A DNA stretch of 64,000 nt, from positions 1 to 64,000 of the forward strand of contig JAJOHG010000027.1 of NCBI GenBank assembly GCA_021029095.1, in the 5' to 3' direction. This document shows positions 1 to 64,000 of this stretch, piece by piece (position 1 is the stretch's first letter; every line of letters begins with the position of its first letter). A program made the translations under genes and the position numbers. The notes beneath the pieces were generated by a model. That model worked only from the letters and a program-made list of their open reading frames with translations. It ran no database searches and was not told the DNA's origin. The stretch is from Phellopilus nigrolimitatus. Lineage: Eukaryota > Basidiomycota > Agaricomycetes > Hymenochaetales > Hymenochaetaceae.

Positions 1-2095
1 CTGAACAACTCCAGGTCCTCAATTGCAGCCAAGGCAAGTATAGCGCGAAGTGCAGCCCACTTGGCAGTAGGAGCAAACACCTGTGCAAACTCTAAGCCAG
101 GGTGCTGTGAGTAACCCTTTGCCACCAATCGCGCCTTATGCCTGTCCACTGAGCCATCTGCCTTGCGCTTGAGTTTGAACACCCACCGACAGCCAATGGT
201 CTTGCGACCAGAAGGAAGTCTGACTGGGGTGAAGGTGCCATTCTCAACAAGACTGATAAACTCGTCCATTGCAGCCTGTTCCCAGAGGGAAGCGTCAGGA
301 CGTCCCTTGATGTCTCTCCAGTGTACTGGCTCAGGACCATACTGGGTGCGCACCTCCGCAGAGAAGACATGCTCAAAGCAGTTTGTAGACTTCAACACAT
401 GATTGTGTGCGTCCTCAAAACTGATGTAGCAGTCCTCAAGTGCCGCATTTGCCCCAAAGTCCATAAGTCCAGCAAACATAAGCGCCTCAGCCTGCATCTC
501 ATCCTCAGACATGATGTCTAACTCGTCACTGCGCTCAATCACAGGCTCAGGTGTAGGTGCTGCTGCTGGTGCTGGTGCAGCTGGAGCCCTAGGAATGCGA
601 CGACCTGGATAATCTGCAAGTGGATTAATCACTGCATCTCTGTACCCATGCAAGGGACGCGGCTGAGGGCGCCAAGACGTTGAAGGCCAAGAAGGCGCTT
701 CAGGTGCAGGAGTAGACTCAGGTGCAGGAGTGGGAGCAGGAGGTTCCTTGGGTCGTTTCGCAGGAGGAGGGTGAGCAGAGGGAGAGAACACGGGAGGGTC
801 AGGAGGGACATCCGATGGTGCTCGCTCGCGCTTTACAGCAGGCCGAGTTGGAGTCACCGGAGGTGGTGCAGGGCGAAAAGGAGGAGTGACTGGAGCTGGT
901 GGAGGACGAGCAGGAGGAGTGGCAGGACGAGGAGGAGGAGGAGCTGGTGGATTAGCAGGGAGAAGAAGTGGCGGAACATCATCCACATTGCCATCTCCCC
1001 CCTGTTCCGGCACAGCTGTAGCCTCTGGAGGAGTTGGAACCCTTAAGTCGACAGGGGACCTGGTATTTCCAGGGAACACGCGCTCATCAAACTGAGCAGA
1101 GTCGCTAATGACCTCTTTGCGCGTTATGGAGTTCCAGAATATCCAGCCTTTGTAGTTCTCAGGGTAACCAATGAAGGAGCATTTCTGCGTGTGTGACTGG
1201 AGCTGTTTGCGCATATCTTTCTTGACATGCACATAGGAGGTGCAGCCAAATACTCGAAAATGCGACACATCCGGCTTGGAATTGTGCCACAGCTCATAGG
1301 GCGTCTTGCCCTGGACAGCAGAAGTAGGAGAGCGATTGTGCACATGAACAAAAGCATTGACCGCATCCCACCAGAAACTGGCAGGCAGGTGTGCTTCGTT
1401 CAGCATGGTGGTAATGCCCTCAGCTAAAGTGCGATTAGCTCGCTCAGCTACTCCATTCTGGTGGGGTTCATCACGAACAGTGTGTTGCCGGTGAATCCCT
1501 TCAGAGATGCAGAATTGCTCCCATGCCTTGGGCATGTACTCTCCTCCCTTGTCATCGCGCGTCGCTTTGATCTTCAGGTTGAGCTGGTTCTCTGCATGTG
1601 CTTTGTAGCGCTTGAAAGCGTCAAATGCATCGCTTTTCTTTTTAAGGGGTATGACTCCCCAACGCCGACTGAAATCATCAATGAATGTGATCCAGTAACG
1701 ATAGCCATGCCGAGTTTGAACTGGCAGAGGGCCATGCACATCAGAGTGGACCAGCTGCAACAGACCAGTAGAGCGATGGGACGCAAGTCTTGAGACATTC
1801 GACCTATGCTGCTTGCCTGCAATGCAAGGCTCGCAGACTGGGTCAGGCGACTCCATAGACTTCACAATAATCCCCTTAACCATGTCATGATCGATCAGTC
1901 TCTTGACATCCCCATGATTCAAGTGCGCAAAACGACGATGCCAGAGCGTTAAGTCGAGTGGACAGGTGCTAACCATGCCAGAGAATTGGGTCATGGGCAC
2001 AACTTGTCCATTGAGGAACGCGGCGTAGTTGGTGTTGATTGCAGCAGTGAAGAGGAGAGTGCCGTTGCGACGAAAGAGAATCTGATCAGACTTGA
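1..2095 (-). pseudogene. Ty1/copia pol fragment (integrase to RT), inverted copy
   Basis: This stretch is the reverse complement of 13557-15651 in copia-1 (position x pairs with 15652-x). I noticed one difference, near position 230 (Val/Met in an antisense reading). It covers the end of the GAG-pre-integrase region, the integrase core with its NGVAERANRT motif, the Pro-rich linker, and the start of RT (GCRWVFKLKRKADG). It runs off the left edge of the window. At 2095 the match stops abruptly inside the protease/GAG-pre-integrase region and unrelated sequence begins. No LTR is visible on this side. It is a truncated insertion or a rearranged half of the same family. The near-identity over 2.1 kb argues for a recent origin. 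Confidence 0.92.
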
Positions 2096-2838
2096 TTACG
2101 ATTACTGAGTTTACGAAGAATCGTTTTTTGTAACTGAGCGTTTTCACCAGCAGTGGCTGTGCCAATGTGGCAGTGTTCATTACAAAAAGTGTACAAAATT
2201 GAGCTCGTTCCGAAGTAAGATTGTACACTCGTTCACAGCCACCGCTCGGCTTCTTCCGGTGATGGTCCTCAGCGATGTTCACTTTTGAATTTCACCCATA
2301 ACTTTCTTTCCACAATGCATCCATCCAAGCTCTCTGCTGCTATGGGTAGGGATATAGTGTTTTTGTCTGAATGTCAAAAAAATTGAGCTAAGGGGTGCTG
2401 TATCAATAAATATGAAGCAATTTTACTACATCACTCATATTTTATGTATTACTTCCTATTTTCTTAATGTCCATTTCGCACACTGGCAGGTCAATTGAAC
2501 TTCTACTAATGCACAAAGTTTGGTGGAAGGGCCTTCATATGCATTATAATATGTTATTCACGACAAGAAACGTGCAAATGGCCATGAGCATGATATCCCA
2601 CTCTGAGCAGATTCACTGTCTGTTGTCAACAGCAAATACACTAAAGTTGAGCCCACTTGCCAGCCTAGGGGGCGAAGAGCGGTGACAGGATAAGAAATAT
2701 AATAATAGTGATGTCTTACAGAGAAAGAAAGAAAAAACAAGCAAAACAAGCAAAGCCAGCAAGAAACACAAGAAAACACAAGGAGGAAGAGAGAAGAAAG
2801 GTGATTTGTATGCCACATATAGAGAAAACGCGAGTGTC
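2096..2838. other. Non-coding stretch between copia fragment and DUF6699-like ORF
   Basis: AT-rich sequence with no convincing ORF, RNA gene or clear repeat end. I do not see an LTR terminus or terminal inverted repeat explaining the copia junction at 2095. Confidence 0.5.
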
Positions 2839-3435
2839 CTAGTCTGTAGGTGGTTTGAAGTTAGGATAAATGAGGGAGAAGGATGTAAAAACGGTGAAGA
2901 GGGGGGCGGGGGGGCTTAAATGTCCAATAATGTCCAGCTCATGGCTTGCCGAACACGAGCTCGCAGTAGCCGTCTCTGTGGCACTCAACACTCCACAGCA
3001 CTGTGTGGCTACACAAGAAGTCACGCGCACGTCCCACTCGTGCTGCGCGTCACCAAGTGCCTCGCAACAGCGCTTGTACGCCTCCGCGACGCTGCCCACA
3101 CCGAGCGTGTTCCATTCGCAGCGCGCGATGGGCGTGCTCAGCGTGGCATGCACCGCGTGCAGCACGTCAAGGTTCATGAGCGCGGTGTGCATAGGGTCCG
3201 TCGCGCTGAGGCTCGTGGCGCACACGGCCCACTCTGTGGGGAGCCCTGGCAGCGCGGGCACGAACAGGCGCATCACGAGCGAGTGCGCGAGTGAGGAGCC
3301 CGTGGGCGGCGCGAGGATGTTGTTCTGCGTGGACACGTGCACAACATCGTAGAGCAGCATGGGCGAGGGCGGTGCACACGAGCGCGCGGTGGATCCTGAT
3401 GGCAGGCGCAAAGGGCGGCGGGTCTGTGTGGGCAT
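2839..3435 (-). CDS. DUF6699-like protein, basidiomycete-type
   Basis: Single-exon reading of 198 codons. Residues 25-150 resemble DUF6699, a domain of unknown function common in Agaricomycetes: PMLLYDVVHV near the N-terminus, a middle segment with MRLFVPALPGLPTEWAV, then VLHAVHATLSTPIARCEWNTL and AYKRCCEAL. In that family a strand-rich first half is followed by a helix with xxTPVTRxEY-like residues, which fits. The first 20 residues are low complexity, so the true start could be an upstream exon. The C-terminal 35 residues do not look like the family. It lies alone between transposon debris and may be a relic. No function is known. The family call is from memory of the pattern. Confidence 0.55.
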   Translation of the reverse strand: MPTQTRRPLRLPSGSTARSCAPPSPMLLYDVVHVSTQNNILAPPTGSSLAHSLVMRLFVPALPGLPTEWAVCATSLSATDPMHTALMNLDVLHAVHATLSTPIARCEWNTLGVGSVAEAYKRCCEALGDAQHEWDVRVTSCVATQCCGVLSATETATASSCSASHELDIIGHLSPPAPLFTVFTSFSLIYPNFKPPTD

Positions 3436-3801
3436 GTGTGTGGGACTTTAGTTGGCAGCGCGTGCGGGAGGAGAAGGGAGGCGCACCGGAGGGGGCCTGC
3501 CACGTCCCCGGCGCGGGTGTGGAGGCGGATGCGGCGATGTTCACGGGGACAGAGTCGGAGTGATGGCGGCCGACTGCGTCGCAAACAAAAAGTCAGTGCG
3601 CGTCGCCAGGCTGTGCCGCAAGTGAGAACTCACATGTGCATCCGAATCTCACTCTTCGTTATTCAAAGACGTTATTCAAAGACGTACAAAAACATGAATT
3701 TATATGTGGGGTGCCCACATATTAGGGGGGGAGCGAAGCGTGTGTGACTAAGCCTATTCTGAGTTCTTTCATTCTTGTTTTCTACATATAACCATTGATT
3801 A
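3436..3801. other. Non-coding flank, upstream of DUF6699-like ORF
   Basis: GC-rich upstream part, then AT-rich sequence leading into the MITE at 3802. An imperfect short tandem (ttattcaaagacg twice) occurs near 3660-3680. Otherwise nothing is seen. Confidence 0.5.
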
Positions 3802-4203
3802 CAGCATTTTCAGAAAACCTTATCAGTACGCGCAAAAGAAAAAAAGGTTGCGGCCCTCAGGGTGTGCCAAATAAGGCATTATTGCCTAATTGAGCGAAGT
3901 CGCGTGTGTAATTTATTTTGTACATGCCCAATCGAAAGATCGGTGAGGATTTGAAAGTCCGTATTTTTTGACTATACTGGATAACACACTACTTCCCTGA
4001 TGCACTTGCTGAAATTTCTGGCTTCTGCGAGTGTAGTTTTTGGCACCGTTGGCAGATTAGCGCACGCTGCGCGACACAAACGATGGACGAGGCAACCACG
4101 ACTCGATTTCGCTCAATTAGGCAATAATGCCTTATTTGGCACACCCTGAGGGGCTGCAACTTTTTTTTTTGCGCACACTGACAAAGGGGTTCTGAAAATG
4201 CTG
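3802..4203. mobile_element. 402-bp MITE with ~110-bp terminal inverted repeats, TA target site
   Basis: The left arm (3802 to about 3912) begins CAGCATTTTCAGAA. It is repeated as the reverse complement in the right arm (about 4093-4203), ending AATGCTG. The arms share a long block containing GTGTGCCAAATAAGGCATTA, with some mismatches and small gaps. Both sides are flanked by TA (3800-3801 and 4204-4205), as expected for Tc1/mariner-superfamily insertions. There is no coding capacity between the arms. I infer a non-autonomous element. The autonomous partner is not in the window. Confidence 0.8.
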
Positions 4204-4205
4204 TA

Positions 4206-5299
4206 ATTTAAATTTTTTCGTTGTTTTGTAATTGGAAGTATTAAATAGCCATTAATAATTGCAGCTTTTGTATGCTTCAGTGTGCGAGAAATGTCTGCAA
4301 GAGCAAGATCTCACGTAAAGGGTCACATGGTCTCAGATCACGTGACGCGTTTCAGGGAGGCGGGTAAGTCCAATTCTTTCCTCACTAGATTTCATTTGAT
4401 TTTGTAAGCAAAGTGCAAGTTACTTTTGCTAAGACCAGAAGTTCAAGTGTAAAAAGGGGAAAAGGAGGAGAGGAAGAGGAGAGAGACAGCAAGCATACAT
4501 GTATGTAGAGGCACGCAGCATCATGATCAGTTCTCACGGGGGGGGGGGGGGGGGGGGCACACAGCCACTCCGCGAACATCACGTGATAGCTTTTTGGGAG
4601 CCCCGGTAAGAGGGAGCTTCGCTCCCAATAAACAGCCGCGGGAATGGCGAAAAAAATAAATCATGACGACGTAAAGGTATACTGTAGAAAAAAGAGAAGG
4701 CGAAGTTACTTTGAGGTCGTACGAAGCTATATATACTGATTTATAGAACACTAATAACGTTTTGCATTGGACTTTTTGCTACAATTTGGAGTGCATGTAG
4801 AGAGAAATATGGATGTGAATGATGATAGGTGAGCGAAGTAAACAAAGTAATGTGTGCTGTCGTGAACTGGAAACCGAAGTGGATAAGTAACAGTGACGAA
4901 ACAGGGAAATAGTATGTGTGAATGCTGTATGCAGACGTTAGGGCAAGGCAGGACTTCGGCAGGGCAGCGGTAGAGTAGCGTAGAGGACAAACAGTGAGAA
5001 ACGGCGGAGTGAATAGGAAGAGGGGTGCGGAACGAAGCCTGAGGTGAGACCGCTCTGTGCATTATGCATGCGAAGGGGCTAGAGAGTAATCGCATGGAAT
5101 GAATCGCAGCAGAGGCGAAAGCAAAGAAAAAGCAGGAGAGCCCAAGTCAAGGGCTGGCTCGGATTCGCAACATGAGCCGCTGAAAAAACGGAAGAGATAA
5201 AAGGTTTCTCGAGTATGTCACGTCCATTATGCAGAAAGGAAAAAAAATGAGAAAGAAATGGGGGAAAAAAGAAAGAAAGAAAGTCAGAGCAAACAATTA
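4206..5299. other. Non-coding AT-rich stretch
   Basis: No supported gene. It includes a 20-G run at 4538-4557 and purine-rich low-complexity DNA near 5230-5290. Arg-rich plus-strand readings further right are shadows of the cyclin remnant. Confidence 0.5.
4538..4557 (+). repeat. Uninterrupted G(20) homopolymer
   Basis: Twenty consecutive G residues lie between ctcac and cacaca. The length may be imprecise because of sequencing. Nothing around it suggests a functional site. Confidence 0.8.
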
Positions 5300-5874
5300 C
5301 AGCCGACGCCCGCGCGCATTAACATGCGCGCTCGGGCTCGCACCGACGCTCTGCGACTCCATCGGCACACCGCCCGCAAGCGAACTCTGCGGCGCGCCCA
5401 TCGCACCACCGCTAAACCCGGCACCGCCAGCGACACTACCCGAGCTGGAGCCGCGCAAAGGCGAGTACGCGTACGGCGCACCCCGCGCCCGTGCCGTAGA
5501 AGTGTGCGACGCCCGGCGCGCCCGCGTTCGCGAACGCCACGGGCTGCGGCTCGCCGAGCGCGCTCGCGAGCGACGTCGCGGTCACCGCCTGGTGGTGGTG
5601 CGGCGGCGCGTGCAACTGCTACCTGTATGTGTGCATCTGCGCGGGCGCACTGGCGTGTAGGCTTGTACGCGGGCGTGGTGGTGCGTATATATGTGGTGGT
5701 GCGTGTGCTGGACGTGCGGCGCGCACACCCCGTCGAAGCTCTCGCTCGGCGGCGTGGTCTGTACATCAGAGGCGGACAGTGGGACACGGACATCGACGGG
5801 CCTGCGACCGTGCCGTAGATGTCTACGAAGCTCGACAGTGGACTCGTGCGCGCGCTTTGCGTATGGCCTATGCG

Positions 5875-5904
5875 GGCGGGCGGGCGGGCGGGCGGGCGGG
5901 CGAT
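5875..5904 (+). repeat. (GGGC)n tract, G-quadruplex-capable
   Basis: About seven tandem GGGC units in the C-terminal tail of the cyclin remnant, encoding a Pro-Ala-Arg stretch on the minus strand. Simple-repeat expansion is the likely cause. Confidence 0.7.
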
Positions 5905-6856
5905 GCGAACGAGGGCGCAAGCGCGAAGGGCGGGAGGTGGTACGGACCCATTTGGGTGTGTCTGTGCTTGGGTTTGCTAATGATGCGATTGGACACGTTG
6001 GAGAGGATTGGTGAAATGCGTGGAAGGGAGAACAAAGAGCGGCGCGGGTGCAGCTCGAACGGACGCAGGCTCGATGTGTGCGCCCGAGCTCGATCCAGAC
6101 GAAGACGAAGACACCTGTGCGGACGTCGATGTCGAATACGTGCGCTCGGCGGTCTGCTGTGCGTAGCTACCGTTGCTGTACGCCGTCTGTCCATACGCCC
6201 ATAAGCTGGATGGCTGCCGTTATAACCATATGTACCATAGTACCCATCGCCCGCCTGCCGGCTGTACCTCAGTCGCGCCTTCCTCTCCGCACCGGGCGGG
6301 TAGAATGCCTCGCCCATCGCCGCCTCTGCATCCGCCTCCTCGATCTTCACCTCCACCGGCCCAGGGACGGCCGTGGACGCCTCCGACACCGCAGCGGTCG
6401 CGGTTGACGCGGCAGAAACGGGGCGCATCGGCGAGCTCGCCAGCGCGTAGAAGTAAAGATGCGACGGGAGCGCGCGGCGCGCGGCGTCCGCACCGCGGTA
6501 GGGAGCCGCGAGCGTGTGCTCCTGCCTCTCCGGTTGCTGGTGTTGGTGCTGGTATTGTTCGGACTGTTGCTGTTGGTGTTGGGGAGGCTCGACGGGCGTC
6601 ACAGAGCCTAAGGACATGCGCTCAAACCCGCGAAGGCTCTCTGCGTACGGATGTGGTCTGACACTCGTGCGTCCAAGCATACCGTTGTTCCCGTTAGTGC
6701 TCACATGTGACGACGCCGACGCAAGCGTCGCGCCGATATCGAGTGCGAGTCCCGTGGGCCGCTTCGCCTGACGGGCCGCGAACGTGGCCGAGGTCGGCGA
6801 GAACGCGTCCGCCGCACGGCGCTTGGAGTGCGGGCGCGCACCATCGTACGCATCGC

Positions 6857-6897
6857 TCGGGGAGGTCTGCGCAGACTGGCTCGTAGTCGCGGACGCC
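6857..6897. repeat. 41-bp direct repeat, copy 1 (inside cyclin remnant)
   Basis: Matches 7844-7884 at 39 of 41 positions, in the same orientation. In this copy it encodes ASATTSQSAQTSPS on the minus strand of the cyclin. The other copy sits just upstream of the N-terminal reading. Confidence 0.8.
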
Positions 6898-7843
6898 GGG
6901 CCGGCGGTCGAAAGGTGCGACTGGGAGGGCACGGCGAACGTGAAGGGGTACGCCGGCGCATATGCATAACCGCGCATACGGCGTGGGGAGGTGCTGCGCG
7001 CGCGCTGCTGCTGCTGCGGGTGCTCGTGGTGGTGGGACTCCTGCGCGGAGCTTGCGAACACACAAGGGAGAATAAGGTTGGCGTGGCGACGAGAGCGCCA
7101 GCGCATGTGCTCGCGCTCCTTAGCGAGAACGAGTCCGCGGAGAAGGTTGAGCCAGGAGTCGTACGTGGGCTTGTCGACGAAAAGACGGAAGCCAACACCG
7201 AGCAAGAACTCGCGTTCCATTGTGTTGAGCTCGTCGAGTGGGATTGCAGATACGTCAGACCATGTCTTGTTCGTATACGTATTACTGTAAAAAGTTAAAA
7301 TCAAATTAGAATAAAAGACAAAAACATTGATTAGAAGATTTTCAATACGCACTCGTCAACAAATTTATTCGCAAGCATGAGAGCACAGACAGCGACGCGG
7401 AATTCACTACAGGTTTCCCCAGAGTGAAGTCGTTGCGCTCTTTGAGGCGGAAAATGTAATGCAACGAGAGCACAATGACGCTCTGGCTGACCTGGGTGTT
7501 CTCGAGTAACTTCTGCATGAACGCAACAAATTCAGGGGACGCGCAGAATTGCAAGCTGGCCGTGCGCGCATTGCTTAATGGACGAGCTGCAAACGGCGGG
7601 GAGCCGGCACTCGAGGCCGAGTTTGAACTGGTCCTGCGCGTCGTCCATCGGGTCGTACTGCTCGTCGTCGTCCTCGTCAATTGGAGAGGGCGAGGGCGAG
7701 GCAAGGAACGGAGATGCGCTCGCGGTCAAGGGAGAGTGAAGGCGCGACGGGCCCGGTTTTGAGTCGCGCCAGAGAGGCTCTGGGGGCATCTCATCGTCGG
7801 GTGGGGTCACTGCGCCATCAAAGCGAAACAAAATCGAATCATC

Positions 7844-7884
7844 TCGGGGAGGTCTGCGCAAACTGGCTCGTAGTCGCGGATGCC
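7844..7884. repeat. 41-bp direct repeat, copy 2
   Basis: Second copy of the 6857-6897 sequence with two substitutions. Its position at the 5' edge of the cyclin remnant suggests local patchwork duplication. Confidence 0.8.
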
Positions 7885-7924
7885 CACATCTGCGATGGCA
7901 TGTTAGTCAATTTCTGCTAAGTTC

Positions 7925-8080
7925 ATAAAACTAATCACGCACCTCCGCGAAAATCCTCGCGACACGATTTTTGCGAGCCGTCTTCTCAGGGAAAGTGTGG
8001 ACTGCGAGATTGGATAAGTTGATGTAAAGGTACGAGGAGCCACGCGTGGACTTGCCGAAGCCTTCGTGAGTACAAATCTG
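7925..8080 (-). pseudogene. Unidentified conserved-looking exon fragment
   Basis: One minus-strand frame reads about 49 residues without a stop, including THEGFGKSTRGSSYLYINLS and then FPEKTARKNRVARIFAEVRD, followed by a GTGCGT donor-like site. The composition is protein-like and unlike the other two frames. I do not recognise the family. It stands alone between the cyclin and ATPase remnants and is probably a gene fragment. Confidence 0.4.
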
Positions 8081-8416
8081 TCAATCATACTGAATTACAA
8101 CTTATTCAGAGGTGTGCTCACCTTGTACCTTGTTTATTCCCATGTCGGCTTTCCTTCGCGTCGTCCGCGAAACCTCCTCGACCTGCCCAGTGTCACGGTC
8201 GGGTAGTCTGTCGAGCCGAGATCGGAATGCGTAAGTCTTTGCAATTTTTTTTTATATACAGGAAGAATAAATTAAACTTACCAGTCGAAACCTTTTTTCC
8301 CCGCAGTGCTGCAAGCCGACAGCGCGGCGATGCTGCATGCGGGAGACGAGCGATGAGCAACCTCGGTGTGCGACATCGACGTCCCCGTGGTGTTCCGACA
8401 CTATCGGGTGTCGCCG

Positions 8417-8488
8417 GCAGGTCTCGACATGGATGACGTAGTGCGTACAGCGCGCTGTACGCACTACGTCATCCATGTCGAGACCTGC
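8417..8488. repeat. Perfect 72-bp palindrome with no spacer
   Basis: Each base x from 8417 pairs with 16905-x through 8488. The centre is AGCGCGCT at 8449-8456, and symmetry fails at 8416/8489. It would extrude as a 36-bp perfect hairpin. It lies within sequence upstream of the P5A ATPase remnant and has no obvious role. Confidence 0.95.
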
Positions 8489-8869
8489 ATCACGTGAAGA
8501 TTGACTACACGTGGAATTGACGAAGCTGTCCACGCTCTGTGCTGCCGCACTCCCCTCCCCGCCGTTAGTCCCTCTCCATTGCCGCCATCTTCTTGCATGG
8601 GCACGTCGCACTTGCTCGGCTTGCCCACACGGCTGCCTTTTCTCGTGTGCGGAGCCGTCGCCTTGCTCGCTGCTACCGCTACTGCAAGATCAAGCCTTTC
8701 CCCAAATCTCAGTACATCCGTGACGGCCCCATTCTCGATGTTTCGCACCCGAGCCTGCTCGCACATTCATCACATGCCGTCCTGCTTCCGTTCCGCATGC
8801 CCCTGATGCTGTCTGCATCATTTCTGCGGAGCAGAAAAACCTTACATTTGGTACGTCATAATCCTTTGG

Positions 8870-9857
8870 TTTTAGTTTTCTTTCGTTGACGTGTCTTTGA
8901 CAACCTGCAGACCCGTCAACGTATACATTCTCGTACGAGCAGGACACTTACGTGCTGTTCTCCGAAAACCCGCCTATTTTTGCCTCGCTCCCGTACCCGT
9001 CCTCTGCCAGACCGCCGCTTGCAGAGATCCGACTTCCCTCGGGGCACGCTGCCCTCGGACTCACTACGTCCGACATCCCTAGCCTTCGCACTGCTCAGGG
9101 CTCACTCATGTGAACGATGCTATTCTCTTCAGAGAGCGTCTCGTCCACGGAGAGCGTCTCGGCCAATACGCTCGAGTCCTTTCTTTTCATCTCGTTCTTG
9201 CTCGTCTTCGCGCTTGCCGCCTCGTCCTATCAATCGGTTTGAGGGCTCCCACGCGTGCTCGATAAGTCCAAGTTGCTCCTCGATCGTGTCATGATTGATA
9301 CCCTCAGTCATCCCGCCCAGCCCTCCCATGGAGCTCTCCTTGGCCATCAGTGCCTCGCTCGTCGCACTCCATAAACATGCTGTCTTCTGCACCGAGCCCT
9401 TCCGCATCCTATTCGCGGGACGCGTCAAAGTCTGTGCGTTCGACAAAACCGGCACGATCACGGCTGAGAGCCTTGTTGTCGAGGGCATTGCAGGTGGCGA
9501 CCTGTCCGCCAAACCAAGCGCGAAATTGTGTTGTGTCTCGCCGCGGTGCACGCGCTCGTGCGTCTCGATGATGGCATGATCATTGGTAACCCGATGGAAA
9601 AGATTGCGCTTGAGGCACTCGGCTGGAAGCTACTTGTTGGGGACCGCATCACTCCTGACAGTGGCACCACTGTATCAGGTGCCGAGCTGCATATCCGTCG
9701 GCACTTCCAGTGTTCCTCCGCGCTGAAGCCCATGCCGAATGTTGCAACAATGCAAAAGGGATGTGGAAGCGGACAAGTGTTGGTGAGCGTAAAGGGTGCC
9801 CCCCGATCAATCAAAGCGATGCTAGTGCGTGTGCTAAAAGAGTACAAGGAGATGTAG
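8870..9857 (+). pseudogene. P5A-type cation ATPase (Spf1-like) remnant
   Basis: Pieces of a P5A ATPase are readable in changing frames. YEQDTYVLFSENPPIFASLP and YPSSARPPLAEI (about 8925-9040) match the segment before the first core helices. ESFLFISFLLVFALAASSY (about 9170-9230) looks like a membrane segment. [13 protein letters not shown] and CTEPFRI (9320-9410) precede the phosphorylation motif [10 protein letters not shown] (about 9430-9460). EALGWKL, FQCSSALKPM and VKGAPRSIKAMLV (about 9600-9830) are from the nucleotide-binding domain. The reading ends at KEYKEM, long before the family's C-terminus. There are stops after GSLM and SYQSV, and frame changes before DKTGT and after it. A small duplication (about 9132-9162, gagagcgtctcg twice) adds to the damage. 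The intact family acts in ER membrane-protein quality control. This copy is dead. Confidence 0.75.
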
Positions 9858-10146
9858 AAGTAAAATGGAGGTGCTTGCTCGTGGTGTGCGACCGACACGT
9901 GTAGACAGGAGTAATCCGAATAGTGATGTACATTGAAGTCTGATGTCTAGCAAGGTTTTGACAGAATGAAGTGATGGCTTCAACCTCATTCCCTCTCTCC
10001 ACTATCATCTGACTGTACCTTGCTCCTGCTTTCCTATGCAAAGATTGACTTTTATATAAAACATTTTTGGGTGTTTTTGTCTTGAACTTTTTTTAGAATA
10101 ATCCTGGCCTGATTTACAATTTGTATTGCTCTTATTTGGGCTTATA
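9858..10146. other. Non-coding flank of ATPase remnant
   Basis: No gene seen. It ends at the TA target dinucleotide of the next MITE. Confidence 0.5.
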
Positions 10147-10465
10147 CAGGTGGGTCCAGAAAGTGTCCGCCATGCCTATATATGGCAACTTGTTCCCATC
10201 CGCGCTGCAGCCAGCTCAGCAAGTCATTCTTCAACTCCTTAGCTTCAAATTCTGGTGCACATGTTTGTATCTCTATCTCATGTATCTAATAAACCATTTT
10301 TATCTAAATTCAACCTGGATTTCGTGTGATTTGAAGCTAATGTTTGGTAGAGGTTGGCTGAGGGTGGAGACAATGCCGGCGGTAAATCGGGTGTGAGCTG
10401 GCTGCAGCGCGGATGGGAACAAGTTTCCATATATAGGCATGGCGGACACTTTCTGGACCCACCTG
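10147..10465. mobile_element. 319-bp MITE with 71-bp terminal inverted repeats, TA target site
   Basis: Begins CAGGTGGGTCCAGAAAGTGT at 10147 and ends with its reverse complement at 10465. The 71-bp arms (10147-10217 and 10395-10465) differ at about one position. TA flanks both sides (10145-10146 and 10466-10467). The inner parts are also weakly inverted. The CAG-start terminus with TA duplication is typical of Tc1/mariner-derived MITEs. No ORF is present. Confidence 0.88.
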
Positions 10466-10617
10466 TATGGAATGGCAGAAAAAACACTATGCATGTGCAT
10501 GATTTATACCAAACAGTAATATAGTCCCAAATATGTTTACATAAGATTAATATTAATCATTAAGGAAAACAGGAATCATATACTGCCATGCAAAGCAATG
10601 GCCCTCTCCCACAAGTA

Positions 10618-11101
10618 CTTGCATTGCCAGCAAACTCAGCAGACTGAGTCGACTCTGTATCCTCCTGCGCCGCATTCGCCTTTGCCTTGCCCTTCCTCTT
10701 CTTCTTGTCCTTCAACTCCTTGATCGCATCATTACGCTTGTAGCAAGTTGCTTCAAGGTGGTTCTTCATGCCGCAAAAATCGCAGACAAGAGGCTGAGAC
10801 GAGGAGGAGGACGATGAAGTCGATTTGGAGGGTGGAGCAGAGGCCTTGAGAGCGAGTGCAGAGTCTGCAGCACGAGGTCCACTGGCTTTCTGCTCCTGCA
10901 AGAACGCTTTCTTGACCGTCTCGAGGGTGAAGGTAGGCATGAGAAGGAGGGCAGATCGAAAGGCTTTGTACTCGTCTGGGAGGGCGCGAATAAGACACAT
11001 GGACGCAAGCTCATCCTCGAACTGGACAAGGGTGAGTTTAGAGCTGCGCGCATTCCTGAGCTTGTGCAACGACTCCTCAACGCGAGCAGTGAGGGCAGTA
11101 T
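10618..11101 (-). pseudogene. Copia gag fragment, inverted
   Basis: A minus-strand reading matches copia-1 gag (plus strand 12755-13238): LHKLRNARSSKLTL, ELASMCLIRALPDEY, a Ser-rich linker, then the zinc knuckle CDFCGMKNHLEATC. Unlike copia-1 it keeps the frame after the knuckle (KKKRKGKAKANAAQEDTE), showing what the unshifted family sequence looks like. It carries several amino-acid differences (VQFEDE for EKFEDE, RNDAI for RRDAM), so it is older than the 1-2095 copy. Both ends are abrupt. Confidence 0.88.
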
Positions 11102-11196
11102 TGGATATAGTATGATCTTGAACACTTTTATTCCTTTTATTATTTTGCGTACCAGGTGACTTGAACTCCTGACTTGTTGTTCTGCGTCACCTGACA

Positions 11197-11376
11197 TGTT
11201 GATGTATTATGTAATGCTTCCCTTGAAGCGGCAGAGTCCATGGATGGTGCTCTCTATCTTTTGCACTCATCCATTGGACTCAGGCATGTTTAGTTTCCAT
11301 AATATATTATCTTTTGCACTCATCCATTGGACTCAGGTCATTGTCTGTGTTTGTTGTGAGACCACTCCGCCTCACA
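11197..11376 (+). repeat. Copia-1 5' LTR (180 bp)
   Basis: Starts TGTTGATGTATTATG and ends CCGCCTCACA, directly followed by the PBS. It contains two direct copies of cactcatccattggactcag (about 11265 and 11319), 54 bp apart. The last 40 bp recur at 16301-16342. The 5' boundary is inferred from the TG start only. Confidence 0.65.
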
Positions 11377-11391
11377 GGTTATGAGCCTTGC
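11377..11391 (+). promoter_or_regulatory. Copia-1 primer-binding site, initiator-tRNA half type
   Basis: GGTTATGAGCCTTGC follows the LTR end without a spacer. The same 15 bases follow the unrelated copia-2 LTR at 18420. The reverse complement contains GGCTCATAACC, the conserved anticodon stem-loop of initiator tRNA-Met. This implies priming by a 5' half-tRNA, as known for Drosophila copia. Confidence 0.75.
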
Positions 11392-12377
11392 GCTGTAACT
11401 TCACAACAACGTTCCGTACATCGTCGACAACATCCTCCTTGATTTTCGTTCAAATCGGAGTTGATCTGGTCCCTCTGGAAGAGTTTCTGTCAACTGCAAA
11501 GTTCTGGCTGTTCGGATTGGGCTGTAATCGCAGGGTTGGGTTCTGTGGTGTGTCCGTCGTCTTTGTGTCGATTTTCGTGCCGCCATTCGCACTTGCTGGC
11601 ACTCTACACCCCTCTGCATCGACATCCATCCTTATCATCCCCTCATCTGCACTCTCTGCTTTTCGTCTCATCGCTCGAAATCGGCTGGACGGATCGTGCT
11701 GAAACTTCGCACGTCGTCTCCATACTCTGGTCCCACTCGCCGTACCGACTTGTGGCCGATTCGACTTCGATTTGAGAGTGCTGCATCGATTTCGACTTTT
11801 GCAATCTCTATCTGTCTGTTTGTCTGCTCCGTGCATCGTCTTTGCATAAGCGGACTCAGTTCTTGCTCGATCGCTCTGCGATTTTACACACGTGCTCGTG
11901 TTCACGTCGTCTCGGTGTGTGTTGACTTGCGTCTCAATCGCTCCACCCGTTCCCCCTCTGTGTCGCGTTTTGCGCGGTTTGCCAGCTCTGGTACCTGACA
12001 GTTCAGACCCATTTCATTCCATTTGGTTGTTGTTGGATCAGATAGTCTATTGGTTGTGAAGCTCGACTGCAGGGCCTTAGTTTGCCCTTTGTGACGCTCT
12101 TTTGAGTGTTTACTTAAGCCTAGAGCCTCTCTCAACCAGCGGTGCCTGCGGAGTCTTAACAGACTGACAGACCAGCACTGTCTTGCGACGATTCTGTGTA
12201 TACATTGATCATTTTGGGTGTTTGGAATCTGTTTGGCTGGTATTGACCTGATATCTGCAAATCGCGTAATTCGGCTTGTACACGTTTTCGGCCATCACGC
12301 CCCAACCGCTTGTCCGTTTGATCCCCAACTTCGCACTCTCACTCGCACCACCATCGTCTACCATCGCTCCCATCGTC
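11392..12377 (+). other. Copia-1 untranslated leader
   Basis: Almost 1 kb between PBS and gag start with no supported ORF. It is long for a copia leader and could contain an insertion, but I see no clear boundaries. Confidence 0.5.
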
Positions 12378-15300
12378 ATGTCCGCATCTACCACCTCCGA
12401 CTCGCAGTCGACATTTTCCTTCGCTAAGCTCAATGACAGCAACTATGCGACATGGAGACTCGAAATGCGAGCTGCTCTCCAGGCCAAGACTCTCTGGCGC
12501 ATCGCTTCTGGCATTGCGACCAAACCGTCAAAGGCAGAGGAGCAGGAGGCATGGGAGGAGAAATCGGAGCAGGCAGCTGGCTTTATCTACGGAAAACTCG
12601 AGCATGGCATGCAGATCCTGGTTCAGGACGATTTGGGTAACCCAGTGGAGATGTTGAAGAAGCTGAAGGAGCTCAACCAGCAGGATAATGCGGCATCGCG
12701 TTTTATTGCCTATGACGAGTTCTTCAGCATTGCCAAAGCCGAGGACGAGTCGCTTACTGCTCTCACTGCTCGCATTGAGGAGTCGTTGCACAAGCTCAGG
12801 AATGCGCGCAGCTCTAAGCTCACCCTTGAGAAGTTTGAGGATGAGCTTGCGTCCATGTGTCTTATTCGTGCTCTCCCAGACGAGTACAAGGCCTTCCGAT
12901 CTGCCCTACTGCTTATGCCTACCTTCACCCTCGAGACGGTCAAGAAAGCGTTCTTACAGGAGCAGAAAGCCAGTGGCCCTCGTGCTGCAGACTCTGCACT
13001 CGCTCTCAAGGCCTCTGCTCCACCCTCCAAATCGACTTCATCGTCCTCCTCCTCGTCTCAGCCTCTTGTCTGCAATTTTTGCGGCATGAAGAACCACCTT
13101 GAAGCAACTTGCTACAAGCGTCGTGATGCAATGAAGGAGTTGAAGGACAAGAAGAAGAGGGGAGCAAGGCAAAGGCGAATGCGGCGCAGGAGGACACAGA
13201 GTCGACTCAGTCTGCTGAGTTTGCTGGCAATGCAAGTACCCATGACTTCACCAATCCCAACTCGCCCCTCCTCTCTGATGCAGGATCTGACTGGATTGTT
13301 GATACAGGCGCCACTTGCCACATGACACCTCACCGTCATTGGTTCAACCAATATACCCCTAATCGCACACCCATCCGCCTCGCCAACAACGACGTTATTT
13401 ACTCAGTTGGAATGGGGACTGTCCGCTTTCAACCAGTGGTCAATGGAAAGAAGGGTCGTCTGCTAGAGTTTGAGCGTGTTCTTCATGTACCAGATCTCAG
13501 AAACAATCTCCTCTCAGTCCTGTATTTAACTCGTGTCAAATCCTACATTGTCACTATCAAGTCTGATCAGATTCTCTTTCGTCGCAACGGCACTCTCCTC
13601 TTCACTGCTGCAATCAACACCAACTACGCCGCGTTCCTCAATGGACAAGTTGTGCCCATGACCCAATTCTCTGGCATGGTTAGCACCTGTCCACTCGACT
13701 TAACGCTCTGGCATCGTCGTTTTGCGCACTTGAATCATGGGGATGTCAAGAGACTGATCGATCATGACATGGTTAAGGGGATTATTGTGAAGTCTATGGA
13801 GTCGCCTGACCCAGTCTGCGAGCCTTGCATTGCAGGCAAGCAGCATAGGTCGAATGTCTCAAGACTTGCGTCCCATCGCTCTACTGGTCTGTTGCAGCTG
13901 GTCCACTCTGATGTGCATGGCCCTCTGCCAGTTCAAACTCGGCATGGCTATCGTTACTGGATCACATTCATTGATGATTTCAGTCGGCGTTGGGGAGTCA
14001 TACCCCTTAAAAAGAAAAGCGATGCATTTGACGCTTTCAAGCGCTACAAAGCACATGCAGAGAACCAGCTCAACCTGAAGATCAAAGCGACGCGCGATGA
14101 CAAGGGAGGAGAGTACATGCCCAAGGCATGGGAGCAATTCTGCATCTCTGAAGGGATTCACCGGCAACACACTGTTCGTGATGAACCCCACCAGAATGGA
14201 GTAGCTGAGCGAGCTAATCGCACTTTAGCTGAGGGCATTACCACCATGCTGAACGAAGCACACCTGCCTGCCAGTTTCTGGTGGGATGCGGTCAATGCTT
14301 TTGTTCATGTGCACAATCGCTCTCCTACTTCTGCTGTCCAGGGCAAGACGCCCTATGAGCTGTGGCACAATTCCAAGCCGGATGTGTCGCATTTTCGAGT
14401 ATTTGGCTGCACCTCCTATGTGCATGTCAAGAAAGATATGCGCAAACAGCTCCAGTCACACACGCAGAAATGCTCCTTCATTGGTTACCCTGAGAACTAC
14501 AAAGGCTGGATATTCTGGAACTCCATAACGCGCAAAGAGGTCATTAGCGACTCTGCTCAGTTTGATGAGCGCGTGTTCCCTGGAAATACCAGGTCCCCTG
14601 TCGACTTAAGGGTTCCAACTCCTCCAGAGGCTACAGCTGTGCCGGAACAGGGGGGAGATGGCAATGTGGATGATGTTCCGCCACTTCTTCTCCCTGCTAA
14701 TCCACCAGCTCCTCCTCCTCCTCGTCCTGCCACTCCTCCTGCTCGTCCTCCACCAGCTCCAGTCACTCCTCCTTTTCGCCCTGCACCACCTCCGGTGACT
14801 CCAACTCGGCCTGCTGTAAAGCGCGAGCGAGCACCATCGGATGTCCCTCCTGACCCTCCCGTGTTCTCTCCCTCTGCTCACCCTCCTCCTGCGAAACGAC
14901 CCAAGGAACCTCCTGCTCCCACTCCTGCACCTGAGTCTACTCCTGCACCTGAAGCGCCTTCTTGGCCTTCAACGTCTTGGCGCCCTCAGCCGCGTCCCTT
15001 GCATGGGTACAGAGATGCAGTGATTAATCCACTTGCAGATTATCCAGGTCGTCGCATTCCTAGGGCTCCAGCTGCACCAGCACCAGCAGCAGCACCTACA
15101 CCTGAGCCTGTGATTGAGCGCAGTGACGAGTTAGACATCATGTCTGAGGATGAGATGCAGGCTGAGGCGCTTATGTTTGCTGGACTTATGGACTTTGGGG
15201 CAAATGCGGCACTTGAGGACTGCTACATCAGTTTTGAGGACGCACACAATCATGTGTTGAAGTCTACAAACTGCTTTGAGCATGTCTTCTCTGCGGAGGT

Positions 15301-16381
15301 GCGCACCCAGTATGGTCCTGAGCCAGTACACTGGAGAGACATCAAGGGACGTCCTGACGCTTCCCTCTGGGAACAGGCTGCAATGGACGAGTTTATCAGT
15401 CTTGTTGAGAATGGCACCTTCATCCCAGTCAGACTTCCTTCTGGTCGCAAGACCATTGGCTGTCGGTGGGTGTTCAAACTCAAGCGCAAGGCAGATGGCT
15501 CAGTGGACAGGCATAAGGCGCGATTGGTGGCAAAGGGTTACTCACAGCACCCTGGCTTAGAGTTTGCACAGGTGTTTGCTCCTACTGCCAAGTGGGCTGC
15601 ACTTCGCGCTATACTTGCCTTGGCTGCAATTGAGGACCTGGAGTTGTTCAGCATTGACATCTCCACTGCATTCCTCAATGGTGACTTGGATCATGATGTC
15701 TACATGGATCAGCCAGAAGGGTTTGAGGAGTACTATGGCGCCGGTTTTGTGCTTAAGCTTGCTAAGGCGATCTATGGTCTTAAACAAGCTGGGCGCCAAT
15801 GGCACAAGAAACTCGACTCTGTGTTGAAGGGCATGGGCTTCTCTTTGGTTCGCTGCGACAACAGCATTTGGGTCTACAGACGCGACGATGTGCGCATCAT
15901 CATTCCAGTCTATGTGGATGACATGACCATTGCTGCAAAGGAGCAATTCTTGTTTGTCAAGCGCGAACTTGAAAAGCACTTCAAACTGCGCGACCTCGGC
16001 CCTACCTCCTTCCTGCTTGGTGTCCATATTGAGAGAGACCGCTCAATACGATCCCTATCCCTATCTCAGCGCCAGTACATCATTGACTTACTTGAGCGCT
16101 TTGAAATGGCTGGATGCAGCGAGGTTTCCACTCCACTACCAGAAGGCCATCGTCTCAGCAAGTCCATGGGTCCCCTCACTCCAGAAGAGATCGCATTCAT
16201 GAAGACTGTCCCCTACAGGCAGCTGATTGGTGCACTCATGTATCTGGCTGTGGCAACGCGTCCTGACATCTCCTATGCGGTTGGACTTCTTGCGCGCTTC
16301 AGGTCACTGTCTGTGTTTGTTGTGAGACCACTTCGCCTCACACACTCATCCATTGGACACAGTCTGATTGCCAGGTGTTGA
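12378..16381 (+). pseudogene. Copia-1 gag-pol polyprotein, frameshifted and truncated
   Basis: Starts at MSASTTSDSQSTFSFAKLND. Gag runs to the zinc knuckle CNFCGMKNHLEATC (about 13070-13115). At about 13157 one base is missing relative to the copy at 10618-11101 (gaggggagc against gaggaagggc), so gag ends out of frame at 13325 while pol continues in the next frame. Pol contains the aspartic protease motif DWIVDTGATCHMT (about 13290), the integrase zinc finger (HRRFAHLNHG ... CEPCIAGKQH), the DDE core (HSDVHGP, DDFSRRW, HQNGVAERANRT), a Pro-rich linker (14640-15000) and RT with YVDDMTIAA (about 15910). RT ends after RPDISYAVGLLARF in LTR-derived sequence, so RNase H is absent. Not functional. 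Confidence 0.9.
16301..16342 (+). repeat. Copia-1 LTR 3'-end remnant
   Basis: Matches 11336-11376 (ctgtctgtgtttgttgtgag and following) with about two differences. It is fused to RT coding sequence and followed by a diverged piece of the LTR's cactcatccattgg repeat. Confidence 0.75.
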
Positions 16382-16954
16382 GGCTTTTCACCCCTACCCG
16401 GTCATTGCGCTCAACAGTTACAGACAGTTGGCCTATATGCTAGTCGCTTACTAATCTACCCGATTTGTCCATTACCCCGAAACAGTTTTTGAGGGTTTGC
16501 AGAAATTCCAACAAGAAGATGCTCGGTAGATGCCACACAATGCAAAAGAAATGAAGCAAAACAGAGCAGGAATGAGCAGGATAGCCGTCTTTGTCGTTGG
16601 CGATGTTGAGCACGCCAGCATGCGGACTGTGTTGTGTGATCAGTGGGAAGACTCGCGTGATTGGCAGTGTGAGAAGCCAAGGAAGATGAAGTGGAGGGTG
16701 GGCCAATGTGGAGCACAGCATCAAAGCATGATGGTGGTGATGGGGTGGCAACGGTCACCGGTGACAACAAATACTGTGGCTGGTGACCAGCATGCTCCAG
16801 GCCTATGCACAACTCAAGTCCCCAAGAGTTATCTGAGGTAGTAACGGTGGTGTAGGCAGTTTAGAGGATAAGTAACCTAACTAGCGAGGCACCTCCTACT
16901 GAGGTACGCGCCTAACTAGGTAAGACAGTGTGGGATCCGCAGGTAAACCAGGTG
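16382..16954. other. Non-coding; target region of hAT-2
   Basis: No gene seen. From about 16888 the sequence cctcctactgaggta ... cctaactag ... gtgtggg resembles the flank on the other side of hAT-2 (34837-34880), as two diverged tandem units. Confidence 0.5.
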
Positions 16955-17559
16955 CCTCCTACTAGAGCTCACCACGAGTCCTTAAAACCCGTGGAGATCC
17001 GTGACCAAACCCGGACTACAGATCCGTGGGAAACGGGTTGTCACGGGTCCAGGTCGAGAATTTGTAATATTTCAATTCCTGCGGGTAGTTCACAGGTTTT
17101 CATTGCGCTGTGGCTCATGCAGGACCTCCTCAAGCGCGGGTACAGCGTGCGCGCGGAGAGCAAGGCCACGCACGTCCGTAGCCTCTTCAAGGCGTACGTG
17201 GACAAGCTCGAGATCATGGAGGTGCCGGACATCACGCAGCCGGGCGCGTTCAATGCGGCTGTGCAGGGCGTCGACGCGATCACGCACACCGCGTCACCGT
17301 TCCACTTTAGCGCGGACGACCCGAACGAGCTCATTGGGCTGCCGTGAAGGATACAGTCGGCATCCTCGAGTCCGCGCTGAAGCATGCGTAAGCACACCCC
17401 CACTCCTTCTGCCCGTCCTTTTGTCCCCAACTGACCCGTATCTCCCACATACGGCAGCGGCCCGCAGCTGCAGCACATCGCAGTGCTGTCCTCGGGCGCG
17501 GCCGTCACGGGCTCGTCGGACCGCGGGGAGCTCCACAAGCGCACGTGGAACGAGGAGAG

Positions 17560-17750
17560 TATTAGCAACATAAGTGAAAACAATGCCTGGAGTTGGGATT
17601 GAACCAACGACCTCCCAGTTATATACCGGTAGCTCTAACCACTGAGCTATCCAGCCATGAGTATCATTGAGGAGTCTAGGGTTTATTCCTAGTGCACACA
17701 ATTTATGACATTATCAATGATTGATAAGCAATGGATTATATAATCCAACA
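17560..17750 (-). mobile_element. 191-bp solo-LTR/TRIM-like element containing a tRNA-like gene
   Basis: Bounded by the 5-bp duplication GAGAG (17555-17559 and 17751-17755). Removing it plus one repeat restores the reductase reading WNEESAAEVREQ. On the minus strand it starts TGTTGGATTATATAATCC, an LTR-like TGTTGG start with a 14-bp palindrome, and it ends GTTGCTAATA. A complete 73-nt tRNA-like sequence occupies its 3' half. Size, TSD and start suggest a solo LTR. The internal pol III-type promoter also allows a SINE interpretation. Confidence 0.72.
17584..17656 (-). tRNA. tRNA-Ile(UAU)-like sequence within mobile element
   Basis: 73 nt with a 7-bp acceptor (one G-G mismatch at 2-71), D-arm GCTC/GAGC, anticodon stem ACCGG/CTGGG (one mismatch), variable loop AGGTC and a perfect 5-bp T-arm GTTGG/CCAAC. 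A box TAGCTCAGTGG and B box GGTTCAATCC are close to consensus. The seven-base loop TATATAA places UAU at 34-36 but has A at position 33 instead of the invariant U. It is probably tRNA-derived and not translation-competent, though possibly still transcribed by pol III. Confidence 0.65.
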
Positions 17751-17894
17751 GAGAGCGCCGCCGAGGTGCGCGAGCAGGGCTGCACCGCATCGCAGTCCGC
17801 CAAGTACCGCGCGTCGAAGGCGCTTGCCGAGAAGGGTGCGTTTGCCTTGTGAGATCCCCGTCTGGCAGAACGCTGACGAGCATGCAGCCACGTG

Positions 17895-18419
17895 TGTTGG
17901 AGCGCAAGCCGGCGGAGTCCCGTCCCGCGCGCACCGGTTGCGTGCTCGGACGTGCTGCCGCGAGCGCAGCGTCTCGGCTCTGCGAGCCCGAGGCTCGCTG
18001 CACCGCGATTGGTCGGCGCGCGGATGAACCGTCGTCCGCGCACCACTCCCGATCGTCCCCCATACCCCCGTTTATCATTGACCAATAGGACTACTATTTA
18101 CTTATCATTTATCCCCTTTTATCCTCCCTCCTTTATCTCGTAGAGTAAACGGGCTTATCCGAAAGCCCGCAAAGCAGTAGCATAAAAAGACACTTTATTC
18201 TTTCGCCCACCTCAGACGTTCGCACCGCCGCGCGATCGACTGAGGTGAGCTCTCGTTATTATACATGTTCTATTCTACTTTTGCTTATTAGACTATTAAA
18301 CTAGCTTACTGTGTATTAGGTTAGTTTACAATATAGACGTTCGCACCGCCGCGCGATCGACTGAGCTTACTGTGTATTAGGGTTGTCTCTTCGCGCGGAC
18401 CCTGTCTCACCTTTCAAAA
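17895..18419 (+). repeat. Copia-2 5' LTR (525 bp)
   Basis: Starts TGTTGGAGCGCAAGCC and ends CCTTTCAAAA, a non-canonical end (not CA) supported by the TSD and the adjacent PBS. It contains a duplicated 30-bp block (gacgttcgcaccgccgcgcg and following, near 18217 and 18337), a duplicated cttactgtgtattagg, and a hairpin cgggct...agcccg near 18148. I see one difference from the 3' LTR (G at about 18256, A in the other). Confidence 0.92.
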
Positions 18420-18434
18420 GGTTATGAGCCTTGC
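18420..18434 (+). promoter_or_regulatory. Copia-2 primer-binding site
   Basis: GGTTATGAGCCTTGC, identical to the copia-1 site and immediately after the LTR. It is complementary to the initiator tRNA-Met anticodon region (see 11377). Confidence 0.78.
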
Positions 18435-18485
18435 TGACCACTGAGCAAGCCGAATCTAATCGTTTTAACGTACCAAATTGCCGTA

Positions 18486-20527
18486 ATGTCGAACTCGCAC
18501 GACACCCTCCCGGCCAGTGTTCCGAAGCTCGCGACGAGCGGAGCGAACTGGGTCATATACCGCATGCGCTTCCAAGCCGCCGTGAAGGCGAAGGGGAAGT
18601 GGGGCCACTTCGACGGGACGTCGACGCGCCCGGAGCCGGTTGGCGACGCTGCTGTTGCGCTAGCGTTGGCGGATGGTGATCCGAACCCGAACGATGCCGT
18701 TGAGGCATGGGATAGGTCCGAGGATGTTGCGATGTACTTGCTGTCGCAGCGTCTTGCCGACTCGACATTGATTCAAGTCGGAAACCTACCGAACTGCGCC
18801 GCGCGATGGAGCGCAGTTGTACGCGAGTTCACGCAGAAGTCTGCGTTTGCGCAGACCTCCCTTCGCACTGAATTCCTTGAGGCACATTGCCCGGGGGATG
18901 CTGATGTCCGCGAGTACCTGAGCGAGCTGCGCACGAGGCGCGAGACGCTCGCCCAGTCCGGAGTCGAGATTTCCGACAAGGATTTTCGCTCGACCATCAT
19001 CAATTCGATTCCGAACCGACTCGCGAATTTTGCATCTTCGCAGTTAACGGCAGCGGAGATAGCGGCACGCATGTCCGCTACCCTGGCCGATGACGATGAA
19101 CACCACGTTTTCGAGGTCGATCCTGAGGTCTTGATCCACATAATCTCGGACGAGGCGGATCGGCAGAAGCGAGAGCGCCAGTCGAAGCGCAAGGAGCCGG
19201 CTAGGAACTCGAAAGACAAAGACGAGGCTCTCCATGTGAGCTCGTCCGCGAAGTCGAAGCCCAAAGGCAACGCGAAGCCGCGCGGCGCCTGTTGGAACTG
19301 CGGCGAGACCGGGCACCTTCGTGCGAAGTGCCCGAAGCCGAAGAAAGACGCGTCCAAGGACAAGTCCAAGGACAGCGCGCACGCTGTCGACTCGGACTCG
19401 GACTCGGACGGTGTCTGGGACTGTGCCAACGCGGCATGGGAGTGGTCCGACGACGAGGACGAGACGGACTTGATGCCCGGGCTTGTTGACATGTCGGATA
19501 GCGAGCCCAAGGACGCCTGGACCGATGATGAGGACGACGGCGAGCTATTGAGCTCGGGCTCCGATAGCGAGGAGGAGGGCAGTGAGGAGGAAACGAGCGC
19601 GTACGTTGCGCATGCTCGCGAGGCCGACGATGCACGTCGCGCGATCCTCGACTCTGGTTCTACCCGCCACATCTCGCCATACCGCGCCGATTTTTCTTCG
19701 TTTGCTGAGACGCCGCCAAAAAGCCTTCGCGCCGCGAACAAGCAGCCATTCCACGCCACGGGTGAGGGAGAATTAGTTATCGAGCTCCCGAACGGCACAG
19801 ACACAACGAGGATGACACTCACTGAAGTCCTGTATTCCCCCGAGGTTGGCTATACCTTGATCTCCGTCGGCGCGCTCGACCGCGCGGAGTATTCGGCTAC
19901 CTTCGCTGGAGGCAAATGCGTGCTGCGCGACGCGGCCGGTTTGCGCGTTGGAGCGATCCCTCGGTCCGGGAAGGGCCTGTACCGTTTTGCGCACGCGTCC
20001 GTTGACCCGACACTGCAAGACGCAGCGAATGTCGCCGAGGACACGATGAGCCTCATGGAGCTGCACACTCGCATGGGCCACATCGCGCCCGCGACGGCCG
20101 AGAAGCTCGTGCGTAAGGGGTTTGTGACCGGTCTTCGTCTGGATACATCCGGCGAGGCGCCGACATTTTGTGAGTCTTGCGTCTACGGCAAAGCGCAGCG
20201 CAAACCTATCGCGCGCGAGCGAGGCGGCGACCGCGCGACGGAATTCGGAGCCGAAGTCCATACAGATGTTTGGGGACCGGCGCCGACGCGCTCGCTCGGC
20301 GGCCGACACTACTACGTCTCGTTCACGGACGACGCGACGCGGGTAACGAAACTGTACCTGCTAAAGAAAAAGAGTGACGTTTTTCGCTCTTACCGTCAGT
20401 ACGAGTCCTGGGCCGATACCCAGATGAATGCGAAGATCCGGGTTCTTCATTCCGATCGGGGCGGCGAGTACACTGGTAAAGAATTTGTTATGCATCTCAA
20501 AAGCAAAGGGACGAAACAGAAACTTAC
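18486..20527 (+). pseudogene. Copia-2 gag-pol, segment 1 (gag, protease, integrase N-part)
   Basis: Single frame from MSNSHDTLPASVPKLATSG. Gag is followed by the zinc knuckle CWNCGETGHLRAKC (about 19288-19330), an acidic Asp/Ser/Glu tract (19380-19600), the protease motif AILDSGSTRHIS (about 19640), the GAG-pre-integrase HTRMGHIAP...CESCVYGKAQ, and the integrase core with HTDVWGPAP, FTDDATR and HSDRGGEYTG. The frame stops at the gypsy LTR after KQKLT, and segment 2 continues it. The chain of three segments sums to 1493 codons including stop. The gag-pol is one frame with no gag stop, as in classical copia. Confidence 0.93.
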
Positions 20528-21015
20528 TGTTAGAACTTACCTTGCTTACCTCACGATCCCCCTTACATCATTCCTTCCTTGCTTAGTCAGGCCCTTTCCC
20601 TTAGTTTATGGCCTGACCCCTTCCTCATTGTACGCGCCCCTCCTAGGTGCTCCCCGCTCCACGCTCCACTGCCTCATTCCATGCTCCACTGTACATGCCC
20701 CTTACGGGCCTTTCCCTCACGCTCCCCTCATGTCATGCTGCGCATGACTCCATAGCTCCACTGACATCACAGTCAGTCTCACAGTATATATAGGTACATC
20801 GCTGGGACCTTAAGCCCCAGCTTGACCTCCTTGTTCAGTAGCTAGCATAGTCTTGCTATTCATCGCCCTGCTCTTCATAGTCCTGCGCCCTGCGCTTCAC
20901 AGTCTTGCCATAGTCACCGTCGCCTTGTCACAGTCAAGCCTCACGTCACTCGTCACGTCACTGTCCACAGTCACGCTCCTCGCTCCATTAGGCAAGACCC
21001 TGTTACTCCGTAACA
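20528..21015 (+). repeat. Gypsy 5' LTR (488 bp)
   Basis: Starts TGTTAGAACTTACC and ends CTCCGTAACA. A TATATATAGG box near 20783-20792 could drive transcription, followed by repeated cacgtcact/cacagtc motifs. Confidence 0.95.
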
Positions 21016-21036
21016 TTAGGTCAAGCTCTCTTTTGA

Positions 21037-22500
21037 TTGTCGACGTATCAACGTCTAGACAAAATTTCTACCCTACCCAAACTCCCCGCTAACGCGGTCT
21101 GGCCCACCGATCAACCCTACCCAACTGCGGGAACCTATCCACTCACCCTCAGAAGGAGATCGGACGGACAAATTGCCTGGAAAGTATTTCTTGAAGGAGG
21201 CGATCCGCACACCGAACTTTTATACCGTTACCACGAATTTGGAATCCTCCAAAACGTCCGACCCCGCGAACACTCAAGTCGACCTATTGAAATACCAACG
21301 CCACCACAGCATATCGACCCTGTTGACGTAATCACTCGATCGTTATCTCAAACATCGCTTGACGACAATTCCACTGCACCACCTCACGTTCCTACTCGAC
21401 CAAATACTCCACCACAGACCACAGTACCAACCGTCACGCCAAGCCCCACCATGAGCACCAAAGAAATCGCATTCGCCAAGCCCCCTGACTTCGATGGCAA
21501 GCGCAGCAATGCCCAATACTTTTGGGATGCCTGCCAGGCCTATCTACGAGGCAACAAGGACATCTACAAGACCGATCTGCACAAAATCACGTTCGTCCTT
21601 TCATTCATGAAGATTGGTTCAGCCGCCACTTTCGCCAGCAATAAGTACAAGACATACACGGATACAGCAGAATATGGAACCTGGGCAGACTTCGCCAAAG
21701 CCTTTGACGCCCAGTTCCTCCCTGTCAATGCCAAACAGGATGCGTCGTTTGCAATCGCCAATTGCAAACAGGACGACGATGTCGACGGCTTCATTGCCAC
21801 ATTCAAGAGTCTCGCCCTCCAAGCCGGGTTCACCCAAGAGGAACCCCTCATCGAGTACTTCCGCCGAGGTCTCAAATCCAGCATCGCAGACAAGATCTAC
21901 AATCGAGGCGAGCCTACTACACTCGAAGGATGGTACACCGAAGCCAGCAAAGCCCAACAGAACTTACGACGACAAGCTGAGCTCAAGCACGCACGACAAG
22001 CGATGGTCTGGGGCTTTGGTACCAGCCCAGGCAACAACCTGACGAAGAAGACTGACCCTGAAGGCTTCCAACGCAGCTCCAGCGGCGCAGCCTGGGAGCC
22101 AACTTCTGGGAAGCAAACCGATCCCAACGCCATGGAAATTGGACGAGTCTCTAAGGAGGAGAGAGATCGTCGCAAGACAGACGGACTTTGCTTCTATTGC
22201 GGAAAGAAGGGACATCTGGCGCGCGAATGCCGTCAGAAATTCGACACTCCCAACAGTCGACGATTCGCCTTTGACAATCGAACCACAAGGGCTGGCAGCA
22301 ACTACAAGATCATGTTCCATCGTGACCCCCCGAGGCGCAGCATCCGCAGCACCCCAGCCACAGAAGCGCCTGCCCAGCATGCCGAATCTTCGACACCCGC
22401 TAAAGAACCCCCTTCGGCCCGCATTCGCGCCATCCTGGCCAACCTCTCTGAAGAAGAACGCAAATCCGCATTCGACAACCTGGACCTCGAGGGTTTTTAA
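21037..22500 (+). CDS. Gypsy Gag protein
   Basis: 487 codons. The N-terminal 140 residues are Pro/Thr-rich. An internal Met (about 21451, MSTKEIAFAKPPDFDGK) begins the retrotransposon-gag domain (WADFAKAFDAQFLPVNAKQD, FRRGLKSSIADKI). The CCHC knuckle CFYCGKKGHLAREC is at about 22190-22235. The protein packages element RNA. The start at 21037 lies 21 bp after the LTR, so the internal Met is also possible. It stops 80 bp before the pol Met, in another frame, so pol needs reinitiation or frameshifting. Confidence 0.9.
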   Translation: MSTYQRLDKISTLPKLPANAVWPTDQPYPTAGTYPLTLRRRSDGQIAWKVFLEGGDPHTELLYRYHEFGILQNVRPREHSSRPIEIPTPPQHIDPVDVITRSLSQTSLDDNSTAPPHVPTRPNTPPQTTVPTVTPSPTMSTKEIAFAKPPDFDGKRSNAQYFWDACQAYLRGNKDIYKTDLHKITFVLSFMKIGSAATFASNKYKTYTDTAEYGTWADFAKAFDAQFLPVNAKQDASFAIANCKQDDDVDGFIATFKSLALQAGFTQEEPLIEYFRRGLKSSIADKIYNRGEPTTLEGWYTEASKAQQNLRRQAELKHARQAMVWGFGTSPGNNLTKKTDPEGFQRSSSGAAWEPTSGKQTDPNAMEIGRVSKEERDRRKTDGLCFYCGKKGHLARECRQKFDTPNSRRFAFDNRTTRAGSNYKIMFHRDPPRRSIRSTPATEAPAQHAESSTPAKEPPSARIRAILANLSEEERKSAFDNLDLEGF

Positions 22501-22580
22501 GAAGGCAGCCAGCATCGACGTCTGCACTGCCTAGTATTTCGATTTCTCCTGTAATCATAGCCGAACATGCCCACAATTCC

Positions 22581-25500
22581 ATGAAAATTCCCATTGGCAT
22601 CCACTCGAGAAAAGCAATCGTCGAAACCACAGCCCTCATAGACTCCGGCGCAGAAGGACAATTCCTCGACTCCACCTTTGTGGACATACACCAAATCCCC
22701 ACCAAACCTCTGCGTCGACCCATTCAAGTCCTTAATGTTGACGGAACTCCTAATTCCGAAGGAGAAATCAGTCGTTTCACTTGGCGATTCATTGCGATCG
22801 GCGAAGAACTCATCCCAATTTATTTTCTCGTTACCTCCCTTGGAAGAGAAACCGCTATCCTGGGCCTTCCTTGGCTACGTCGCATCAACCCCAAAATCGA
22901 TTGGGAGAAACGCACTCTGGACATCCCTAGGCAAAATCCACGATCCCTATCTTTTGCCCGATGCGAATCCTATGCCCCACCCGAAGAGCGATCTTTTGTC
23001 GCAAAAATCACTCTCAACATCCGCGCAAAAGTAAACACCGCCATGGATCTTGCACAACGTGCCAATGCTGCCAAGGAACAGAAACCCCTTGAAGAAATTG
23101 TACCAGCACACTACCATCAGTTCCTGAAGGTTTTCGAACAGAAGGCATCCGAACGTTTTCCTCCAGTACGGACCTATGACCACGCCATCGTCCTAAAACC
23201 CGATTTCCAACCTAAAGACTGCAAAGTCTATCCCATGGCACCCACGGAACAAAAGGCTCTGGATGACTTCCTTGACGACAACTTGAAGAAAGGTTATATT
23301 CGCAAATCCTCTTCCCCCATGGCCTCACCTTTCTTCTTCGTCGGAAAAAAGGACGGAAAATTGCGTGGATGCCAGGACTATCGCAAACTCAACGAAGGAA
23401 CCGTCAAAAACGCCTATCCGATTCCCCTCGTATCTGAACTATTGGACAAAATCCAGGGCGCAAAATACTTCACCAAACTGGATGTACGATGGGGATACAA
23501 CAATATTCGGATCAAAGACGGTGACCAATGGAAGGCAGCATTCAAAACAAATCGAGGACTCTTCGAACCTATGGTCATGTTTTTTGGACTTTGCAATTCA
23601 CCGGCGACCTTTCAAGCATTCATGGATGACACCTTCCGAACCGTTCTGCTGGAAGGATGGGTCCTCATCTACATGGACGACATTTTCATCATGGCCTCGG
23701 ACATTCCTACACTTCGCGAACGCACCCGCAAAGTCCTCGCCATTGGACAAGATGCCGACTTATACTTCAAACCGGAGAAATGTGTTTTCGAAGCCACACA
23801 GGTAGAATATCTTGGACTTATCATTTCGGAAAACTCAGTTTCCATGGACCCTGTCAAACTGGCTGGAATCTCGCAATGGCCCACACCGACGAACAAAACC
23901 CAAGTCCACTCCTTCCTAGGGTTCTGCAACTTCTATCGCCAATTCATCGACCATTATGCAGAAATTGCGGCACCATTGGACGTACTAAAAAGGGAGAAAA
24001 CCACGTGGGAATGGTCAGACGTACATGAGAATGCATTCCAACGGCTCAAAGGCAAATTCCTTGAGAAACCCATTCTCCAGATGCCTGACAAAACTCGGCC
24101 ATTCATCCTGGAAACCGACGCCTCTGGTGTAGCATCGGCTGGCACTCTTAAACAACTCGACTCGAACGGCGAACCCCATCCCTGTGGTTTCATCTCCAAA
24201 CAGTTTGACGACACCCAACGACGCTATGAGATTTATGATCGAGAACTCTTGGCAATCATCCGCGGACTTGAGGCCTGGCGACACTATCTATTGGGTGCAC
24301 CCCATAAGATAACCATCTGGTGCGACCACAAGAACCTTACCTATTTCCGTGCGGCCCGCCGTCTTTCACCCCGCCAAGCACGATGGAGTCTATTTCTCTC
24401 CCAGTTCGACCACCACATTCAATATGCACCAGGAAAAGACAACACCACAGATCCCATGTCTCGACGCTCTGATTACCTGATTGATGGCAAATCAGAACCC
24501 GATGACCCCCCACTCTTACCCGAATCCGTCTTCGTGGCCACGACTACATTCGACTTTAAGACCCGTCTAATTCTTCGCACCAAAGAAGACAACTTTGCCA
24601 ATGAAGCTCTCAATATCATCCGATTGGCCGGTATTCCACCATTTCGGTCTTCCCTTGCCGATTGGACAGAGAAGGATGGCATTGTATTCTTTAAACAGAA
24701 GGCCTACATCCCAGATGACATCGAACTTCGCCGACATGCAGTACAACTGTACCACGACACCCCTGTCATGGGACACCCCGGAATTTACAAAACCCTCGCA
24801 TTGCTCAAACAACATTATTGGTGGCCAGGAATGTACATCTTTGTCAAGAAATTCGTCAATGGTTGCGCGATCTGTCAACAAATGAAGATCAACACACATC
24901 CCACCGTCCCACCCCTCCATCCGATCCCTGCTGAACCCAATGCGCATCCGTTTTCCACAGTCTCCATGGACTTTATCACCGGACTCCCCGAATCAAATGG
25001 CTACGACTCCCTATTCGTCACCGTCGATCACAACCTTTCCAAAGGCATCGTCCTCCCCCCTGCAACAAAACCATTGATGCCCTTGGAACTGCCCAATTGT
25101 ATCACGACAACGTCTACCGGCGCTTTGGGTTACCCCAGAAACTCATCTCCGACAGAGGACCCCAATTTGCCTCCAAAGTATTCCAGGAGCTTTGCAAGAA
25201 GCTCAATATCACATCAGCCCTATCCACCGCATTCCACCCTCAAACAGACGGAGAAACGGAGCGAGTAAACCAAGAAGTCGAAGCATACCTTCGAATCTAT
25301 TGTGGACGCCATCCCGAAACCTGGGCTGATCACCTGCCTGATATCGAATTCGCACACAATCAGCGTGAACATTCTGCCACAAAACGCTCTCCATTCTCAC
25401 TCCTTATGGGGTACGAACCAATCGCCATCCCTGCTGCAGACCCCAACTCCGATCACCCCTCGGTAGAAGAACACCTTCGCTCCCTTAAAGCCCTCCGAGA

Positions 25501-25996
25501 AGAAGCACTTGCTGCGCATGAGCTTGCTCACATGCACATGGCTGCCCGCATGACTCGGAATTTCACACCCTTCAAGAAAGGGGAGAAAGTTTGGCTAGAA
25601 GCCCGGAACCTTGACATCGCCTCTCCATACAAGAAATTGTCCCCTAAACGCGAAGGTCCCTTTGAAATCAAGGACGTACTATCCCCATGGTCTTATCGCC
25701 TGACTCTACCGGTCCGATGGCGAATCCACAACGTCTTCCATGCCTCCCTCCTGACTCGTTATGTGGAGACCGATACCCACGGACCTACCCACGCGGAGCC
25801 ACCACCTGACCTTGTCAATGGAGAAGAAGAATACGAGGTTGACGCAATACTACGTCATCGTTTCCCAAAGAACCGAAGACAATACCTCGTGTCCTGGAAA
25901 GGATGGTCATCGCTCCACAACTCGTGGCAGAAAGAATCGGACCTCAAAAATGCGAAAAAACTTCTCAACGATTATAAAAAGACCCATCGACTCTAA
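22581..25996 (+). pseudogene. Gypsy Pol polyprotein with chromodomain, one frame break
   Basis: Retropepsin ALIDSGAEGQFLD (about 22637); RT with MVMFFGLCNSPATFQAFMDD and YMDDIFIMA (about 23670); RNase H with LETDASGVASAG (about 24110); integrase zinc finger (HPGIYKTLALLKQHY...CAICQQ); core with SMDFITGLPES, LISDRGPQF and HPQTDGETERVNQE; and a C-terminal chromodomain (EYEVDAILRHR...YLVSWKGW, about 25826-25960). The frame changes at a C-run at about 25054-25059. The first reading ends at 25268, and the second picks up the integrase at 25063 and ends KKTHRL at 25996. One extra C would rejoin them, so a disabling deletion or a base-calling error fits better than programmed shifting inside the integrase. 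Confidence 0.92.
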
Positions 25997-26028
25997 CACC
26001 GTCCATCAACTCCCGTTCCCACTGTTCC

Positions 26029-26385
26029 ATGCCCTACTTCCACTTCCACATTCCCCATCTGCCCTCTGTCAACTGGACCTTCGCCCTAGAAATCGGAGAA
26101 TCCACCCCTCTTTTCCTTCAATTTGTCATCGACCACACCAACTACCCCGACGACCGTCGCCTCGTAATCCGCCTCGGCATCGACGTCCTCGAACAGCAAA
26201 TCCTCCACCTCGTCTTCCGTTCCATCCCACCTAGCCGTAGGCCCAACCGTCTATCCCGAGCCGTCCCTGCACGCAACATACCCGTACAATTTGTTCCCCC
26301 TGAAGACCTCATCCCCGACCTCGACCCTGTCCCTGTCTATCGCGATGCCGCCACAGAGATCCCCGAGGCGCCTGAACACCTTTGA
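26029..26385 (+). CDS. Gypsy extra ORF 3a, unknown
   Basis: 118 codons starting 33 bp after pol. It contains FALEIGESTPLFLQFVIDHT and LGIDVLEQQILHLVFRSIPP, mixed hydrophobic and charged, with no recognised domain and no clear signal peptide. It overlaps ORF 3b by 95 bp in another frame. It could be a separate accessory protein or the first part of one protein split by a frameshift. Confidence 0.6.
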   Translation: MPYFHFHIPHLPSVNWTFALEIGESTPLFLQFVIDHTNYPDDRRLVIRLGIDVLEQQILHLVFRSIPPSRRPNRLSRAVPARNIPVQFVPPEDLIPDLDPVPVYRDAATEIPEAPEHL

Positions 26386-27211
26386 TCCTCTCCCGGCACC
26401 TCACACTCGGCTCCCCGTCTCTGGCAACCGGCCCAACCTCGACTTCGCCAATGATCGCTCTTTCCTCCGCCATGTCTTCGTCGATCCTGGTCTCGTCAGC
26501 CCCATTAGTCAAACCATCCGAGACTCTCAACGGCCCGATCTCGTCCGCTGGCAGAAGGCCCATGACCAAGCCGAGCAGAACCTCACCATCGCCAACCGTA
26601 TGGGTGAACATATCGATGAACTGCGCGACGAAAACGAGAAGGCAAAGTCTACGGCTCGCCGGCAAATTCGACAAATCTTGGAAGGAGCCCTTGATGCTGG
26701 TGTACTCGCTATCCTGGACGACTATCGACCCTCGAATGACCGCTTTCCCATTGATGAAGCCACAGGCGCCATTGATCTCACTTCGCCTCCGCCTGGACTT
26801 CCGGTCCCTCCACCGTCGAATCCGCCACCTCCTGCTGCACCATCACCGTCTCCGTCACCCCCCGATGAATTCATTGCCGGAACATCACCACCGGTCACTC
26901 CACCCACGGCTCGTCCCTTCCGGCGCGCAGTCAATCCCTTCACGCAGTCCATGATGGGTGACGTCCCGTTCTCTCAGATGTCGCCTCAGGAGATCCAAGG
27001 ACACCTTAACCGGCGCAATTCCCCTGAGAACTCCATGGCAACTCCGCTTCGAGTTCGGACACAGTTCTCGCCTCGGGTCATCAGGTGCTTCACATGCGGC
27101 CAAGACGGACATCGGCAACAGGATTGTATTCGCTACCAATGTGGATGGTGCGACAGACTCGCCCCTGGACACTCCTCGACTAACTGCCCGCACACAAACC
27201 GTCATTATTAG
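26291..27211 (+). CDS. Gypsy extra ORF 3b with CCHC zinc knuckle
   Basis: 306 codons, possibly starting at a later Met (MPPQRSPRRLNTF, about 26345). The N-terminal half has a coiled-coil-like region (KAHDQAEQNLTIANRMGEHI, ENEKAKSTARRQIRQILEG). A Pro-rich centre follows. The C-terminus holds the knuckle CFTCGQDGHRQQDC and a second Cys/His cluster CGWCDRLAPGHSSTNC. It occupies the env position but looks nucleic-acid-binding, not envelope-like: I see no transmembrane segment. It resembles a second Gag-type protein. Confidence 0.7.
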   Translation: MFPLKTSSPTSTLSLSIAMPPQRSPRRLNTFDPLPAPHTRLPVSGNRPNLDFANDRSFLRHVFVDPGLVSPISQTIRDSQRPDLVRWQKAHDQAEQNLTIANRMGEHIDELRDENEKAKSTARRQIRQILEGALDAGVLAILDDYRPSNDRFPIDEATGAIDLTSPPPGLPVPPPSNPPPPAAPSPSPSPPDEFIAGTSPPVTPPTARPFRRAVNPFTQSMMGDVPFSQMSPQEIQGHLNRRNSPENSMATPLRVRTQFSPRVIRCFTCGQDGHRQQDCIRYQCGWCDRLAPGHSSTNCPHTNRHY

Positions 27212-27339
27212 GGATGGAACGTCCGCGATGACGTTAAACTAGGAGGTCGTTGTGGGAACAGATTCGTGAAACCCTCTGCTTTCAGGTGACGCTGACAAAC
27301 CTGGTCCAACGTTTTGGTTTCGGCGAACTGTCGGTCTTA

Positions 27340-27351
27340 AAGAGGGGGTAA
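27340..27351 (+). promoter_or_regulatory. Gypsy polypurine tract
   Basis: AAAGAGGGGGTAA-type purine run ending immediately before the 3' LTR. It is the expected plus-strand primer site. Confidence 0.8.
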
Positions 27352-27839
27352 TGTTAGAACTTACCTTGCTTACCTCACGATCCCCCTTACATCATTCCTT
27401 CCTTGCTTAGTCAGGCCCTTTCCCTTAGTTTATGGCCTGACCCCTTCCTCATTGTACGCGCCCCTCCTAGGTGCTCCCCGCTCCACGCTCCACTGCCTCA
27501 TTCCATGCTCCACTGTACATGCCCCTTACGGGCCTTTCCCTCACGCTCCCCTCATGTCATGCTGCGCATGACTCCATAGCTCCACTGACATCACAGTCAG
27601 TCTCACAGTATATATAGGTACATCGCTGGGACCTTAAGCCCCAGCTTGACCTCCTTGTTCAGTAGCTAGCATAGTCTTGCTATTCATCGCCCTGCTCTTC
27701 ATAGTCCTGCGCCCTGCGCTTCACAGTCTTGCCATAGTCACCGTCGCCTTGTCACAGTCAAGCCTCACGTCACTCGTCACGTCACTGTCCACAGTCACGC
27801 TCCTCGCTCCATTAGGCAAGACCCTGTTACTCCGTAACA
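27352..27839 (+). repeat. Gypsy 3' LTR (488 bp)
   Basis: Same length as, and apparently identical to, 20528-21015. Followed by the CTTAC duplication. Confidence 0.95.
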
Positions 27840-27844
27840 CTTAC

Positions 27845-28241
27845 CGTCCATGATATGCCGGAGCATAACGGTGTCGCCGAGCGCCTGAACCGCACAATCC
27901 TCGAGAAAGTGCGCGCTATGTTGCACGCGAGCGGCCTGCCGAAGTTTTTGTGGGCCGAGGCCGCGCGCCACGCTGTTTGGTTGAAGAACCGTACCCCGAC
28001 GCGAGCGCTGAAGGACGTGACACCGCACGAGGCGATGACGGGCACGAAGCCCGACCTTCGCGGGCTGCACGCATGGGGAGCGAGGTGCTGGGTGCACGAC
28101 AATTCGAGCTCGAAGCTCGAACCGCGCGCGCGCGAAGGCCGCTGGATGGGATTTGACGCGACGTCGAATGGGCAGCGAATTTTTTGGCCTGAAAAGAAGA
28201 GTATTAGCGTTGAGCGGAATGTTTATTTCGACCCCGGGGAG
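27845..28241 (+). pseudogene. Copia-2 gag-pol, segment 2 (integrase C-part)
   Basis: Continues segment 1 in frame: MPEHNGVAERLNRTILEKV carries the catalytic Glu of the DDE integrase, then WAEAARHAVWLKNRTPT and WMGFDATSNGQRIFW. It ends at DPGE where hAT-1 is inserted. Confidence 0.93.
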
Positions 28242-28429
28242 TAGAGCCTGGCACGAGTAGAACCTCGGGTTGACCCGGACCTGTTGGCGGGTCACCCGTG
28301 GCTTAAATTTCCCAACCTGGACCCGGCTTGACCCGGACCTGTTCGGACTCGGACCTACGGGTCCCCAAAAACCCACGGGTGCAGGTCACGGAGGTCAAGG
28401 GTCAGTTTGCGGATCTTCACAGGTTTTTG

Positions 28430-28566
28430 TAACCAAAGCCGTGAACTCCTATCTTACTGAGCCAAACTACACGGAGGCATACCAGACAGCACCCAGATCG
28501 TCTCTTACTTAGTCAAGAACAAGTCATTGACCTTCGAAGAGTGCATTGTGTGGGCGAGACTGCAAT
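28430..28566 (+). pseudogene. Captured UBA1 (ubiquitin-activating E1) fragment
   Basis: AVNSYLTEPNYTEAYQT followed, after a one-base shift, by QIVSYLVKNKSLTFEECIVW and ARLQFE. This resembles the E1 region after the adenylation domain (yeast: NVNAYLTQPNF...FEDCIKWARLEFE). It ends exactly at a GTAAGC donor site, so an exon-intron boundary was carried along. Too short for function. Confidence 0.65.
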
Positions 28567-28599
28567 TTGAGTAAGCAAAATCCCCACACACTGTATACC

Positions 28600-29240
28600 A
28601 CAAACCTACTGACGGCCCCACCCGACCTGCACGAGCTGTACGCGCCGCATCCTGAGATTCGCTTGCCGCTGAATGCATGCATCTCGCCATCGCCGTGCGC
28701 AAATGCGGACCCACCCTACCAGTGCTGCACATTCAATGCGGTCCTGACGACCTCCGCACTGCTCAACAAGTCCAAATTGCTTTTTGGACTCGTCCTCACG
28801 CCATACCACTCGCTCAAAGAGGGCGATACTCCGATCCTGTGCATCACCGACACTGTCATCTCGTGCTGCCGCTGTTGCAGAACCCTTCGTGCAGTTCATC
28901 GACGGCGGCAACCAATGGTATTGCATGCTTTGCATGATGTCCAATGAGGTGCCGCAGATTTTTGACTAGGGACAGGTGGGCACGCGCAGAGCTGGTCGAA
29001 CTCGTTGCACCGACAGAATACATGGTCCGCCCGCCCCAGCCTGTGTTTTACTGCTTCTTCGTTGACATGATCTATGCCGCTGTCTCGACCGGTATAGTCG
29101 CGACTGCCTGTCGGTCACTACTCGAGACGCTCGATAGAATTCCGAACGATGACAATAGGACGAAGATCGCGATCATCGCTTTCGACGTCACCTTATATTG
29201 CTTTACTATGCCGGTACACATAATTCGCGAAAACTGTACT
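28600..29240 (+). pseudogene. Captured SEC24 (COPII cargo adaptor) fragment
   Basis: PPDLHELYAPHPEIRLPLNA and NKSKLLFGLVLTPYHSLKEG, the zinc-finger region (ITDTVISCCRCC, then [18 protein letters not shown]), and [13 protein letters not shown] with [20 protein letters not shown] from the trunk domain. Frame changes after CCRCC, a stop after PQIFD and several substitutions show decay. The normal protein recruits cargo into COPII vesicles at the ER. Confidence 0.87.
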
Positions 29241-29559
29241 TTTTCTATCTCTTATTTGAGCACATTAGCCGGGAACAGACAGGCGTTTTGGTGGGGACAT
29301 GTTGGGCTGACTAATACAGCTACAACATAAGTGGAAGACAATAACTTTTTTTCCAAGGAGTGCTAAGCAAAGAAAAAAGCACGAGCAGAACCAACTCATC
29401 GAGGGCTCTCATTCCATATATTTATTTTGTTGTGAAGTGCGAAAATAAATTAAACAGGTGCCTAGATGCATTGTCGATAAAACAAGGTGCTCGGATGTTT
29501 CCGACCCCTCTAATCATTGACCCAGGTCGCACTGGCTGAGTGACATCTCACTCCGTCGG

Positions 29560-30722
29560 GCAGCAGCTCCTCCGGTGGACGCTTCTACGACGACCCGCAC
29601 AACGACGCCTGGGCTGCGCAGGCGCCCGCCTTCGGCCACTGGAGTCCGCGCAGTGCCCGGTGGCAGCGCGAGCACTACGCGAGCAGGGGCGACGGCTACA
29701 GCGACTACTCGTACGAGCACGACGCGCCGCCGTCCTTGTTGCAATCTGGGTACAGCGAGTACTACTCCGCGTCGAGCGAGCCGTGCGACGAGCCTGCGTT
29801 CTACGAGGCGGGCTATCATGACAGGTCGGCCTACAGGCACAACTACCAGCAGCAGCGCTCATACAGCACCTATCTCGCAGGCCCGGCGTTCTCGCCTCGA
29901 CACCGCCGCACACCTACGCCCTCACCCCCGCCCGCGCCCCTCCCGTCATCCCCGTCTCCAGACTACATCCAGGTCGCGTCTCTCCCCTCCAGCCCTTCCC
30001 ATCCGCCCCGCGCAAGTTGGTCATCCTCGATCTCAATGGCACGCTCCTTGTGCGCACCGCGCGCGGCGTGCCGCACCCGCGGCCGTACATGCCCGCGCTG
30101 CGCGACTTCCGCTTCACGCCGCGCACGCGCGCGTTGGCTCGACTCGATGGTCTGCTCCAGCGCGCAACCGCACAACATCGACAAGATGGGTGCGCTGCTG
30201 CTTCTTTGACGCGCTCTTCGGTGTGCCTCTTGCCGGCACCGCAGCGTGCGACGCAGACGAAGGGTTCGTCGCCGTCTGGGCACGCGACACGCTCGGCCTC
30301 TCACATGGCGACTAATGTACGCTTCTTCTCCCCCTATCGTTCTCTAACTAGTTCTTACCTGCCCCTAGCGAAAAAAACACAAACAACGAAAGACCTCGCG
30401 AAGCCCTGGGCTCGCCTCTTCCACCCCCAGTACCTCCTCTGCCAACGCTCCCACTTCCGCGCCTAGCGCTGAACCCCCGCGGGAGCTGCACAGCGCGTAC
30501 ACGACATTTCTCCTTGACGACTACCCCCGCGAAGGCGCACCTCCAGCCGTACAGCCACGTCTGCATCCGCGAGTATGCAGAGCAAGCGCGCGAGCGCGAC
30601 GTTCGTCTCAAGGTGCGCGCTTTGTTTGCGCAGGTGGAGGTAAAGCCGGAGCCGGCGCAGACGCACGAAGCGCAGGAGGCGCTGGCGCTTGTGGAAGAGG
30701 CGGACGGGGAGGTGGAGCCGGA
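29560..30722 (+). pseudogene. Captured FCP1-homology (HAD-type) phosphatase fragment
   Basis: A Tyr/Ser/Pro-rich N-terminal region (GGRFYDDPHNDAWAAQAPAF, then SYEHDAPPSLLQSGYSEYY) leads to LVILDLNGTLLVRTARG and RPYMPALRDF, an FCP1/NIF phosphatase motif with Asn in the second Asp position of DxDxT. LDSMVCSSAQPHNIDKM, FVAVWARDTLGLS, TQTTKDLAKPW and AHLQPYSHVCIREYAEQA follow in other frames. At least two frameshifts. The fragment ends at a GTAAGT donor at 30723, next to the SMC2 junction. Confidence 0.72.
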
Positions 30723-30727
30723 GGTAA

Positions 30728-31440
30728 GTGTGTCGAGCTTTGGGATGATCTCTTCAGCGAGCAGGGATGTGATTTCGTCGACACGCTTCTCCTTCTTGCC
30801 CATGGTCTTCTTGGCCTTGTCCTTCTGCTCTTCAAACATGCGTGTGCCGGCCGCCTCCTCTACCATGCCCAGGATTTCTTGAGGTCGCATATTCAAGACC
30901 TGTTCGACGATGAGATAGCGTTGGTATATATCATAATATGCCTACCTTCGTGATGCGGCCCTGTATAATAAGGAAGTTCGGGTTGTTGATGTTCAGCTGC
31001 ACACCTTGGAAAAGCGTCTGGATGGTGTGCTGCTGCGACTTGTGTCCGTTGAGCAAATACTTGGAAACGCTAGGCAAAGCTATTTGGCGCGTGACTGTGA
31101 TCTGTTTGCAGTTCTCCAGTCCGACAGGCCTTTTGTCGCGATCTGAAATTGTCGAAGACGATCGTGACGCTGGCTTTCGTTATCCCGGCCTGACCACGCT
31201 TGTAAATGAGGTCCTGCTGGTTCTGAGCGCGCATCTGAATCATACAGTGCGTATTTCTTACTGAGGACACGTTCGTGATTCCGAGCACGAAGCAGATCGC
31301 GTCCAAGATGTTGGATTTGCCAGAGCCGTTGAGACGCGTAGAGCGCGCGATGGCATCCCAATCCGCCATACCCACATTTATCTCTGACTCCTTTGGAACC
31401 CTTGCCTGCTATGTACATATCATACTTACATATGATATAC
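30728..31440 (-). pseudogene. Captured SMC2 (condensin) N-terminal fragment
   Basis: Opposite strand to the other captured pieces. It carries the P-loop [20 protein letters not shown] (about 31330-31270), [20 protein letters not shown] and VTIVFDN. After a partly intronic stretch come NMRPQEILGMVEEAAGTRMF and KAKKTMGKKEKRVDEI to PKLDTL (about 30900-30730). These are ATPase-head and first coiled-coil sequences of condensin SMC2. Intron-like gaps are retained, which implies DNA-level capture. Confidence 0.9.
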
Positions 31441-31651
31441 AAATAGATGTACCTTTGCTACACTTTCCTTGAAAACCCGTGTGAATTACCCGCAGGTTTT
31501 GAAAAAACACAGATTCTCAACCTGGACCCGCGAAAACCCGTTTCCCACGGGTCACCCGTGCACGGGTGATCCGTGAATACGGATCTGCAGTCCGAGTCGG
31601 GTCGCAAATACCCACGGGTTCCAGGGAGTCGTGCTACGCTCTACCGGGGAG

Positions 31652-33691
31652 ACTTCGAGTCGTCTCGAGGGGGAGGAATTGGATGGAGGGGGAGACGAGC
31701 CGACCCCGAAGAACTCACCGCCGATGCCCGCTAATCCGCCCGAAAACCCGTCAGCAGAATCGCCGGCCGACCCGCCACCCGCACCTGTCGGACCCGCAGC
31801 GGCTGATCGCCCGCAGCAGCGCGAAGATCCTCCACAGGATCCCCCGCAGCAGCGCGGGCAGTCCAGACCAGCCGCGACCGATCCCCCGCCGCAGCGCGAG
31901 CGCCGAATCCGTTTCCCATCGGCCTACCAACGTCGTCTTGATGCCGGAGAGGGCACGCACACGCATTGGCGTCGTGACGGTGCCGTTCCGCGGGGTATGC
32001 GCACAATGCGCGAGTTTGTCGACCAGAACGATGACGCGGCCGAGCTAGTAGAAGAAGACGACTATGATGATGAATATGAGTTTTGCGCGGCGATGGAGGA
32101 GGCGGAAGGGCTCGAACCGCGATCGCTCGCGGAAGCGAAACACTTACCGGAGTGGTCCGAGTGGGAGCGCGCCGTCAACGACGAATTATCGACGCTGCGC
32201 GCGGCCGGTACTTGGGTTTTGGAGGAGCCGCCCGCCGGTGCCAATATCGTCGGCTCAAAGTGGGTTTTCAAGATCAAAAAAGACGCAGCCGGAAACATCG
32301 TCCGGCGGAAAGCACGTCTTGTTGCCCAGGGTTTCAGCCAGGTCCCGGGAGTCGATTACTTCGATACCTTTGCACCCGTTGCAAAGCTGGCATCCATCCG
32401 TGCCACTCTTGCGATGGCGGCACGGCTCGATCTTGAGCTTGAGCAGGTGGACATCAAAGGGGCCTATCTCAACGGTGAGTTGGAGGCCGGAGAAGTTATT
32501 TATATGAGACACCCACCAGGATACGTGCCGCGCGACGCAGGCAGAAAGGTCTTGAGGTTGCGGAAGACGCTATATGGACTGAAGCAGAGTGGAAGACGTT
32601 GGTATCAGAAACTAACGTGGATTTTCGTCGACGAGCTCGGACTGACACGTTGTGACGTGGACCAGGCAGTGTTTTTCCGTCACGTGGGGCGTGACGTGAC
32701 TGTCGTCGTCGTGCACGTCGACGACTGCACCATTGCTGCGTCCTCCACCTCTCTGGTATCTGCGCTAAAAGCTGGTCTTGCTCGCTACGTCGAAGTCACT
32801 GACCTCGGGCCACTACACTGGTTACTTGGCATTGAAATCCGCCGAAACCGCGACACAAAAATTCTGTCACTCTCGCAAACGGCCTACATTGAGGCCATTC
32901 TCCGTCGGTTCAACTTCGAGGACCTCAAAGCCGCTTCGTCTCCGATGGACCCGAATATCCATCTGAACAGCCAGCAGGGGCCGCAAACCGCACAAGAACA
33001 TGCACAAATGCGCAACGCGCCGTATCGCGAGGCTCTCGGCTCAATCATGTACGCGGCCATGGCCACTCGACCCGACACCGCGTTCGCCGTAACGCTCTTG
33101 TCGCGTTTCTCGACGAACCCCGGCCCCGCGCATTGGGACACTGTCAAGCGCGTCTTTCGCTACCTGAAGGGCACCCGCGAGCTTCGGCTCACCTACGGAG
33201 GGACAGGGAGTGCCGAAAACAGTGGGATGGCAGGGTATACGGACGCAGATGGAAGCACGCAGGAGGACAGGCGCGCTATCTCAGGTAACGCCTTTCTTAT
33301 TGACGGCGGGGCCGTTTCGTGGTATTCTAAACAACAGGAAATTGTTTCGCTCTCGACTACGGAGAGCGAATACGTCGCCGCGACGCACGCCGCGAAAGAA
33401 GCGATCTGGCTTCGCCAGCTCATCGCGCAGATTTTCGCGCCGCTCGCGGGGCCGACTGTTCTCTTCTCTGACAACCAATCCGCGATCGCGCTGACGAAGG
33501 ACCATCAGTACCACGCGCGCACTAAACACATCGACATCCGCTTCCACTTTCTTCGCTGGGTCTGCGAAAACGGCACAATCAAGTTAATATACTGCCCGAC
33601 CGCCGACATGGTCGCCGACGCGCTCACGAAGCCGCTCCCGTCATTCAAAGTCAAGCATTTCGCCGCCGCGCTCGGACTCCTCTCGGCTTGA
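31652..33691 (+). pseudogene. Copia-2 gag-pol, segment 3 (RT and RNase H)
   Basis: In frame with segment 2. An acidic/Pro-rich linker is followed by RT (GSKWVFKIKKDAAGNIVRRK, LEQVDIKGAYLNGELEAGEV, LYGLKQSGRRWYQ, and VVHVDDCTIAA where copia usually has YVDD), then RNase H (LRLTYGGTGS, GYTDADGSTQEDRRAISGNA, STTESEYVAATHAAKEAIWL, DNQSAIALTKD, ARTKHIDIRFHF, ADALTKPLP) to stop at 33691. No internal damage. The motif HVDD replaces YVDD, a point to note for RT activity. Confidence 0.93.
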
Positions 33692-33698
33692 GGGGGAG
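33689..33698 (+). promoter_or_regulatory. Copia-2 polypurine tract
   Basis: GAGGGGGAG overlaps the pol stop and directly precedes the 3' LTR. Confidence 0.8.
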
Positions 33699-34223
33699 TG
33701 TTGGAGCGCAAGCCGGCGGAGTCCCGTCCCGCGCGCACCGGTTGCGTGCTCGGACGTGCTGCCGCGAGCGCAGCGTCTCGGCTCTGCGAGCCCGAGGCTC
33801 GCTGCACCGCGATTGGTCGGCGCGCGGATGAACCGTCGTCCGCGCACCACTCCCGATCGTCCCCCATACCCCCGTTTATCATTGACCAATAGGACTACTA
33901 TTTACTTATCATTTATCCCCTTTTATCCTCCCTCCTTTATCTCGTAGAGTAAACGGGCTTATCCGAAAGCCCGCAAAGCAGTAGCATAAAAAGACACTTT
34001 ATTCTTTCGCCCACCTCAGACGTTCGCACCGCCGCGCGATCGACTGAGGTGAGCTCTCATTATTATACATGTTCTATTCTACTTTTGCTTATTAGACTAT
34101 TAAACTAGCTTACTGTGTATTAGGTTAGTTTACAATATAGACGTTCGCACCGCCGCGCGATCGACTGAGCTTACTGTGTATTAGGGTTGTCTCTTCGCGC
34201 GGACCCTGTCTCACCTTTCAAAA
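33699..34223 (+). repeat. Copia-2 3' LTR (525 bp)
   Basis: Same as 17895-18419 except for about one substitution. Followed by TSD ACGTG. Confidence 0.94.
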
Positions 34224-34595
34224 ACGTGGGATTTCGTCGAGCAGCACAAGTCCGAGATCTCGTGGGACTCGTCGCGCTGAACCCGCCCTTCGTATGTCCT
34301 CCCTCTGTTCTCCGAGTCCTCTAATCCCGTCTACTAGGTCTTCAACCCGATTCTGCACAAAGTCGCCTCGCCCGCCACGCTCAACAGCAGTGTCGCGCTC
34401 TTCTACGAGGCGATCCTGACACAGAAGAAGACGCCGGAGGAGCTCGCGAAGGTACAGGTCTCGTGGTTCGACGTGCGCGACGTCTCGCTTGGCCATGTGT
34501 GTGTGCTCGAGGTGCCCGCGGCAGGCGGGCAGCGCTTCATCCTGACCGCCAGCATGTTCATCTGGCAGGACTGGTGTACATGTTTTCCGGTTTAA
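34224..34595 (+). pseudogene. Captured NADPH-dependent reductase, 3' part
   Basis: Resumes the reductase of hAT-2: WDFVEQHKSEISWDLVALNP and PPF, then a GTATGT...CTACTAG intron (about 34290-34337), VFNPILHKVASPATLNSSVA, and EELAKVQVSWFDVRDVSLGH (the DVRD motif of GRE2/DFR-like enzymes). It ends near FILTASMFIWQDW. The family's last 40-60 residues are missing before the hAT subterminal repeats begin at about 34650. Confidence 0.82.
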
Positions 34596-34844
34596 CCATG
34601 CTCTTATTTTACCGTTGCAATTTGGACTGACGCATTTGGCTTATGCTGCAAAAACCCGTCAGGACTCGTGAACTAACCGTTGACCTGCTTGACCCGCACC
34701 CACGGGTTTCTGAGGACCCGCGGATCCATGTCCCAACGGATCCAGGTCGAGACGGGTCCGGGTCGAGGTTTTTTTGTCACGGGTGACCCGCCAACGGGTC
34801 CGGTTCAACCCGCGGGTGGACTCGTGGTGAGCCCTACCTCCTAC

Positions 34845-35341
34845 CCAGGTATCCACCTAACTAGTGTGGGTTCCACAGGGGAGTGGACCCCGGGTTGACC
34901 CTGGCCTAACCTGCTTGGGTCAGATCAGCAGCAGGTCACAGTGGTCGGGTCAAGGTCTGCAAAGATTTAGAAAATCCCGACCTGGCCAGGTCAGGGTCAG
35001 GTGGAAAAGTGCTCTGCTCTGGCCTGGCCTGACCTTTATTTAAGAACACTAATCCTAACAATAGTTGTAAAAACTTGTTCTGCATTAGAGAACTGTTCAG
35101 AAGTTCCTTTACTCGGAGTATATGTTGGGCTGAAAAGTATTCCACCATTCAGAGTATTATCATAAAGGGCATGAATTAATTGCAGACCCAGTGTACGAAA
35201 GACCTAAATGTAATCAACGAACAATGGCACAAAAGTAACTGAGCAATAGTATAAAGGTGTCGGCACTCTATAAGCGTGCTCATTGCGACAAGCGAGAAAT
35301 GGCCAAGTCTTTTCTCGTCCAATGAATGTAGTTGTATCATG
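34845..35341. other. Non-coding flank with further hAT-like motifs
   Basis: 34880-35035 is rich in ggtcagg/cctgacc-type repeats (for example ggcctggcctgacc), like a hAT subterminal region. I cannot find matching termini. The rest up to the SKT5 stop is AT-richer and empty. Confidence 0.5.
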
Positions 35342-37408
35342 TTAGCAAACAACACATTCGTCCTTAGCCTGTTGTCGGGTCGGTCTGGCTGTTACACCTC
35401 GTCGATTGCCCATGCGTTTTAACTCTGTTAACCGGTTCATCGCTCGCTTATTCCCTTGCGCTTTACAAAAAACTCAATGATTGATAAGCCGAAAGTCGAA
35501 CGCAGGACTCACCCGCCGCACGCATGTACCACCTCTTTGCTAGCTCGATGTCTTGTTTGACACCTACGCCAATTTCAGCATAGTAACCCACAGCGTACTC
35601 GGCCTTGCTTAAACCTTTGTTTGCTGCTCGTCGAGCCCATAAATAAGCCTCCGAGTCGCTCTGTTTGAGGACAGCGTCGCTTCCTGTCAAATACCACCCG
35701 CTGAGAGCGAGCTCGGCCTCAGCATCCCCCTTTTCCGCTGCTCTGGTGTACCAACCAATCGATCTTCGAGGATCGACTGAACATGCCAGGGATCCATATT
35801 CGTAGCATTGCCCGAGTTTATATTGGGACTGCGTGTAACCCAGCTGCGCCGCTTTCGTAAATAGGTCCTTGGCATACAACGGATCATAGGGAACAATTTG
35901 GGAGTCGGGGTTTTCGTGCAACAAGCCAAGTTCATGTAAGGAATGCGGGTTGTCCTCGTCCGCCTGCTCAGCAGCCCTCCGTAGCCATGCAACTGCCTCA
36001 CGAAGATTTATCGGTTGCCCAAGCCCTCCCGACAGTAAGACCATTCCAAGCTTGTACATCGCTGATGTGTCGCCAAGCGAAGCAGCCTTGCGGTAAAACG
36101 CGAACGCTCTTGGAGGCTCACGTCTCGTTCCTGCCCCTATCTCATTGCAAACAGCGACTCGATACGAAGCTGCCGAATGATTTTGCTTGGCAGCTTGCAA
36201 GTAAAGATGATAAGCCCTTTCATGGTCAACCTGCAGACCTAACATGCCAGTTCCGTGGCAGTTGGCAAGGAAGAACTGAGCTTCCGCATAAGGGTCCCCT
36301 TGAGTCGCCAACCGCCTGACAGATTTTAGGGCCTCCTGGACGAGAAGCTCGCGATATTTCCGAACGGCTCTCTGATCAGGCGCATTTGCGCCTATATTCT
36401 TAGCAGCATCGATCAGGTATTTTGCATATTTAAAATGTGCCTCTGGATCCGGGTCATTTTTTATACGATGGCGATATTGATCAATAAATTCCTTTGTGAA
36501 AGGAGGGGCACTCAGGTCTACTGCCTTCATCTTGCGCGTACCGAGGCTTACAGAGGCTGTCGTTCCGGACCGATGTAAGCTAGGGCGCAGGCCGTCTGGG
36601 TCCGTCCCATCCAATATGGAGAAGGCAATAGGATCTCGGGACAAAGATGATGAATATGTGGAGCTTTGGTCGTCATCTCGGTATTGAAAATTCGAAGAAG
36701 TTCTGAACACGTATGCACCGTCATATGTTTGCTGGGATGGGTCTTCGGAAAATTTTGAGCCCTGATCAATGACTTGTCCAGATGTAACTTGTCCAGAAGG
36801 AGGCATCCCATACTCGTCCAAATACGACGACAAACTGTCAGGCGGTGGCCCCCCACCTAATACATTAGACGCTGCGGCAATATACGGATCATAATCCACT
36901 TTCGGTGCCTGTCCAGCGTACGTTGACAAGGACTGCGTATCATGAGTTTCTGTATGCCAATGAACGTCGTCTTGCGTGAGAAGCCTACTAGTGTCGGAGC
37001 GCCCGGCATAAGCGGAAGTGTTGTACGATAGGTTGAGCAATTGATTATGAATTGGAGATGATGCGCTTCCAGGATGAGAATAACAGTCATTCGCTTCCGG
37101 TAACCCAGCCGAGTTTGCTATTGAAGATTTGTCCAACGCTATGGTACTCAGACGTTCCGATAACGCAGAAGATTCATCATAGTATGGTGGAGGTTGCGTC
37201 GTAGCCACATGTACACCCTCACGAGAGCCGGAAAGAGTCGATGAAGGCAGGGAAACCGCAGAACGCTTGTATAAATTGGGTCCTGGCAGCGAGCCTGGTT
37301 CCAGTACCAGTACGAACAGATACGGTAAATGCACGCACCGAACTCTCCCTGTCCAACCCACTCGTTACCTTCAGACGGAATGTAACTATCAGATGAGGTC
37401 GACAACAT
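35342..37408 (-). CDS. SKT5/Chs4-like chitin synthase regulator (Sel1 repeats)
   Basis: Exons 37339-37408, 35513-37294 and 35342-35460 give 656 residues in frame. The start is MLSTSSDSYIPSEGN. Residues 1-300 are a disordered Ser/Tyr/Pro region. The conserved SKT5 head is PPFTKEFIDQYRHRIKNDPD and AHFKYAKYLIDAAKN, followed by about seven Sel1 repeats (ATQGDPYAEAQFFLANCHGT, AASLGDTSAMYKLGMVLL, AAQLGYTQSQYKLGQCYEYG and others). In yeast Chs4/Skt5 activates and localises chitin synthase III at septin sites. The last exon (after a 52-bp intron with an AAG acceptor) encodes QGNKRAMNRLTELKRMG and ends CVVC, a CaaX-type prenylation box like that of yeast Skt5. Reading through the intron would lose it. 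Confidence 0.92.
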
Positions 37409-37529
37409 TACGATTCCTGTCAAGGGAGTTCCCCCGATAAAGAGCAAGTCACGGCGATCACGTGTAAACACATTGCACAGGAACGAAACACGCGTCATCC
37501 ACGAAGTGCAAGCTCAGCAGCAGCATTCT
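37409..37529. promoter_or_regulatory. Shared SKT5/DBF2 divergent promoter (121 bp)
   Basis: Only 121 bp separate the two start codons (64 bp if the kinase begins at the earlier in-frame Met at 37473). Both 5' UTRs and core promoters must overlap. Confidence 0.55.
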
Positions 37530-39557
37530 ATGGCGACGCCCAGGGCAAAGTACACGCAGCCCCTTCCTGTATCGCCTTCCAAACCTGGTCTGTCATTGCA
37601 GAAGGAAAACATCCAGGACGATGTCACCGCTCTTCCTGACATACGCATGGCCACTGCCAAAGGTGGCCCCGGATTCACTCTTAGAAACGATGTACACATG
37701 GATACTCTCAAACCAGGCACGACAATGAAGAAAGGTGCTTTACAATTGTGGGAACGCGAGTTGCTAGAAGCACCAGAAGTGAAGAGAAAGGCGACTGTCG
37801 CCCAGCTCTGTGAGCTCGTCTATGGGTCTTCATCACTTCTATCTCGTTGACATCGCCGTAAGACTTCTTAGATTACTATTTCCAAGCTCTAGGTTACATC
37901 GCCACCCGTAAAGAGCGTCGAGCTAGATTCGACGCCGATACACTTTCGCGCAATGTCTTCCCGTCAACGTCCGAATACGCCAAGGAATTTAAATCATACT
38001 GTGGTCGAGAACGGGTCATCCTTCGTCGTCGGAGAACCAAACTGAAAGTCGATCAATTCCACATCATCGCACAAGTTGGTCAGGGAGGTTATGGTGAAGT
38101 TTTCTTAGCGAGGAAACAAGTAAGCAACTCTATCAATCGTCTGCGCCAGTGTTGTGACAGTTCTTCGCCTAGGACTCTGGTGAAGTCTGTGCGCTGAAGA
38201 AAATGAAGAAGCGGACATTGTTTAAGATGGACGAGGTGCATAATTGAAAATCGATTACGTCGTTTCGATCAGTAGACTAAAAAGTCCTCAGATTCGCCAT
38301 GTTCTGGTCGAACGTGATATTCTGACGGCAACGAAAACGCCGTGGCTCGTGTCTCTGTTATACGCCTTTCAGGACCCAGAGTTCGTCTACCTTGCTATGG
38401 AATATGTTCCTGGAGGAGATTTCAGGACACTCTTGAACAACTCTGGCGTGCTCAAGGAAGAGCATGCCAGATTCTACATCAGCGAGATGTTTGCTGCCGT
38501 GAATGAGCTTCACCGTCTGGGGTACATTCACAGAGACTTGAAGCCTGAGGTGCGCAAACTCAAGCCTCCTGATAGATCTCGAAAGACGAAACTGACCTTG
38601 AGAAGAATTTTCTCGTTGACGGCACAGGTCACGTGAAGCTGACAGACTTTGGCCTTGCAACAGGAGCCCTAAACCCAAGACTGATCGAGTCTTTGAAGGG
38701 TAAGGTCGGTAACCGCATACTCCGTCCTGCATGCATACCGTACTCAGCGGTCTACAATAATATGATTTAGCTTGACAGAGTCAAAGATAATCCCATCGTC
38801 CACAGATCGACACTAGAGCGGCGCTCTCTTTACCGGTCCGTGCGCAACGAGGACCCGCGCTACGCTGACTCTGTTGTCGGTTCTCCTGACTATATGGCAC
38901 CTGAAGTGTTGCGTGGCAAGCCGTACTCATACAGCGTTGATTACTGGTCTTTAGGCTGCATCTTCTTCGAATTTTTGGCGGGCTTCCCGCCCTTCAGCGG
39001 AGGCACGCCGGAAGAGACGTGGACGAATCTAAAGAACTGGACGAAAGTTTTGAGGCGTCCGGAATACGACAGAGAAGAGGATCTCATTTTCAATTTAACG
39101 GACATTGCATGGGATGCTGTCACTAGGTCTCGTTCTCATACATCGTACTCGCTACCATTCAAATTAAATTCATCTTATCTTTACATATAGGCTTATTGCG
39201 CACGCGAGCGTGCGCTACGCCGGACTGGCTCAACTGCAACAGCATCCTTTCTTCAAAAGTGTCCGATGGGAAGATCTTCGTGCCACGAAAGCACCATTTG
39301 TGCCTGCATTGGACTCTGAAATTGATACTGGCTATTACGACGATTTTACCTCCGTTGAGGACATGGCGAAGTATGCTGAAGTCAAGGAAAAGCAGCGTAC
39401 AGTGGAGAAGGTCAAGGAGAAGGACATGGACTTTGGCCGTGGAGTATGGGTTGGCTTTACATTTGGAAAGAACGGTCCGGGCGTCAACTCGAAGGGCTTG
39501 GGTGGACTGTCGGACGGAAGCGAGGACGACGGTTTCGCATTGGCAACAATATTTTGA
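37530..39557 (+). CDS. DBF2: Dbf2/Sid2-type NDR kinase of the mitotic exit/septation network
   Basis: Exons 37530-37809, 37863-38119, 38173-38235, 38292-38549, 38606-38704, 38771-39126 and 39191-39557 give 559 residues in frame. An N-terminal Mob1-binding region ([20 protein letters not shown]) precedes an AGC kinase: Gly-loop GQGGYGEV, Lys in VCALKKM, HRDLKPEN (split by intron 4), DFGLA, a long insert, then [11 protein letters not shown]. The extension has PPFVP-like [19 protein letters not shown] and hydrophobic-motif VGFTFG. The sequence is closer to Dbf2 ([20 protein letters not shown]) than to Cbk1. It acts at the spindle pole/septum downstream of Cdc15 with Mob1. The first in-frame Met is at 37473; I chose 37530 because the preceding 19 residues overlap the tiny promoter. 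Confidence 0.95.
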
Positions 39558-39877
39558 TGCAAACTCGAATTATCATTCGTATCAGTTTTAACATGTTTGT
39601 ATGTCTCAACAGTGTCGAAGTTCTGTATGCTACACGAAGCATCGCACCCGGATACAGTAGTTTGTATATAATATACCAATCATGACATTTCGTAATCTCA
39701 AAAATGAGCCCAAGCAGCGACCATGAAGCGAGAATGAAGGGGGATTGACAGGCCAGTGTCCGGTCCTAAAAAACTATTGTCCTATAATTTCTCGCCGTGT
39801 TCATCCACGCGAGCGCTACCCAAGATATGAGTCAAAGTTTTGCAAGACAATAACAAATTAGTTTATAAACCAAAAAC
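39558..39877. other. Convergent intergenic region DBF2/UNC93-like
   Basis: 320 bp between two stop codons. Nothing but presumptive 3' UTRs. Confidence 0.5.
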
Positions 39878-41889
39878 TCACGTTGTCTCATCTTCGGTGT
39901 GGTTCTTCACTCGGATATACAACATAGGGAGTGCACAAAGCAGACCGAAAACGAGTAATACCCATGTTGAAAGAAAGATATTCATGTAACTAATATAAAA
40001 TGAGTGACGTATCGCACGAGTTGACTGTTGAAGGACGTACGGGATACCGACACCATCGGCGCGCCACACACCAGCTGCTCCGGCAGACTGAATAGACTTA
40101 TCTGTATGCAGGTGGATTAAATTGAGTGATCCGATAGGAAGGTAAAGAGACATTTAGTAGACGCACAGAAGCCAGTCAAGTACGCCAGCTTCGCGGGATC
40201 GTTTGACATCGCACCCATCATCCAGTACGCAGTTGTTTGCCACATGGCATCCAGAAGACCGCAGAATATAAAAAACCAGATGTGGGCAGGGTAGCCACTG
40301 TCATAAATGTCTATAAGCGTGATGTGATCCCCTCGTTTGTAGTTCCTGGGTGTCAACAACCATTCAGATCATGAGGAAAAACATGAGGAAAAAGGTCTGA
40401 CGAGCAAGGCTTTACGAACCTTTGGTAAAAGTATCCCCAGATATGGACGATGAAGACCATAGCAAGAAGGACCGACCAACCAGCAAATGCACGGACGCGA
40501 CGGCTTACACGCTTGTTGTCGAGAAGAATACCTATTGCAAGCGATCCAAAAATCTGCGATAGCCAATATACGAGGTTGTTCAAGGAGCGACCTCGAATGT
40601 TAAACAAGGCACCATTGTAGTCGTTGAACTCTAAGCAGGCACAAAGAGAAGGCGCAAATCAGCCTTCAATGGCTCTAATCAAAGGTAGAGAGTTCGCACG
40701 CCAAGTGTAGAACCAGTTAGAGGCAAAGAACATCGGAAACAGAAGGATGATCATTGGATCAGTGCGGATTGCAACGAAGAGACCAAGAATCTCTGCTTTC
40801 CAGGAAGGATGACGAGGTGTGGTGACCCTCGTGCCGTCAGCGCGAACCATCTTGGAGGGATTGGCCATGAGAAGCGGAATTAGGACGCCGATGCCGGTAA
40901 GAACAAGGAATCCAATCTAGAAATAAAGATAAGGACAAAGATATGTCGAGGGAACGATGCAATCACTCACGTATGTCCCATTTCCAACTGAACGAATTGG
41001 ATTAAAAAAAGAAATAAAAAGGTATTCTAGTTAGATGAATCCATATAAAGGTACCGCACCAGATTGAGACTATATAATGCGCATGTCAACGAGACAGATT
41101 TGTTGCGGTGACTAGGGTCGCAAAAACGCACCTCAGAGTGGATATTCTGGCCCAGAGACACAGCGGCACCGACTACACCGCCCAAATTGAAAATACCCCA
41201 GAAAATACCAATGAAGAGACCTTTCTGGCTTTCTGTAAAACAGAAGCAGGTAAAATATCGTACTTGTATACTTAAGTGATAAACAAATAATGAACGAACC
41301 AGTCGGATAAGACAGCATTAGAGAACCCTGTGCAGTCCAGAGGAGACCGGCGCAGACACCGAGAATGGCACCGGCTGCGATAACAAATGCTTTGGCGTTT
41401 GGGTGGATATTCAGAGCACTAAAACAAACTATTAAACAGATTTATGTGAATAGAAGTAAAATACGAACAGGTAAGAGCCAATATAAAGGCAATATCCAAA
41501 GGTCCCCAGCAGAAGAGTAAGACGAGAACCAAGCTTGTTGTTGACCGATCTTGAAGGGGAAAGTACTCGTGATTAGTTTTCGCTCACTCATAATTGTATT
41601 TGTTTTCAAAAATGAAGAAAAAAAAGGAGACGTACCCAGCGAAAAAAGCCATGAAAGCGAATGTCGCGTAAAGGGCAGAGTTCGCGTTCGCGTTGGTAGT
41701 CGGGTCGATCTGGCCGCCACCACCGAGTCCAGTGAGGGCGTTATTGAGACCCGGGCCCATGAAGCAGACGAAACCCAACATGACGACTTGAGTGACCGGA
41801 TGGTAGTAGAACGCCTTCAGGCCAGTTGGTTTCTCGAGGATATGCTCTCCATCCTCGCTGCTATAGTCCTTCTTCTCGATGTCAGACAT
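39878..41889 (-). CDS. UNC93-like major facilitator family membrane protein
   Basis: Starts MSDIEKKDYSSEDGEHILEK. Exon 1 is 41636-41889 and exon 2 begins at 41549 (SVNNKLGSRLTLLLG). Further exons, interrupted by several short introns, run to stop 39878-39880 (NHTEDETT). Multiple membrane segments are visible: VVMLGFVCFMGPGLNNALTG, ALYATFAFMAFFAG, FVIAAGAILGVCAG, GTYIGFLVLTGIGVLIPLLM, IILLFPMFFASNWFYTW, NLVYWLSQIFGSLAIGILL, IWFFIFCGLLDAMWQTTAYW and STWVLLVFGLLCALPMLYI. The MANPSKMVRADGTRV loop and the GLNNALTGLGGGGQ motif near TM1 match fungal UNC93-like proteins such as S. pombe C922.05c. The substrate is unknown. The inner exon borders are not resolved here. Confidence 0.88.
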
Positions 41890-42609
41890 GATAGGGTGAC
41901 GGTCGTGGACGCTGCAGACTAGAGGAGGCGAAAGGGGACCAGCGGTCAGAGCGAAGCCGTCTCGGGGAAACCAAAGAGCAAGCGTTTCATGATATATACG
42001 GCGAAGGCATGCAAGAAGATAGTTTGATGTAATTCCCAGGGCGCGCTCAAGTCGCCCGCGAGCTGTTGTAGAGATTTGGCAGAGATAACAGGCGGCCATA
42101 CGAGTAAGCGCGTGGCCGAATTTCAACAGGAACACATGATAACACGGCCCACATGTAGTGCAAACCTGAACGAGGTCGACTCATCAACATACTTTGCCAG
42201 CGAAGGATACAAAGATAACGCTCGACACCGTCCAGGCCTCTGGGCGGTGAGGAAGCCTCCGTATACGCCGCATACACCGCATACCACTGCCGCCCACTGC
42301 CTCTCACGGCCAGTTCGGATCCGGAGGCTAAATTTGAAGAGGGAAGGAACGGCTGATAACTTGCCGACATGCTCGTAAACCAATCATCGACTACCATAAT
42401 AGACTGTACACACTTCCGACAGACGAGAATACATAGAACGTGTAAAGCGTTATAAAGGAAGTAGACGTTCATGAGATAGAAGTTATTCACCATCATCGAC
42501 CAACCTTTCTCCTCCTCGTCATTAAAAAAGAACTGATTTGCGGTTTGAAAAAGAAGTGGACATTCTACGATACGTCAATAACACTCCGTCCGCTATTATA
42601 TCTCCTCCT
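41890..42609. other. Intergenic region, UNC93-like promoter and YOP1 3' flank
   Basis: 720 bp with no supported ORF. Contains short cgcatacacc repeats near 42260-42290. Confidence 0.5.
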
Positions 42610-43325
42610 TTAGTCGGTCGTCGCGTTGCTAACGCGCTCACGGAGACCATCGGCAGTCGCGGTGGTCGGCTGCTGCGAGTACACGGCAGGAGACCTGGAA
42701 GCGACGTTCGACAACACAGGCTTCAGCACGGTATGGTACGTCGTTTGTGCACCCTTAAAAAGGAAAAAAAAATGACGCAATCAACACTATGTCATCGTCA
42801 ATAGGAGACACTGCCAGCGCCACTTACGCGGAAAGCAGGGAGCTGAAGCCAGAGCACGAAGACGGTCTTGAATGCAAAATACCAGGGGAAGTAATACAGA
42901 ACGATGCGCTGCGCGAAGCTCTCAAGGAAGTTAAAGAAGCCAAATACAACCCAGTACGTCAACCACTGCACGTCGTCCTGGGCACCGGGGCTCTCGATGG
43001 CCTTGAAAGAGAGATACGCGGGGAGACCCCAGCCGATGAGATTAGACACCGGGGCGGCAAGCGAGTTGATAAGGAGGAGGAAGCCGAGAACAAGCACGCC
43101 ACCGATGACAGTATAGGACTTGGGAACTTGCGTACGCTGCTCAAGCGTCTGGAGGACAGGATACTTGGACAACTGATAACATCACACGACATACTTAAAA
43201 ATACGAAGAAAACAAAGCGTAATAAGATTACTTACCTCCTTGTCGAGCTGCTTCAAATAGTAGTTGGCCTTGTCGGACGCCTGCTGGAAAGCAGGGTGCT
43301 GCTGGACTTTCTGCGCTGCGGACAT
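42610..43325 (-). CDS. YOP1: Yop1, DP1/HVA22-family ER-shaping protein
   Basis: Exons 43236-43325, 42828-43172 and 42610-42753 give 192 residues in frame. Start MSAAQKVQQHPAFQQASDKA. The TB2/DP1/HVA22 domain follows: LEQRTQVPKSYTVIGGVLVL, two hairpin membrane segments (GFLLLINSLAAPVSNLIGWG and WLTYWVVFGFFNFLESFAQR), then IVLYYFPWYFAFKTVFVLWL. The last exon (GAQTTYHTVLKPVLSNVASR) ends in a Ser/Thr-rich tail. Yop1 curves ER tubules with reticulons and binds Yip1/Sey1. The length fits the family. Confidence 0.95.
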
Positions 43326-43919
43326 CTGAGGGCCACGCGAGCACGCGTCAGTGTCATTCCTTCTTCACGAAAAAGAAAGGAAACACAAAAGAGCAGAAAG
43401 GACAGGAACTGACCGTCAAAAACGTTTAGACAATGAAGGTGAATGTAACGCAATGGTCGGGAAGAGAGGAGGAGTGGCGGCGTCAAGTCGTGAGTGATGT
43501 CGTGGAGGAGCGTCCACCTCGCCTTTTCAACGGCTCACGTCACTCTCAACTTCCAACTCCGCTCACGTTATTCCCACGCTGCGCAATACTAATCAACGAC
43601 GCGAACGTCACGGTCACACATACATCTACCAGACGGCCATGGTTGCTGCAGATCCCCAGGCTTACCGTTCGATACAGGTCAGCCGTCCAAGCACTTATCT
43701 CTCGCTCTGCTCTTCCTCACTCGTATTTGCAGAGCTTGCACAGGGCGTTGCCCGCTTTCGCTCCCTCGCTTTCTGAATCTTTCCTCCCATACCTCGCTTT
43801 CTTCCTCTTGACCGCCACGTTTACTCTCGCATTTTACTTTTCAACGTGCGTTCTGACGTGTCCTATTCGTACTCTAATCACATATTCACCGCCTACTATA
43901 CAGTCTTCCCAAATCCATA
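43326..43919. other. Intergenic region upstream of YOP1 and micro-ORF
   Basis: An Arg/Ser-rich open reading (43433-43933, +) is uninterrupted but has no recognisable domain and overlaps the YOP1 promoter. I treat it as chance. Confidence 0.5.
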
Positions 43920-44015
43920 ATGGCTCTCCGTGAGCTCGGCATCGCTTCTACTGCAAGCATCCTTGGTGGTTTCGGCGTAGTCGCCCTCTTCTGCTCGGTT
44001 GGCGTGTACGTATAG
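43920..44015 (+). CDS. 31-residue single-pass membrane micro-protein (candidate)
   Basis: MALRELGIASTASILGGFGV then VALFCSVGVYV and stop. One hydrophobic segment (about residues 10-31) with a short charged N-terminus and no codon for a further domain. Upstream is a ctactatacag stretch and a pyrimidine-rich leader. It resembles the tiny membrane subunits found in respiratory or ER complexes, but I cannot assign a family. It ends 86 bp from the convergent RPA12 stop. A splice at the GTACGTATAG end could extend it. Confidence 0.4.
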   Translation: MALRELGIASTASILGGFGVVALFCSVGVYV

Positions 44016-44101
44016 CCAGTCTGGCGAGCGTGTTGTAGTTTTACGCGTGGCGGATTATCCGAGCGTGTACTGTGACGTTTAGTCCCTCGCGTCTTGCCAC
44101 A

Positions 44102-44782
44102 TCAGTTATTTAGACGCCAGCCATGTCGGCAGGAAACACACTGATGAGAAGAGCTTAAGAGTAAGAGAATTAGCGCAGAAGATGCGGCACGCACGGTATA
44201 TAGAATCGTAGATCCTTCGTCTGCACTCCGCATCTAAAGTCATTTTACATTTGTATTACTGCGAACCTGACGGATGACTGATTGTCACTTGCCTGCTTCT
44301 CTTCCGAATATGCCTCATGGTAGCCGCAGTTAGGACACTGTTCAGTGACCTACTCGTCTTGTCAGCATCAATTCGCCCACTAAAAAATGTGCTCTGCTCA
44401 CCACCATACGCGTCTCCCCGCTTTCATGTATCTTCGTCTGGGTTTTACGCTTCTGCCGGAGAACTGAAGGGAATGCATCGGGATGCGAACGCGTTGTGAT
44501 CACGATGTTTTCGTAGGCTAAAGTGCAATACACGAGATTATCAGCTGCAGACTACTGCGATATGCGTGTCGGGGATAATGCACCTGAAGCCTTCTCCATG
44601 AATCCACATTGCTCGCACGGGATGGTCTCAGCATCGTCAGTCGGGAGGTCTAGTAGGGTGCCACAGTCTGGGCAGAACAGCAGAGAGCCTAATGTGCGAC
44701 CAAGTGTTTATGCGTTCAAATGCATTCCGAGTGTTCTGTCTGGCCGAAATTGCTAACCGATTTTGTGAGCCGTCTTGGGCAT
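44102..44782 (-). CDS. RPA12: RNA polymerase I subunit Rpa12
   Basis: Six exons (44758-44782, 44584-44688, 44402-44517, 44293-44349, 44195-44233, 44102-44140) give 126 residues, the usual size. Start MPKTAHKIGSLLFCPDCG. The N-terminal zinc ribbon CPDCG...CEQCG is followed by ENIVITTRSHPDAFPSVLRQ and KRKTQTKIHESGE, then the C-terminal TFIIS-like ribbon CPNCGYHEAYSEE, RSADEGSTILYT, CVSCRHGWRLNN. RSADEGST is the catalytic Asp-Glu hairpin that supports RNA cleavage by Pol I. The intron after EEKQ uses a GC donor (GCAAGT). Five introns in a 381-bp CDS is dense. Confidence 0.96.
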
Positions 44783-45466
44783 GACGACGCCTACCCCAGG
44801 ACCAGAAGTTTTGATCGCAGGAAAGGCTGCACAGAAAGCAATGAATGCGCGCACTTTTAACTTGGAAAGAGGGAGCACAGTTTCAAAAAAATCAGATTTG
44901 GTCAGATGCATACCAAATCCGGACGGACTTCACGCCACACCGGCTTCACAAGTTGCCGCATTCTTCTCCAAGCAGAAACGATTTATCCTGTGCACTACCT
45001 CTCCTCCTCCTCCCCTGTGGCGAGGTTGTCTCTTTCTTTCTTGTGGTCTATCAAAGCATTTGTTTAGTGTCGTTCAAAATGGATCTTCCCGAAGCCGATT
45101 AGAAAGTTCACTCGTCTGTATGGCGACTACTGGAGCATTGCAAGATGCGGCGCGATGCACTCAAGAAGTGAGATTGGACCTGCGTCCGAGAAAATTATTG
45201 GCAATGTTGTGTGGCAACTCTACGCCATAATGCTTTCTCCATTCTGCTAGCCCAGGCGGCTCTCTATGAGTATAAAACCGACCTCCTTTGCCGCCCGTGC
45301 ATATTGGCTTCCTCAAGACTCGCTTATACTCTCCGCTTGTCTTCTAAGTTATTCTTTAACGCTCTTCTCACAGCTGTATCGTCTATTTTCTGTTCTTCCC
45401 GGATTTAGGAGCTCAAATCTAATTTATCGGCGTCAATTATTTACTCAGTATTCCCACTTGTACAAC
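44783..45466. other. Divergent intergenic region RPA12 / unknown gene
   Basis: 684 bp. Two plus-strand readings here have no recognisable domain and cross the RPA12 promoter, so I do not call them. Confidence 0.5.
45271..45277 (+). promoter_or_regulatory. TATA box candidate for the 45467 gene
   Basis: TATAAAA about 190 bp before the start codon, followed by a pyrimidine-rich tract. Confidence 0.35.
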
Positions 45467-46682
45467 ATGATGAAAACCACACAGGAAGCGACCCCAACGC
45501 AAACGTTATCTGATAACCAAAGCTCCGTCCCTCCGTATTCTCCTATTTCTTGGGAACCGATTACCAAACATCCCTATCCATTTGATACCGAGTTCTCGCG
45601 CGACCCCGACCGTGTTCGTACCGTGTTCGACACCTTTGTGGAAAAGACGAAGGAGATGAACAACGACAAGCCCGAAACATATTCTGGGAAGCGGCGAGCT
45701 CAAAATTTGGGCCTTAAGGTTGACATTGGCCAGGCAAAGGGACTGCACTGGCGTTCCATACAGGCGCGGCAGCCTGTTGTGTTGACTGCATGCTTGGACA
45801 GTCCGCCCAGGACACCACGTAGACCCGCCACTGAGTATCCGTCTGCCGAATTGTAAGCGCTTGTATGCCCTTGCATTTAATAAACCGGCTCTTATCATGC
45901 TCAACAGATTATATTTGAAGAACATGGTAGATGCGCAGAAGAATCAAAATTATCTCGAGTCCTGTCGTTGGTCCGTTTTCGCTGAGCGAGAGCGGGCAAT
46001 CAGCCAGTGGGAAGCCGAGCAAGCTGAAGTCGCCCGTCAGGCCAACGTTCACGAGGAGTCGGACTGGTCTAACGACAGCTCGCAGACAGACACCCAGCGA
46101 CCGGAGTTGAGTATGACGGGCCGGAATGGCACCATCGCTCCAGGTGGTGAAAGTTGGACACCGACACGCTCAGACAGCTCGACGTCCTCGCTTTTCGGTT
46201 CCACCAATTCCTATCGTGAGGGAGACATGCCACAGAACCAACCGATAGTCGAGTTGCCTGGTCCTCTCATCGATGGCTCGCAAAGTTTGAGATCGGATCC
46301 AAAGGACGGCCACTTTTCTCTTGCGAGGTACAATCAAACACAAGCATTTCCTTCGGCTTGCAAAGGCGATACTCCCGTTCGCTTGTCCCGCAATCCACCT
46401 ATGCATCGTCATATACCTCCGACCTCCTTGAAGATGGCGCCAACGCCTATCCTTCCTAGGATTGATCGTCACCCAGTCTCATACCCATTGCCTCAGGCGA
46501 CTAAGTTATCGTACATCCAACCGTCCAACACGTCGTTTCCCTCGTCATTACAGGACTTCTCGGATACATTTCCCTACAGTGTCAATCGCATTTCGACCAG
46601 TTTCTCTTCCAGTCAATCGACAGCTCCGTCGGCAAGTAATAACCTTTCGACGTCTCAACCGCGAATTTGGCCTCACTTTTGA
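45467..46682 (+). CDS. Uncharacterised Ser/Pro-rich protein
   Basis: Two exons (45467-45852, 45908-46682; 55-bp intron) give 386 residues. Start MMKTTQEATPTQTLSDNQSS, from the first of two adjacent Met codons. The N-terminal third is the most ordered: PYPFDTEFSRDPDRVRTVFD, TFVEKTKEMNNDKPETYSGK, LYLKNMVDAQKNQNYLESCR and a Glu/Arg-rich helix FAERERAISQWEAEQAEVAR. The rest is Ser/Thr/Pro-rich and probably disordered. There is no signal peptide, membrane segment or known domain that I recognise. The uninterrupted spliced frame supports a real gene. Confidence 0.72.
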
Positions 46683-47169
46683 TACAGGGTCAGGGCCCAA
46701 TTGGCAGCGATGATGTCTCGATAATGAAGAAACGGCGGACAGACACCGAGCATTCTGTAACGTCGAGAGTAAGTTACTATCGAACCTTTTCCCCGCGCTT
46801 GTGACCAATTTTCGAATTTCAATAGAGGAAGCTCCAGTAGCATTCTGATCACACGAAGATTCTCGTTGAAACTACATATATACATCATGCCTTATGATAA
46901 TCAGAACCGTAGAATCATGCCTACCACAATAATTCCCGTCGCATTATAGCATTTGACAATTGTAGTATTAACTTCCAACACATCCACCTTAAATTATCAC
47001 ACAGAAAGCACGTACTGTATTTTAGCTTTTTATTCAACTGCACACATAGCTTGCCAAGTGACGCGTGAGTCCGCCGCTGGGTTTCAAATTGTTACGTAGG
47101 CGCGCGTGTATGCGCTCTCATTGAATTGCGATCGGCGAGGGAAATTCAGCTTGATATTGAACCACCATC
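46683..47169. other. Intergenic region
   Basis: 487 bp, AT-rich in the middle. No gene or repeat seen. Confidence 0.5.
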
Positions 47170-49843
47170 ATGCCCGATCCTACCACTCAATCCAACTACT
47201 TATCTATCTCCACAGAGCATGTTGCCTTCGATTGGAACGTGGACTTCGACAGAAAAATCATTTTTGGCTCTGCCACTCACACGTTGCTCGTCAAAGATAA
47301 TATAGCAAAAGAAGTCATGTAAGTCCTTCGCTCCTGCTGGAATGCTTAAAGCTCTGTGCTGTGAGCTTATTTATGGTTACTCTATCATCATCAGCTTTGA
47401 CTCTACGGATCTCGACATCGCATCTGTCGAAGTAGCTGGTGGACCAGTGCCTGTTGGTTACCGCTCTATATAGTTCGGTCGACCAAATGATTTGGCTCAC
47501 AAGTTTCTGATAGTTCAAACTAAGTGAGAAACACCCGGTTATGGGATCTGCTCTGCATGTCCCATTCTCGAAGCCGATTCCAAAAGGGACCAATGTTAAA
47601 GTCAAAGTGATGTATAAGACCAGCAGCGAAGCTATTGCACTACAGTTTCTCGACAAAGAGTGAGTGTTTCTTAAAATTCTTTCCGTTATTCCGCTACTGA
47701 AAAACAAGCTCACGGAAAACCTTCTCGCAGACAGACGCAAGGGAAACAGTTTCCTTACTTGTTCAGTCAATGCCAACCAATCTATGCTCGAACATTGGCG
47801 CCTTTGCAAGGTAATTCAGTCATGTACATACATGTCGGAAAGGAGATGAATCTCATATATTTGTTTAGATACCCCCTCTCTGAAAATTGTAAGTCGGTTT
47901 ACTCCGGTCGAAACAATATGCTAACAGTACCACGATTTACTCAGACCTACAGCGCGAAAGTCACATCTACGCTACCTGTTCTCATGTCAGCTGTCCGTGT
48001 TTCACCTCCATCTGACGGGCCTGCCCATGATGGAAAGGTCATTGGAAAAGAGACAGTAACTTACGAGTATAGTCAGGTAAGACAGTTCTTCATCGCAGCG
48101 AGGAGTGATTTAATGAACTTTCATTTAGCCGACTTCAATACCTTCATATCTCATTGCGATAGCTTGTGGTAACATTCGTTACAAGTCATTTCCGAAATCT
48201 GAAGGAAAGAATTGGTCTACTGGTATCTGGGCAGAGCCAGAGCTTATCGACGCTGCCTATTGGGAATTCAGTGAAGATACAAACAGGTTCCTGGCGGCAG
48301 AAGAAGACATCGTTGTGCCCTACAAATTTGGAGTATACGATCTTCTTGTGCTTCCACCGTCCTTTCCCTATGGTGGCATGGTATGTTACTTCGGGTCTTG
48401 GCAGATATACAAATCTTGAGGCCCTTATAGGAGAATGCATGCTTGACCTTCCTCACTCCTAGTAAGAAGAATTCAATTGGACAGCTTCTTTTGTTTGATA
48501 TTCATCTTCATCTCCACAGCTTTATTAGCAGGCGACAGAACGCTCGTCGACGTCGTTGTGCACGAACTGACACATTCATGGTTCGGCAATGGAGTCACGT
48601 AAGAATTTCTGCCTCAAGAGAACATCCGAAGCACGATCTGACGCATAGATCAGTCATCAGGATGCTTCTCACTTTTGGTTGAATGAAGGTTGGACGACAT
48701 ACATCGAGCGCGTCTTACAAGAAAAGCTTCACTCGCCTGCTCACCGCGGATTCTCCTTTCTTATTGGTTATAAAGCCCTTCAAGACGCGCTCAAGCAATA
48801 CGAGGATAGGCCAAAATATCAGAGACTTATTGTAAACTTTGAAATAGGCGAAGATCCGGACGATGCTTACAGCAGCATACCTTACGAGAAAGGCGCTAAT
48901 CTGATCCTTCATCTGGGTACGTATTTCTCTGGACGACATCTCGATACTCTTGACTCAAAGAAGTAATTTTAGAGCGTATTCTGGGTGGATTAGATGATTT
49001 TCTTCCCTATGTCAAGGACTATGTCAACACGTTTATGGGTAGAAGCATAAGCACCGACATATGGAAAGAGCATCTTTATGACTACTGGGGCAAACATGGA
49101 GATAGAACAAAAATCCAGACACTCGACAGCGTGGATTGGGATGTGAGTTTTGAATTTTATGGAAATATTCTGTGGGACATTTGATCGGATATTAACTATT
49201 CGTTCCAGGCGTGGTTTCATGGAGAAGGCCTATCACTTCCTGTTGAAATAGAATATGACCTTACCCTCGCAAAACAAGCATACGCTCTAGCCAAAAGATG
49301 GGATGCTTCACGAGGGAAAGATATTAAGTCGCTTGATTTCCAGTCAAATGACCTCGAGTCCTTCGACTCGAATCAAAAGGGTAAGAAATATTTACACACG
49401 TATCCTTCCAAAGCTAACATTGTCCAGCGGTCTTTCTCGAGCGCCTCCAATCTTACCCGCCTTTGCCGCCCGCTCATCTCGCATACATTGGCGACCTCTA
49501 TACGATAGCTAAGACGACAAACGCCGAAATACGTTTTAGGTACTACGAGCTCGCTCTTCTTGACCCTACAACACCAGAATCGAAAGCGGTTGCCCTTGAA
49601 GCTGCACGTTGGGTTGTGGGTGATGATGGGACTGGGATCGTGAAGGGAAGAATGAAGTTCTGTAGACCAGTCCTCAGAGCCGCCAACCGGGCAGACCCTA
49701 AGGTGACGAAACAAATATTTGGTGAATGCAAGACGGCATTCCACCCCATCGCAAGGAGACTTATTGAGAAAGTGAGTTCGCGTTCTCATTCTCTATCTGT
49801 TCTCGAGTTGATTTCTTTCACCAAGGACCTCGGCATTTTTTAA
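47170..49843 (+). CDS. LAP2: Leukotriene A4 hydrolase / M1 aminopeptidase
   Basis: Starts MPDPTTQSNYLSISTEHVAF. About ten introns separate the exons, and all that I checked splice in frame (for example AGG-VP to FKLSEKHPVMGSALHVPF). The N-terminal beta domain is followed by the exopeptidase motif GGMENACLTF, split by an intron after GGM. The zinc site HELTHSWFGN lies at about 48561-48590, with the third ligand Glu in NEGWTTYIER (about 48685), an HEXXH-X18-E arrangement. The C-terminal helical domain (WFHGEGLSLPVEIEYD ... AHLAYIGDLYTIAKTTNAEI) ends RRLIEKDLGIF. Cytosolic bifunctional epoxide hydrolase/aminopeptidase. In yeast (Lap2) the peptidase role dominates. Confidence 0.95.
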
Positions 49844-50588
49844 TTACAGGTCTTTTCATAAATAATGACAGACGAGGGTCAGATTGAAATGAAACGAGTT
49901 CAAATTATAATTTGGTTTAGCGAAATTTCGTCGCGTGTCAGGAGTGCCGATTCCTTGTCTATGTCGCGCTGTTCGACATCGACGCCAACTAAATGCACCT
50001 GCAGGTGTGTAGAGCAAATACGCATCAAGTATGCACCTGCGAGAAACAAATTGTGCCATCCAAATCAAGATAAGTGAAGATTTTTCGATCATTAACCTTT
50101 CATCTGTTTTGGAATACTGGGCTATGAACGACGCATTATTGTCTAGCACATTGTTTGTAGATCGTCAAGTCTCTGAATATGTCCCATAATACTTTTCTGT
50201 TGGGTAGATATGCTATTACACATATATAACAAATTCGTTAAGTGTCGTCGAACAGAGTCATCCAATGCCCGTCGAAATCTCGCTCAGTCCAGATTATAAT
50301 GTGAACTCTTTCATTTTAATTTGACCCGCGACAGTCATTATCTATGCAAGGACCTGTAGTAGACACCGTCTGCGAATAAATCTTGGTCGTTATCCTATCC
50401 ACTGCTCGCTCGGTTTTGTTCGATCTGGAGTCGTGCCTCATTTTTGTTTCCTGAGCAGAACCACATATTGTCCGAGATGAATGGATCGCCTTCGATTCAG
50501 TCATTTAAAATATGCAGGAGTAAGGGTGTATGCCGTCCAAGCTAAATGGATTGCAATGGATGTGCAATGAAATACTATATAAAAGGGT
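49844..50588. other. Convergent intergenic region LAP2/ArfGAP
   Basis: 745 bp without a supported gene, tRNA or repeat. Confidence 0.5.
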
Positions 50589-52037
50589 CTACTTGAAGTT
50601 CCCCCACAAATCGCCAAACGCATCGTCCTTTTTTTGTGTCGACGATACAGGCGCAGTCGTACTTGAAGTGAGCGAGCCGAACAGGTCCGTTGATCCTCCA
50701 TTCGCTGGTACCCCAGCGCCATTCACACCAGATCCCCATATGTTTTGCGTCTCAAAGAGGCCCTGAGTGCTGGATTGCACAGGGGCAGCAGCAGGTGTAG
50801 AGGCGGCGTTCTGAAAGCCACCCCAAACGTTTGGTTGGGCAGGAGGTGATTGGACCGCCGGATCCGACCAGCCCGACTGCGCGCCCCACATCGCCGTGCC
50901 ACTCCCGCCCATCATCGATGTCACTTGCGGCTGCGCAGGTGGTTGCGGTTGCGGCTGCCCCCATTGAGCGAACGGATCGGCAGTGGCGAACTGCCCGAAT
51001 CCCCCACTGGACTGTGGCGCCACCGCCGCCGTCGGAGCAGCAGCAGCAGCCGACGTGGAAAAAAGTGAAAGAATGTCATTCTTGACGTCTTTCTTCGGCA
51101 CCGCTTGAGTCTGCGGAGGCGGGGAGGTAGGGGCGTGGAAATCGAGCGAGAAAAGGTCGTTTTGCGGAGTTGGCGCCACAGCGGGTTTGATCGGCTCCGG
51201 AGCGCTGGGCTGCTCGGTCACCTGGACGGGTTGTGCGGGGGACGCACGGCCGACGGTGGACGCGGAAAGGAGCTGGTGTGGCTGAGGTTGGCGCGTGGTG
51301 CGTGGTGGTGTCGAGATTTCTGGCGACGCGAGCGCAACGACGGTAGCGGGAGCGGGGGACTCGAGGGGTTTGGGTGCGGCAGCCTGCTCGCTCATTTCCG
51401 ACTCTAGGGTGGCTGGGTCGGATGGCGGCGGGCCCTCGCGCGCCCACCGACGAGATTCGTACTTGGATCGGATGAAGGAGTCCACTTTGCTGCAGGGAAT
51501 CATTCGATCAGTATAATATCACTAGATTTGCATACGCGTACTGACTGTTCTGGCGGGTTATGGCCAGGGCGGAGATGCGCTTCCCAGTAAAGGTTTGCGC
51601 GATGGTTGCCCCAACGCTGAATTGACTGTCAAAGCAGACTCAGATTCGACAGAGCTTATAACTGATATCTAAATGCTCACTTCCATCTGCTCCGGTGTCC
51701 ATGTATCAAGGTCAACGGATTTGACCTTGCTGATGTGTGTGCCCATGCTCCTATGTACGCCCGAGCAACGGATGCAGACAAACACGCCGCTACCCGTCCA
51801 AGGTCAAGTCAATACTACGCCGGAAACCTCGGTCACCTGGACACACGTACATATTCCATGACGCCCAGCGCGCATCTAAACATCGTCGTCATCAGCGGGT
51901 GCTCAACAAGCATTCCTTCCAGGTGAGTGCGCACCGTTACGCTTGCAGTCCGCACACATTTTGTTCCCTGGACGCTTGACGAGTTCGCGCAGCATCTTCG
52001 TGTGCCGCTCTGTCGTCGCCTTATCCTGCCTGTACAT
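50589..52037 (-). CDS. AGE2/SMAP-type Arf GTPase-activating protein
   Basis: Starts [20 protein letters not shown]. The ArfGAP zinc finger is CADCKRNG, then ARWASWN and [15 protein letters not shown], spread over short exons. The Arg finger lies in [34 protein letters not shown] and ANLYWEAH continue the domain, and [20 protein letters not shown] closes it. The remaining 300 residues (exon 50589-51503) are Pro/Gln/Ala-rich with repeated short FG/WG-type motifs ([32 protein letters not shown] at the end), suited to binding clathrin/AP adaptors. It stimulates GTP hydrolysis on Arf1 at the Golgi/endosome. Confidence 0.93.
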
Positions 52038-52245
52038 CGTGGAACAAAAGAAAGAAAAAGAAATCCGGAAATCTAAAGAGGCAAATGTGAGATGTAGAAA
52101 GAATTTGAGAAAGACAGCAGCGCAGCGGCAGGCGGCATACGCCAGGCGCGTATCTCTTACATAACAGCCACGTCCACGCACTCCCGACATCGCCTGCACA
52201 ACACGCACGTCTCTTTCACGAGCGGAAAACAAAAATCCGACAAAA
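52038..52245. promoter_or_regulatory. Shared ArfGAP/GET2 divergent promoter (208 bp)
   Basis: 208 bp separate the opposite start codons. No TATA element is obvious. Confidence 0.45.
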
Positions 52246-53474
52246 ATGTCATCGCCAGCAGCACGCGCAGAGGCACGACGGAAAGCAATCTTGAGCCGTG
52301 GGTCGGACAGGCTGAGCAAACTCACCTCGTCTGCGCGCGGCGAGGATCACCCAGCGTACATGAACACCGGTGCGCAGAACCCGTCTCATGAGATTTTCAG
52401 ATTAAATTCAAATACTATCGCCTTTCTTTTGGTGTGTTATGCACTAAAGACTCTTTGGCACAAAAAGCACCGACGACGGAGACGTTTCTCGGCGAGGAAA
52501 CAATTATGCCAACGCCGCCTGCGCGCGCCAGTCCTGCGCCCAATCCTAATTCTAATCAAGCGAATCCCTCCGCCTGGTCTGCCGAGCAACAACAGGAGTT
52601 CTTGCGTGCACTCATGGCCGCTCCCGAGCTCACTGGCGCTCCCCCAAATCCAAGCTTGAACGCACGACGGGCATTCCAGGCGGAAGCGGACCCTCAGATA
52701 GGCCCAGGTGCGGAGGCAGATGCGGGAGGGGGAAATGAAGACCCGATGGCGGCAATGCTTAGTGCATTGACACAACTCACGGGTGGGCAGGCGCCTCCCG
52801 CTCTCAATTTCGGGGGGATGCCGGGCATGCCTCCCATGCCCATGGGTCCCCAGACCACAGCTGCGACAACGCCCGCACCCCGACGCACGCTTTTACAAAG
52901 GCTGCGCCCCGTGTTGCACTTGCTCGCAACATGGATACTGCTCGCGTACTTCGCTTTGTTCCAGGAGCCGGACGCGTACGAACTGCGTGTCGCGCGAGTA
53001 GGGACCGAGAAGTGGGGTATGTTCCAGAGGTGGGCGGAGCTCGGTTGGCGGCGCGTAGAAGAGGAGCGTTCGGCGTGCAGGCAGTTGTGCGTATCTTACT
53101 CCCAAGTCTACGAAGGGGCAAAAGACTGACGGATAACGATTCAATCTGTAGCCATTTTTCTGGGCCTTCACGACACTTCAGCTAATTTTGCACTCGATTC
53201 AAATCTTCACTAAATCTGTGCGTTCGCTTTCTAAAATTTATTCTTATTCTTTTTACCCATCGCTGTAACAAATGTTTGTGAACAGAACCCGGTCCAACCG
53301 CCGATGCTGCTTGCACTCGCTCTACCACATTTACCGCCTCTGGCATCTTCTTTTATCCTTAACGCGCTGGGGTACCTCCGAATGGGTGGGATGCTGCTCG
53401 ATGATGTTGCAGGCCTCATTGTCGGTGTAGGCTTCCTCGTGTGGGTTGCTGGGTGGGCCGTGGGCGAGCAATAG
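52246..53474 (+). CDS. GET2: Get2, subunit of the GET tail-anchored protein insertase
   Basis: Exons 52246-52369, 52450-53090, 53152-53217 and 53286-53474 give 339 residues in frame. The N-terminus MSSPAARAEARRKAILSRGS then DRLSKLTSS is the basic motif (RRKxILxxGxDRLxKLT) that binds Get3. A long Pro/Ala-rich linker follows. Three C-terminal membrane segments are visible: LLQRLRPVLHLLATWILLAY, FFWAFTTLQLILHSIQIF and MLLDDVAGLIVGVGFLVWVA. With Get1 it forms the ER receptor that releases tail-anchored proteins from Get3. The membrane segments are conserved in layout, and the linker is variable as usual in fungi. Confidence 0.9.
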
Positions 53475-53629
53475 CGGGAGCTAATTAATTAATTGCTAAG
53501 AGCCTATAATGTGCCTTTCTCTCTAATTGTACAATCTCTGTGAAAACCGGTCAATTATACGACGAACTTTCTACTGACAAAACATAACCGACTTCGAAGA
53601 ATGCCTCAATCGTTATTTAAGAATGAAGA

Positions 53630-54155
53630 CTACGGCAGCGCCGCGGCTATGCCCTCCTTCGGCGTCGTTGGCGGAGGGGGAGTCGGCTGTGCTGGTCTAG
53701 GCTTGACGTCGGGAATGACAGGATCATTTCCGGCGGCCCTGCGCTCGGCCTTGAAAGTGCGCCAGCGGTCGCCACCTGCGGAGTCCATGAGCTCCTCGAA
53801 AATGGCGGTCGACCATTTCTCGGAAACATCAACAGTTTTTTTAGATCCGTTCTCTAGCAAATTGAAAACCAAGTATCGGCAAACGAAGCGAACAGTTTAG
53901 ACAAGAGAGAAATATGGCACGCACTGAACTCGAGCAGCATCTCGGCCTTCCACTTGTCGCCGACGGAACGCGGGACCTTGTTGACCTTGACATTAAGCTC
54001 CGGGTTAGCGTATCGTATACGCGGAAGCTCTTCCTTGATGAAATGTCTGTCGGCGAATTTCAACACAAATTGAAAGTTTATTGGATATTCGGCGAGACAA
54101 ACAGACCTGGCACCGAAGTGGTCGTTTCTAGCAGCGAGGGTGAGGTTGAGCGCTT
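53630..54155 (-). CDS. Mitochondrial ribosomal protein, L51/S25/CI-B8 thioredoxin-like family
   Basis: Exons 53630-53853, 53925-54046 and 54107-about 54155 are readable: ALNLTLAARNDHFGAR, HFIKEELPRIRYANPELNVK, then KNGSKKTVDVSEKWSTAIFE, ELMDSAGG and an Ala/Pro-rich tail ending IAAALP. The LPRIRYANP element with a following beta strand marks the family shared by mL43, mS25, mL61 and NDUFA2. I lean to an mL61/Mrp49- or mS25-like mitoribosomal protein. The first exon with the Met is not resolved: a MAK start near 54263 does not splice cleanly in frame by my reading. Confidence 0.65.
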
Positions 54156-54408
54156 TGAGGGTCAGTGAGCGTCAGCCTCGGATTCTGGTTGAGGTTCCTG
54201 ACGACGTGCGAGAGGCGCGATGGGCCTGGCAGAGCTTACTTAGCCATGACGGCAGCTTACAAGTGAACACCGTCGGTCTGTCCGAAGTCAAAAGCAAAAA
54301 GCCTGCGTCGATCTCTATCACGTGCTACATGCGCGTATACACGTGTCAGGTCTTCAGTAAGTGAGTCCCTCATTCAAATTGTATGGGCAACGTCTTCCTG
54401 TCATAACG

Positions 54409-56034
54409 ATGGAAGGAAATGGTGACGAGGACACGCTCGTGCGTCGACGCTCGCGACGCAGCACGGCCGGAAACTGGTGCGTGCGTTCATCACTCGCAAG
54501 TCTGGCTCATTTATTGTAAATAACTTGTGCTCGTACAGGATGGAGGCCGCCCTCGCCGAGTTCGCCTCTCAAAATGCCGAGCCCGAGGTGTTGGATGATG
54601 ACAACGATTTTGTCGGTCCAGATGGCAAGTCCTACGTCTCATTCTATATGTGAGAGAAAGACTTCTCACGTTTGCGACTGGCAGACGAAGTCGAGGTCTT
54701 TGACTCCGACTTTCAGAGCACCGATGACGAGGCGATACAAGAGGATGAGGCTGCGGGCGAGAAGGAAGTCGTAGAGGAGGAGAAACAGGCGCGCAGGGTA
54801 ATTCACTCCTTCTAAGTCCGTCCTCTTGGCAATTAATGGAGTATTTACAGTCAGCGCGGCATCGCGCCGTCAAAGCTATAGAGATGTCCACAGCGCGCCA
54901 GACTACTATGTCAGGCGCGGGGTCCAAGAAATCTGTTTCTACCGCGAAGACGGCGCCGAAGCGGAAGCCTGTGCGTGGAGGGCGGCGCGTTTCTGTGGGC
55001 GTCGCCATCGACGCGGAGACGGGCAAGGTCGTTGAGACATCATCAAAGCGCATGAGTCGTCGGAAGAGCACGATTCTCAGTTCGCAAAATCTGCATTCGC
55101 GCCTGAAGGATGCGGAGGTGCGGAAGGTGCGGCGTCATTCCGGCTTCTCTTTCTTTCCCGCCCCTGGTATGTAACATTTGTTTCCAGGCCGCAATGCCGA
55201 AGCGCACAAAGGAAATCGTGCACACGTACACGCAGGCGGAGCTTATCGCTCGTGCACTCGACACGGAGGAGGGCAACATCATTGAACACCGTGACTATCT
55301 CAAGCAGGAGGAAGAGAAGCGGGCGCGTGCGCGCGTCGTGCGCAAGTCACTTGCGGGTCCCGTCCTCCGCTGGGTCAGCCGCACCGAAGAAGAGAAGGTG
55401 CAGGTTGAATCTTTGAACCCAAGCCCGACGATACCGACATCGTACGGCTATGGTCCTTATGGTGGCTACGGTTACCAGGCGAGCACGCCGGGCGCGTCGA
55501 CGAGCTACGCGACGTACCAGCCTTATGGCGCTGGATCATTAACAACAAGCTCCTATACTTCAGCGCCTTACACGCTTCCACTTGCCCCACCACAACCTCA
55601 ATATCGCATCGAGAAGGTTAACAAGAACTACCTGGTGCACGAACTTGACCAGCACGAGGGCGTACCGAAGCCTGAATGGGGCGAGACGATGTCGACCGTG
55701 TTTGGCGGGCACGTGAACTGGGCGGAAGTAAAAGTATACTCTGGAAAACATCGGCCTCTTTGTAGGGATCGAAATTTTTTGCTTTTAGTTTATTAAGCTT
55801 ATTTATCTTCTTTTTTTAGCTCGGCCAGTCACGAAGTGTCCCCTGACCGGCCGTCCCGCAATCTACCGCGACCCGCGTTCAGGCGTGCCATTCGCGAATG
55901 TCGGTGCATTCAAGACCTTGACGCACATACTTTCGCACGAGTATATCTGGAACGAGGACCTCAGATGCTACACAACCAACGAGAAGGACATAGATGAAAG
56001 CATGGGCGAGGCGCCAGAGTCTTCGCCAAGATGA
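54409..56034 (+). CDS. SWC2: Swc2/Vps72 (YL1), SWR1 complex subunit
   Basis: Starts MEGNGDEDTLVRRRSRRSTA. The YL1 N-terminal region has acidic segments (EPEVLDDDNDFVGPD, VFDSDFQSTDDEAIQEDEAA), which bind H2A.Z-H2B in this family, and basic PKRKPVRGGRRVSVGVAID. MPKRTKEIVHTYTQAELIAR and ALDTEEGNIIEHRDYLKQEE follow. A Tyr/Gly/Ser-rich spacer precedes the YL1_C domain (YRIEKVNKNYLVHELDQHEG, then after an intron near 55761 CPLTGRPAIYRDPRSGVPFA and LTHILSHEYIWNED). It acts in nuclear H2A.Z deposition. Several short introns, with the last exon ending APESSPR. Confidence 0.92.
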
Positions 56035-56379
56035 TTTGTTTTTTCAAGCCTCTCCTCTCCTCTCCTCTAAGGGTCCTATGTATTATGTGTATGACTGTAT
56101 ATCAATAGTGTATTGTGTGCTCCCACGTATTTTTTTTTTCTTGAGTAAGTGAGGATGACGGAATCAAATGCATACAAATACAGAGTGGCTCCCGAGGCGG
56201 GCGTCAATCAACGCGCGTGCTGCCTGTGCATATGCCAATACGAGCTGCGCGTCTACCATCATGTCTTGTAGTTCTTGCACTGCCGACGTGCAGTCCTTAA
56301 ATGAGGCTATAACACCGCGCTTCCGTCCTCGTCCTTTTTTTCAACGTCGTGGTCGTCGTTCAAGCGGTCCAAGGCGACC
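56035..56379. other. Intergenic region
   Basis: 345 bp with a CTCTCCTCTC run at the presumed SWC2 3' end. The open reading at 56168 has no domain and overlaps the next promoter. Confidence 0.45.
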
Positions 56380-58238
56380 ATGTCTAACCTGACGGCACTA
56401 TGCGCCATTAATTCTACCATAGACCCGAGTTGTGGCTGCCTTGCGTCCGGTGGTGGCCCACAGATGAACACAGACATCAGCGGGCCCGGCGTGCGTATCT
56501 CGTTCTATCTTCAGGCGCTTTTCCTCGGTGAGTGCAATACTCGAGGCGTGCTCGATCGGCATTCACGATGACCAGCTTGCCTTTCTGCGCGTTCGGGCTC
56601 GCTCGATGAAATCACGGGAGCCCTCTATACGCTCGTTGCAACAAATGTCGCCATGGCGGTGACGTCTCTTATCCTTGGCTTCAAAGCTGAGCCTGAAATC
56701 AGCCTTCATGAGTGAGAGCGTCATTTGGGTATACTAAGAACAATTGTTCTGATAATCTCGTTCAGTGCGATCGTTGTTTTCTATCTGCTCTCTCTCTCTT
56801 GGGCATCCGTATTCTTCTCGCTGCCATCATATAATCGATTTATTAAGAGCGACAAGACCCTCAAGTTCCTTTCCATTGTGCAGTCCTATGTCCTTTTCGC
56901 CTTCGCCTTCGCCATACTCAGCACTGCTGAACATTTTGGCCAAACTGCGCCATGCAACCCCCATGCCGTCGTTGTCATATTTCGTCCGTTCAAAGCTATC
57001 CACGCCGGCATCAATGCGGCTTGGGTTCTTGTCGCTATCGTCGTTCTTGTCTATTCGGCTCTTACTATCAGTGACTACATGCCGGTCGCCAAAAAGTGGA
57101 TTAAAAAAATCTGCGAGGCGCGAAAACCAGATCCGACACAGCGCGCTGCTTCGGGCGATCGCTCCCGGGACCTGGGCAATGCAGAGTTGGGAGAGGCCAC
57201 CACGGCGACGGCCGCCGTGCCCTTGGGAATGACGCGAATTGGCGGACCCACAGCGCCCGACGCAGAGGTGCCCAAGGAAGAGGTGAAGACAGAGAAGAAG
57301 TCATCGAAGGAGAAGAAAAAGGGGAAGAGCAACAAGCATGACGGCGATAATAACACTCGGGTGAGCTCGCTGATGTGTTACAGTTTCCTCAGCGCTCAGT
57401 AGAACTTTTATAAACAAGGGAGGGGGGCGAACGGCATACGACCTCGGTATCTCCGGAAACCTCGTCATCGAGATCATCGTGATCATAATTCTCTGGGCCC
57501 TTACCGTCATGAACACGGAACTGCTTATCACCAGGAACAACTTCTCTGGCGGTGACGGCACCAGTTCGGACTCGTGGCAGTTCGGCCAGGTAAGCAATTT
57601 CATCTTAAAGATAAATAATAATAAAAACAGCACGTTCTTCTTACGGACCCTCCCTGTAGATTCTTCCAATGTTTCTCGTTGTCCTCCCGCTCGTCAACAT
57701 GATCAAGGCCTTCCACAAGTACAAACTCCAGCGGCGTGTCCACAGGCGGCGCATGCACAAGAAGCGTGCTCACACCCATGGCACGCGTTCCGGCCGCTCG
57801 CACGCGGGCTTCGGCGACGGTGCGGACGGGGGATTCGGTGGATTCGGTGGCGGCCTTGGCGGTGGGCTCGGTGGCGGGCTCGGCGGCATGCCGTTTAACC
57901 TTTTCGGGGGCTCGCCGTTTGGCATGTCGCGCCCGGACGGCGACTTGCCAACCGCGCGCATTTCAGCGCACTCTATCCATTCTGCACATTCGGTGCCATC
58001 AGTACGTTCGGTGCACTCGTCTCAAAAGGAAGAGAACTCTTCGTCAACATCCTCGTCGCGATCTTCACCTTCTCCGGATCGAGAATACCCGTCTCTAGGC
58101 GAGGACGAGGACAATGACATGTACGCCGGTAAGCCACCTATATCTGCTGATATGTTGAGTATTCTCTAAAGGATTCTCCTGCCAGATGACAACGGCCAGC
58201 ATGACTCTGACCACGACAGTGACGACAAAACATTCTGA
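56380..58238 (+). CDS. Uncharacterised multi-pass membrane protein with Gly-rich and acidic tail
   Basis: Starts MSNLTALCAINSTIDPSCGC. Exons splice through short introns. Membrane segments: VRISFYLQALFL, LVATNVAMAVTSLILGF, AIVVFYLLSLSWASVFFSL, FLSIVQSYVLFAFAFAILST, INAAWVLVAIVVLVYSALTI, NLVIEIIVIIILWALTVMNT and FLVVLPLVNMIKAF. Between the fifth and sixth is a charged loop with KKSSKEKKKGKSNKHDG. The C-terminus has GFGGFGGGLGGGLGGGLGGM, a Ser-rich stretch and an acidic end (DDNGQHDSDHDSDD). It resembles the lineage-specific membrane proteins common in Agaricomycetes. I cannot name a family or function. Confidence 0.75.
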
Positions 58239-58516
58239 TTCTTTTTCGCTAAGGTGCCTCTTATTCTCTCTATACCATCTACTCTTGAATGGATTGCTTT
58301 CTGTGAAATTGTATTGTCGCAGTGCTGTTGTATATTTAGACGCAATGTTTTGGATTTGTTATCATGGATTACATTAATACATGGTATGATCACACAACAA
58401 GAGACTGATAGGAGCCGAGCAGAGGCGATGCGAGACATGAGGCCAAATAACGATCAGAGCGAAGACAGTTGAGCAGCAGAAGGACAAGAAGTTTTTAAAA
58501 GTTGAAGTGCCGTAGC

Positions 58517-61500
58517 CTAGTTCCGTGACTTTGCAAGAGAGGAAGACGAGGAAGAAGCCGAGCCATTGACATTATTACCGAGAGTAGCGCGGAGCACCTG
58601 TGCGATCTCCATCTGAAAGCGCGCAACGTACGCGATGAGCTCTTGGTCTGGGAGCGCAGAGTGGTCAAGGCGCTTGCGTGAGCTGTGTGCGAAGCTGGAT
58701 CGAAAAGGAGAAAATGCAAGTAAGCAAGGAAACTTCCTTGAACTGGACTCCAGGTGAAAGTGAGTGAACGATAAGAAAAGAAAGTCGATTTACTCGTAGC
58801 ATCGCCTTTCGACGTAGGACAACCTGGTTTCCCTCACTGTCCTCTTTACGCGTTGCCTCGAGTTCAGACAGGACGCGTCGCGACTTTGCGGGCCTCTGAC
58901 AGGACGTCGTCTGGCAAGGTCGGCCAGTCGGGCAAGTTCCAGACCTGAACATGTAATCCAAGAACTAACATTAGAAAATAAGAGGAAATCGACAGAAGGG
59001 TCACCGTAGTGGTCAATGTTATCCGGTACGCCATCAATGATTCTTGAGCGAAAGGTAAGTAAGTGAACCTGTGTATAGACTGAATCATACTTGTAATGGA
59101 AAACTAAACCCATACTTGAAGCTGACGGGCGAGATTTCTGCCGAAGACCTCGTTGTTAAAGGATGACTGAAAGTTCAATATTAACTCGATTTTTTACCTG
59201 CACAGACAAATGGAGACTTATGAAATGTGAGTGAAGAAGGAACCTAGAAGGGGATCAAGGTAATTCACTTGACAACAGATGGTTGCCGAGACAGCGAAGT
59301 GGCAACATCACTGAAATGACTGTAGCGCAAACATAAATACAGAGAAAAATGACTGCGACAGAGGACGTACGTGGCGAAGAAAACAAAGGCCTAATAAATA
59401 TAGTAGTCAGTATGGTGCGGTCCAGGAATATTAAATCTGACTTTTATTCTGATCAGGCGTTCGGCGATGGCATGAGAAATGCCCAGTCCCTCTCTCGGAG
59501 ATGTTCCGCGACCAAGTTCGTCGATAAGAATCAAGGAGTCGGTAGTAGACAAGCCTGAGATGCATGTCAGTATATACAGTATAAGCAAAAGTCAGTTCAA
59601 AGGGACGAACCTAGGATCATGGCTGATGATGACATCTCTTCTGCGAACGTACTTAAACTCCGCTCGATATCGTCGTCATTTGAAAGCCTGGTAAGTAGAG
59701 CATCATGAATTCTATTTGAGTGTCATTTAGCATTCTCTTTGGCAAGGTAAGGACAACGGGCTGATCACCTAAAACTTGCGTACTCCGCTGGCACGAAACA
59801 ACCACACATAGCCATAACTGTCAAGAGGCCGGTTTGTCTGAGATATGTGCTTTTCCCTGAGGACACGTTCAGATTATTGGTTAACGAACCGACCAAAAAC
59901 AATTTACCGGACATACTACACAATTAGTATTCAATCAATATCACATCTGACGAATTAGGAGTGTTGGACTCACTTCGGCCCTTGAATGATTTGAAAAGAT
60001 GAAGTGTCACAACAATACACGTCGTTTGGGACCAGTGTCCCAGCAGACTGAACAGTTTCAAGAATAGGATGCCGACCCGCTTTGATGGCCAGAGTCCCAG
60101 TAAACTCTGGCCTCACTAAAAGAGCTTTTAGGTCAATTTATGATATGCTATGAAAAGAAAGATGAACCATAATTATGAACTATCAGGAAAATGTGTCAGA
60201 AAGAGCCATGAAGTATGAAAGCCGAGGCCTACAAATCGAAGCATGGGCAAAAGACCAAAGCATGTCAAGCAATGCTATCTGTGAAGTCTATGTGAGTAGG
60301 ATTCTGCTAATGAATGTTCTCTGACCACATACTGCTTCTGATGCCTTGTACAAAGCTCCGACTTCTACAATGACTTCAGTCACAAGATCTTGGATTATCC
60401 TATACTCAAATCATCAATAAGTGCTATAATTGTGTAGAATGACTATCTCACCTGCCGCTGAGCAAGAGTGTCTCATCGAGAGCATCCTTCATTCTCGCGT
60501 TTCTCTTTTTCTGTCGGCAAAACACCGTCAGTGACACCTCATGGACACGAAAGTCGATTTCCTACTAGATCAATGCTTTCAAAGAACCACTTCCCTTTTT
60601 TTGCCGTCACGTTCACAAAACCCTTCGGAAGCTCCGTCTTTCCTGCCTCTTCGAGGTCCGCCTTCCTCAGCGTAAACACAAAGCCATGCTCTTGATGCAC
60701 CAGCTGCAGCGGTAAGTCGTGCTCGTCGCACAAGCGCGCGATTCAGCTGGTAGATATCGGCCACGTTCTCTTTATAGGTCTCGCGCGCGACGTCGAGGAG
60801 GCAATTGTAATTGACCTGCAAATATGTTTCTCGAATATCAAAGCTTGTGTTTTGTTGATCAGACGCACCTTAACAGCATATACACGTGCGTTCATGGCGT
60901 TCAATCCTCCACCCTGCACAAAGCTTTGAAAATGACGTAAGCTCAAGCAGAAATCTGCAGACCTTTTGAGACGTCGTGTTCTCATTTAAACTTTGTGCAA
61001 TCAGGTTCTCTATTTTCTCCATTCTCTCGTCGGACAGCATCTGCGGAAGACATCAATACTATAGCATATGGTGAACAGCAGGTCGCTCACGTCGCAGACA
61101 ATTTCCAAGAGCCGCGAGCCGCAGCCTCTCACTGCATCCCGGACCAGCGGAACATTTTTGACGACACTGCGGAGGTGCAGCATCTGTGAAACACGTGAAG
61201 ATGCTGCTTTCGCTCCGTTAGATACTCGGGCTTCCGAAGCTGCCAACTGTTTCAAGATTTAATCAGAAATTGAAGAGATAAGAAGAGATCTGAGCCAATA
61301 CAGAAGAAATGAGTTTGTCCAGGTCGAGTCTATTCACAGTTCGTAATGCGTCCTTAATTGAATTAAATTTATCTTCGGATTGTACGAGCTCTTCAACAGC
61401 GTCCAGCCGGGCATCTATAGCATTATGCGCTGGAAATAGTGCGGTCAGTTTGAACACCACTTATTTAAACAGTGCAGTTACCTGTGATGGGAGCGAGCAG

Positions 61501-62462
61501 GTTTACCCGTAACAATCTTGCGCCCATCGCCGTCCAGGTGTGATTTAATGTTCTACGCACGTACTCTCTTGAGTTCTCAAATTCTAAACTAACATGGGCT
61601 ACAAGACGCACCCAAATAGCGAGTGAGCGGACTTCTTCTTTAGCATGTTCCCCACCAGCTCCAAGTTCCTTGCGCTATCATTGTCGATGAGCATTGTTCC
61701 TTCAACAGGAGTATATCGGATGCGAAGAGAGTGCGCGGCGTAGCGTGTATTGAGCTTCATCTCTGCGTGTTTGAAGAGCGCGCATGCCGCTGAGAGCGTA
61801 TAGTACCTTTACATAGCTTAACTGGGCGTCCGTAAGATGTGTGGAGTCGAAGCACTTACTTGGAGGACACTGCTAGGAGCGTTGCTGCCCTGTCTTCACT
61901 GTCCACGCAGAGTTGGTTTATGAATTGCAGTCCTGATCAAAGTATATCAAAAGTGAGCAGCTGCGATTGAAAGGTGCATCATACCAGCATCTTCGTTCCA
62001 ATACTTTCTTAGTACAGGCTCAATTGGCACACCCAGAAACTCCTCCTGTATGCACTGTACTAGGAGCGACGTGCTCGAAGGATGTTTGGCAGATGACGGG
62101 GCTGAGGTGTCGATATTAGACAGGAAGGTGTCTGGAACGAGCACGAGTGACGGGTAATGGAGGTGCATGTGGTGCAGAGTTTTGACGTAGGTTTGGCAAT
62201 CAGCGAGCTGGCACAAAATAAGCAAAAGCGGACGAGAATTCCATTTAACACTATCTAAAGCACCTGGATCAAGTCAACCTGACCCGTATCTTTGTCAAGC
62301 GCCGCGATCCCGACTTCTCTGCCGACACCACGACCCTCGAGCACGGCGACTACAAAGCTTCCCTCGTGCCGGGACGACGCGGCCGTTAACGGACGTGCTG
62401 TTGCTGGTCGAGACTGTACCTGTCCAGGGACGCGACTGTCCCGTAGTCGGTCTCAGGGTCAT
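58517..62462 (-). CDS. MSH4: Msh4, meiotic MutS homologue
   Basis: Start [20 protein letters not shown] at 62462; stop at 58517. Readable pieces in order: [60 protein letters not shown] (MutS III core), [20 protein letters not shown], [31 protein letters not shown], Walker [15 protein letters not shown] (59850-59985), [14 protein letters not shown], and Walker B/D-loop [20 protein letters not shown] (about 59530). Msh4 pairs with Msh5 to stabilise crossover intermediates and lacks the MutS mismatch-reading domain, which fits. Walker A is built from three exons, with an 8-nt middle exon (59908-59915). Between SNSTS and RHEGSF (about 62370) the frame moves by one, so the N-terminus holds either an error or a mutation. 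More than ten introns; not all resolved. Confidence 0.9.
59908..59915 (-). other. MSH4: 8-nt micro-exon of MSH4 inside Walker A
   Basis: TATGTCCG supplies the last base of Asn, Met, Ser and the first base of Gly in GPNMSGKST. It is flanked by introns 59916-59973 (GTGAGT...GTGTAG) and 59857-59907 (GTAAAT...CTCAG). Both are canonical, and the P-loop cannot be read without it. Confidence 0.85.
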
Positions 62463-62693
62463 GACCGTTGATGAGTTAGGGACGCGCTGATGAAATGTTG
62501 TGCGCTCATCATTTGCCGCGACGAGAATGCGTACAGAGCCCAGCAACTATTCAAGACAAGGTTTGAAGTAAGCGACACGACGACGACTTACACGAACGGC
62601 CGACAAGCATACGTGACGCAAGATTCAAACAGGCTTGTCCGCCCGAATGTCTTCAGATGCATATATATACACCCTTGTCCTCTTACCACCGTC
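62463..62693. promoter_or_regulatory. Divergent MSH4/amidase promoter
   Basis: 231 bp between start codons. ATATATATAC at 62661-62670 lies about 24-33 bp before the amidase ATG and may be its TATA element. Confidence 0.45.
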
Positions 62694-64000
62694 ATGTCTA
62701 CAGACTGGAGAGCTCGCTGCGCAGCCCGTAAAAGGCAGCAGGAAGGAGAGATCCCCGAGGAATGGCGCATCGCCGTCCCTCTTCCAGACCAGCGCAATGT
62801 GCTTGATATTCCTCGCACCTGTGGCTTGCTCACGAACAGGGAGTTGCTCATCACCGAGACTGTGGATGTCGAGTTCATGCTCAGAAAACTCGCCAGTGGA
62901 GACTGGTCCTCTGTTGAAGTCACAACGGCGTTCTACAAGCGTGCGATCATCGCTCACCAACTTGTGCAGCTATGTTTCTTGAGTCAATCTGACTGCATGA
63001 TCTAACTTTAAAATCAGACCTAATTGCTTAACGGAAATTTTCGTCGAGCGTGCTCTTGCCAGAGCTAAGGAAATTGATGACTATCTAGTTAAAACAGGTA
63101 AAACTGTGGGTCCTCTGCACGGACTTCCCATCTCCGTCAAAGATCAGTTCTCCATGAAAGGTTTGGAAACAATTATGGGTGCATCCTGCCAGCTGCATAT
63201 CATGATTCTCCTCCCATTAACAAGGTTGTTCCACGCAGGATATGCATCATGGATAGGATCATATGCAGAGCACGATTCTGTACTCATTGAGATCTTGTAT
63301 GAAAATGGTGCTGTGCCATTTGTACGCACGAACGTTCCCCAGACGCTGGTGGTAAGCTCGAGGAAACTTGAACTCCGTTTAAGACAATATCATCGCAATT
63401 CTGACACTGTGTCAGTGGGGAGAGACATCTAACAATGTCTTTGGCAGAACGACCAACCCTTACAATACCTCTTTGACGCCAGGAGGGTCATCAGGTGGTG
63501 AAGGCGCTTTACTTGCCTTGAAGGGCAGCCCAATCGGCGTCGGTACTGACATCAGCGGGTGAGTAAGACTTTCCGATGATTTTCCCAGTGACTGCATGTA
63601 TAGATGTAGCTCGGTTCGCATACCAAGCGCCTTCTGCTCTCTGTACTCTCTCCGGCCGACGTCCGAGCGCTTCCCATACGGCGGGGCGCTCAACTCGCAG
63701 GACGGGCAGGCCTCGATTCCGTCCGTGCTCGGGCCGATGACAAACTCGCTCGCCGCGGTTCGCGTCTTCACGAAAGCCGTGCTCGACGCGGCGCCGTGGG
63801 ACCGCGACCCGCTCGTCGTGCGCCAACCGTGGAATGAGCGCGCATATGCGCTGGAGGGACACGGTGGACGCGGCGGACGCCTGTGTTTCGCGATTATGTG
63901 GGATAATGAGGTCGTCAAGCCATTTCCACCGCTCGTCCGCGCGATGAAAATGACGAAAGCCGCGCTAGAGGCGGCTGGTCACAAAGGTTGGTATACCACC
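62694..64000 (+). CDS. Amidase-signature enzyme (acetamidase-like), 3' end outside window
   Basis: Starts MSTDWRARCAARKRQQEGEI. LLITETVDVEFMLRKLASGD, then HGLPISVKDQFSMKG with the catalytic Lys, GYASWIGSYAEHDSVLIEIL, NVPQTL/WGETSNNVFGRTTN, and the signature GGSSGGEGALLALKGSPIGV with TDISG. An intron from 63560 with the acceptor at the second TAG (before CTCGGTTCGC) gives TDISGSVRIPSAFC, matching the family's cis-Ser/Ser triad. YSLRPTSERFPYGGALNSQD, VLGPMTNSLAAVRVF and ALEAAGHKGWYTT follow to the window end. It hydrolyses amides, and fungal members use them for nitrogen. At about 63017-63025 (acctaattgc) one base appears extra relative to the expected TNCLTEIF, a possible frameshift or a misjudged splice. 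Confidence 0.88.

Follow-up and report, generated by a model that had tools for sequence, protein, structure and literature searches.

In the genome of the basidiomycete Phellopilus nigrolimitatus, a 3402-bp element with hAT ends and without a transposase carries pieces of four host genes, one of them nested inside another, and has transposed as a unit after their capture. It occupies positions 28,242-31,643 (coordinates and length read from the sequence and recomputed) of the 64,000-nucleotide stretch analysed here, which we call the window (assembly GCA_021029095.1, contig JAJOHG010000027.1, positions 1-64,000 of the forward strand; C190 in the element comparisons). As an element with terminal inverted repeats (TIRs) that is devoid of a transposase, contains host gene DNA and has parent loci still present elsewhere in the genome, it belongs to the Pack-TYPE elements, here Pack-hAT. 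We consider it probable that these non-autonomous elements originated by break repair with templated copying of host DNA or of DNA from other elements, followed by transposition and by later nested captures.

The insertion and its gene pieces

The two unstranded copies of the 8-bp target site duplication (TSD) CCGGGGAG, read from the sequence at 28,234-28,241 and 31,644-31,651, match each other exactly and enclose a left TIR (TAGAGCCTGGCACGA, 28,242-28,256, plus strand) and a right TIR (TAGAGCGTAGCACGA, 31,629-31,643, minus strand), both located by a TIR pattern search. Across the 64-kb window the 15-bp pattern TAGAGCNTNGCACGA matches exactly only at the two ends of the element, and with up to 3 mismatches allowed it has 22 matches versus 17.9 by chance. 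The surrounding DNA is a copia copy on the plus strand (about 17,895-34,223), whose LTR matches at 17,894-18,419 and 33,698-34,223 are 99.8% identical and flanked by ACGTG. When its flanks are joined over one TSD copy they yield one open frame, and the joined 550-bp sequence aligns unbroken to other copia copies, the best nine of which match at 91-92% over all 550 bp. Because of the exact TSD, the nearly identical LTRs, the open joined frame and this unbroken match, the element is a real and recent insertion into a young copia copy. The hAT termini, the exact TSD and the continuation of the copia frame across the insertion, all of which the first-pass annotation had reported, were thereby recomputed and extended by the copia alignments. 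The same copia copy harbours a second, nested LTR element upstream of the hAT element (20,528-27,839; LTRs 99.6% identical, flanked by CTTAC), and the left part of the window contains a 2.1-kb inverted repeat of 99.95% identity (1-2,096 and 13,556-15,651).

The element begins with a left-end module (28,242-28,401, plus strand), whose first 155 bp match the family member C290b at 98.7% and other interior types at 85-93%. It is followed on the plus strand by a piece of the ubiquitin E1 gene Uba1 (28,433-28,571), with 128 of 139 aligned bases identical to C223:196845-197005 (L081) and 22 gap columns. This putative Uba1 locus, matched as a fragment, reads as Uba1 by TIGR01408 (E 1.7e-31, far under the whole-protein cut-off) and by the PDB Uba1 entry (2.7e-33). 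The adjoining Sec24 piece (28,575-29,276, plus strand) has its donor at C57:410576-411323 (L061) and contains two frameshifting gaps; PF04811 is recognised in the piece, and both PF04811 and PF04810 in the donor. A 181-bp stretch at 29,305-29,485, without gene name or assigned strand, is 90% identical to a family-like locus on C1. The FCP1/NIF-like phosphatase piece (29,561-30,726, plus strand) keeps an intron-like stretch and is 92% identical to its donor at C90:566031-567394 (L055), of which a second copy lies on C83; beyond the SMC2 insert it resumes at 31,341-31,406 (plus strand; C90:567505-567571). Its donor matches PF03031 at 21.3 bits, just below the 21.8 cut-off, and the FCP1-like name is the weakest of the four gene identities. 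Within this piece, on the minus strand, lies an SMC2 head piece (30,727-31,340) with intron-like stretches kept and donors at C90:465167 and C287:22346; PF02463 is found in the piece, which is 93% identical to the donor L058, and this donor matches SMC2 in the PDB at 4.5e-27. The right-end module (31,407-31,643, plus strand) closes the element, its last 200 bp being 98.5% identical to C179, 97.0% to C146 and 95.5% to C290b.

The pieces of UBA1, SEC24 and an FCP1-like gene on the plus strand and of SMC2 on the minus strand that the first-pass annotation had named were thus confirmed by donors and by profile or PDB matches, and the piece at 29,305-29,485 is added as a fifth. The parent loci are not adjacent to each other but lie at four places, one on C223, one on C57 and two, about 100 kb apart, on C90. 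Some donor loci are present in two copies in the assembly, which probably represent both nuclei. The two FCP1-like donor copies (L055 and L056) are only 92% identical and the two SMC2 copies 98%, an unequal divergence between supposed haplotypes. The absence of a transposase, likewise noted before, is borne out: no part of the C290b transposase stretch aligns to the window copy, and none was detected in the seven window ORFs scanned.

An element family with a transposase-bearing member

In the 56.4-Mb assembly the pattern TAGAGCNTNGCACGA occurs at 37 places, and the reversed-pattern control at 0. Thirty-four of these matches form the paired ends of 17 elements, 2.0-8.1 kb long, of which 16 have an exact 8-bp TSD and one (C123) has 7 of 8 bases; an eighteenth, C556, has one altered TIR base and an exact TSD. 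The genome search with termini and TSD proposed at first pass thus collected 18 complete elements, 17 of them with exact TSDs, and sites and TSDs all differ. The three unpaired matches comprise the end of C556, a lone end on C415 (one end only within the 9 kb of sequence examined) and a match on C555, which was treated as chance, neither end being visible in the sequence examined. A longer end pattern, which at 3 mismatches gave 17 real versus 20 control matches, was dropped.

The family has nine interior types, among which those of C124 and C446 have much of the interior in common at about 85%. The window type is represented by five copies on the contigs C190 (the window), C7, C123, C135 and C556. 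A single base among 3402 separates the window copy from C123, identity to the window copy is 99.6% for C7 and 99.0% for C135, and the four copies compared pairwise are 99.0-100% identical. Since the five 3402-bp copies lie on five contigs with different TSDs, this type was transposed as a unit after capture. When the whole interior was compared, with 40 candidates scored, five places matched and all five bear family ends, so that the fragments were not found contiguous without these termini. The suggestion of a recently active Pack-hAT family is sustained by the 18 elements and their TSDs, by the single base between window and C123 and by the transposase-bearing relative.

This relative, C290b, is an 8105-bp element with family ends and an exact TSD, which contains a gene with several exons as well as captured pieces. 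With its last two exons joined, the hAT dimerisation profile PF05699 scores 28.1 bits (26.5 in the related C603 copy; cut-off 21.4), while the last exon alone, at 18.5 bits, falls under the cut-off. A protein search with the C603 exons returned eight homologues, seven of them with PF05699; three of the eight, two from Antrodiella citrinella and one from Ganoderma sinense, are named 'HAT C-terminal dimerisation', which points to a host among the agaricomycetes. At C423:6795-18210, two transposase-bearing relatives of C290b form a large inverted pair with matches about 0.9 kb apart.

An 8-bp TSD, short TIRs and a family member with a predicted hAT dimerisation region place the family in the hAT superfamily, and we take TAGAGCNTNGCACGA to fit the hAT consensus. 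Helitrons possess neither TIR nor TSD and encode a rolling-circle Rep/helicase; the TIRs and TSD of the element and the hAT gene of a relative with the same ends rule out this class. Pack-MULEs, in which the TSD is longer (about 9-11 bp), are ruled out by the 8-bp TSD.

Other subfamilies carry captures of their own. A septin piece in C625 matches PF00735 at 4.7e-42 (C608 and C611b are at least 98.6% identical to C625), C146 contains Rps19 and eIF3a pieces adjoining its FCP1 piece, and C478 contains CHD1 and DJ-1 pieces; in C478, three pieces from one locus on C112 stand in altered order, one of them inverted. Of ten proteins checked in the family, eight matched Pfam, either above the cut-off or within a gene already confirmed; no Pfam match was obtained for the other two, one being the second of the C112 pieces in C478 and the other the C290b piece from C46. 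The eIF3a locus on C90 (294492-295634) is by far the best PF22591 match (469 bits, positions 1-363 of 390), with two stops in the read-through that are perhaps introns. Besides this locus, PF22591 has 16 further matches, of which 14 exceed the cut-off; some form pairs or triplets of equal score, and some are free of stops. It seems that eIF3a was captured on many occasions. On C1, a family-like locus (L068, 2431630-2434811) has one left end and a UCH-peptidase piece nearby; farther on lies a frame with an NYN match, which could represent an ordinary gene. Positions 1877-3863 of the C179 element were not counted as a capture, because by the matches listed this part is a high-copy repeat.

Order, exchange and sources of the captures

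In C146 the FCP1 piece runs unbroken past the SMC2 site of the window and ends at the same right boundary, and C179 matches C146 across this site in one alignment, with FCP1 likewise unbroken. The window type lacks about 110 bp of FCP1 (judged by the donor, which has short internal repeats differing in number from the piece; 100 bp judged by C146) and has 614 bp of SMC2 there instead; microhomology at the two joins amounts to 0 and 1 bp. Because SMC2 sits inside a piece that C146 and C179 carry unbroken, it arrived later, in an element already holding FCP1. Ungapped identity to the donors, which is 86.9% and 90.7% for the two halves of Sec24, 92.1% for Uba1, 92.7% for FCP1 and 96.6% for SMC2, rises in the nested order and agrees with the order of capture, although it is a rough clock only, because different genes evolve at different rates. 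A short form of Sec24, truncated at nearly the same point and fused to the right end, is common to 12 loci at 71-87%, and the Sec24 piece is the oldest part of the element. In C290b, the Sec24 piece has lost 1 bp and is interrupted by a stretch of about 490 bp that matches C46:472485; absent from the window type, this stretch is a second nested capture.

The ends are mosaic as well. The first 155 bp of the window element, so close to C290b, match C146 at 87.1% and C179 at 86.2%, and the left end of C146 is 98.1% identical to that of C608. Window, C146 and C179 carry the same FCP1 piece and right end behind three different left ends, with a different left limit of FCP1 in each. As one combination of FCP1 and right end follows three different left ends, pieces and ends have been exchanged between family members.

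The SMC2 and FCP1 pieces keep frame-interrupting, intron-like stretches that are present in donor and piece alike (one SMC2 stretch with a 23-column gap in the piece), and captured pieces begin and end inside exons. The retention of these stretches in both pieces supports capture from genomic DNA, as the first-pass annotation had proposed. Its further proposal, that the Uba1 and FCP1 pieces end in retained splice donors and that breakpoints fell at or near splice sites, has to be abandoned: the GTAAG(C/T) motifs are made by the joins, and the donors continue as coding sequence. At the first join, TTTGAG of Uba1 is followed by a 3-bp filler, TAA, and then by GCAAAA of Sec24, while the Uba1 donor continues GAGGAGAAG; at the other, GAGGTA of FCP1 is followed by AGTGTG of SMC2, while the FCP1 donor continues GAGGTACCTTCG. 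The comparison with both donors at single-base level covered three junctions, Uba1/Sec24 and both ends of the SMC2 insert.

Relative to its donor, the FCP1 exon of the window has 25 nonsynonymous and 22 synonymous changed codons and three frameshifting gaps, and that of C146 has 14, 17 and two; the second donor copy (L056) has five, 18 and none (window versus L056, Fisher p 0.02). The corresponding counts for Sec24 are 38, 35 and two in the window and 26, 27 and three in C290b. With their frameshifts and relaxed codon changes, the captured pieces look like passengers.

Four of ten clearly placed donors lie on C90, a contig of 638 kb that makes up 1.13% of the assembly: those of FCP1-like (566 kb), SMC2 (465 kb), septin (366 kb) and eIF3a (294 kb), with second FCP1-like and SMC2 copies on the small contigs C83 and C287. 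The binomial probability is 3.3e-6, or 2.0e-5 for 4 of 15 when five unplaced pieces are counted against the clustering, both post hoc values for ten donors (C90 four times, C57, C223, C112, C614, C46 and C174) chosen by the analyst after the pattern had been noticed. For the septin, eIF3a, CHD1, DJ-1, C46 and C174 donors, the placement relies on coordinates. Five captures for which no single parent stands out were left out of the count: Rps19, the C154 piece (C223:1166252 or C168/C18), the interior of C446 with its roughly ten copies, the UCH piece of C1 and the 181-bp piece of the window. The whole-assembly pattern search gave no exact TIR match on C90, and the four pieces derived from this contig reside in different subfamilies. 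We regard the clustering as a lead and not as a result. That the family goes on shuffling genes and has a spatial memory in doing so is a tentative idea, which we would not at present favour; if true, copying would draw mainly on the part of the chromosome that touches the parental element, and elements would exchange pieces and ends with one another before they spread.

Models of capture and known systems

How cut-and-paste elements acquire genes is still argued, with gap filling, fork switching and neighbour fusion under discussion. For the present family we propose that the hAT ends would be recognised by a transposase made elsewhere, by copies of the C290b type, and that breaks inside an element would sometimes be repaired by copying host genes or other family members, with template switches and with microhomology minimal or absent. 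Once filled, the element would transpose and multiply, and later breaks would add further pieces inside earlier ones. Since the parent loci remain, the pieces were copied, and their internal position, the small replaced gaps, the nesting and the scrambling in C478 fit templated break repair with template switches (the C46 and C112 donors being placed by coordinates only). Swapped outer ends are unexpected from simple gap repair, so an additional process must be involved, either recombination between elements or transposition by alternative ends or fusion of neighbours; templated copying plus exchange between elements is most likely. Gap-filling or fork-switching models have been described for animal Pack-TIRs (PMC8277862), and our mechanism is close to the gap-filling model as presented there. 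Microhomology at one or both breakpoints was reported in 67.6% of these animal cases (PMC8277862), in contrast to 0 and 1 bp at the SMC2 joins, and the near-absence of microhomology at the three junctions read also fits an end joining of loose fragments.

An unlikely alternative, proposed for plant Pack-TYPE elements (PMC8903248), is that two nearby members were mobilised as a macro-transposon by their outer ends, carrying the DNA between them. Such fusion accounts for swapped left and right ends, and members on C290 do lie close together (elements at 46.5 and 62.3 kb, a copy of Sec24 with the right end at 53 kb, a lone right end at 61 kb), but it fails to explain SMC2 inside FCP1 with replacement, the C46 piece in Sec24, the out-of-order and inverted pieces of C478 and the origin of the four window pieces from four loci, spread over three contigs. 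For the capture of mRNA or cDNA there is a precedent in a fungal hAT, that of histone H3 in Pseudocercospora (PMC6710886); here such a capture is very improbable, being contradicted for SMC2 and FCP1 by the intron-like stretches and by pieces that start and stop inside exons. Somewhat less improbable, yet still poorly favoured, is the reading that the pieces may be kept for a job, e.g. in chimeric transcripts or in antisense or small-RNA control of parent genes. It would suit the antisense orientation of SMC2 to the Uba1, Sec24 and FCP1 pieces and the recurrence of conserved genes across subfamilies, whereas frameshifts, relaxed codon changes and the free variation of pieces among subfamilies speak against it; recognisable captures are biased towards conserved genes, since no others can be named. 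The doubled donor loci might finally suggest a segmental duplication or assembly artefact bounded by inverted repeats by chance, a reading to which we give practically no credence in view of 18 elements at different sites with different TSDs, the empty copia site and the five copies of 3402 bp on five contigs.

Multi-gene chimeric contents in a TIR element are known from the Pack-MULEs of plants, from which the present family differs in superfamily, TSD length and transposase. As far as the cited account describes them, the Pack-hATs of maize and rice (PMC8903248) share with it the hAT ends, the 8-bp TSD, the host coding DNA inside and the absence of a transposase; the fungal family differs in that one element combines pieces of four genes, that pieces are nested and intermediates survive, and that ends are swapped between subfamilies. 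Stepwise addition of gene pieces has been demonstrated in a plant Pack-PIF cluster in the same account (PMC8903248). Animal Pack-TIRs, including the multi-copy Pack-hAT-N8_XT of frog (PMC8277862), likewise hold captured genomic DNA inside TIR elements, and compared with those presented there the fungal family shows many different serial captures, including a transposase-bearing copy with captured pieces. In fungi, DNA transposons, hAT apparently among them, have been described to encode a TET/JBP dioxygenase (PMC12730594). A literature search, with subscription journals mostly outside it, did not turn up any fungal hAT in which several genes had been captured in series, or any with capture intermediates.

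The closest fungal counterparts are the hAT elements that carry histone H3 in the ascomycetes Pyrenophora (PMC3538342) and Pseudocercospora (PMC6710886), which similarly multiply a housekeeping gene sequence. In these cases, to the extent that they are described in the cited sources, a single gene is involved (intron-free in Pseudocercospora), unlike the basidiomycete family, in which a fungal hAT packages genomic DNA of many conserved genes. One genome here holds donors, pre-capture relatives and post-capture elements, and nested captures date each other, so that models of capture can be tested base by base.
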